Below, piece by piece: positions 1 through 35,893 of a stretch of DNA of 35,893 bases. The stretch comes from Coriobacteriia bacterium (GTDB lineage Bacteria > Actinomycetota > Coriobacteriia > Coriobacteriales > Eggerthellaceae), in contig JAUNCQ010000022.1 in assembly GCA_030526515.1 (NCBI GenBank), positions 1 through 35,893 of the forward strand. Reading direction: 5' to 3'. Position 1 is the stretch's first letter; every line of letters starts with the position of its first letter. The position numbers and the translations under genes are program-made. Under the pieces are notes generated by a model. That model was given only the letters and a program-made list of their open reading frames with translations, was not told the origin of the DNA and made no database searches.

Positions 1-125
1 GTCCTGACCAGGGGGCCCTGCATGAAAGCGGACACACTTTTTTGCCTATAACCCGATCTGGGGGCCTCCGGCCTCGTCCCGCTAGCTTCGCCCAAAGGCA
101 CGGAGACACGGGCAAACAGCCCTTT

Positions 126-333
126 ATCGGTAGCTCGCAGCGCATCGCCCGACGGATATGCAAAAACTGGTAGGTGCGACGACCCCCTCCGGCCTCGCAC
201 GCTGGCAATTCAGGAAGAATATGCAGATATTTTTCGAAATCTGTCCTCGTCATCCCGCTCCGGCAGCCTAAAAGACGGCCCACACCTACCAGTTTTTGAA
301 TATCTACCCACGAATCGCGCCATCGCTACCGAT
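126..333. repeat. 208-bp imperfect palindromic element
   Basis: Two nested inverted repeats share one centre. The outer arms are ATCGGTAGC at 126-134 and its complement at 325-333. The inner arms are 22 bp with one mismatch, 155-176 against 283-304, and contain CAAAAACTGGTAGGTG and its exact complement. The 20 bases between outer and inner arms have equal length on both sides but match poorly. A weaker AT-rich dyad lies near the centre (about 223-242). It could be a MITE-like or REP-like intergenic repeat, or a paired regulatory site. One copy is visible, so mobility cannot be judged. Confidence 0.65.
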
Positions 334-460
334 TTCTCGATATTCAACCACCCCAAGCACCAATTGCCCCGCCCCCGGCGCCTAGCAGCCCATCTCGCCC
401 CGCTCCCCCGGCGCCCGGAAGCCGCCCAGCGGTGCAGGGCCACCGACCCCACCCCCACGC

Positions 461-487
461 ACGAAAAAGGCCCGCCGAAGCGGGCCT
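461..487 (-). terminator. rho-independent terminator of the 515-1282 lipoprotein gene
   Basis: An 8-bp perfect stem (AGGCCCGC / GCGGGCCT, 468-475 with 480-487) closes a four-base loop. Read on the minus strand it is followed at once by a run of five T. It begins 27 bases after the stop codon of the lipoprotein gene. Confidence 0.85.
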
Positions 488-514
488 CGAGCGCATCGCA
501 CGGCAGCCGCCGAG

Positions 515-1282
515 CTACGCCTTCTTATACTTGAACGTGAAGCTCTTGCTCACACCGCTGACCAACCACACCTTGACCTTGTAGGTGCCGGGGTCTTCGA
601 AATGCATGCAGTTGGGCAGCGCCTTGCCGTCCTTGTACACCACGAACGGTCGATAGTTCTTCCCATTCACGGTCATCTTTTTGATGATGCCGCGAGTCTT
701 GAAGCGAATGACCTTCTTGGACGTGGTCGCACCGTTCTTCACCGTGGCGGCCACCTTCTTGGCCTTCAGCGGAATCCGATTGAAGGCCGTCCACAGGACG
801 TTCTTCTTGCCGTAGGTCTTGTGCACGACCTTGCCGTTCACAATCTTGCCGTTGGCCTTGATCGGCTTCTTGTTGAAGCTGAACCGGTACTTCACCGGGT
901 CCATCAGATCCATCATGTCCACGGAGTCCACGTACGTGCCCTTGCTGTAAGAGGCCAGATACGTGATGGACTTGTTGCGGTCCACGTAGGTGGCGCCGTT
1001 GGCCACCAGCTGCTTGCGGTTGTAGGTCTCCTTCTCCATACGGCCCTTGTACACCGTGCGACCCTGGTACGTGCCCTTGACCAGCTTGACCCCCAGCTCC
1101 TCCTCCATCTGCTTGACGGCTTCTTCAGATTCCAGTTCATCAAGCTCGTAGATAACCAGGCCATCGACCGCGCCGGTCTTCTTGTACACGTTCACGCTCA
1201 CATTGGATTCGAACCCGCAGCTGCACAAGCACACCGCAGCCACGGACAGGGCGGCAACCGTCGCCACCATCATCTTCTTCAT
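515..1282 (-). CDS. secreted lipoprotein of unknown function
   Basis: The 255-residue product starts with a short basic N-terminus and a hydrophobic stretch, then a lipobox-like LCSC with the predicted lipidated cysteine at residue 22. It should be exported by Sec and anchored outside the membrane. The mature part is rich in lysine, tyrosine and valine, with beta-like segments and a C-terminus resembling a small Ig-like fold. I recognise no catalytic motif. The start is supported by GGAAGGGGAG just upstream of the ATG, and a clear terminator follows the gene. It lies 111 bp downstream of the Rrf2 gene on the same strand, but a GGGCGAAA copy in the gap and the good terminator fit a separate transcript equally well. 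The function is not inferred. Confidence 0.8.
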   Translation of the reverse strand: MKKMMVATVAALSVAAVCLCSCGFESNVSVNVYKKTGAVDGLVIYELDELESEEAVKQMEEELGVKLVKGTYQGRTVYKGRMEKETYNRKQLVANGATYVDRNKSITYLASYSKGTYVDSVDMMDLMDPVKYRFSFNKKPIKANGKIVNGKVVHKTYGKKNVLWTAFNRIPLKAKKVAATVKNGATTSKKVIRFKTRGIIKKMTVNGKNYRPFVVYKDGKALPNCMHFEDPGTYKVKVWLVSGVSKSFTFKYKKA

Positions 1283-1393
1283 GGGCTCCCCTTCCCGGAA
1301 AAGTCCTTGCCCCTTGCAACCTCAGCTTATCATCAGGGCGAAAGAAACGCCAGCTCACAACGCCAACTCGCAGCCCCAAATCGTGCGGGGCCG

Positions 1394-1810
1394 CTACTTG
1401 CAGACGGGCGAAGCGCACAGGTCCGCCACCGTGTACTTCCCCACGTAGTCATTGATCACCTGGTCGAGTCCCTTCCAGAACCCCAGCGTCGTGCACACTT
1501 CAGCGCGCGGGCACTCCTCGGCGCCATCCTCCAGGCAGTAGATGGGCGCCAGGTCGCCCTCGGCGGCCTGCAGAACCTGACCTGCGGTGATCTGCTCCGC
1601 AGGCCGAGCCAGCGAGTAGCCACCATGCTGGCCACGGGTGCTGTTCAGAAGGCCAGCACGAACCAGTGACCGAGTCAGCTGCTCCAAGTACTTCAGTGGC
1701 ATGTCCTGACGCTCCGAGATCTCGCGGATGGAAACGGGACCCTCCGCACTGTTCAGCGCAACATCAATCACAAGACGCAGGGCATAGCGCCCCTTCGTGG
1801 AAATGAGCAC
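1394..1810 (-). CDS. Rrf2-family transcriptional regulator (IscR/NsrR-like cysteine triad)
   Basis: This 138-residue protein opens with ISTKGRYALR and continues with the winged-helix signature of Rrf2 regulators (PLKYLEQL, then GGYSLARPAEQIT). The family senses iron-sulfur status, nitric oxide or cysteine metabolism. Cysteines 92, 100 and 106 (C-X7-C-X5-C) sit where IscR and NsrR ligate their cluster, so an Fe-S cofactor is likely but inferred. I chose the GTG start at 1810 because GGGAGG lies four bases upstream and the family normally begins at this point; a longer open frame reaches 1897. Two further cysteines at the C-terminus are unusual. The targets are unknown; the divergent operon at 1974 is the obvious candidate. 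Confidence 0.88.
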   Translation of the reverse strand: MLISTKGRYALRLVIDVALNSAEGPVSIREISERQDMPLKYLEQLTRSLVRAGLLNSTRGQHGGYSLARPAEQITAGQVLQAAEGDLAPIYCLEDGAEECPRAEVCTTLGFWKGLDQVINDYVGKYTVADLCASPVCK

Positions 1811-1843
1811 AAAGCCTCCCTTTTTGCTCGGATATTCCTCCCC

Positions 1844-1849
1844 ATTGTA
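1844..1849 (-). promoter_or_regulatory. candidate -10 element of the Rrf2 gene
   Basis: The minus strand reads TACAAT (5 of 6 to consensus), about 34 bases upstream of the chosen GTG start. No convincing -35 box is seen at 16-18 bases, which would fit an activator-dependent or weak promoter. Confidence 0.35.
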
Positions 1850-1905
1850 GCAAGACGGGGCTTTCGGCCACTTATGAAGATATTGCAGGAACCACACCCG
1901 CTCGA

Positions 1906-1940
1906 TTGACCCCCTTTATCAATTAGTCATAATTTATGAC
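1906..1940 (+). promoter_or_regulatory. promoter with overlapping palindromic operator
   Basis: A -35 box TTGACC (1906-1911) is followed after 16 bases by a -10 box CATAAT (1928-1933), each 5 of 6 to consensus. The perfect 15-bp palindrome GTCATAATTTATGAC at 1926-1940 covers the -10 box. A dimeric repressor bound there would block transcription of the plus-strand operon. The operon's own MarR protein is the most economical candidate because MarR proteins bind short AT-rich palindromes like this one. The Rrf2 protein encoded divergently is the alternative. Confidence 0.7.
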
Positions 1941-1973
1941 CAATATCCGACGACCACGCGAATCGAGCACATC

Positions 1974-2423
1974 ATGAGCAACCTCACCGACGACCTGAAG
2001 CGCAAGGCCCAGCAGGCCCAACGGGAAGCCGGCCCCCGCGCCATCCGGTTCATGCAGGGCCGCAACGGCAACGACTCCCTGGGCAACGCCAGCATCGGCG
2101 CGGCCATCATCACCATGATCCTGGGCTGGCTCTTCTGGATAGACCTGTTTAACTGGCTGTCCCTGGCGTTCTTCGGCTACGCCTTGTTCCGCATGCTTTC
2201 CCGCAACATCACCAAGCGCACCAATGAAAACCTGGCGTGGATCCGCGTGTCGGAAAAGCCCCGTCGCTGGCTGAACCTGCAGTACCAGAAGATCAAGCAC
2301 CGCAAGACCGCCTGCTTCTTCACCTGCCCCAACTGCAACACCAACTACTCGGTTCCCAAGGGCAAGGGCCAGGTCCGCGCCCGCTGCCCCCACTGCGGAC
2401 AGCAGCACCTGCACACCACGTAA
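1974..2423 (+). CDS. small membrane protein with C-terminal zinc ribbon
   Basis: The 149-residue protein has a basic N-terminus, one long or two short membrane segments at about residues 41-75, a basic stretch at 80-112 and a zinc-ribbon pair: C118-P-N-C121 and C138-P-H-C141. This suggests an inner-membrane protein with a cytoplasmic metal-binding knob that could bind RNA, DNA or a protein partner. The ATG at 1974 has no strong ribosome binding site; the predicted 5' leader is only about 30 bases. It is the first gene of the operon and ends 9 bp before the MarR gene. No known family is recognised with confidence. Confidence 0.8.
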   Translation: MSNLTDDLKRKAQQAQREAGPRAIRFMQGRNGNDSLGNASIGAAIITMILGWLFWIDLFNWLSLAFFGYALFRMLSRNITKRTNENLAWIRVSEKPRRWLNLQYQKIKHRKTACFFTCPNCNTNYSVPKGKGQVRARCPHCGQQHLHTT

Positions 2424-2432
2424 GGAGCTCTC

Positions 2433-2915
2433 ATGACCCCCGAAGAACGGGCGCCTCTGCCCGCCACGGAAGGCATTGTGCTCATGCCGCAGCTGCGCAA
2501 GCTGTTCCTTCCCCTGGGCCATCAGGTCGGCGTGCTGACCTGCAACGTGCTGAGTCCCCTGTGCAAGACCTGCGGCATCACGGTTCAGCAGTTCTACCTG
2601 CTTGCGGAGGTCAAGGCCGAGCCCGGTCGCACCATCTCCGAGCTGTGCAACAAGTCCGGCCTGCTGCTGGCCAACTTCAGCGTGACCTTCCGCAAACTGG
2701 AGCGCATGGGCCTGGTGACCAAGCAGCCGAGCGACCGAGACCGTCGTGCCCACACGCTGCACCTGACCCCGGAAGGGGAAGCCCTTCTGGACGAAATAGA
2801 CGCTGAATGGAACCACCAGCTGGACTCGCTGTTCGTGGAAGCCACCCCCGACGAGCTGCGCACCATCCTTGAGGGACTGCAGGCGCTCAAGGGCTTGATT
2901 GAAAGGGTCCGCTAG
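2433..2915 (+). CDS. MarR-family transcriptional regulator
   Basis: The 160-residue protein has the MarR winged-helix layout. The DNA-recognition region lies at about residues 67-95 (ISELCNKSGLLLANFSVTFRKLERMGLV), split here as TISELCNKS then FRKLERMGLV, and is followed by the wing PSDRDRRAHTLHLTPEG. The N- and C-terminal helices form the dimer interface in this family. Cysteines 37, 44, 47 and 72 include a C-X6-C-X2-C group, so redox or metal sensing is possible but inferred. AAGGAG stands eight bases before the ATG. The palindrome over the operon promoter is its probable autoregulatory site. Its stop lies one base before the start of the next gene. Confidence 0.9.
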   Translation: MTPEERAPLPATEGIVLMPQLRKLFLPLGHQVGVLTCNVLSPLCKTCGITVQQFYLLAEVKAEPGRTISELCNKSGLLLANFSVTFRKLERMGLVTKQPSDRDRRAHTLHLTPEGEALLDEIDAEWNHQLDSLFVEATPDELRTILEGLQALKGLIERVR

Positions 2916-2916
2916 C

Positions 2917-3735
2917 GTGTTCGGCTTCATCAACACCAACGTCGACGCCCTGTCCCCCGAAGAGGAGGCGCGCTACAAGGAAGCCTACTGCGGCCTGTGC
3001 CACGCCCTGGGCAGTCGCACCGGACAGCACACCCGCATGGCCCTTTCCCATGACCTGACCTTCCTGGCGCTGCTGCACATGAGCCTGTACGATCCAGAGG
3101 AAACCAAGCACCAGACCGCCTGCGTCATGCATCCGCTGACCAAGCGCACCTGGACCCAGAACGAATACCTGGACTACGCCGCGGACATGACCGTGGCGCT
3201 GGCCTACTTCAAGCTGCTGGACAACTGGTCCGACGACCACAGTCACCCCAGCCGTCTGGCAGCCCTGACCCTGAAGAAGCGCTGGTTGGAGATCAGCGAC
3301 CGATGGCCCCGCCAGGCCCAGGCCATCGAAGCCGGCATGGCGGCCATATCCCAGATCGAGCAGGACGACCACGGCAACCCTGACGCTGCCGCCAACGCCT
3401 TCGGCTTGATCATGGGCGAAATTTTCGTCCACCAGGAAGACTTCTGGGAAAACCCGCTGCGCATGATGGGCCGCCAGCTGGGCCGGTTCATCTACCTGAT
3501 GGACGCGGCGGTGGACCTGGAGGAGGACCGGCAGAAGGGCTCCTACAACCCCTTTGCCCATGCCGACTTCACCCAGGACCAGATCCACGACCTGCTGACG
3601 GTGTACATGGGCTACGTGACCGAGGTGTTCGAGAAGCTGCCCCTAGTTGAAGACGTGAACCTGCTGCGCAACGTGCTGTACTCCGGCGTATGGCAGCGCT
3701 GGAACTCCCTCCACGAATCGAAGGAGAACGACTAA
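2917..3735 (+). CDS. DUF5685-family protein
   Basis: The 272-residue product begins FGFINTN, followed by the YCGLC motif (C25, C28 in the chosen numbering) that marks DUF5685. The rest is predicted to be helical. The biochemical role of this family is not established. I chose the GTG at 2917, one base after the MarR stop, because family members begin at this phenylalanine-glycine segment and GAAAGG lies about ten bases upstream; a TTG at 2899 is an alternative. The next gene, a J-domain protein, overlaps its stop codon by one base (TAATG). The tight coupling suggests the two act together, possibly in maturing a metal- or cysteine-containing client; that is inference. Confidence 0.85.
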
Positions 3736-4517
3736 TGCCCATGAATCCCTATGAGGTCCTTGGCGTGAGCGAAGGCGCCTCCCTGGACGAAGTGAAGAAG
3801 GCGTACCGCAAGAAGGCGCGGGAAAACCATCCCGACCTGAACCCGGACGATCCCAACGCTGCCGAGCGCATCAAGCAGATCAACGAAGCCTACGACCGCA
3901 TCACCAATCCGGAAAAGTACGCTCGCGAGCGCGTGACCAGCGCCGGCCCCACCCCGGGCAGCCCCTTCGGCGGCCCTGGCTACGGCTACGGCTGGGGTCC
4001 CACCGGCACGGGCGGCACCACCTCCTCCGGCACAGGTCCTGGCTACACCTGGACCACCACCACGTTCACCTGGGAAGACATATTCGGTTCCGACTGGACG
4101 AACCCGGGACCTGCGGATCCGGCCAACATCCACCCGGAAGCCAACCCGTCCGACTCCCCTGAGATCAAGGAGGCCATTGCCGCCTTCAACGCAGGCAACT
4201 TCGCTGGCGCCGTGGCCAAGCTGGGATCGATCCCCCGCACCAAGCGCGATGCCCGGTGGTACTACCTGTCCGCCCTGGCGAACTATCGCAACGGCAGCAC
4301 GGCGCTGGCTTTCGACCAGATCCGCAAGGCCCGCGCCATGGACCCCACCAACATGGACTACCTGCGCGCCCACCAGGCATTCCAGCAACCCGGCGCCACC
4401 TATCAGGAAACCGGCCAGGCGTACGGGTTCGGCACCGGCGGCACCAACTGCACCGGATGCTGCTGCGGCCTGATGTGCGCCCAGGCATTTTGCTACCCCA
4501 TAGCCTTGTGCTGCTAG
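3735..4517 (+). CDS. J-domain protein with cysteine-rich C-terminal tail
   Basis: The N-terminus is a canonical J-domain (NPYEVLGVS, helix [15 protein letters not shown] at residues 32-34), so it should stimulate a DnaK-type Hsp70. A glycine-, threonine- and tryptophan-rich linker follows (about residues 78-125), then a helical TPR-like part (about 145-220). The last 22 residues hold eight cysteines, including a CCC cluster and a terminal CC. It is not classical DnaJ: the CxxCxGxG zinc repeats and the client-binding domain are absent. The start at 3735 overlaps the upstream stop and has AAGGAGA eight bases before it. The tail could be a metal or Fe-S binding segment or a hydrophobic anchor; I cannot decide which. 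Confidence 0.88.
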
Positions 4518-4557
4518 AACTGACCGCCCCGTAGATCAACGAAGAACAGGAACTCCC

Positions 4558-5193
4558 ATGGGAAGACCGAAGAACGATCAGCTGAACATTTCCATCGAGC
4601 AGCGCATCGAGGAGGCGTTCTGGACCCTGTCCGAAAAGAACCCCATCGAGCGCATTTCCGTGGTGGCGCTTTCCAAGGAAGCCCACTGCAACCGCGGCAC
4701 GTTCTACTACTACTTCACCGACATCTACGAGCTGCTGGACCGCATCATCGAAAAGAACATCCCCACCAAGCTGCCTAACTACCTGCAGGCCGCCATTGCA
4801 GGCAGCCTGCGTGAGGAGGACATCAAGGCAGCTATTCTGGCGGAACGAGACCGCATCGACCGACTGGCATCCCTGCTCAGCCGCAGCACGTCCCCCTACA
4901 CCAACCGGCGCCTGAAGAACTCCGCCATCAAGGTCTGGGCCAAGGCCATGGGCATGACCACGGAAGACCTGAGCAGCACCGACCGCCTGTTCTTCGAGTT
5001 CATGGCAAGCGGCCTGTTCGGCGCGCTGGCCTATCACGCAGAGCATCCCCAAGAAGCATCCTACGAGGAGCTTATCCACGCACTTCTGCCGGTCATCCCC
5101 GCGATCACCGTTGCCTACTTCGGCCGCACGGGACGCACCGTCCCCAGCCGCCAGCTCCAGGAGGAGCCGACGGCCGAGGATGCTGCCGACTAA
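4558..5193 (+). CDS. TetR-family transcriptional regulator
   Basis: The 211-residue protein has an N-terminal TetR helix-turn-helix: ISVVALSKEAHCNRGTFYYY followed by a helix-4 segment YELLDRIIEKN (about residues 33-70). The all-helical C-terminal domain would bind an unknown ligand. AGGAA lies seven bases before the ATG, 40 bp after the J-domain gene, so it is probably the last gene of the operon. Its TAA stop overlaps the TAG stop of addA on the other strand, leaving no space for an ordinary terminator between the convergent genes. The target is unknown. Confidence 0.88.
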   Translation: MGRPKNDQLNISIEQRIEEAFWTLSEKNPIERISVVALSKEAHCNRGTFYYYFTDIYELLDRIIEKNIPTKLPNYLQAAIAGSLREEDIKAAILAERDRIDRLASLLSRSTSPYTNRRLKNSAIKVWAKAMGMTTEDLSSTDRLFFEFMASGLFGALAYHAEHPQEASYEELIHALLPVIPAITVAYFGRTGRTVPSRQLQEEPTAEDAAD

Positions 5194-8100
5194 ATTGCCC
5201 CCGCCCGGACCGCCTGCTCGGACACGATGCGGCGCAGCTCCGGCACATCCGCCTGGTCAAAGGCGTAGCACACCGTCTGCAGGGAGTCCTCCCCCGCCGG
5301 ATCGTCGCGCTCTACGCGGGCGAAAACCAGCTCCACGCTCTCCTGCCCGCCGCTCAGCACGGCCAGCGCGTAGCACTGGGCCTGCAGAGCATGCTTCTTC
5401 TTGAGCTGCTCGGAGGTTTCGCCCGCATGGCCGCCGGTCTTGTAGTCCACCACCAGGGCCGGACCGCCTGCGGCCTGACCGGGTGCGGCGGTGCAGAGCA
5501 GGTCAATTTCGCCCTGCAGAACGCCCGCACGGGAATCAGATTCACCCGATTCCGCCTCGACTTGCAGGCAGAAGGGAAGCTCCGGCTGCACGCGGGCAAA
5601 CTGACGAGCGCGAGCGTACACCGTAGAGCCCAGCCAGCGCTCCAAGGCAGCAGCAAGACGGCTCCGGTCAGCTACTCCGTAGGTGCGGCATGCCGGCACC
5701 ACCTGAGCGCGGGCCGCCTCTGGCCCGGCAAGGGCTGCCAGTTGGCACAGGCGATGCAACGCCGAGCCGAACTCCGTGGCCTTGTCCGCATCCGCCGTGG
5801 GCGCAACGTTGAAGGAATCGGGGGCATCGCCCTCCTCCTCATCTCGGAAGCCCATGGGTGCTGCAGCCAGCTCCTCCCAGGGACGAAGGTCCTGGTCGCT
5901 CGGATTCGCCACCACGGCTTCGTCCGAAGAGCCCTCGCTCGCTGCAGCATCACTCGCACCGATTTCCAAATCAGCCATGCCATCTACGGCACCGAAGGTA
6001 GCGTCGTCTCCCTTGGCATGGGCCGCGCTGGCAATGCTGGAATAGCTGAACAGACCCGCATCATCCTTCTCCTGCAAATGCGCGTCCAGCACCTGCAAGG
6101 GCATGACCTGGGGCAGCAGGATCTGCTCCGCACCCGGCCCTGCCATGCCGGCAGCGCTCGCGGGGTTGCTTTCGCCCGCCGTCAGATCAGTCGCAGGATC
6201 GACCGACGCCTCGCCGTCCACGGGGGTCACCGTGAACAGCGCCGGCTCGGATCCTCCGTACTCCACCGTCGTGGACTCCCAGGGGAACTCCTCAGCGCCG
6301 AACAGCGCAGCGCGGATGTCGCCGATCAGGCCGCCATACGGACCCTCGGGATTGCTCTTGCTCTCCTTGACGGTCATGAACACGCACAGGGCCTCCTTGG
6401 CACGTGTGGCGCCCACGTAAAACAAGCGCTGGGCCTCCTCCCGCTCCGCCTGCTGCGCCTCCGCCACCAGCAGACCGCGGAACGTGCCCGCGTCGGCGTC
6501 CTGAAGCATGGCCTCGGAAACGGGCTCCTCCCCGCGCCACAGGTCCACCTGCTCGCGCACGGCCTTCAGAGCAGCGCCCTCCGGGCTGTCCTTGCCCGCG
6601 ACCTTGCGCGTTGCCGGCTTCAGCGTGGCGTAGGTATGCTCCCCTACGCGACGAACCACCAGCGCGCCCTCCCGTGGCGCACGATCGAACTCAGCCAACG
6701 CCACCACCGGGAACTCCAGGCCCTTGGACGCATGGATGGTCATGATACGCACGGCATCCTGGCCCTGGGCGTTCAGCGCGCCGGGAGCCTCCTTCATGCC
6801 CTCTTCCACCTGGGCGCGGAAGCGTCGGGCGATGCTCACGGGACCCAGGGTGGTGTCCTCCTCCAGCTGGCGCACCATGCGCACGGCCTTCATCAAGTTG
6901 CCGAGCACCGCCGCGCCCTCGGCGCCGCGGGCCTGCAGACGGGCGACCCATCCGCTATCCAGCAGCACGCCCAGCAGCACCTCGTGCAGCGGACGCAGGC
7001 GAAGTCCCGCCTGGGCCTTTGCCATGACCTGCACAGCATGCTCCAAAGCGGGCGAAAGAACCACCCCCTCCTTCAGCTCGCGAGCCAGCTGACGCAGACC
7101 GCCGCCCAAAGAGCGACGTCCCGGACGCAGCGTTTCCTCATCCACGAAGGTGCCCAGCTGCAGCAGGTCCGCTGCGCTCAGGGCAAAGGCCGGACAGGTC
7201 AGTGCCTGGAAGGCCAGCTGGCCGTCTCGGGGATTGGCAACGGCGCCAAGCAAGATGGCCGCCGCCTGGACCTCAGGAGCGCGGGCAAACAGCGAGCCAC
7301 CGGCAATAATGCAGTCGAAGCCAAGGTTGCGAACCGCCTGGGCGTACATGTCCGCATGGGTCGTGGAGCCCAGCAGCAGGACCATGTCGGAAAGGGCATG
7401 GCCGCCTTCGTGCATGCGCTGGAAGTAGTCAGCGATGCGTCGGGCCTGCGCCTGGCGACGAGCCTCCTCCTTGGCCTTTGCGCCCGCCGGCGTGCTGATC
7501 AACTCCAGCTGAATACGCGGCTCCGGCGCCTTGTAGCCCGCACCGTCGTACACTGCCGCCAGATCCAGGAAGCCATCGCCAAACACGCGCTTCTGCTGGC
7601 ACACCTGCTTCACGAAGGCAAGCACATCGCCATGGCTGCGGAAGTTGCGGCTGAGCATGAGCTTGCTGGGGCTAGCCTGCTCCTGCAGCTGCGGGTCGTC
7701 CAGGGAGCGCTGATGGGCTCGGTATACTGCCACATCGGCACCACGGAATCCGTAGATGCTCTGCTGAGCGTCACCCACCGTGCACAGGTAGCGCATGTCG
7801 GGGCCGCACAGATGCTTCACTATGGCAATCTGCATGGCATCGGTGTCCTGAAACTCGTCCACCATGACCAGGCGGAACTTGTCCTTGAAGCGGTCGTGGA
7901 TCTGCGGCAGGTCAAGGGCGCGCAGAGTCTCCCGAATCAGGTCGTTGTTGTCCAACATGGCGGAGTCGCGCTTCATCTGCGTGAAGGCCGCATCAGCCTT
8001 GCGGGCCAGGGCAATCAACTGCTCCAGCAGCAGACCGCCCCTCAGCATGGCGAAGTCCGCCAGCACGGCATAGTGCTCTGCGCGGCATTCGTCGCAGGCC

Positions 8101-8912
8101 TCCTTCTGGACGGCGGTGCCGCATTTGCGCACCACCACGCACTGGTCCAGAGCCTTCGTCAGATCGCCCAGATCCTGGCTGCCGGAAGCCAGGTACTCCT
8201 CCAGAGCCTGGATGCCCTGCTCAATATCCTGCTGAGCCTTGTCGTTCGTCTTGCCCGGCTTCAGAGTGGCGTACGCGGCCTGAAGGTCCCCGAAAGCCAG
8301 CAGCAAGCGCTTTGCCAAAGCCGACGGCTGCTCCCGCTTCTGGCACGCAACCAAGTCGTCAAAACCGCCAGGCAGTCCGCTTGCCGTGGAAATCATCTGA
8401 GCCAGCAAGCCGGAAAGGCAGGGCTCGTTCATGGACGCGTAGAAGGGATACTCCCTCATCAGAAGGGTGAAGTCGTCCGCCCCCTGCTCCTTCTGCTCGC
8501 TCAAAACAGCGTCCACGGCCGCCGCCAACAGCTCCTCGCCCTCTTTTTCGCCCAGAACCTGGAACTTCGGGTCCAGGCCCAGGTCCAGGGCACTGGCGTG
8601 CAGGATGCGCGAGCACATGCCATGGATGGTGGAGATCCACGCATCGTCTACCTTGCCCGCCTGGTCGAACAGACCCTGAGCGCGCAGCGTGGAGCGCACG
8701 CGGCCTTTCAGCTCCGCCGCGGCCTTTTCCGTGAAGGTGATGGCGCAGATCTGGTCGATGTCGTCCACGCCCGTTCCCGGCTCCACCAAGGCATGGGCAA
8801 TGCGCTGGGTCAGCGTGAAAGTCTTACCGCTGCCTGCGCCTGCGGAAACGTCCACGGGTCCGATCAGGCACTCGACGCATTTTTCCTGCTCAGGGGTGTA
8901 CTTAACCGCCAT
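5190..8912 (-). CDS. addA: AddA-type helicase-nuclease subunit
   Basis: This 1,240-residue protein is the UvrD-superfamily subunit of an AddAB enzyme, which resects double-strand DNA ends for RecA loading. Visible motifs are the Q motif TPEQEKCV, Walker A SAGAGSGKT (23-31), motif II VDEFQDTD (351-358), QQSIYGFRGAD (383-393), the late helicase motif MTIHASKGLEFP, and a C-terminal PD-(D/E)XK nuclease with QGEIDLLC and VVDYKTGG (about 1130-1160). The length matches the family. A low-complexity acidic and alanine-rich linker lies before the nuclease domain. AAGGAGTA precedes the ATG and lies inside the end of addB, three bases after whose stop addA begins, indicating translational coupling. The 3' end overlaps the TetR gene. 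Confidence 0.95.
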   Translation of the reverse strand: MAVKYTPEQEKCVECLIGPVDVSAGAGSGKTFTLTQRIAHALVEPGTGVDDIDQICAITFTEKAAAELKGRVRSTLRAQGLFDQAGKVDDAWISTIHGMCSRILHASALDLGLDPKFQVLGEKEGEELLAAAVDAVLSEQKEQGADDFTLLMREYPFYASMNEPCLSGLLAQMISTASGLPGGFDDLVACQKREQPSALAKRLLLAFGDLQAAYATLKPGKTNDKAQQDIEQGIQALEEYLASGSQDLGDLTKALDQCVVVRKCGTAVQKEACDECRAEHYAVLADFAMLRGGLLLEQLIALARKADAAFTQMKRDSAMLDNNDLIRETLRALDLPQIHDRFKDKFRLVMVDEFQDTDAMQIAIVKHLCGPDMRYLCTVGDAQQSIYGFRGADVAVYRAHQRSLDDPQLQEQASPSKLMLSRNFRSHGDVLAFVKQVCQQKRVFGDGFLDLAAVYDGAGYKAPEPRIQLELISTPAGAKAKEEARRQAQARRIADYFQRMHEGGHALSDMVLLLGSTTHADMYAQAVRNLGFDCIIAGGSLFARAPEVQAAAILLGAVANPRDGQLAFQALTCPAFALSAADLLQLGTFVDEETLRPGRRSLGGGLRQLARELKEGVVLSPALEHAVQVMAKAQAGLRLRPLHEVLLGVLLDSGWVARLQARGAEGAAVLGNLMKAVRMVRQLEEDTTLGPVSIARRFRAQVEEGMKEAPGALNAQGQDAVRIMTIHASKGLEFPVVALAEFDRAPREGALVVRRVGEHTYATLKPATRKVAGKDSPEGAALKAVREQVDLWRGEEPVSEAMLQDADAGTFRGLLVAEAQQAEREEAQRLFYVGATRAKEALCVFMTVKESKSNPEGPYGGLIGDIRAALFGAEEFPWESTTVEYGGSEPALFTVTPVDGEASVDPATDLTAGESNPASAAGMAGPGAEQILLPQVMPLQVLDAHLQEKDDAGLFSYSSIASAAHAKGDDATFGAVDGMADLEIGASDAAASEGSSDEAVVANPSDQDLRPWEELAAAPMGFRDEEEGDAPDSFNVAPTADADKATEFGSALHRLCQLAALAGPEAARAQVVPACRTYGVADRSRLAAALERWLGSTVYARARQFARVQPELPFCLQVEAESGESDSRAGVLQGEIDLLCTAAPGQAAGGPALVVDYKTGGHAGETSEQLKKKHALQAQCYALAVLSGGQESVELVFARVERDDPAGEDSLQTVCYAFDQADVPELRRIVSEQAVRAGAI

Positions 8913-8915
8913 TGC

Positions 8916-11813
8916 CTACTCCTTTCCCTGGTCAACGCCACGCATGGGGCAATTGGTCGCCGCGCAGTACGTGCATACATCCTTCGAACGAGGTCGCGGA
9001 TCAACCTCGCCCGCCTTCATGCGTTCCAGCACCGCCGCCAGCTCCTCTTCCACCCGATCAAGGTCGTCCAGGAAAGACGGCGAGCCGCACTTTTCCGCGT
9101 TGATATTGCACAGGTCTTGAGTGGGATGCAGCACCTGCGCATCGTATGCGCCGGAAATGCCCAAGCGCTTGCCGTAGGATACGTACACCGCGCCCACCGG
9201 CGTCAGGCCCATCCTGCGGCGAACCATCTGCGCATATATGAGCGTCTGCACGTGCAGCGGCGTCACCATGCCCTCCGTCGCCTTGGCCTCGAAGGCATAG
9301 GTCGAAGGAGCGCTGCCCTTGTAATCAACCACCACCGCACGGCCATAGGGGTCCACGTCCAAGCGGTCCAAGCGACCGTGAACATGCAGGCCCGCGTATT
9401 CAATGGGCTGGTCTTCGCCCAGGTTCAGCTCCACACCCTGCGGCGCAAAGTCTGGAAGCAGGCCTGCCTCCCACTCCACGTAAGCCTGCAGCTGGCGCAT
9501 GAGAGCATCTGCCGCCCATTCCTCAGCCTTGGTCAGGGGCACGTAGGCGCTCGACTCGTACAGATAGCGCTCCTCCTCAAGCTGCCCGTAGAACAGCTCC
9601 TTCAAGGTTTCTTGGGCCTGACGGGCATTTTCCCTAGTCACACGTCGCTGACCAGTCATGCGCAAATGCTCGTGAGTCATCTCCAGGATCTTATGGGCGA
9701 AGGAGCCGCGCTCCAGGGGACCGAATCCAGCCTCGATGCCGCTGCTGGCTCCCAGGCGAGATTCCACGAACCACTTGTACGGGCACTGCAGGTACTTCTC
9801 TATAGCGCTGGGCGAAAGCACTGGGAAGTCCAGCAGCTCCTGCTCGGTGCGGCCCGGCAGCAGCACGTTTTCCGCCTCTTCGGGACGAAGGGCGACCTGC
9901 GGCTGCTCAACCCGCACAGCCGCAGCCTGGGCCTGGGGCTGACGAGGATCCAAGGCACAGTCCAGCTGGTCTTCGCCCAGGGTCACACCGTAGGGTCGCA
10001 GCGACCCGGGCAGGCCCATGACCTTGTCCACCTCCGACGGGTTCTGAGGATCGCACCTATAGCAGTCCACCAGCTCCTCCAGCAACGCCGCAGGGCGCAG
10101 TTCCTTGGCATCCGAATCATTCAGGCAACGCACCAGAAGCACGCGCTGGCGCGGAACGCGCAGCACGTGCTGGAAGTTCACTCTGAGCTGATCAATGCGG
10201 CGCTTCGGCTTGAAGGCGCCTATCTGATCCATGACCTCGTCCGTTGCGGTACGGTCGTCCTTCAGCGGATAGTCCTGAGCCGTCAGATCATCCACCACCA
10301 GCATGTTCGCGGACGCTGGCGGCTCCTGGGCCGCGTGACGTAGGGTTGTGAAGTGCACATGAGCCCGAGGAAACTCCGCGCGTGCGTCCACGGATCCACC
10401 GACGGGAACGGCAGCCTGCAGAAGCTCCTCCTGGACCTGTTCCAACGGCAGGCCCAGATCACCGGCGCGCACCAACACCTCGCGCACTGCGCGCGCCGCA
10501 TTGATCTGCAGCATGCGATGGGACTCCGGCCAGTTCATCCGAGTCACCATGGCGGCAATCTGCAGGTTTACCGCCTCCACCAGGTTGCCATCAACCACCG
10601 CGGCCATGAAGTCCCTGCGCTCCTCGTACCCGAAGGCACTCAGGTCAGTCAGAGCCTCGTCCACGGTCTGGCCGCGCCAGCCGCGCACGCGCTCGTCCAG
10701 CTTCTGCGCGCTGCTCACGCTCATGAAGGAAAAGGCGCTCAGGGCAAAGTCACCGATGCGAGAAGGTGCGAAGGTGCCCGGCTCGCCCTCCGTGTCCAGG
10801 AAATCCACCAGGGCGATCCACGCGCGACCGAAGTCGGTACGACGCACCGGCACGTATGCCCGCACGCTGGAACTTACCCCCTGGTCCGCCAGACGGCCTG
10901 CAAGATTCATGAAGCACTGTCGCGGATCCTTTGCCGCGTAGACCACCTCCACGAACTCCCCCGAGCCAGCGGCTACATCATCAACCGCGGCCATCAGCTG
11001 CTCTACCGCCAGCTGATCATGGGCATACGGACCCGCAGCATAGGCGAAGCGCACCGCGCCCTGAGCCTGCACGGGATTCTGAAAATCCGGGCGGAACAGC
11101 GCCGCAGCAAGCTGACGCAGCTCGGGCGCAACCACGGAATCTGCCTCCTGGACTAGGGGCAGATCGGCTTCCCAGACCTGCTGATCCAGGCTGACCAGGA
11201 GCACGTCGGCGTCCAGAGAACCCAGCAGATCATCCTGAGCCGCCGTGGTCTGCAGGTCCAGAGCCACCACGGGAACGCCCTTCAGAACGCCGCGACTCCG
11301 CAGGTCAGCAACCACCTGGGAGTCATCGACCAGGCCCAGGTGGTTCAACAGAGCAGCATAGGCGTGCAACGCGTCCAGCACCTGCAACGTGGCCCCCCTG
11401 AACTGACTGCGATCAGCAGCCAGAGCGGCGGGCAGCGCATCACGGGCGATGGAGCCCGCCAGGTCCACGATGCCCGGCGTCACGGAAAGCGAAGCCTCGT
11501 CAGCGCAGGACTCTTTCGCCCCCTGGACCGCATCCAGCAGCACACGACGAACCATCAGCTCGCGCTGAACCGCATCGAAGCGATGGCGCCCGTCGCCGAA
11601 GAGCTCCCAGCTGTCCTGGAGCCAGTCCTTTAGGGTGACCGCCTGCACGCCCAGCGGGCACCCAGCTTCCGCCAGGTCCCGCTTCACTCGCACGGTTTCG
11701 TCATAGCTGCGCAGCAGCAGCGTGCAGCGGCCGCAGGTGCGGGCTGCCTCCGTTGCCAGCTCAAGCGCGTGGTTTCGTGCCTGTTCGTACGTTGCGTGTT
11801 GGAATATGCTCAT
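8916..11813 (-). CDS. addB: AddB/RexB-type nuclease subunit
   Basis: The 965-residue protein is the partner of AddA. The C-terminal nuclease domain carries VVVDYKGSAPS, and the four iron-sulfur cysteines of AddB are present: C677 in QCPYKWF, then C947, C950 and C955 in CTYCAATNC. In B. subtilis AddB this cluster staples the nuclease domain. No Walker A motif is seen in the N-terminal 100 residues, unlike B. subtilis AddB but like some RexB-type subunits, so ATP hydrolysis probably rests with AddA alone. In the family, AddB contacts the Chi recognition sequence. The start at 11813 has a modest AAAGG upstream, adjoining a GGGCGAAA copy at 11823-11830. It is the first gene of the addB-addA operon. 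Confidence 0.93.
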   Translation of the reverse strand: MSIFQHATYEQARNHALELATEAARTCGRCTLLLRSYDETVRVKRDLAEAGCPLGVQAVTLKDWLQDSWELFGDGRHRFDAVQRELMVRRVLLDAVQGAKESCADEASLSVTPGIVDLAGSIARDALPAALAADRSQFRGATLQVLDALHAYAALLNHLGLVDDSQVVADLRSRGVLKGVPVVALDLQTTAAQDDLLGSLDADVLLVSLDQQVWEADLPLVQEADSVVAPELRQLAAALFRPDFQNPVQAQGAVRFAYAAGPYAHDQLAVEQLMAAVDDVAAGSGEFVEVVYAAKDPRQCFMNLAGRLADQGVSSSVRAYVPVRRTDFGRAWIALVDFLDTEGEPGTFAPSRIGDFALSAFSFMSVSSAQKLDERVRGWRGQTVDEALTDLSAFGYEERRDFMAAVVDGNLVEAVNLQIAAMVTRMNWPESHRMLQINAARAVREVLVRAGDLGLPLEQVQEELLQAAVPVGGSVDARAEFPRAHVHFTTLRHAAQEPPASANMLVVDDLTAQDYPLKDDRTATDEVMDQIGAFKPKRRIDQLRVNFQHVLRVPRQRVLLVRCLNDSDAKELRPAALLEELVDCYRCDPQNPSEVDKVMGLPGSLRPYGVTLGEDQLDCALDPRQPQAQAAAVRVEQPQVALRPEEAENVLLPGRTEQELLDFPVLSPSAIEKYLQCPYKWFVESRLGASSGIEAGFGPLERGSFAHKILEMTHEHLRMTGQRRVTRENARQAQETLKELFYGQLEEERYLYESSAYVPLTKAEEWAADALMRQLQAYVEWEAGLLPDFAPQGVELNLGEDQPIEYAGLHVHGRLDRLDVDPYGRAVVVDYKGSAPSTYAFEAKATEGMVTPLHVQTLIYAQMVRRRMGLTPVGAVYVSYGKRLGISGAYDAQVLHPTQDLCNINAEKCGSPSFLDDLDRVEEELAAVLERMKAGEVDPRPRSKDVCTYCAATNCPMRGVDQGKE

Positions 11814-12022
11814 GTGCTTGCCTTTCGCCCTTTGTTACTTGATTTGCCAAGCCCATAACGTGTTGCGCTCCATGGTAGAACATCTGCCCGGGCGCGGGTG
11901 ACCATCGCAGTGGACACCCATGAATCGGGCGGAACTTTTTTCATGCGCCGACATGCCATGGGAAACTATAGGGGCACGAAGCACGGCGACTTGCGCAAGC
12001 GGACGAAAGGCTTACCATGGGC

Positions 12023-12069
12023 AGCTAAGGTCCCGCTTGCTTGAGCGACGAGCAGACGGGACTGCAGCT
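12023..12069 (+). promoter_or_regulatory. leader hairpin upstream of ferrochelatase
   Basis: The 11814-12108 gap between addB and hemH has no gene. Within it an imperfect hairpin forms: 23-26 pairs with 66-69, a 2x2 internal loop follows, then 29-35 pairs with 57-63, a single mismatch, then 37-41 with 51-55, closing a nine-base loop (positions are 12000 plus the number given). No T-run follows, so it is not a plain terminator. It ends about 27 bases before the ribosome binding site and could be an RNA leader control element. I do not recognise a known riboswitch. No strong promoter was identified in the gap. Confidence 0.4.
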
Positions 12070-12108
12070 ACGCAGCTGGAAGACAGTTGATCCATGGAGG
12101 CGGCACGA

Positions 12109-13092
12109 ATGACGGTTGGCGTTCTACTGATTAATACGGGCACTCCCGACGAGCCTACGGTGGAGGCAATCCGGCCGTACTTGACGGAGTTCCTGATGGA
12201 TCCCGCTATCATCGGGGCGCCGTACTTTGTGCGAAAGCCCCTGGTCAAGCACATAGTTTCATCGCGTCCTGAAAAGAACGTGGAGCGGTACCGCGCCTTT
12301 TGGACGCCCGAGGGGTCGCCGTTCATGCTGACCAGCCGCGCGCAGCAGCGGGCGCTGGCAGATGATCTGGGATCGGAGTTCGCGGTGGAGCTGGCCATGC
12401 GCTACGGGAACCCGGGGATTCGACCGGGTCTGGAGGCGCTGCGAGACGCGGGATGCTCCACCGTGGTGGTGGTGCCGCTGTATCCGCAGAACGTGAACGT
12501 GTGCGCAGGCACCTGCTTCAAGGAGGCGCGCGCCCAGCTGGCCGCGCTGGCCCGGGAAGGCTGGCGACCGGAGGTGCGGGAGGTTCCCAGCTTCTGCGAC
12601 CAGCCGGCGTACAGGCGCGCACTGGCCGAGTCGGTGGCGCGGGCCTGGCAGCCCGAACCTGGGGCGAAGCTGCTGGTCAGCTTCCACTCCACCATGCTGC
12701 GGGACATCAAGCGCGACCCCACGTACCTGGATCAGGCCACGCGAACCCGCGACCGGCTTGCGGCTGACCTGGGTATTTCCGCCGACGACGCGGTACTGTG
12801 CTTCCAGAGTCGGTTCGATAACCGGAAGTGGCTTTCGCCCTTCACGGAGCACGTGTTGCGAGATTTGGCGCGTCGGGGAACGCGTGACGTCTGCGTGGTG
12901 TGCCCCGGATTCGTGGCGGACAACCTGGAGACCAGCGTGGAGGTAAACGCAGAGCTGCGGGAGGCATTCATGCAAGAGGCCGTTGCAGCCGGCGCCGACG
13001 CCGCGCAAGTGCGGTTTACCTACGTGCCCGCCCTGGGCACGAGCCCGGGGCTGATCGAGGCGCTGTCCTGCGCCGTGAAGGAAGTGCTGTAA
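12109..13092 (+). CDS. hemH: ferrochelatase (HemH/CpfC family)
   Basis: The 327-residue product shows family hallmarks: VGVLLINTGTP at the start, YGNPGI, PLYPQ, the metal-site histidine in LLVSFHSTMLRD (H193), FQSRFDNRKWLSP, and the catalytic glutamate in CPGFVADNLETSVEV (E274). It inserts ferrous iron into proto- or coproporphyrin; which one cannot be told here. I prefer the ATG at 12109 because GGAGG ends eight bases before it and conserved sequence starts there; an ATG at 12094 would add five residues. HST replaces the more usual HGxP after the active histidine. No other haem-synthesis gene is nearby, so it may finish haem from an intermediate made elsewhere in the genome or taken up. Confidence 0.93.
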   Translation: MTVGVLLINTGTPDEPTVEAIRPYLTEFLMDPAIIGAPYFVRKPLVKHIVSSRPEKNVERYRAFWTPEGSPFMLTSRAQQRALADDLGSEFAVELAMRYGNPGIRPGLEALRDAGCSTVVVVPLYPQNVNVCAGTCFKEARAQLAALAREGWRPEVREVPSFCDQPAYRRALAESVARAWQPEPGAKLLVSFHSTMLRDIKRDPTYLDQATRTRDRLAADLGISADDAVLCFQSRFDNRKWLSPFTEHVLRDLARRGTRDVCVVCPGFVADNLETSVEVNAELREAFMQEAVAAGADAAQVRFTYVPALGTSPGLIEALSCAVKEVL

Positions 13093-13177
13093 TCAGGCAG
13101 AATTCGCTGAGTGCTCGGCAGAGCCTCAGAGGGAATTGCCTGCAAGAACGGCGAAGGTTCTGCGAAGATTCGGTTGC

Positions 13178-13183
13178 TAGACT
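13178..13183 (+). promoter_or_regulatory. -10 element of a probably leaderless transcript
   Basis: TAGACT lies six bases before the ATG at 13190, which would place the transcription start on the A of the start codon. No ribosome binding site is present upstream of that ATG, which fits a leaderless mRNA, common in Actinobacteria. No clear -35 box is seen. Confidence 0.4.
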
Positions 13184-13189
13184 GCGGGC

Positions 13190-14251
13190 ATGACGTATTT
13201 CATCGGGCATATATCGGCGCTGCAGTATCTGCTGAGCCACCGCATGCCCCAAGGCGGGTCGCCATTGCCGGAGGGGCTTTCGCCCACCCGCGCCAGACCG
13301 CAACCTGGCAGTGCGGCACGTCAAGCCGGGATGCCAGGCGCGTCCGTCCCACCAGGGATCCTCTCCGCAAAATTGCACGTCAACGTATGTCGCCGAGAAG
13401 GCCGGCGCTTCACCACGGCCACCGTCCCCCATGTATGGGAAGGACCAGAACGCGGAACGTACCTTCGCATCGACGACGACTTCTGCGTACTTTCGCCCGA
13501 GGCGTGCTTCCTGCAGCTCGCTTCGATCTTGCCCTTGTCGTACCTGGTAGAGCTGGGATTCTTACTTTGCGGAACCTATTCACCCGCATGCGTCCCAGGG
13601 GTAAAGCGCACGGGGCTAGAACCACTGACCTCCCCCACCAAGCTGCGAAAGTATCTGGCAAGGGCGAAGGGGCATCACGGCGCGACCAAAGCGCGATCCG
13701 CTTTGAAGTACGTGCGCCCCGGCTCAGCGAGCTCGATGGAGTCGAAGATCGCGGCGGCACTGTGCATGCCCACGACACGAGGCGGATGCGGCCTGGACCC
13801 GCTGCTCAACGAAGAGCTCGAACTTTCCGACCTGGCGCGAGGCTTCGACTGGGCAAGGACTAGAAAACCCGACTTCTTCTGGCCGACGCAACGGGTAGCC
13901 CTGGACTACGACAGCACAGAGTGGCACGACGACCTGGCCCGCGCTAACCATGACGAACGGCGACGCAATGAGCTTGCGGCCATGGGAATAACGAGCCTGG
14001 TTTGTCGCGCCAAGGACTTTCGCAACGTCATGGGCATGCAACAACTGTTCGGGCAGGTCGTCGGCGCACTTGGCAGGAGGCCCACCGCCGCCAAGAACCA
14101 CGATGCCAAGCAGGAGGCTCTGTTCGCGGAACTGTTCGGTATCAGGAAATGGGAGGTCACGAAAGAACTCCCCGAGCGGCAGCGGTTCAGGACGAAGAAG
14201 AGAGTCGCTAGGCATAGCCCATCTCAAACTACTGCGGCAAGAGACGACTGA
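13190..14251 (+). CDS. DUF559/Vsr-like PD-(D/E)XK-fold protein with AbiEi-like N-terminus
   Basis: The 353-residue protein opens with YFIGHISALQYLL, resembling the start of AbiEi-like proteins. The middle contains SPEACFLQLASILP, ELGFLLCGTY and PLTSPTKL. The C-terminal half holds SSMESKIA (E184), GGCGLDPLLNEEL and KPDFFWPTQRVALDYDSTEW (D228, D239, D241), the layout of DUF559/Vsr-type endonuclease folds. The usual final basic residue of the active site is not obvious, so it may be a degenerate or DNA-binding form. My recollection is that Eggerthellaceae genomes carry many paralogues; that needs checking. A defence, toxin-antitoxin or regulatory role is possible but unproven. It stands alone after hemH with its own leaderless-type promoter. 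Residues 20-60 look like a low-complexity insertion. Confidence 0.7.
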   Translation: MTYFIGHISALQYLLSHRMPQGGSPLPEGLSPTRARPQPGSAARQAGMPGASVPPGILSAKLHVNVCRREGRRFTTATVPHVWEGPERGTYLRIDDDFCVLSPEACFLQLASILPLSYLVELGFLLCGTYSPACVPGVKRTGLEPLTSPTKLRKYLARAKGHHGATKARSALKYVRPGSASSMESKIAAALCMPTTRGGCGLDPLLNEELELSDLARGFDWARTRKPDFFWPTQRVALDYDSTEWHDDLARANHDERRRNELAAMGITSLVCRAKDFRNVMGMQQLFGQVVGALGRRPTAAKNHDAKQEALFAELFGIRKWEVTKELPERQRFRTKKRVARHSPSQTTAARDD

Positions 14252-14654
14252 CGCGGGAATCGGACTAGCGCGATCTTCGGCGGCAAAATCCGACCCAGCG
14301 CTGCGAAAAAACGCACTTGTGCACGACCCTCACCTCGCGATTCCCTGAGCACGAAAGAAACCGGCGAGAGGCACTCGGTTCGCCTAGCTCCTGACCTGGT
14401 GTTTTACTAGCTCGATCCAAACCCGAAAAGGCGACCGCCTCTCGCAGCGGCCTCTGGAAGGCGGCGAAAACGAAAAATGCGCTTATGCACGACCCTCGAG
14501 TCGAGCACAAGCGCATTATTTTGCAGAGCAAAGACGATTTCTGCCGCGGAGCCTGCCGACAACCGGAATAGCCAGGAGCCGTCGAGCCCGCAAGACGCAT
14601 GGACCCGCTAACCGCGCAATCCGCGCAGGTCGCGCGCCCGCGAAACGCCGCGAA
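14252..14654. other. intergenic region with repeated motifs
   Basis: No supported gene lies here. It holds two same-orientation copies of a 26-bp motif ending TGCACGACCCTC (about 14305-14331 and 14472-14498, three mismatches in the shared core), a 9-bp inverted repeat GCGAGAGGC / GCCTCTCGC (14364-14372 and 14437-14445) whose flanks also match, and the hairpin at 14476-14517. An antisense open frame through the region lacks a ribosome binding site and is not accepted. The region looks like repeat debris plus terminators between the plus-strand DUF559-like gene and the minus-strand proC gene. Confidence 0.6.
14476..14521. terminator. bidirectional terminator hairpin
   Basis: A 13-bp stem with one mismatch (14476-14488 with 14505-14517) closes a 16-base loop. 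T-rich tracts follow on both strands: ATTATTTT on plus and TTTTTCGTTTT across the left arm on minus. It lies between two convergent transcripts and could stop both. Confidence 0.65.
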
Positions 14655-15452
14655 CTACAGGCCGCGAGCTGCGGCGGCAGTGGTGCGCACGGCATCGATG
14701 ACCGCGCCGCGGAACGCCGCCTTCTCCAGGACCTCCATGCCCTTGATGGTGGAGCCGCCCGGGGAGCACACCTGATCCTTCAGCGCGCCGGGATGGTCGC
14801 CGGTCTCCAACACCATCTTGGCGCTGCCCAGCACCGTCTGGGCCGCGACCTCCAGCGCCTTAGCGCGCGGCAGGCCCTCGGCCACGCCGCCATCCGCCAG
14901 CGCCTCGATGAACGCGAACACGAACGCCGGCGCACTGCCGCCCACCGCGCTGGCCGCATCGATCAGGTGCTCCGGCAGGCGCATGCGCACGCCCACGCAA
15001 TCCAGCAGGCCCTCCACCAGGGCCAGCTCCTCGGGAGTGACCGCATCATTGGGGCAGTAGCTGGTCAGGCCCTCGCCCACCAGCGCCGGCGTGTTGGGCA
15101 TGCAGCGCACGATCTTCACTTCCTTGCCGAAGCGCCCGTCCAGCCAGGCCAGGGTCTTGCCCGGCGCGATGGTGACCACGACCTTGGCCTCGTCCACCAG
15201 GTCGCGCACCTCCTCGATCACGGCCTCGTACTGCTGCGGCTTCACCGCCAGGAACACCACGTCCGATGCAGCAACCACGTCAGCATTGCATGCCGCCGAG
15301 CAAACACCCAGCTCAGCAGCCTTTTCCGCCGCACGCGTTGCGCTGGACCCGGAAATCACCACGTCCTGTGCAGCAACCGCGCCCTTGCCCAGGACGCCGC
15401 GAATCACCGCGGTGGCCATGTTGCCGCAGCCAATGAAGCCGATCTTTGCCAT
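14655..15452 (-). CDS. proC: pyrroline-5-carboxylate reductase
   Basis: The 265-residue enzyme catalyses the last step of proline synthesis, reducing 1-pyrroline-5-carboxylate with NAD(P)H. It begins with the Rossmann motif KIGFIGCGNMATA, then FLAVKPQQ, RCMPNTPALVGEG, and the C-terminal substrate and dimer region SAVGGSAPAFVFAFIEALAD and VCSPGGSTIKGMEVLE. The length matches the family. AGGAGA lies upstream of the ATG. It follows pilT by 189 bp on the same strand and is probably a separate transcript, since that gap contains a GGGCGAAA copy and GC-rich sequence without a clear function. Nothing links it functionally to the pilus-like genes. Confidence 0.95.
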   Translation of the reverse strand: MAKIGFIGCGNMATAVIRGVLGKGAVAAQDVVISGSSATRAAEKAAELGVCSAACNADVVAASDVVFLAVKPQQYEAVIEEVRDLVDEAKVVVTIAPGKTLAWLDGRFGKEVKIVRCMPNTPALVGEGLTSYCPNDAVTPEELALVEGLLDCVGVRMRLPEHLIDAASAVGGSAPAFVFAFIEALADGGVAEGLPRAKALEVAAQTVLGSAKMVLETGDHPGALKDQVCSPGGSTIKGMEVLEKAAFRGAVIDAVRTTAAAARGL

Positions 15453-15641
15453 GTACGTTCTCCTAACTCAGCAAACAAAATTCAGTGGGGCGAAATCGCC
15501 GCCCGCGGAGCACTGCCGGTGCTCGCGCCGTGAAAGCACAGCCACCACATGCGCCGCGGGACGCGTCCGCCGCTCGCGCCACGGAGCGCCGCGATCCGCG
15601 CCGCCTCGCGGGCGCCGCAGCCCACGCCGCCCAGCCGCACG

Positions 15642-16712
15642 CTAGCGCGTGGCCGCGATGTGCTTCTCCAGCGCCTCCGTATGAATAGAGTACTGCAGCG
15701 CCATTTCCTCCGTGATACGCCCTGCCTTATACAGCTCGAACAGGCTCTGGTCCATGGTGCGCATGCCCTGGGAGCCGCCAGATGCAATGACGGAGTCGAT
15801 CTGATGGCTCTTGCTTTCGCGGATCAGGTTGCGAATGGCCGTGTTGGCCACCATGATCTCGAAGGCCGGAACCACCGTGCCGTCCACGGCAGGCACCAGC
15901 TGCTGGCTGACCACGGCCTGCAGGACCATGGAAAGCTGGATGCGCACCTGGCGCTGCTGGGACGCCGGGAACGCGTCGATGATGCGGTCCACCGTAGCCG
16001 CCGCGCCGTTGGTGTGCAGGGTGCTGAACAGCAGCTGGCTCATCTCGGCGGCGCTCATGGCGGTGGCAATGGTCTCGGCATCGCGCATCTCGCCCAGGAG
16101 CAGGATGTCCGGGCTCTCGCGCATGGCAGAGCGCAAGGCCTCGGAGTAGGTGGCCACGTCGGTGGGGATCTCGCGCTGGGTCACAATGCAGGAACCGTGC
16201 TTGTGGATGTACTCGATGGGGTCCTCCATGGTCACGATGTGCCCGGACCTCATGTGGTTCAGCCGATCGATGATGCAGGCCAGCGTGGTGGACTTGCCCA
16301 CGCCCGACGGACCGGTGACCAGCACCAGGCCCTTCTGGAAGTTGGCGCAGCGCAGCACCTCCTCGGGAATGTGGAACTTCTTCGGGTCGGGAATGCCGAA
16401 GGGGATCACACGGACCACGCAGCCGAAGGAGCCGCGCTGGCGGAACACGTTCACACGGAAGCGGCCCACGCCGCTCACGGCAAAGCTGAAGTCGTCGTCG
16501 TGGTTCTGGCTGTTCACGAATATGTCGATGTTGCGATCGGCCAGCTCGTACACGCTGCGGACGAACTCCTCGGTGTCCTTGGGCATGAGCGGCGGCGCGT
16601 CCAAGCGCACCTGTCGACCGCCCGCTCGGTACGAAAGGGGCAGGCCCGCTACCACGAACATGTCCGAGGCATCGTTGTTCACCACGCCCTTCAGGATCTG
16701 GGTCAGATTCAT
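15642..16712 (-). CDS. pilT: PilT-type ATPase
   Basis: The 356-residue protein is a hexameric secretion ATPase of the PilT branch, which powers pilus retraction. It has the N2-domain start ILKGVVNNDASDMFV, Walker A GPSGVGKST (134-142), the Asp box around TMEDPIEYI, Walker B LLLGEMRDAET (204-214), the His box STLHT (230-234) and the AIRNLIRE-type retraction motif. PilB-type zinc cysteines are missing, so it is not an extension ATPase. I chose the ATG at 16712: AGGAGA lies before it and overlaps the upstream stop codon. It is the last gene of the cluster, 11 bases after the preceding gene. It is the only ATPase of this type in the window. Confidence 0.93.
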   Translation of the reverse strand: MNLTQILKGVVNNDASDMFVVAGLPLSYRAGGRQVRLDAPPLMPKDTEEFVRSVYELADRNIDIFVNSQNHDDDFSFAVSGVGRFRVNVFRQRGSFGCVVRVIPFGIPDPKKFHIPEEVLRCANFQKGLVLVTGPSGVGKSTTLACIIDRLNHMRSGHIVTMEDPIEYIHKHGSCIVTQREIPTDVATYSEALRSAMRESPDILLLGEMRDAETIATAMSAAEMSQLLFSTLHTNGAAATVDRIIDAFPASQQRQVRIQLSMVLQAVVSQQLVPAVDGTVVPAFEIMVANTAIRNLIRESKSHQIDSVIASGGSQGMRTMDQSLFELYKAGRITEEMALQYSIHTEALEKHIAATR

Positions 16713-16723
16713 GCGCTCTTCTC

Positions 16724-17182
16724 CTATTTCTTCCCCGGCCAGTAGCCCTGGCCATCTTCGACCTGAGGCCAGCTCACGCTGGTCTTCCATTTGGTTACGG
16801 TATAGCTCAGGTCATCGTTGACCTGCAGACACACGGTCAGCCGGCGTATCTGGTCACTGCTGAACGCTACGCTGACCTGGGATTCTTCAATTATTGCCAC
16901 ATCGGGCGAAACAGACCGCACGGCCTCCATGGCCGCCTCCTTCGTGCCGCCCGCCTCCTTGACGCCGGCCAGCTGCTCGTCCACCAGGGCCACGAACTCC
17001 TGGGCCGCCACCTCGTTGGCGTAGGCGCCGGAGGTGTAGTCCCGCTGGTTGTTGGCCTCGTAGCTGCTGGCTCGCGCCGTGGTGAACGAAAGCACCGCCA
17101 GCACGGCCATGCACAGGGTCACCACCAGCACGAACAGGCTCAGCGGGCCAATGCGGACGGAGCCGGTTTCCCTATACGCCAT
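16724..17182 (-). CDS. small single-pass membrane protein of the pilus-like cluster
   Basis: The 152-residue protein has a short N-terminus, one membrane helix at about residues 13-34 and an outer domain with a conserved-looking beta-rich C-terminus (SVAFSSDQIRRLTVCLQ, then SYTVTKWKTSVSWP). The layout is that of a pseudopilin or pilus-accessory protein, but the glycine before the helix (IGPLSLF) is not followed by the glutamate at +5 that type IV prepilins carry. It overlaps the upstream gene by 11 bases and has AAAGGGGG before its ATG. The function is inferred from context only. Confidence 0.75.
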   Translation of the reverse strand: MAYRETGSVRIGPLSLFVLVVTLCMAVLAVLSFTTARASSYEANNQRDYTSGAYANEVAAQEFVALVDEQLAGVKEAGGTKEAAMEAVRSVSPDVAIIEESQVSVAFSSDQIRRLTVCLQVNDDLSYTVTKWKTSVSWPQVEDGQGYWPGKK

Positions 17183-17714
17183 GTCCGGGCCCCCTTTCGC
17201 TCACATACTTGGCCGTTCGCAGCGTGTACACCGGCGCATTGTAGCGGCTCACCGTGATGGTGGCCCGGTACAGGACGCCGCCCTTGCGCTTCTCCGGCTC
17301 GACCTGGCAGTTCACCACGTAGGCGCCGGACAGGTACTCGCTGGTCTCCGTGAAGGAAGCCTCCTCCACCTGGTAGTACGTGGTCTCCTCCATGCCCGTG
17401 GGGTCGGCGGAAAACGCCTCTGCGCCGTTGCGGGCACCGGTGGATGCCAGCGCTGCAGCATAGGCGCCCTGGTTGGCGGTTTCGCCCAGGGAGTGGGAAT
17501 ACGCCAGCAGGGACACCACCACGCCCAGGGAAATGGTCACAAACAGCAGCAACATGACGGCCTCCATGATGAGGGCCGTGCCGTGCCACGAAGACCGGCC
17601 ACGCTTGACCACGTGGCCTTCCATGCCCGTCCTTCTACGACGAAGCATGCCCTGGCCGCGCTGCTGGTCCTGCTCCTGAAGGTAGAGCAGCTCTTCGTCA
17701 TCGGGGTTGATCAC
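17172..17714 (-). CDS. single-pass membrane protein of the pilus-like cluster
   Basis: The 180-residue protein has an acidic start, a basic patch (LRRRRTG) and one membrane helix at about residues 46-71 that begins HGTALIMEAV. This resembles TadE or prepilin N-termini, with a glutamate close to the processing glycine but at +6 rather than +5. The outer part includes YLSGAYVVNCQVEPEKRK and beta-strand-like segments. It starts at a GTG that overlaps the previous stop (GTGA), with GGGAGGTGAG as ribosome binding site. It is probably a minor subunit or an alignment factor; no enzyme motif is visible. Confidence 0.75.
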   Translation of the reverse strand: MINPDDEELLYLQEQDQQRGQGMLRRRRTGMEGHVVKRGRSSWHGTALIMEAVMLLLFVTISLGVVVSLLAYSHSLGETANQGAYAAALASTGARNGAEAFSADPTGMEETTYYQVEEASFTETSEYLSGAYVVNCQVEPEKRKGGVLYRATITVSRYNAPVYTLRTAKYVSERGPGHGV

Positions 17715-18301
17715 GAGCTCTCACCTCCCTGGCTGCGCAGGGCCACGTAGGTTTGACCCACATCGGTGCCAATGGTCACCAGGCCGTCCTGGATGCGGAA
17801 ACCGAACCGCTTGATGGGGCACAGCGCCGTGGCGCGGGCCGGGTCGCAGGCGGTTCCGGCAAGTGCGTACTCCTGCATGAGCTGGCCCTGGTACTGGTAC
17901 AGGCGGGTTTCGAACTGATCCTGGCCGATCCGCTCGCGCATGATGAGGGCGGGGCCTTCGGGACCCTGGCCCTTCGCCGCCGCGTCCACGGCGTCCATGG
18001 CGCGCAGGCTGGTGGCCAGCAGCGATGACTGCAGGCGCACCTGCTCGCCGTCGGTGCGGGCCTGCTCCAAGCCACGGTAGGCATTGGTTCCCAGGGCGAA
18101 GACCAGCACCAGGCTCATGATCAGCACCGCGAACAGGATCAGGATGAACAGGCGGTCCATATGGCGAATATGGAAGCTTTCGTTGGTCTGCTCCTCCTGG
18201 TCCACGCTGACCTTCAGCTCAATGGCCGGCGCACCCACGTTGGTGATCTTGCCGCGGGTCAGGCGGGTAGTCCGCTCGCGATATTTCCTTCGCCCGATCA
18301 T
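17711..18301 (-). CDS. DUF4860-like membrane protein
   Basis: The 196-residue protein has a basic N-terminus, one strongly hydrophobic helix at about residues 51-72 preceded by HMDRLF, and an extracytoplasmic domain with LYQYQGQLMQEYALAG, a CX8-10C pair and a final TYVALRSQGG segment. The shape and the gene order fit DUF4860 proteins found in type II/IV secretion loci of Firmicutes and Coriobacteria. The assignment is from memory of the family, not a search. The start overlaps the previous stop by four bases (ATGA). The role is unknown, presumably structural in the envelope machine. Confidence 0.7.
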   Translation of the reverse strand: MIGRRKYRERTTRLTRGKITNVGAPAIELKVSVDQEEQTNESFHIRHMDRLFILILFAVLIMSLVLVFALGTNAYRGLEQARTDGEQVRLQSSLLATSLRAMDAVDAAAKGQGPEGPALIMRERIGQDQFETRLYQYQGQLMQEYALAGTACDPARATALCPIKRFGFRIQDGLVTIGTDVGQTYVALRSQGGESS

Positions 18302-18624
18302 TTGAGCTCCACCTTCACCGTAGGCGGCACGTTCTCAGCCACGCAGTCGTACATGACCACGTAAGCGGAATGGTTGATGACCAGGCCGTAGTTCTTTTCC
18401 AGGTAGCCCAGGGTCGCCGGATAGGCGCCCTCAACCGCGCAGCACTGCATGCTTGAGCGCAGGATGGCTTCGCGCACGGCATCGCAGCCGTTGCGCTGAG
18501 CCACATCGGCCGCAATGGAGTTGGCCAGCACGGCGCAGGCAGCCAGCACGGCGCACAGCAGCACCACCGCCGCCACGATGGCGCGGTTGCTGAACTTGCG
18601 GCTTGTCAACGTCACATGGCCCAT
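18298..18624 (-). CDS. short pilin-like membrane protein
   Basis: The product is about 108 residues, with one membrane helix (about residues 14-36) followed by a short soluble domain holding cysteines (NGCDAVREAIL, SSMQCCAVEG, VVMYDCVAEN). Size and layout match a small pseudopilin, but there is no canonical G/FxxxxE processing motif. The start is uncertain: ATG codons at 18630 and 18624 follow GGATAGG, and 18624 has the better spacing. The ribosome binding site overlaps the stop of the GspF-type gene, so the two are translationally coupled. Confidence 0.72.
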   Translation of the reverse strand: MGHVTLTSRKFSNRAIVAAVVLLCAVLAACAVLANSIAADVAQRNGCDAVREAILRSSMQCCAVEGAYPATLGYLEKNYGLVINHSAYVVMYDCVAENVPPTVKVELK

Positions 18625-18631
18625 GGGCATC

Positions 18632-19678
18632 CTATCCAATAGAGGCCATGATGCCGATCAGGGGCAGCATGACCGCGATCAGCGTGGCGCCCACGGCAAT
18701 GGTCAGCAGCGCGGCCAGAGCCGGCTCGATGCTGTCCAGCAGACCGTCGATGCGGACCACGGCTTCGTCGAAGAACTCGCCCGAAAGGCCCTGCAGCACG
18801 TCTTCGGTGGTGCCGCTGCGGCCGCCCACCAGCATCATGCGGGCGTGGACGGAGTCGAACAGGGCGGTTTCGTAGATGGCCTGGGGCAGGCTCTTGGGGT
18901 TTTCCTGGTCGACCATCTTGGCGAAGGTCCGCTCCGCGGCAGCCTTCAGCTGCGGGTGGTCGGTCATGGTGATGGCACTTTCCATGGCGCGGTCGTTGTT
19001 CACGCCGGCGGAAACGTAGGTGGCCAGCACCGCGGTGAAGCGGGCCAGGGCCATCTGGTACATGGCATCACGGCTCAGGGGAATCTTCTCCATGGCGCGG
19101 ATGAGCTTCACGCGCCCCTGGCCACGGCTCATCATGGAGCAGGCAAAGGCCACCACCATGGCCACCGCAGTCAGGCCCAGGGCGGCGTAGCCAATGCCCA
19201 TGAACAGGTTCACGTAGGCAAAGCCGCTGGCCATGAAGTCACCGGAAACGGAGTTGTACACGTTCACGAACACCGGCAGGATCACCAGCACCGTGAAGAT
19301 CAGCACCGCGGTCATGACGGCCAGCAGGCCGGCGGGGTAGCTCATGGCGCTGCGGAGCTTGGCGAACAGGCGGTTCTCTTCGCTGTAGTAGGCGGCCAGG
19401 GCGTTCAGCACGTTTTCCAAACGGCCGGATTCTTCGCCCACCGAAACCATGTTCAGCGCGTAGTCGGGGAAGCACCCGGTGTTGCGCATGGCCTCCGCAA
19501 GGGGACGGCCCTCGATGAGCTCCCGGTACAGGTCGTCGCACACGGCCTTGAAGCTGCCCTGCTCGGTGTTGTCTGCCAGCAGGCTGACCGCTTCGTCCGT
19601 GGTGATGCCGGCCGCGATCATCATGGCCATGCCTTCGCAGAACACGCTCAGCGCATCGCTATCGAGCAGCTTTGCCAT
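18632..19678 (-). CDS. GspF/PilC-family inner-membrane platform protein
   Basis: The 348-residue protein has two cytoplasmic GspF domains and three membrane helices (about 114-137, 156-182 and near the C-terminus). The signature GEESGRLENVL stands at 81-91, and YPAGLLAVMT opens the first helix, as in PilC, GspF and ComGB. It should form the membrane base on which the PilT-type ATPase acts. It is somewhat shorter than PilC (about 400), lacking some N-terminal sequence, which is nearer to ComGB. GGAGGGACC supports the ATG at 19678, twelve codons inside the longest frame. It is the first gene of the cluster proper. Confidence 0.9.
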   Translation of the reverse strand: MAKLLDSDALSVFCEGMAMMIAAGITTDEAVSLLADNTEQGSFKAVCDDLYRELIEGRPLAEAMRNTGCFPDYALNMVSVGEESGRLENVLNALAAYYSEENRLFAKLRSAMSYPAGLLAVMTAVLIFTVLVILPVFVNVYNSVSGDFMASGFAYVNLFMGIGYAALGLTAVAMVVAFACSMMSRGQGRVKLIRAMEKIPLSRDAMYQMALARFTAVLATYVSAGVNNDRAMESAITMTDHPQLKAAAERTFAKMVDQENPKSLPQAIYETALFDSVHARMMLVGGRSGTTEDVLQGLSGEFFDEAVVRIDGLLDSIEPALAALLTIAVGATLIAVMLPLIGIMASIG

Positions 19679-19749
19679 GGTCCCTCCTTGCGTTCGTCTT
19701 GTTCTTGCAATCATAAATCATGCCGCGTTCCTTCATGGTAATTCCGCAG

Positions 19750-20688
19750 TTAATAGGCATATTGTTCGTAGTATTCCGTTTCCGCGGGCGAGCTGCCGTC
19801 TGCCGCGAAGGTGGCGTCCAGCACGGACCATTCGCCCGCCTGCACATCCACCTGCACCGTGCGCCAGGAGCCGTCCACGTAGACCAGGTTCCACGCGTGG
19901 ATGAAGTCGTCCGGCATGACGCGGCCCACGATCACCTTTGCGGGAATGCCCTGGCTGCGCAGCATGGCCGCGGTCAGGCTGGCGTAGTCGGAGCAGATGC
20001 CCTGGCCTTCCTCCAGCGTGCGGTCGGGATCGGGGACGTAGCCGGACTTGCCGCTGAGCTCGTCGGCCTTGTCCACGTCGTACTCGATGTTTTCCGTGAC
20101 GAAGTCGAACACGGCGGCAACGGCCTCCGTCTGGGTGCCGCATTCGGCGGTGAGCTCGGCGGCCTTGGCCACGCAGGCGCTGTTGCGGTCGTAGCTGCAC
20201 CAGACCGACGGCCGCACGAACGGCGCGAACTCGCTTTCCATCTCCACGTCCATGGTGCCCGCGAAGACCTCCGCGTAGCGGCTGCCGGTGGTGTTCTCCA
20301 AAATGGCCAGGCGGTACGTGCCGTCGCCGGCGGTCAGGGGGAACACGGTCGGGGTGCCGTCATTGGGCAGGTCGAAGTTGGTGACGGAGTCGCCGCAGGT
20401 CACGGTGAACTTCAGCGGCTGCTCGGAACGGCCCACGGCCACCACGTAGCCCTGAGCCGCATGGGTGACCTCAATGCCCGCGTCTTCGCTGCCGTTCAGC
20501 TGGCCCAGGTCGTAGGGGGCATCATGGAATTCCGGGGCGAAAGCGCCGCCGCCGGACGGCTGGCCATCCGCCGCGGGAGCACTGCCCCCGCCACCGCAGC
20601 CGGTGAGCACCAGGGCAAGCAGCATGGCCGCGGCCGCCAGGGCCAGACGGACCGTCGTCCGCTGCGCGCCTCTGCCGCTTTTTGCCAC
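19750..20688 (-). CDS. transglutaminase-fold lipoprotein
   Basis: The 312-residue product has a signal sequence ending in the lipobox LTGC (C31), then a glycine- and proline-rich linker, a beta-rich region and a transglutaminase-like core. The core shows GICSDYASLTAAMLRSQG (Cys 232), FIHAWNLVYVDG (His 264) and an aspartate in VQVDVQ (Asp 281), a complete Cys-His-Asp set. Such domains act as proteases, peptide-bond enzymes or cross-linkers. I chose the GTG at 20688, with AAAGGGG upstream; a GGGCGAAA copy (complement) lies between them. It ends 71 bp before the GspF gene on the same strand and might share its transcript, so an envelope role next to the pilus-like genes is plausible. Confidence 0.85.
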   Translation of the reverse strand: MAKSGRGAQRTTVRLALAAAAMLLALVLTGCGGGGSAPAADGQPSGGGAFAPEFHDAPYDLGQLNGSEDAGIEVTHAAQGYVVAVGRSEQPLKFTVTCGDSVTNFDLPNDGTPTVFPLTAGDGTYRLAILENTTGSRYAEVFAGTMDVEMESEFAPFVRPSVWCSYDRNSACVAKAAELTAECGTQTEAVAAVFDFVTENIEYDVDKADELSGKSGYVPDPDRTLEEGQGICSDYASLTAAMLRSQGIPAKVIVGRVMPDDFIHAWNLVYVDGSWRTVQVDVQAGEWSVLDATFAADGSSPAETEYYEQYAY

Positions 20689-21090
20689 GGGTTTCGCCCC
20701 TTTCCCTTTACTCCACCGCGCCGGAGGTCGCCGCCACCCGGCCCGCTGCCGCGGGCGCCACGGGCCCGCGCGAACTTTCACACCCTGCATTTTACGTGCA
20801 ATCGGAGGCGCCGGGCAGCGCGGCGCGGCATCGTTGCCTGGGCGTTACACGCTCCCCGCCTGGCCGGCAGCTGCAGCGGTCCCTGGCGCAACGCCACCGC
20901 GGCCGAAGCGACGCCGCGGCCGCCATCTGCAGCCCGCGCGGCTTGGCGCAGTTCCCAGGGCGAAAAAGCCCCTCCGCACCGCGTGCCCTCAGCCGCCCCG
21001 CCCCGCAAATCCCTTATTATGTAGATATGTGTGTACTCGCGGCTCCGCGCCCCGCGCGCCCGCGAAACTAGAAGCAGGAAGGCAGGACCA
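20689..21090. other. intergenic region before purL
   Basis: No gene is supported in this very GC-rich gap between divergent genes. A TATTAT at 21015-21020 is a candidate -10 box for purL, without a recognisable -35 box, giving a 5' leader of about 64 bases. On the minus strand TAAAAT near 20790 could be the -10 for the lipoprotein gene. Several short GC-rich dyads (CCGCGG, GGCCGC types) and two GGGCGAAA copies (20692-20699 complement, 20958-20965) are present. I recognise no purine or PRPP riboswitch. Confidence 0.45.
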
Positions 21091-24000
21091 ATGGTTTCTC
21101 GCATCTATGTGGAAAAGAAACCCGGCTTTGACGTTGAAGCCAAGCAGCTGGCAAGCGAGCTGCGCCACATCCTTGGCATGACCAAGCTGGAGAATTTGCG
21201 ACTCATCAACCGCTACGACGTGGAGGGCATCAGCGACGAGCTGTTCCAGGCATGCGTGCCCACCGTCTTCAGCGAACCCCAGTCCGACACCGCCACCGTC
21301 GAAATGCCCGACGCCAACGGCGCCGCCGTGTTCGCCGTGGAGTACCTGCCCGGCCAGTTCGACCAGCGCGCCGACTCCGCAAGCGAGTGCGTGCAGCTGA
21401 TCAGCCAGGGCGAACGCCCCGAGGTCCGCTCCGCCAAGGTCTACATGCTGGAAGGCGACCTGACCGCGGAAGACGTCGACGCCATCAAGAGCTACGTGAT
21501 CAACCCCATCGAGGCACGCGAGGCCAGCCTGGACAAGCCCGCCACCCTCAAGATGGAGTTCGTGCCGCCCGCACCGGTCGAGGTCCTGGAGGGCTTCCTG
21601 GAGCTGGACGCCGACGGCCTGCAGGCGTTCATCGACGAGCGTGGCCTGGCCATGGACCTGGCTGACATCACCTTCTTCCAGCAGTACTTCCGCGACGAGG
21701 AGAAGCGCTGCCCCACCATCACCGAGGTCAAGATGGTGGACACCTACTGGTCCGACCACTGCCGCCACACCACCTTCGGCACCGTGCTGACCGACGTGGA
21801 GATCGACGACGCCGTGGTCCAGGCAGCCTTCGACCGCTACCTGGAGATGCGCCGCGAGCTCGGCCGCGAGGAGAAGCCGGTCTGCCTGATGGACATGGGC
21901 ACCATCGGCGCCAAGTACCTGAAGTCCAAGGGCATCCTGAAGAACCTGGACGAAAGCGAAGAGATCAACGCCTGCACCGTCAAGGTGAAGGTCGACGTTG
22001 ACGGCGAGGAGCAGGACTGGCTGTACCTGTTCAAGAACGAGACCCACAACCATCCCACCGAAGTCGAGCCCTTCGGCGGCGCGGCAACCTGCGTGGGCGG
22101 CGCCATCCGCGACCCGTTGTCCGGCCGCTCCTACGTGTACCAGGCAATGCGCGTCACCGGCGCAGCCGACCCGCTGAAGCCCGTGAGCGAAACCATCCCC
22201 GGCAAGCTGCCCCAGCGCAAGCTGGTCCAGACCGCAGCCGCCGGCTACTCCAGCTACGGCAACCAGATCGGCCTGGCAACCGGCCAGGTCAACGAGCTGT
22301 ACCACCCGGGCTACGCCGCCAAGCGCATGGAGATCGGCGCCGTCGTGGCAGCCACCCCGGCCTGGCACGTGCGTCGTGAGACCCCGGCTCCGGGCGACGC
22401 CATCATCCTGCTGGGCGGCCGCACCGGCCGTGACGGCATCGGCGGCGCAACCGGCAGCTCCAAGGCCCACACCGCCAGCTCCATCGAAACCTGCGGCGCC
22501 GAGGTCCAGAAGGGCAACGCTCCCGTGGAGCGCAAGCTCCAGCGCCTGTTCCGCCGTGGCGACGCCTGCAAGCTGATCAAGCGCTGCAACGACTTCGGCG
22601 CTGGCGGCGTGTCCGTTGCGACGGGCGAAATCGCCGACGGCCTGCACATTGACCTGAACACCGTTCCCAAGAAGTACGAAGGCCTGGACGGCACCGAACT
22701 GGCCATTGCCGAGTCCCAGGAGCGCATGGCCTGCGCCGTGGCCGCCGAGGACGTCCAGGAGTTCCTGGGCTACGCCAAGGAGGAGAACCTGGAGGCAACG
22801 GTCATCGCCACCGTCACCGAGGAGCCCCGCCTGGTCATGGACTGGAACGGCGACTCCATCGTCAACGTGTCCCGTGCGTTCCTGAACTCCAACGGCGCCC
22901 CCAAGAGCGCCCGCGTGCACATCAAGTCCGCCGAGGCTTTCGCCCCCGAATGGAAGGGTGAAACCCTGGCCGAGCGCCTGAACAACCTGGTCACCGACCT
23001 GAACGTGGCCTCCAACAAGGGCCTGTCCGAGCGCTTCGACTCCACCATCGGCGCGGCAACCGTGCTCATGCCCTTCGGCGGCAAGAAGCAGCTGACCCCG
23101 AGTCTGGCCATGGTTGCCAAGATGCCCGTGGACGGCGAAACCACCACCTGCTCCGGCATGGCATGGGGCTTCAACCCGTATCTGAGCGAAAAGAACCAGT
23201 TCACCGGTGCCTACCTGGCCGTGGTCGAGTCCATTGCCAAGCTGGCCGCCACTGGCTTTGCCCGTGAGTCCATGTACCTGACCTTCCAGGAGTACTTCGG
23301 CAAGCTGCGCAACGTCCCCGAGCGCTGGGGCATGCCCGCCGGCTCCCTGCTGGGCTCCCTCATGGCCCAGATCGACCTGGGCGTTGGCTCCATCGGCGGC
23401 AAGGACTCCATGTCCGGCAGCTTCGACGACCTGGACGTTCCGCCCACGCTGGTGAGCTTCGCCACGGCCGTGGGCTCCGTGGACACCGTGACCTCCCCCG
23501 AGTTCAAGCAGGCAGGCAGCCGCATTGCCCTGCTGGCCCCGGCCTACCAGGAGGACGGCGTGACCCCGCAGCCCGAGTCCATGGTCGCAACCCTGACCAC
23601 GCTGGAGGCCGCCATCAAGGCCAAGCAGGTCCTGAGCGTGTCCACCCCGGGCTACGGCGGACTGGCCGAGGCCCTGTTCAAGTCCTGCGTGGGCAACCAG
23701 CTGGGCGTGAAGCTGGACGGCATTGCCGCTGAGGACCTGTTCAAGCTGGCTTACGGCACCTTCGTCCTGGAGCTGGCAGAAGGCGCCGACGTTCCCGCAG
23801 GTGCCCAGGTCATCGGCACTGTCACGGAAGCCTACGCCTTTGAGGCAGCGGGCGAAACCGCCGACCTGGCTGAGCTGCAGGAGGCTTGGGAGGCCAAGCT
23901 GGAGCCGGTGTTCCCGTATCGCGACAAGGGCGAAGAGGTCGAAACCGTCACCGATGACCGTCACCTGCCGCTGGTGTTCCCGTCCATCGTGGCCAAGCCC

Positions 24001-24795
24001 CGCGTGATCATCCCCGTGTTCCCGGGCAACAACTGCGAATATGACAGCGCCCGCGCCTTCCGCAAGGCCGGCGCCGAGGCCGACGTCTTCGTCATCAACA
24101 ACCTGACCCCGCAGGCCGTTGCCGAGTCCACCGCCGAGCTGGCCAAGCGCATCCGCAACAGCCAGATCGTCATGATCCCCGGTGGCTTCTCCGGCGGCGA
24201 CGAGCCCGACGGCTCCGCCAAGTTCATCACCGCGTTCTTCCGCGCACCCGAAGTCACCGAAGCCGTCCGCGACCTGCTGCAGAACCGCGACGGTCTGATG
24301 CTGGGCATCTGCAACGGCTTCCAGGCACTCATCAAGCTGGGCCTGGTGCCCTTCGGCGACATCGTCCCCATGACGGAGGAGTGCCCGACCCTGACCTTCA
24401 ACAACATCGGCCGCCATCAGAGCCGCCTGGTCCGCACCCGCGTGGCCAGCAACCTGAGCCCGTGGCTGTCCCGCTGCAACGTGGGCGACATCCACATGGT
24501 GCCCATCAGCAACGGCGAGGGTCGCTTCGTGGCCAGCCCGAAGATGCTGGAGGAGCTGAAGGCCAACGGCCAGATCGCAACCCAGTACGTCAACGAGGCC
24601 GGCGTACCCAGCATGAACCTGGACTCCAACCCGTCCAGCTCCCTGCTGGCAATCGAGGGCATCACCAGCCCCGACGGCCGCGTCCTGGGCAAGATGGGCC
24701 ACACCGAGCGCTGGGCCGACAACACGTTCATGAACGTCCCCGGCGCTGCCTACCAGCAGCTCATCGAGGGCGGCGTCAGCTACTTCACCGAGTAG
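21091..24795 (+). CDS. purL: phosphoribosylformylglycinamidine synthase, single-chain
   Basis: The 1,234-residue enzyme makes FGAM from FGAR, ATP and glutamine in purine synthesis. Order: N-terminal PurS-like region (RIYVEKKPGF), linker, two PurM-like synthase halves with WSDHCRHTTFGT, KNETHNHPTEVEPFGGAAT and GVGSIGGKDSMSGSF, then a class I glutaminase with MLGICNGFQ (nucleophile C1074) and the His-Glu pair in MGHTERW (H1204, E1206). It belongs to the long single-chain type known from streptococci, clostridia and Coriobacteria rather than the separate PurS/PurL/PurQ set. The ATG at 21091 has GCAGGACC upstream and begins MVSRIYVEKK; an upstream in-frame start is less likely. Third codon positions are very strongly C/G, suggesting high expression. 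Confidence 0.96.
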   Translation: MVSRIYVEKKPGFDVEAKQLASELRHILGMTKLENLRLINRYDVEGISDELFQACVPTVFSEPQSDTATVEMPDANGAAVFAVEYLPGQFDQRADSASECVQLISQGERPEVRSAKVYMLEGDLTAEDVDAIKSYVINPIEAREASLDKPATLKMEFVPPAPVEVLEGFLELDADGLQAFIDERGLAMDLADITFFQQYFRDEEKRCPTITEVKMVDTYWSDHCRHTTFGTVLTDVEIDDAVVQAAFDRYLEMRRELGREEKPVCLMDMGTIGAKYLKSKGILKNLDESEEINACTVKVKVDVDGEEQDWLYLFKNETHNHPTEVEPFGGAATCVGGAIRDPLSGRSYVYQAMRVTGAADPLKPVSETIPGKLPQRKLVQTAAAGYSSYGNQIGLATGQVNELYHPGYAAKRMEIGAVVAATPAWHVRRETPAPGDAIILLGGRTGRDGIGGATGSSKAHTASSIETCGAEVQKGNAPVERKLQRLFRRGDACKLIKRCNDFGAGGVSVATGEIADGLHIDLNTVPKKYEGLDGTELAIAESQERMACAVAAEDVQEFLGYAKEENLEATVIATVTEEPRLVMDWNGDSIVNVSRAFLNSNGAPKSARVHIKSAEAFAPEWKGETLAERLNNLVTDLNVASNKGLSERFDSTIGAATVLMPFGGKKQLTPSLAMVAKMPVDGETTTCSGMAWGFNPYLSEKNQFTGAYLAVVESIAKLAATGFARESMYLTFQEYFGKLRNVPERWGMPAGSLLGSLMAQIDLGVGSIGGKDSMSGSFDDLDVPPTLVSFATAVGSVDTVTSPEFKQAGSRIALLAPAYQEDGVTPQPESMVATLTTLEAAIKAKQVLSVSTPGYGGLAEALFKSCVGNQLGVKLDGIAAEDLFKLAYGTFVLELAEGADVPAGAQVIGTVTEAYAFEAAGETADLAELQEAWEAKLEPVFPYRDKGEEVETVTDDRHLPLVFPSIVAKPRVIIPVFPGNNCEYDSARAFRKAGAEADVFVINNLTPQAVAESTAELAKRIRNSQIVMIPGGFSGGDEPDGSAKFITAFFRAPEVTEAVRDLLQNRDGLMLGICNGFQALIKLGLVPFGDIVPMTEECPTLTFNNIGRHQSRLVRTRVASNLSPWLSRCNVGDIHMVPISNGEGRFVASPKMLEELKANGQIATQYVNEAGVPSMNLDSNPSSSLLAIEGITSPDGRVLGKMGHTERWADNTFMNVPGAAYQQLIEGGVSYFTE

Positions 24796-24830
24796 CCCGA
24801 CCGCAGCCTTCGGGCTCGCAGCACCACGCC

Positions 24831-24859
24831 AAGGGCGGCTCCCCGGAGCCGCCCTTTTT
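24831..24859 (+). terminator. rho-independent terminator of purL
   Basis: AAGGGCGGCTC pairs with GAGCCGCCCTT around a four-base loop, followed by a run of five T on the plus strand. It begins 36 bases after the purL stop codon. Confidence 0.9.
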
Positions 24860-24894
24860 CATGCCCGCCCGCGCATCGTCGCAAGCACCAGCAC

Positions 24895-24976
24895 GCTCAC
24901 AGCAAAAGGGGCGAAAGGGAGCCCGGCAAACGCCAAGCTCCCTTTCGCCCCTTACATTTATATATGCGGAATGCGC
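24895..24976 (-). terminator. 82-bp terminator element, copy A, built from an inverted GGGCGAAA pair
   Basis: A perfect 17-bp stem (24906-24922 with 24937-24953) encloses a 14-base loop. Each arm contains GGGCGAAAGGGAG. On the minus strand the stem is followed by TTTT, placing it as the terminator of the DUF1847 gene, whose stop is at its right edge. The whole 82 bp is repeated at 29044-29125 with about six differences. Confidence 0.85.
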
Positions 24977-25746
24977 TAGCCGCAGCAGCCCTTGCTCTTC
25001 TGCTCCTGCCATTGCGCCAGGGCCTCATCGCTCACGAAGCCCGGTGCGGCCAGCGTGGGATCGCAGGTCATCATACGGCTCCACAGCGAAGCGGTCTGGC
25101 TTGCGTACAGCGCCGAGCCGGTGTTGTTGCACATGGCCTTGTCCTTGGCCAGCAGGGTGGTGCAGGGCGCATCGGACAGGCGGTAGAAGTAGGCGTCGTG
25201 GCCCACGCACAGGCCCATGACCACGTTCAGGTCGGTTTTGGCGGCGTTCAGGCGCTCCACCTGCATGAGCGGGTTGCAGGCCACGGATCCAAAGTTGCAG
25301 CAGCTTTCCTCCAGACCCATGTCCGCATTGGACAGGGCGCCCACCTTGCAGGTGTAGCCCACCACCTCGTAGCCGTGGATGCGCAAGATCTTGGTGAAGA
25401 TGCGGGCTTCCTCCGCCACGCCGGCGCAGAAGGCAATGCCGATCTTGCGGTAGCCCATGCGGTGGCAGTAGTCCATGGTTTCCTCCACGCGGCACATCTG
25501 CTCGGAGAAGCCGCGGGACGTGGTGATGGCCGCGGCCTTCATGAAGGCGTAGGTGTCTTCGTCCCCTTCATAGGAGCCGCGCAGGCTGCTCACGTCATCG
25601 GCCGTGGTCTGGGACGTCAGGCAGAAGGACGGGTAGCGGCCGTTGTTGTGGGCGCAGCCCAAGGTCTTGCAGTCCACGCAGGTGCGCTCCGGCACCTCGA
25701 TCTTCTGGGTGGCAATGCTGGGGGTGCAGCGGTTCACTGCGCACAT
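24976..25746 (-). CDS. DUF1847 cysteine-rich metal-binding-type protein
   Basis: The 256-residue protein has many cysteines in family-typical places: RTCVDCKTLGC near residue 22, FCAGVAEEA, EESCCNFGSVACNP, VGHDAYF and KAMCNN, with a GCCG end. This pattern is that of DUF1847, annotated as a metal-binding domain of unproven function. It is the last gene of an ABC importer operon (receptor, ATPase, permease, then this), 30 bp after the permease and with GGAGGG before its ATG. No signal peptide or membrane segment is seen, so it should act in the cytoplasm. It may handle or sense the imported substrate; that is inference from position. Confidence 0.85.
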   Translation of the reverse strand: MCAVNRCTPSIATQKIEVPERTCVDCKTLGCAHNNGRYPSFCLTSQTTADDVSSLRGSYEGDEDTYAFMKAAAITTSRGFSEQMCRVEETMDYCHRMGYRKIGIAFCAGVAEEARIFTKILRIHGYEVVGYTCKVGALSNADMGLEESCCNFGSVACNPLMQVERLNAAKTDLNVVMGLCVGHDAYFYRLSDAPCTTLLAKDKAMCNNTGSALYASQTASLWSRMMTCDPTLAAPGFVSDEALAQWQEQKSKGCCG

Positions 25747-25776
25747 GGCAGGCCCTCCTTTCTTTTGGCGGCGCCG

Positions 25777-26703
25777 CTAGCGCCAGGTGGTGAAGCGCTT
25801 CTTGATCCAAGTGGTCAGGGCGCTCAGGATGGTCACCACAATGCCGCACACGATGATGCCGGCGATCATGGCCTCGTAGTTCGCGTAGATGTTGGAGTTG
25901 GTGATGTAGAAGCCTATGCCGGCCTTGGCGCCGATCATTTCCGCAAAGGTCAGCATCAGGAACGCCGTGGTCAGGCCCACCCGCAGGCTGTCCAGCACGC
26001 CGGGCAGCACGTAGGGCAGAATCACCCGGGTGATCATGGTCGTGTTGCGCACGCCCAGGGCGCGGGCGTTGTCCAAGATGCGCCCGTCAAGCGACGACAC
26101 GCGCAGCACCATGCTCAGGAACTGGGGCCAGAACACGCCGATCAGGATGATGCACACGGACGCTAGGCGGAACGTGGGCATGATCACCACCAGGTACGGG
26201 GCGAAAACCGTCGGCGGAATGGGCGCCATCACGTTGGCTATGGGATAGAACATAGCCCGCAGTCGCGGAATCCAGCCGCAGATCACGCCCAGGACCACGC
26301 CCGACGAAAGGCCTATGAAGTAGCCGACCAGCAACAGCGTCACGGACGACCACACGTTGTTCAGCAGCGTGGGATAGTTGGTGGCGAAGATGTTGAACAC
26401 CTGCTCCGGCGCCGGAACCAGCACGTTGGGCATGACGGCCAGCTTGGTGGTGGATATCTCCCAGCCCAGCATGGCCACCCACAGCAAGGTCACTATGTCC
26501 GTGGGACCGGTGGTGTAGTTGCCCTTGCGGTGCTTGGCGTACAGGTTCGCCAGGTACAGCAGCTCCATGATGCCAATGGCCACCAGCAGCGGATAGTACG
26601 TGCAGGTGATGGGCTTCTGGTTCGGAACGTAGCAGGTGATAAGCACCAGGATAACCAGGAGGATGTGGGCCACCACGAACTGGCGGTTCAGGAATCGCTT
26701 CAC
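25777..26703 (-). CDS. ABC transporter permease (SsuC/TauC/NrtB type)
   Basis: The 308-residue membrane protein has about seven hydrophobic helices and the EAA loop DNARALGVRNTTMITRVILP, which docks on the ATPase. It belongs to the BPD permease class used for nitrate, sulfonate, taurine and thiamine-precursor uptake; the substrate cannot be read from sequence. I chose the GTG at 26703 because its ribosome binding site AAAGGTAGG overlaps the ATPase stop codon and the product then begins KRFLNRQFVVAHILL, a plausible first segment. The permease has an additional N-terminal pair of helices compared with SsuC (about 260 residues). Confidence 0.88.
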   Translation of the reverse strand: MKRFLNRQFVVAHILLVILVLITCYVPNQKPITCTYYPLLVAIGIMELLYLANLYAKHRKGNYTTGPTDIVTLLWVAMLGWEISTTKLAVMPNVLVPAPEQVFNIFATNYPTLLNNVWSSVTLLLVGYFIGLSSGVVLGVICGWIPRLRAMFYPIANVMAPIPPTVFAPYLVVIMPTFRLASVCIILIGVFWPQFLSMVLRVSSLDGRILDNARALGVRNTTMITRVILPYVLPGVLDSLRVGLTTAFLMLTFAEMIGAKAGIGFYITNSNIYANYEAMIAGIIVCGIVVTILSALTTWIKKRFTTWR

Positions 26704-26710
26704 GGCCGGC

Positions 26711-27577
26711 CTACCTTTCGTCCTCTGAGTCAAAGAGCTCGGCGTCCGCCTGGTCCAGGTCGTCGGCAGGGCCGTCCTGGTAGAACAGGTCCGTGAGCCG
26801 CGCCCGCAGGGCCTCTGCCCGGGGATTCCGGCGCAGCTCCTCCCGATTGCGAGGACGCGGGATGTCAACGTCAATGTCCTCCAGCACGCGGCCGTGGCCC
26901 ATGAAGACCACGCGGTCGGCCAGCAGGATGGCCTCGGAGATGTCGTGGGTCACGAAGACCACCGTCTTGCGACGGCTTCCCGAGCGCCACAGCTCGTCCA
27001 CCAGCTGCTGCAAGGAGCGACGAGTGCGCACATCCAGGGCGCCGAAGGGCTCGTCGAAGAACAGGATGTCCGTGTCCATGGCCAGGGCGCGGGCAATGGC
27101 AACGCGCTGCTGCATGCCGCCGGAAAGCTGGTAGGGGTACTTGTCCGCCGCATCCGCCATGTCAACCTTAGCCAGGTATTCGTCGGCGCGCTGGCGGATC
27201 TGCTCCTTGGTCAGCCCGCGGCCCAGCAGCTTGCTGGCCTGCTCCACGCCGAACTCCACGTTCTGCCGCGCCTTCATCCACGGGAACAGGGAGTAGTTCT
27301 GAAACACGATGGACCGATCCAGGTCCGGGCCGTCCACCTTGCGGTCGTCAACGTAGATTGCGCCCTTGGTAGGCTGGCTCAGGCCCAGCAGCAGGCGCAG
27401 GAGCGTGGACTTGCCACAGCCGGAATGGCCGATCAGGCACAGGAACTGCCCGTCGGGCACCTCCAAGCACACGTTGTCCAGCACGTAGTCCGCCTGGACC
27501 TGGTCGTCCGCGTTCTTGCGGGCATCCAGCGCGTCCTCGTAGGAAAAGCTCACGCCGTCTATGCGAATGACTCCCAT
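26711..27577 (-). CDS. ABC transporter ATPase (SsuB/TauB/NrtD type)
   Basis: The 288-residue protein has Walker A GHSGCGKST (50-58), Q-loop VFQNYSLFPW, signature LSGGMQQR (151-158), Walker B ILFFDEP (171-177) and H-loop THDISEA (210-216). This layout is that of the ATPases for nitrate, sulfonate and taurine importers. An insertion of about ten charged residues (DARKNADDQV) precedes the beta-strand leading to Walker A, and an acidic C-terminal tail follows. GGAAGG lies before the ATG. The stop overlaps the ribosome binding site of the permease, seven bases before its start. Confidence 0.93.
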   Translation of the reverse strand: MGVIRIDGVSFSYEDALDARKNADDQVQADYVLDNVCLEVPDGQFLCLIGHSGCGKSTLLRLLLGLSQPTKGAIYVDDRKVDGPDLDRSIVFQNYSLFPWMKARQNVEFGVEQASKLLGRGLTKEQIRQRADEYLAKVDMADAADKYPYQLSGGMQQRVAIARALAMDTDILFFDEPFGALDVRTRRSLQQLVDELWRSGSRRKTVVFVTHDISEAILLADRVVFMGHGRVLEDIDVDIPRPRNREELRRNPRAEALRARLTDLFYQDGPADDLDQADAELFDSEDER

Positions 27578-27618
27578 GCGGGTCCTTCCCGGGTTTTCTT
27601 TCGTCCTCAGTCAAAACA

Positions 27619-27649
27619 GAGCAGGCCAAGCGCTGGGCTCGGCCTGCTC
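27619..27649 (-). terminator. intercistronic hairpin between receptor and ATPase genes
   Basis: GAGCAGGCC (27619-27627) pairs with GGCCTGCTC (27641-27649); the stem can be extended by a wobble pair and three more pairs, leaving a five-base loop. On the minus strand it is followed by TGTTTTG. It may act as a leaky terminator or 3' stabiliser, so that the receptor is made in excess over the membrane components, as is usual for such systems. Confidence 0.6.
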
Positions 27650-27674
27650 GTCAGCATTGCAGATGGTACCTGAT

Positions 27675-28802
27675 TTATGCGTTGTTCTTGGCGAACTCGG
27701 CGTCCAGGTCCTTCCAGAACTGCTCGTTGGGCTCGCGCTCCATCAGGGTGTCCAGAGCCATGCGGTACACACTGGTGGAAACGAACTCGTCAACGGCGGG
27801 AGCGCCGTCGCCGATTGCCTCGACGGTCTTCAGGTCCTCGTAGAAGGCCTTCACCGCGGTGCTGCACGGATCCGGGCTCAGGTTCATGACGGCCTCGTAG
27901 GTGTCGGTGCCGTACAGGCCGGCGCGGACGAAGTCCTCCTTCTGCTCGGAGTACTTGACCATGATGGGCACAGCGGTCTCCGGGTCGGTCTTGAACACCT
28001 TGTAGCCGCGGAGCAGGGCCACCTCGAAGTCCACCAGGGAAAGGAACTTTTCCTTGTAGGCCTTTTCGGAAGCGTTCTGGCGGCAGCAGGGATAGTCGCC
28101 GCACAGGTCCTTGACGGTGCCCAGCACCTTGATGCCGTTGTCCTTGTTCACGTAGCCGAAGGCGTTGTTGCACAGGCAGAAGTCGACTTCGCCCTTCAGG
28201 GTTGCCTGCACCAGGGACTGCTCGTCGTCCAGCGGGGTGAAGGTCACGTCGCCGCCGTCAATGTCCAGGCCGGCGTCCTTCAGCCAGGAGCGGAACACGA
28301 TCTGGCCGGTTTCTGGACGATGGAAGCCAATGTTGTAGCCCTTGAAGTCCTCCGGCTTGGCCAGCGGGGCGTCGAAGTCGGTCTTGCCCAGGATCTCGGT
28401 GCCGTTCAGAACCGTGCCGCCGATGATGTACATGGGAGAGCCCTTGGCAATGTACTCGCAGGTCTGCACGACGCCCATGAGCATCAGGTCAAGGTTGCTG
28501 GTGGAAAGGGACGCGAAGGCCTCGGCCAGCTCCACGATCTGGAACTCGACGTTGCAGCCCTCCTCCTTGAAGTAGCCCAGCTCCTCGGCAATGACGGAGG
28601 GGGCGATCTTGAACAGCTTGCCGCGACGGCCGCAGACCAGCTTTTCACCCTTGCCCTTGGTCATGAACTCCTCGGTCTTGGCCTCGGTCTTCTCAGGGGC
28701 TGCGTTACCGGCGGAACCGCTGCAGCCAACCAGCGCGGAGCCACCCAGGACTGCGGCTGCAGCCATGGATACGCCAACAAAGGAGCGCCTAGTCATGCTC
28801 AT
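27675..28802 (-). CDS. Tat-exported ABC substrate-binding lipoprotein (NrtA/SsuA/TauA-like)
   Basis: The 375-residue protein has a twin-arginine start (MTRRSFVG), a hydrophobic stretch and lipobox LVGC (C27), so it should be folded before export and then lipid-anchored. The mature part follows the type II periplasmic-binding fold of NrtA/SsuA receptors: IAPSVIAEELGYFKEEG, QIVELAEAFASLSTSNLDLM, YNIGFHRPETGQIVFRSWL and a central VDFCLCNNAFGY. Cysteines in DLCGDYPCCRQN are unusual for a receptor and could touch a cofactor or metal; Tat export would fit that. The start lacks a strong ribosome binding site; ATG at 28796 is an alternative. It is the first gene of the operon, behind an AT-rich upstream region. 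Confidence 0.88.
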   Translation of the reverse strand: MSMTRRSFVGVSMAAAAVLGGSALVGCSGSAGNAAPEKTEAKTEEFMTKGKGEKLVCGRRGKLFKIAPSVIAEELGYFKEEGCNVEFQIVELAEAFASLSTSNLDLMLMGVVQTCEYIAKGSPMYIIGGTVLNGTEILGKTDFDAPLAKPEDFKGYNIGFHRPETGQIVFRSWLKDAGLDIDGGDVTFTPLDDEQSLVQATLKGEVDFCLCNNAFGYVNKDNGIKVLGTVKDLCGDYPCCRQNASEKAYKEKFLSLVDFEVALLRGYKVFKTDPETAVPIMVKYSEQKEDFVRAGLYGTDTYEAVMNLSPDPCSTAVKAFYEDLKTVEAIGDGAPAVDEFVSTSVYRMALDTLMEREPNEQFWKDLDAEFAKNNA

Positions 28803-29043
28803 TCACATACACCACTTTCTATTCTGCTTCGTTTTGATAGCTCTTTCGGTTGATTCAATCAGCTACTGGGTCATATCGAAAAGTTTCTATATGCCAGTAG
28901 TAGATGCAATCTACTAGAAAACGACTTTAACAAATTCGATGTGTTTTCAAAACGAAGTATTTGAATATGAATTGGAAACCACAGGCAAACGGCGACGCGG
29001 AGAAGCCTGCAGACTCTGGTGCTTGCCCTCCGGCCACGCGCAT
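28803..29043. promoter_or_regulatory. AT-rich upstream region of the ABC operon
   Basis: No gene is supported. About 28803-28985 is clearly more AT-rich than its surroundings. Dyads include AGTAGATGCAATCTACT (28899-28915), TGATTCAATCA (28851-28861), and a 10-bp inverted pair CTTCGTTTTG / CAAAACGAAG (28827-28836 and 28948-28957) about 110 bp apart. These look like regulator sites for the importer operon, though I could not fix a -35/-10 pair. 28986-29043 shows nothing notable. Confidence 0.5.
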
Positions 29044-29125
29044 GCTCACAGCAAAAGGGGCGAAAGGGAACCCGACAAACGTCAAGCTCCCTTTCGCCCC
29101 TTACTTTTTTATATGCGGGATGCGC
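29044..29125 (-). terminator. 82-bp terminator element, copy B
   Basis: This is the near-identical second copy of the 24895-24976 element. GGGGCGAAAGGGA pairs with TCCCTTTCGCCCC, one base pair at the inner end is lost relative to copy A, and minus-strand TTTT follows. It lies nine bases after the stop of the FMN-barrel gene. The two copies differ at about six positions over 82, mostly in the loop and the AT-rich flank. Confidence 0.85.
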
Positions 29126-29133
29126 CGAATGGG

Positions 29134-29532
29134 CTAGCAGTCGATCTGCTCGCCTTCGCCCATGACCTGGATCAGACGGGCCTCGGCGTCCTCCAGCCAG
29201 AAGCACATCATCTTGTGGCCGGTTTCATCGTTGTAGATGTTGCGCAGGTGCGGTGCGGCCTCCAGCATGGCCTCAGCGTAGGCGTAGTCCGTGGCGAACA
29301 CGGCCTTGCCGGTGTAGCGGAGCCACAGGCCCTCGCCGTTGTCGGTGCAGATTTCACACTTGGGATTGGCCACCAGCTGCTTGTAGACGTCCTTGAAGTC
29401 GCCCACGCCGAAGATGACCTTGCCGTCGGCCTCCATGACCGCGCCCAGGGGGCGCATCTTGGGCTGGTCGCCGTCGACGGTGGCCAGGTAGAAGGGCTTG
29501 TTGGCGCTCAGGAATTCCATCAGCTTGCTCAT
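29134..29532 (-). CDS. pyridoxamine-phosphate-oxidase-like FMN-barrel protein
   Basis: The 132-residue protein has the small split-barrel pattern: FLSANKPFYLATVDG, QPKMRPLGAVMEADGKVIFG, KDVYKQLVANPKCEICT and LWLRYTGKAVFATD. This group binds FMN or F420 and includes many poorly characterised reductases. It is too short for true PdxH. I prefer the second of two close ATG codons (29532) because AGGAG then lies eight bases upstream; the first is too near. It sits between the copy B terminator and a repeat-rich gap and is probably monocistronic. Confidence 0.85.
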   Translation of the reverse strand: MSKLMEFLSANKPFYLATVDGDQPKMRPLGAVMEADGKVIFGVGDFKDVYKQLVANPKCEICTDNGEGLWLRYTGKAVFATDYAYAEAMLEAAPHLRNIYNDETGHKMMCFWLEDAEARLIQVMGEGEQIDC

Positions 29533-29592
29533 GCGCATGCTCCTTTCGGAAGGCGGTCGCAGAGGGCGGCCGCAATTTCAGACAACGCTATT

Positions 29593-29606
29593 GTAGCGCG
29601 CGCTAC
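29593..29606. promoter_or_regulatory. 14-bp perfect palindrome at a candidate promoter
   Basis: GTAGCGCGCGCTAC is self-complementary. On the minus strand its last bases merge into TACAAT, a 5-of-6 -10 box about 60 bases before the FMN-barrel gene. The palindrome would lie in the spacer of that promoter, where a dimeric regulator could act. No good -35 box is seen. Confidence 0.4.
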
Positions 29607-29627
29607 CGTGATTCCGTAGCACATGTG

Positions 29628-29800
29628 CGACGCGCGGACCACGCTCGTCGACCGTCCTGCCCCGTCGGTTGACCTGTCGTGCGAAGTTTTCACCCAGGGC
29701 ACAGCACGGTCGTGCGAACTTTTGGGCGAAACAGAGCCGCTCGTGCGAAGAAACGCCCCGGCGGCCGCGACAAAACTTCGCACGACCGACGCGCGGACCA
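29628..29800. repeat. GTCGTGCGAA repeat cluster
   Basis: The gap after cysK contains GTCGTGCGAAGTTTT at 29676-29690, GTCGTGCGAACTTTT at 29709-29723, CTCGTGCGAAG at 29740-29750, and the exact complement of the first at 29772-29786. It is bracketed by a perfect 14-bp direct repeat CGACGCGCGGACCA at 29628-29641 and 29787-29800. The first and last units could fold into a 15-bp stem, which might end cysK transcription. One GGGCGAAA copy lies inside (29724-29731). Confidence 0.75.
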
Positions 29801-29818
29801 GGCGGCGCGCGGGCTGCG

Positions 29819-30748
29819 CTAGAAGCCGAACATGGCAGTGCTCAGGTAGCGCTCGCCCGTGTCCGGCAGGATGGCCACGATCAGCTTGCCTTCGTTTTCC
29901 GGGCGCTCCGCCAGCTTGCGGGCAGCCGCCACTGCCGCGCCGGACGTAATGCCCACCAGCAGGCCCTCTTTGGCGGCCATCTCGCGCCCGGCCTCGAAGG
30001 CCTCTTCGTCCTGAATGGTGATCACTTCGTCGTAGCTCGCGGTGTCCAGCACCTCCGGCACGAAGTTAGCGCCAATGCCCTGCAGGCCATGGGGGCCAGC
30101 CGTGCCCCCGGAAAGAAGCGGCGAGCGCGCGGGCTCCACCGCAACCACCTGCACGTCGGGGTTCTGCGCCTTCAGGTAGCGGCTCAGGCCGGTCACCGTG
30201 CCACCGGTGCCCACGCCGGCGACCACAATGTCCACGGCGCCGTCGGTCTGCTCCCAGATCTCCGGACCCGTGGTGGCCTCATGGGCAGCGGGGTTGGCCG
30301 GGTTCACGAACTGGCCGGTCAACAGCGAGTTCGGAATCTCCGCCGCCAGCTCCTCCGCCTTGGCAACCGATCCGGCCATACCCTGGGCCGCTGGGGTCAG
30401 CACCAGCTCGGCGCCGTAGGCCTTCATCAGGTTGCGGCGCTCCACGCTCATGCTCTCCGGCATGACGATGATGATCCGGTTGCCCATGGCCGCCGCGATG
30501 GCCGCCAGGCCCACGCCCGTGTTGCCCGAAGTCGGCTCGATGATCACCGTGTTCTCATCAAGCTTCCCCTGGGCAATGGCGTCGTCGATCATGGACTTGG
30601 CCACGCGGTCCTTCACCGAACCCGCAGGGTTGTTCCGCTCCAGCTTGCCCACCACGCGGGCCTTCAGCCCGTGGTTGCGCTCGTAGTTGGTCAGCTCCAC
30701 CAGCGGGGTGTTGCCGATCAGCTCGGTCAGGTTCTTCGCAATGGCCAT
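29819..30748 (-). CDS. cysK: cysteine synthase A (O-acetylserine sulfhydrylase)
   Basis: The 309-residue PLP enzyme joins O-acetylserine and sulfide to make cysteine. It has the PLP lysine in NPAGSVKDR (K46), TSGNTGVGLA, the glycine-rich phosphate loop GVGTGGTVTGLSRYL and PDTGERYLST near the end. The length matches CysK. GGGAGGATC precedes the ATG, and a GGGCGAAA complement lies just upstream at 30758-30765. The gene begins 21 bp after the Rrf2 regulator, so the two form an operon of the CymR/IscR-cysK type, in which the regulator commonly senses cysteine supply. Confidence 0.96.
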   Translation of the reverse strand: MAIAKNLTELIGNTPLVELTNYERNHGLKARVVGKLERNNPAGSVKDRVAKSMIDDAIAQGKLDENTVIIEPTSGNTGVGLAAIAAAMGNRIIIVMPESMSVERRNLMKAYGAELVLTPAAQGMAGSVAKAEELAAEIPNSLLTGQFVNPANPAAHEATTGPEIWEQTDGAVDIVVAGVGTGGTVTGLSRYLKAQNPDVQVVAVEPARSPLLSGGTAGPHGLQGIGANFVPEVLDTASYDEVITIQDEEAFEAGREMAAKEGLLVGITSGAAVAAARKLAERPENEGKLIVAILPDTGERYLSTAMFGF

Positions 30749-30769
30749 GATCCTCCCTTTCGCCCTAAT

Positions 30770-31207
30770 CTACAGACCCATGAGCTCAGCGGCGTTGGCG
30801 CGCTGCTGCTCCAGCACGCCCTGCAGCGTCACGCCGGACAGATACTCCTCAATGACGTCCTTCAACCCGATCCACACGGGCAGCTCGCTGCACAGCTTGG
30901 GGAAGTTGCAGTCGATTTCCTCGGTCTCCAGGCACGATGCCGGCGCGATGGCGCCTTCCGTGGCAACAATGATGTCCAGGAACGTGATTTCCTCAGCCGG
31001 TCGCGCCAGCTTGTAGCCGCCGGATGCGCCGCGGACGGACTTGATCAGGCCCGCCACGCTCAGGCTGGGGGTGATCTGCTCCAGGTACTTCTTGGACAGC
31101 AGGGTCGCCTCGCTCACGCGCTTCAGGGGAATCAGGCCGTCTTCGACGTGGCCAGCCAGGAACAGCATGAGTCGGACCGCGTACAGGCCCTTCGTGGATA
31201 TCTTCAT
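30770..31207 (-). CDS. Rrf2-family regulator (CymR/IscR-like)
   Basis: The 145-residue protein starts MKISTKGLYAVRLMLFLAGH and has the recognition region LLSKKYLEQI and GGYKLARPAEEIT. Cysteines 92, 100 and 106 (C-X7-C-X5-C) occupy exactly the positions of the other Rrf2 protein in this window, so both may bind an Fe-S cluster. Lying directly before cysK, it probably controls sulfur assimilation: CymR does so together with CysK in Bacillus, and IscR-like members do so through their cluster. GGGGAGG lies before the ATG. A TATAAT -10 box and a direct repeat upstream suggest autoregulation. Confidence 0.92.
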   Translation of the reverse strand: MKISTKGLYAVRLMLFLAGHVEDGLIPLKRVSEATLLSKKYLEQITPSLSVAGLIKSVRGASGGYKLARPAEEITFLDIIVATEGAIAPASCLETEEIDCNFPKLCSELPVWIGLKDVIEEYLSGVTLQGVLEQQRANAAELMGL

Positions 31208-31231
31208 GGGTCAACCTCCCCTAAAACCTAC

Positions 31232-31250
31232 GCATTAACTAGGCATTATA
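31232..31250 (-). promoter_or_regulatory. -10 box and direct-repeat operator of the Rrf2-cysK operon
   Basis: The minus strand has a perfect TATAAT (plus 31245-31250). On the plus strand GCATTA occurs at 31232-31237 and again at 31243-31248, eleven bases apart, about one helical turn. This overlaps the -10 and start region and may be the regulator's own binding site. No -35 match is seen. Confidence 0.5.
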
Positions 31251-31315
31251 CAGGTTCCGCCACGCCCGCACCGCCCCGAGGCCAGCATATTCAGGACGAA
31301 ATCCAGGTCGCTGAC

Positions 31316-32392
31316 CTATATTTCGACCAGCTCATAGGAGCTTGCCTGGGCATAGCGGGTCGACCTGCCGGACCCGACCCTCACCAGCACGCCGTCGTCG
31401 ACCAGCCTCTTCAGCGCCGACTCCACCGACGAGCTTCCCAGAGTCGGACGCGCCTCGAGCACATCCGCCTTGGAGAACAGCCCCAGCTTGCCCGCGACGT
31501 AGCGACGGACCACCTCATAGGACGTGCCCTGCGCACCCGCGTCCTCCGCAACCAAAATCCGTTGCTCCAGGTCCCGATAGCAGGAAAGGATCACCCCCAG
31601 CAGATACTCGATGAACGACACCGGGTCGCCCTCCCCCGCATGCCAGCCCGCATCCGACGCTGCCAGCGCGTCGTAGTACGCACCCTTCGTGTTGGCAATC
31701 GCCTTTTCGATGCTGACGTAGCGCCCGACCGTATACCCGACGCGGTACAAGAGCAGCAGGGTCAGCAAGCGGCTCATGCGCCCGTTGCCATCATCAAAGG
31801 GGTGGATGCATAGGAAGTCATGGACAAAGCACGGTATGAGCAGCAGGGGGTCAACGACCTGTTCCCGTAGCGCCAGGTCGTACACAGCGCAGAGCTGCTC
31901 CATGGCGGCGGGTACCTCGTAGGGCGAAAGGGGCACGAACAACGTGGCACGGTCGCCGTTTTCCAGGACCGCGTCGATTTCGTTCGGGGCAGACTTGTAG
32001 CGCCCGCCGAAGGAATGGCTGGTGTAGTGGAGCAGGTCCCGGTGGAGCTGCAGGATGTACCGGGGCTGGACGGGAATATGCTCGTGACTTTCGTGAACCA
32101 GGTCCAAGACGTTGCGGTAGCCCAGAATCTCCTGCTCGTCCCGATTGCGCGGCGTGGTCTTGTTTGCAACCAGCTGCTTCAAACGCGCCGCGGTGGTACG
32201 GATGCCCTCGATGCTGTTGGAGCCTTCGGTGCTCTGAATTCGCGCCACCTGCACCAGGCGCTCCAGGGTAGCCGGCTTCTGCCGCAGGAACAGCTCCTGC
32301 TTGCCGCGATACTCATGGAGCTGCGCCACATAGGACACGATTCGGTTGCTCCACGTGCGCTCCTTGAGATGGTCGTAGCTGAACTCCCGCAT
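31316..32392 (-). CDS. Fic-domain AMP-transferase with winged-helix C-terminus
   Basis: The 358-residue protein has the full Fic motif HPFDDGNGRMSR (197-208), so it is expected to transfer AMP, or a similar group, from a nucleotide to target proteins. An inhibitory-helix motif of class II Fic proteins, S-x-x-x-E-G, appears as SNSIEG at 58-63, so it should be self-inhibited. A C-terminal winged-helix-like domain (SKADVLEARPTLGSSSVESALKRLV) follows, as in many bacterial Fic/DUF4172-type proteins. I chose the ATG at 32392 because GGGAGAAAG precedes it and family sequence starts there; a frame extends upstream through a tandem repeat but has no support. A short hairpin spans its stop codon. No separate antitoxin gene is seen. 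Confidence 0.9.
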   Translation of the reverse strand: MREFSYDHLKERTWSNRIVSYVAQLHEYRGKQELFLRQKPATLERLVQVARIQSTEGSNSIEGIRTTAARLKQLVANKTTPRNRDEQEILGYRNVLDLVHESHEHIPVQPRYILQLHRDLLHYTSHSFGGRYKSAPNEIDAVLENGDRATLFVPLSPYEVPAAMEQLCAVYDLALREQVVDPLLLIPCFVHDFLCIHPFDDGNGRMSRLLTLLLLYRVGYTVGRYVSIEKAIANTKGAYYDALAASDAGWHAGEGDPVSFIEYLLGVILSCYRDLEQRILVAEDAGAQGTSYEVVRRYVAGKLGLFSKADVLEARPTLGSSSVESALKRLVDDGVLVRVGSGRSTRYAQASSYELVEI

Positions 32393-32395
32393 GGC

Positions 32396-32468
32396 TTTCT
32401 CCCAACTGGCTTCGTTTTCTCCCAATTTTACTAGTGTTTTGGGAGAAAAGGCATCAGCTGGGAGAAAA
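32396..32468. promoter_or_regulatory. symmetric array of four GGGAGAAA boxes upstream of fic
   Basis: TTTCTCCC occurs at 32396-32403 and 32416-32423, and GGGAGAAA at 32441-32448 and 32460-32467, so two boxes face two inverted boxes around the central palindrome ACTAGT (32430-32435). The spacing within each pair is 19-20 bases. On the minus strand a TAAAAT -10-like box lies in the centre, and the box nearest the gene overlaps the ribosome binding site. This looks like an operator array for autoregulation, possibly by the enzyme's own winged-helix domain. Confidence 0.65.
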
Positions 32469-32510
32469 CCGGGGAAGCCAAACGCAGCCGGACGAAAGCC
32501 AAGGCGAGCC

Positions 32511-32582
32511 CGCGGGTTAGCAACTCGAGGGAATCGCGGGTCGGAAATTCGAAGGGACCGCGGGTCGGAAGTCCCGCCGAGC
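32511..32582. repeat. three 24-bp tandem repeats
   Basis: Units begin CGCGGGT at 32511, 32535 and 32559, exactly 24 bases apart. Units two and three share CGCGGGTCGGAA. The array lies between the divergent fic and cyclo-ligase genes, outside the supported coding parts. Confidence 0.6.
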
Positions 32583-32597
32583 ACACGCGCCGTCCCG

Positions 32598-32603
32598 TAC
32601 AAT
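32598..32603 (+). promoter_or_regulatory. -10 box of the cyclo-ligase gene
   Basis: TACAAT, 5 of 6 to consensus, lies 25 bases before the chosen ATG at 32629. No clear -35 box is visible; the repeat array lies immediately upstream. Confidence 0.45.
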
Positions 32604-32628
32604 GGGCGAAGCACACGAAAGGAACCCC

Positions 32629-33318
32629 ATGACCGAAGCGACCGAAATTGAAGCAACTGAACCGACCCAGCCCGTAGCCGCCACCAAAGCGGAGCTCCGC
32701 GCGCAGCTGAAGGCCCAGCGCCGCGCCATCCCCGCGGAGGAGCGGGCCCGCATTGACGCGATAATCGCCGAGCGCGTGACGGCGCTGCCGGAGTTCCAGC
32801 GGACCGACCTGCTGCTGCCCTACCTGTCCTTCGGGGCCGAGGTCCGCACCCATGAAATCATCCAGCGCGCCTGGGACCTGGGCAAGACCGTGGCCCTGCC
32901 CCGCTGCGTGCCGGGCGAGCGCACCATGACCTGGCACCAGGTTGCCAGCTTCAACGATCTGGTGAAGAGCCACCTGGGCGTGCTGGAGCCCGATCCGGCC
33001 CGCGCCCCGCAGATCCTGGGACCGATCGATGCCGCCACGGCCAGCTCCGCCACCGCCGCGGCCGCACCCGCCGTCGCGCTGAAGAACGCACTGGCCCTGG
33101 TCCCCGGGCTGACCTTCGACCCGCAGGGCTTCCGCCTGGGCTACGGCGGCGGCTTCTACGATGTGTTCCTGAGCACGTTCCCCGGGACCTCCGTTGGCCT
33201 GTGCCGCGATCAGCAGCTGAGCCCCGCGGTGCCACTGCTGGATGCCCACGACCTGCCCGCAACCCTGGTTATCACCGAATCCCGCACCATCCGTCCCACG
33301 CGCGAAGGGCAGGCCTAG
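32629..33318 (+). CDS. 5-formyltetrahydrofolate cyclo-ligase
   Basis: The 229-residue enzyme converts 5-formyl-THF to 5,10-methenyl-THF with ATP, recovering a stored folate. Family features are the N-terminal KAELRAQLKAQRRAIP, the middle LPYLSFGAEVRTHEII and VALPRC, and the C-terminal ALALVPGLTFDPQGFRLGYG with GGFYD for nucleotide and substrate binding. An alanine-rich insertion (about residues 130-146) precedes that last motif. AAAGGAA stands before the ATG at 32629; an upstream ATG at 32602 overlaps the -10 box and is unlikely. The SRAP gene starts three bases after its stop, so the two are co-transcribed. Confidence 0.92.
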   Translation: MTEATEIEATEPTQPVAATKAELRAQLKAQRRAIPAEERARIDAIIAERVTALPEFQRTDLLLPYLSFGAEVRTHEIIQRAWDLGKTVALPRCVPGERTMTWHQVASFNDLVKSHLGVLEPDPARAPQILGPIDAATASSATAAAAPAVALKNALALVPGLTFDPQGFRLGYGGGFYDVFLSTFPGTSVGLCRDQQLSPAVPLLDAHDLPATLVITESRTIRPTREGQA

Positions 33319-33320
33319 CC

Positions 33321-34091
33321 ATGTGCGGCCGCTTTACCGCCATATCCCAGGAGGAGCTGGAGGACGTGGTCCGCAGCGTGGAGGAGGCCATTGCCGCATC
33401 CGCGGCAGCCGACGCAACGGCAGCGGTTGGCGCGACGATGGCGGACGGCGCGGCGGGGCTTTCTCCCACTGCTTCTGCACCGGGGCCCCTGGTCACGCCC
33501 GGAAGCACGGCGCCCGTGCTGGTGCACGCCGGCCCCTGGCATCAGGAGAAGGGGACGTGCTGCGGCAGCGGCTGCGGCAAGTGCCCCTGGACCCGCAACC
33601 CGCTTGCGGTGAAGTCCATGGAGCTGACCTGGGGATTTGAAGTCGATTGGCAGAAGCAGCCGGTGTTCAACACCCGCATTGAGCATGCGGGCGATCTGGG
33701 CAGCATGTGGGCGGAGAGCCTGGGGCATCGCCATTGCGTGGTGCCGGTGCATAGGTTCTTCGAACCGCATCAGAATGAGGTCGTGGTCAGCCCGCGGACG
33801 GGCAAGACCACCAAGCGACAGTACGCCTTCGGACCGGCGGAGGGCAGCCCGCTGCCGTGGCTGCTGCTGGCGGGCGTGTTCAGCAACGACCGGTTCTCGG
33901 TGGTGACCACGGAGCCGAACGCCGTCATGCGGCCGATTCACGATCGGATGCCGCTGGTACTTGAGCCCCACGAGGTGGCCACCTGGCTGAGCCCGGACTA
34001 CGCCCAGCTGGCAGATCGCAGCCGCACGCAGCTGCATGCGGCTCCCGAGCATCCGGACGTTCCCAGCTTCCAGCAGCTGACTCTGTTCTAG
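33321..34091 (+). CDS. SRAP-family DNA-protein crosslinking protein (YedK/HMCES) with cysteine insert
   Basis: The 256-residue protein begins MCGRF, exposing Cys2, which in this family bonds covalently to abasic sites in single-stranded DNA. The other active-site residues are recognisable: N117 and E121 in FNTRIE, E148 in RFFEP and H207 in IHDRMP. Between residues 25 and 95 it has an alanine-rich stretch and then C80, C81, C85 and C88 in CCGSGCGKCPW, not part of YedK or HMCES as I know them and suggestive of a metal site. It starts three bases after the cyclo-ligase stop with a weak ribosome binding site, so it may rely on coupling. Its TAG stop shares three bases with the convergent gene's stop. 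Confidence 0.9.
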   Translation: MCGRFTAISQEELEDVVRSVEEAIAASAAADATAAVGATMADGAAGLSPTASAPGPLVTPGSTAPVLVHAGPWHQEKGTCCGSGCGKCPWTRNPLAVKSMELTWGFEVDWQKQPVFNTRIEHAGDLGSMWAESLGHRHCVVPVHRFFEPHQNEVVVSPRTGKTTKRQYAFGPAEGSPLPWLLLAGVFSNDRFSVVTTEPNAVMRPIHDRMPLVLEPHEVATWLSPDYAQLADRSRTQLHAAPEHPDVPSFQQLTLF

Positions 34092-35893
34092 CGCGTGGTC
34101 ACGGCCTTGGCGGAGGACCAGGCGGAGTAGTATCGCTTGCCGCCGACGGTCTTGTAGGTGCGGACTTTCACGTAGTAGCGCGTTTTCGCCCTCAGCTTGG
34201 TGATCTTCTTAGCGGTGGTGGAGGTGCCGCGGACCGTGACGGTCTTAGTGGCGGAGGAGCCCTTGGCGCGGTATTGGATTTGGTATCCGCTGGTTTGGGA
34301 AACCCGCTTCGACCAGCGCGCGGTGAAGGCGCGCTTGGAAGCGCGCAGGCTGGTCACGCTGGTAGCCCGCGGCTTGATGGTGAAGCGCAGGGTGGTGCTG
34401 CCGGTGATGGATTGGCCGGACGCTGCGGTCACGGTCACGGCGTAGGTTCCCACCAGCTTGCGGCCGGCTGCGTAGCGGACGGTGTACGCCGATTCGGGCA
34501 GGAGATCGCCGTTCAGTCGGACGGCGACGCGCGGCGTGCGGGCCTTACCGTTGTAGGTGTAGGTGCTGGTGGACAGGCGGACATCGCAGTAGTCCAGCGG
34601 CGTCGCGTCGGGGACGGGGTCGACATTGGGCTGCGGGTCCGGGTCAGAGCTCGGGTCGGGCTGCGGGTCCGGATCGACGCCAGGGCCGGGATTGGGGTCG
34701 GGGCCGGGACCGACGCCAGGTTGCGGTTCAGGGTCCGGGTTGGGGTCCGGGTCAACGCCGGGTTGCGAGCCGGGGTCGGGGTCGGGCTGCGGATCGGGAT
34801 TGGGATCGGGGCTCGGATCAGGGTCGATCCCCGGGTCGGGGTCCACCACGGGCGGACGCTCCAGCTTGGCAATGGGCTCCGAGGCAGTCCGGGCATCGCA
34901 GCGGGTGCACTCGTAATGCTGGCTGCCCTCGTAATCGTACGTGGGCTGGCGGTCGACGACGGGGCTTTCGCCCCAAACATGACCCTGCACGGAGGGGGCG
35001 TTGTACACGGGACGCGAGTAGGTCGGATAGTCCTTGGGGCAGGTCAGGGCGCCGTCGGTGGACCAATCGTAATGGCTCAGGTCCTGGAAGGTGGCGTCGC
35101 TCTTCAGGTAGTAGCGATAGGAGATGGCGGCGTCGAAGCCCTTGTCCGACTTGTTGCCATCGGCGTCGACGATCGTGGGGTCGTCCCAGGTCACGTCCAC
35201 GTGGTACCAAACGCCGTCCAGCTGGACCATGCTCCAACCGTGGCACATGGCGTCGCTAGTCACGTAGGCGCAGGGCACGCCTAGGCGGCCGAGCAGCAGC
35301 TTGTAGGCCATGGCGTATCCCTGGCAGACGGGCTTGCCCAGGATCAGCGCGCCGTAGGAAGTGTGGCTGATGGGCGGGGCGTCGTGGTCGTAGGCGCAGG
35401 TGCGAACCAGGTAGTCATGCATGGCCTGGGCCTTCTGAAGCGGGGTCATGCAGACGTTCGCCCAGGTCAGAGCCTCGTCGACCTTGCGATCAAGAGAGGC
35501 GCGGGCGGCGGTGATTTCGTCCAGGGTGCCGAAGGTGAAGTCCCAGGTCACGTACATGACGCACTTGCTGGTGCCGTACTTGGTGACCGAGAAGGGGAAG
35601 TAGAACATTTCCGGGTCGTCCCACACCATCTGGAGGATGGGCGACACCTCCTCGGAGGACAGGCCGTACTCGGCAATGCTCACGCCGTAGAAGGAGTACG
35701 ACAGGCCGCCCAGGGTCAGCGTGACCTTCCGATACGTGCTGGCGGCGTCCTTGATCTTCTGGGCGACCTCCTGCTGCAGGTCCGTGGCCTGGGGTGACAG
35801 GGCGTCGGGAGTCGAGACGGCGGTGCGGAGGGCGGTGTCGACGTAATCGGGGTCGTGGAGGGGGTCGTAGGTTTGGGTGGTTTTGACGAGCGG
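34088..35893 (-). CDS. secreted transglutaminase-like protein with Asp-Pro linker, Ig-like and FN3 domains (5' end missing)
   Basis: The frame stays open to the right edge, so the start and signal peptide are not seen; 601 residues are visible. In order: a coiled N-terminal region, a transglutaminase-like core with GKPVCQGYAMAYKLLLGRLG (Cys 190), CHGWSMVQLDG (His 218) and YHVDVTWDDP (Asp 233), a CTRC pair, a long Asp-Pro repeat, an Ig-like domain (STYTYNGKARTPRV to TTLRFTIKP) and a final FN3-like domain ending YYSAWSSAKAVTTR. The design is that of cell-surface or secreted proteins of Coriobacteria and clostridia. The catalytic set is complete, so it could be a peptidase or cross-linker. The internal GTG at 35683 is not needed as a start. 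Confidence 0.85.
   Translation of the reverse strand, partial: PLVKTTQTYDPLHDPDYVDTALRTAVSTPDALSPQATDLQQEVAQKIKDAASTYRKVTLTLGGLSYSFYGVSIAEYGLSSEEVSPILQMVWDDPEMFYFPFSVTKYGTSKCVMYVTWDFTFGTLDEITAARASLDRKVDEALTWANVCMTPLQKAQAMHDYLVRTCAYDHDAPPISHTSYGALILGKPVCQGYAMAYKLLLGRLGVPCAYVTSDAMCHGWSMVQLDGVWYHVDVTWDDPTIVDADGNKSDKGFDAAISYRYYLKSDATFQDLSHYDWSTDGALTCPKDYPTYSRPVYNAPSVQGHVWGESPVVDRQPTYDYEGSQHYECTRCDARTASEPIAKLERPPVVDPDPGIDPDPSPDPNPDPQPDPDPGSQPGVDPDPNPDPEPQPGVGPGPDPNPGPGVDPDPQPDPSSDPDPQPNVDPVPDATPLDYCDVRLSTSTYTYNGKARTPRVAVRLNGDLLPESAYTVRYAAGRKLVGTYAVTVTAASGQSITGSTTLRFTIKPRATSVTSLRASKRAFTARWSKRVSQTSGYQIQYRAKGSSATKTVTVRGTSTTAKKITKLRAKTRYYVKVRTYKTVGGKRYYSAWSSAKAVTTR
34607..34855 (-). repeat. Asp-Pro-rich repeat within the surface protein
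   Basis: About 83 residues consist mainly of alternating DP, DPNP, DPQP and QPGV units, with the DNA repeating GGGTCNGGG-like hexamers. It forms a stiff, negatively charged spacer between the enzyme part and the Ig/FN3 part. Such tracts vary in length between strains. Confidence 0.85.

Follow-up and report, generated by a model that had tools for sequence, protein, structure and literature searches.

GGRCGAAA, a candidate DNA uptake sequence in a genus of Eggerthellaceae, with inverted pairs that may serve as terminators

The octamer GGRCGAAA is abundant in the genome of a gut actinobacterium of the family Eggerthellaceae, and its copy number, strand balance, intergenic excess, facing (+-) pairs near stop codons and accompanying pilus and com genes match the description of uptake sequences, for which reason the motif was filed as uptake-sequence-like. 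We regard it as probable that GGRCGAAA is the DNA uptake (self-recognition) sequence of one Eggerthellaceae genus and that inverted pairs of it have been co-opted as terminators; the uptake, its receptor, the termination and the copying of such elements are steps that we infer. In the mechanism proposed, a component of the type IV pilus, perhaps a minor pilin, would prefer octamer-bearing DNA, which would enter via ComEA/ComEC and then recombine; the bias in uptake, together with recombination, would pile up the octamer around the chromosome. Wherever two facing octamers came to lie just past a gene, they would form a GC-rich hairpin that may have been co-opted as a Rho-independent terminator. 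With slightly less assurance, we also consider it likely that an entire uptake-sequence system, comprising a self-DNA word, a type IV pilus reader and co-opted terminators, evolved independently in the Actinomycetota, apparently within a single genus.

The genome is a draft assembly of 2.42 Mb in 93 contigs, about 520 kb of which was read directly as stretches, and octamer over-representation was ranked in 435 kb. Foremost in this ranking was GGGCGAAA (325 observed, 19 expected), followed by GGACGAAA (176 observed, 18 expected). Against a background with the motif masked, the two words were in 26-fold and 15-fold excess, respectively, and the other one-mismatch variants mostly stood at about 1-fold, the highest being GGGCGAAG (3.3-fold) and GGAGGAAA (3.6-fold); because these other variants lie near background, the core is GGRCGAAA with sharp edges. 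The extended flanking consensus is weak, G being rare at position -4 and positions 12-14 leaning to MCG. Across the 2.42 Mb, GGGCGAAA occurs 1,778 times (883 and 895 copies by strand) versus 40 times (26 and 14) for the same word read backward, a density of about one copy per 1.4 kb that rises to roughly one site per 0.8 kb when GGRCGAAA is counted whole. The two strands are interleaved, with 49 copies on each over 140 kb of one contig. Some 43% of the GGGCGAAA copies are intergenic in a sample of which intergenic DNA makes up 12.5%, an over-representation of about 3.5-fold, these fractions being approximate as the gene calls came from our own codon-based finder, seeded with identified genes in this GC-rich genome; just over half of the copies lie inside genes. 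Sites are spaced more evenly than at random (CV of 0.78 versus 0.93+-0.04; 0/2000 simulations). Three low-GC windows of 4 kb are poor in the motif, the longest motif desert holds ordinary conserved genes, and a check for depletion in mobile DNA rested on only two integrase-family genes.

The motif was met in two similar elements of a 35,893-nt stretch of this genome, hereafter the window, which carries 33 copies of GGGCGAAA where 1.6 are expected. The features concerned, by window position, are as follows.

24886..24976, minus strand: copy 1 of a 91-nt repeat, covering the 3' region past the DUF1847 gene, with a terminator-like hairpin (sequence repeat, folding)
24906..24953, minus strand: 22-bp stem with 4-nt loop of copy 1, the GC-rich stem being followed by TTTTGC on the minus strand (folding)
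24909..24916, plus strand: octamer GGGCGAAA in the first stem arm, copy 1
24943..24950, minus strand: octamer GGGCGAAA in the second stem arm, copy 1
24976..25746, minus strand: gene for a DUF1847 protein (PF08901), upstream of copy 1, closing an ABC-transporter run (domain match)
25777..28802, minus strand: genes of a nitrate/taurine/sulfonate-type ABC transporter (permease, ATPase, substrate-binding protein), between both copies
29035..29125, minus strand: copy 2 of the 91-nt repeat, covering the 3' region past the PNPOx-like gene, with a terminator-like hairpin (sequence repeat, folding)
29055..29102, minus strand: stem of about 21-22 bp with 4-nt loop of copy 2, whose minus-strand pairing survives the differences from copy 1 (folding)
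29058..29065, plus strand: octamer GGGCGAAA in the first stem arm, copy 2
29092..29099, minus strand: octamer GGGCGAAA in the second stem arm, copy 2
29134..29538, minus strand: gene for a PNPOx-like protein (PF01243), upstream of copy 2 (domain match)

The sequence-only reading had described two 82-bp stretches, some 93% identical with about six differences and 4.1 kb apart, each following the stop codon of a minus-strand gene. This description is borne out in full: positions 24895-24976 and 29044-29125 align without gaps and differ at 6 positions as counted from the sequences (76/82, 92.7%), the genes are those of the DUF1847 and PNPOx-like proteins, and a longer repeat of 91 nt, 90% identical, takes in both stretches, its copies lying 4,149 nt apart. 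The same reading had pictured a stem of 14-17 bp with the octamer in both arms; hairpin and octamers are present as described, the stem being longer, at 22 bp with a 4-nt loop. As for the 82-bp element being a family in its own right, the genome search returned no third full-length copy beyond the two in the window, and the family is rather that of the octamer and its inverted pairs. A search of Rfam gave no match. We note that a second DUF1847 paralogue of the genome (36% identity; L134, G000:C34:13675-14304) also adjoins an inverted GGGCGAAA pair, at C34:13610-13642.

The 61-nt cores of both window copies fold with z-scores of -8.8 and -9.8, none of the shuffled sequences folding as well. 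By eye, the copies differ at three places in the stem, two of them together making one compensatory change from G-C to A-T and the third a change from G-C to G-U, which leaves a pair in RNA of the minus strand alone, the strand from which the upstream genes are read. The fold is thus kept in the orientation of these genes, which is what their terminators would require. Both elements further show a GC-rich stem past a stop codon and then a short U-tract (TTTTGC), the make-up of Rho-independent terminators, and they are accordingly predicted from their sequence to terminate transcription of the DUF1847 and PNPOx-like genes.

How the two copies came to resemble each other is suggested by the one other member of the genus compared, the sister MAG SUG1186, whose syntenic region (80-91% nucleotide identity) carries, as judged by eye, different GC-rich and motif-free stem-loops at both 3' positions. 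As these stem-loops are unrelated to the window elements, and as the window copies have their flanks in common, the duplication or gene conversion put forward from the sequence alone is favored over independent origin, one copy having probably been copied onto the position of the other, within the locus and recently. That both instead arose independently toward one extended consensus, neither being a recent copy of the other, would agree with the recurrence of the GGGGCGAAAGGGAGC arms in other pairs of the genome; we nonetheless find it quite unlikely, given that the loop and outer flanks (CTCACAGCAAAA, TATATGCGGRATGCGC) common to the window copies fall outside the general consensus and that the stem-loops at the two places in the sister genome are unrelated.

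Inverted pairs of the octamer are a genome-wide feature. With a gap of 4-40 nt, GGGCGAAA forms 62 facing pairs against 19 back-to-back (-+) pairs, and the backward-read control word forms 0 inverted pairs. Among intergenic pairs of the sample, 33 are facing and 5-6 back-to-back, the facing ones having a stop codon at a median distance of 25 bp. Not every pair follows a stop codon, however, a point that the sequence-only reading had left to be checked: 6 of the 29 with known context in the sample sit between divergent genes. The stem extends inward by at least 3 bp past the octamer in 45% of pairs versus 21% of shuffled partners. T is raised in the flanks of the pairs, at 2.1-3.4 of 8 positions versus 1.6 in the background; the T-tails are modest, and pairs in tandem context show a small difference between downstream (2.5 of 8) and upstream (2.1 of 8) flanks (n = 15). 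The earlier proposal, in which an inverted uptake-sequence-like pair makes up the terminator, agrees with all of these genome-wide measurements, uptake and termination themselves being what we still infer.

The genome encodes the machinery associated with natural transformation, namely a type IV pilus, ComEA and ComEC. The last two are encoded by a comEA-comEC pair, and a type IVa pilus locus comprises PilB, PilT and PilC, followed by proteins with a pilin signal; further pilins are encoded outside this locus, making several pilin-like proteins in the genome. Adjoining pilB-pilT-pilC is the gene for a protein of 2,225 aa whose N-terminus bears a type IV pilin signal (L087:11094-17771, plus strand, G000:C70), perhaps a tip adhesin. 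The window itself contains, at 15642-19714 on the minus strand, a cluster with genes for a T2SSE ATPase, for T2SSF and DUF4860 proteins and for small unassigned proteins, which could be a competence-type pseudopilus; T2SSE matches like that of this cluster occur in several relatives.

The word, and above all its paired form, is restricted to close relatives. In the sister genome, GGGCGAAA is enriched more weakly (530 copies versus 102 for the control). Counted with a gap of 4-34 nt, facing pairs come to 55 in this genome and to 6 in the sister species; no other genome in two overlapping samples (138 from the family and 298 from the class) has more than 2, so that beyond the genus the class essentially lacks the paired form. 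Of 42 aligned sites, just 7 are shared with the sister genome (78% nucleotide identity), no better than the 8 of 34 for control words of similar composition, which indicates that motif sites turn over. ComEC is present in nearly all relatives devoid of the motif, and four relatives with PilB (G002, G004, G008 and G043) yielded no comparable octamer in 80-kb samples; given that both proteins occur in motif-free relatives, the machinery does not predict the motif. PF00437 matches in the sister genome come to only three, and none of them scores like a PilB. Two candidate second motifs were dropped, GGGCAAAG in the sister genome for want of facing pairs and GGCAAAG-type words, whose excess appeared to be codon-driven. 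Separately, relative G004 (L095-L098) shows a strong excess of octamers overlapping into the palindrome TGTTTCACGTGAAACA, which we take to resemble parS sites.

Known uptake sequences offer close parallels. Those of H. influenzae and Neisseria are listed with 1,471-1,965 copies, the same +- bias in pairs has been described for Neisseria (PMC1852404), and 65% of H. influenzae USS lie in ORFs versus about 86% coding DNA (PMC2346458). Reuse of uptake sequences as terminators is documented in Neisseria and the Pasteurellaceae (PMC1852404, PMC3630211, PMC2346458). GGRCGAAA resembles the DUS of Neisseriaceae in its number of copies per genome, its presence on both strands and its intergenic excess, in the +- inverted pairs that form terminators (predicted here) and in the type IVa pilus and ComEA/ComEC machinery of its host. 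Unlike the DUS (GCCGTCTGAA and its dialects), it is an unrelated word and is found in a member of the Eggerthellaceae (Actinomycetota, Coriobacteriia) rather than in a proteobacterium, and where the DUS receptor is ComP, the reader here would be a putative pilus component. With the USS of Pasteurellaceae (AAGTGCGGT, ACAAGCGGT; receptor candidate PpdA/ComN), it shares a similar copy number, a comparable share in ORFs, the +- bias in close pairs and a short, sharp core, but again the word is unrelated and the phylum different, and strong AT-rich downstream modules are missing from GGRCGAAA. A need for a short uptake sequence in transformation is presented as a feature of Neisseria and the Pasteurellaceae only (PMC3630211). 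In the open-access literature, we found uptake sequences only from Neisseriaceae and Pasteurellaceae, with none reported from Actinomycetota and no report naming them together with Coriobacteria; GGGCGAAA as a search word returned unrelated uses among the matches listed. If the uptake reading is right, the rise of self-DNA words, and the recruitment of these as terminators, would be a repeatable outcome of evolution, a further receptor-word pair would await discovery, and natural transformation would be implied in gut Eggerthellaceae. The genus would then stand as a young replicate of DUS/USS evolution, arisen independently, in which the origin of such a word could be studied within a one-genus system.

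The main surviving rival is that GGRCGAAA is recognized by an abundant DNA-binding protein, such as one that organizes the chromosome, with relaxed constraint clustering its sites after genes and chance hairpins being kept there as terminators. The sharpness of the octamer and the evenness of its spacing would suit any sequence-specific binding protein, and the finding of ComEC and PilB in relatives lacking the motif also leans this way. We nevertheless judge this explanation unlikely, as one GGRCGAAA in about 0.8 kb is a high density for sites of this kind, no protein emerged as a candidate, and the pattern equals that of uptake sequences feature by feature. A Chi-like site regulating AddAB in repair and recombination was likewise considered. 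Chi sites are short over-represented words, and genes for AddA- and AddB-like helicase-nucleases (UvrD/PDDEXK domains) are found in the same window (5190-11813, minus strand). Chi words are, however, strand-biased with replication, whereas over 140 kb of one contig the copies of GGRCGAAA show no orientation bias along the replichore; it is this balance of the strands that mainly disfavors the Chi reading, which moreover does not predict the intergenic excess or the inverted pairs near stop codons and which we hold to be very improbable. Least credible of all is the notion that the elements are terminators and nothing else, a widely used GC-rich hairpin with the octamer in its arms by happenstance. 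The window elements are indeed strong hairpins after stop codons, but this reading leaves unexplained the single octamers in coding DNA, which accounts for just over half of the GGGCGAAA copies, and 128 of the roughly 205 intergenic GGRCGAAA copies are unpaired.

Two other repeats were observed in the window. Near the contig start, a 22-nt inverted repeat (155-176 and 283-304) has arms that are 95% complementary and 106 nt apart. Degenerate direct repeats at 34623-34850 lie inside a gene encoding transglutaminase-core and fn3 domains (34088-35683, minus strand).
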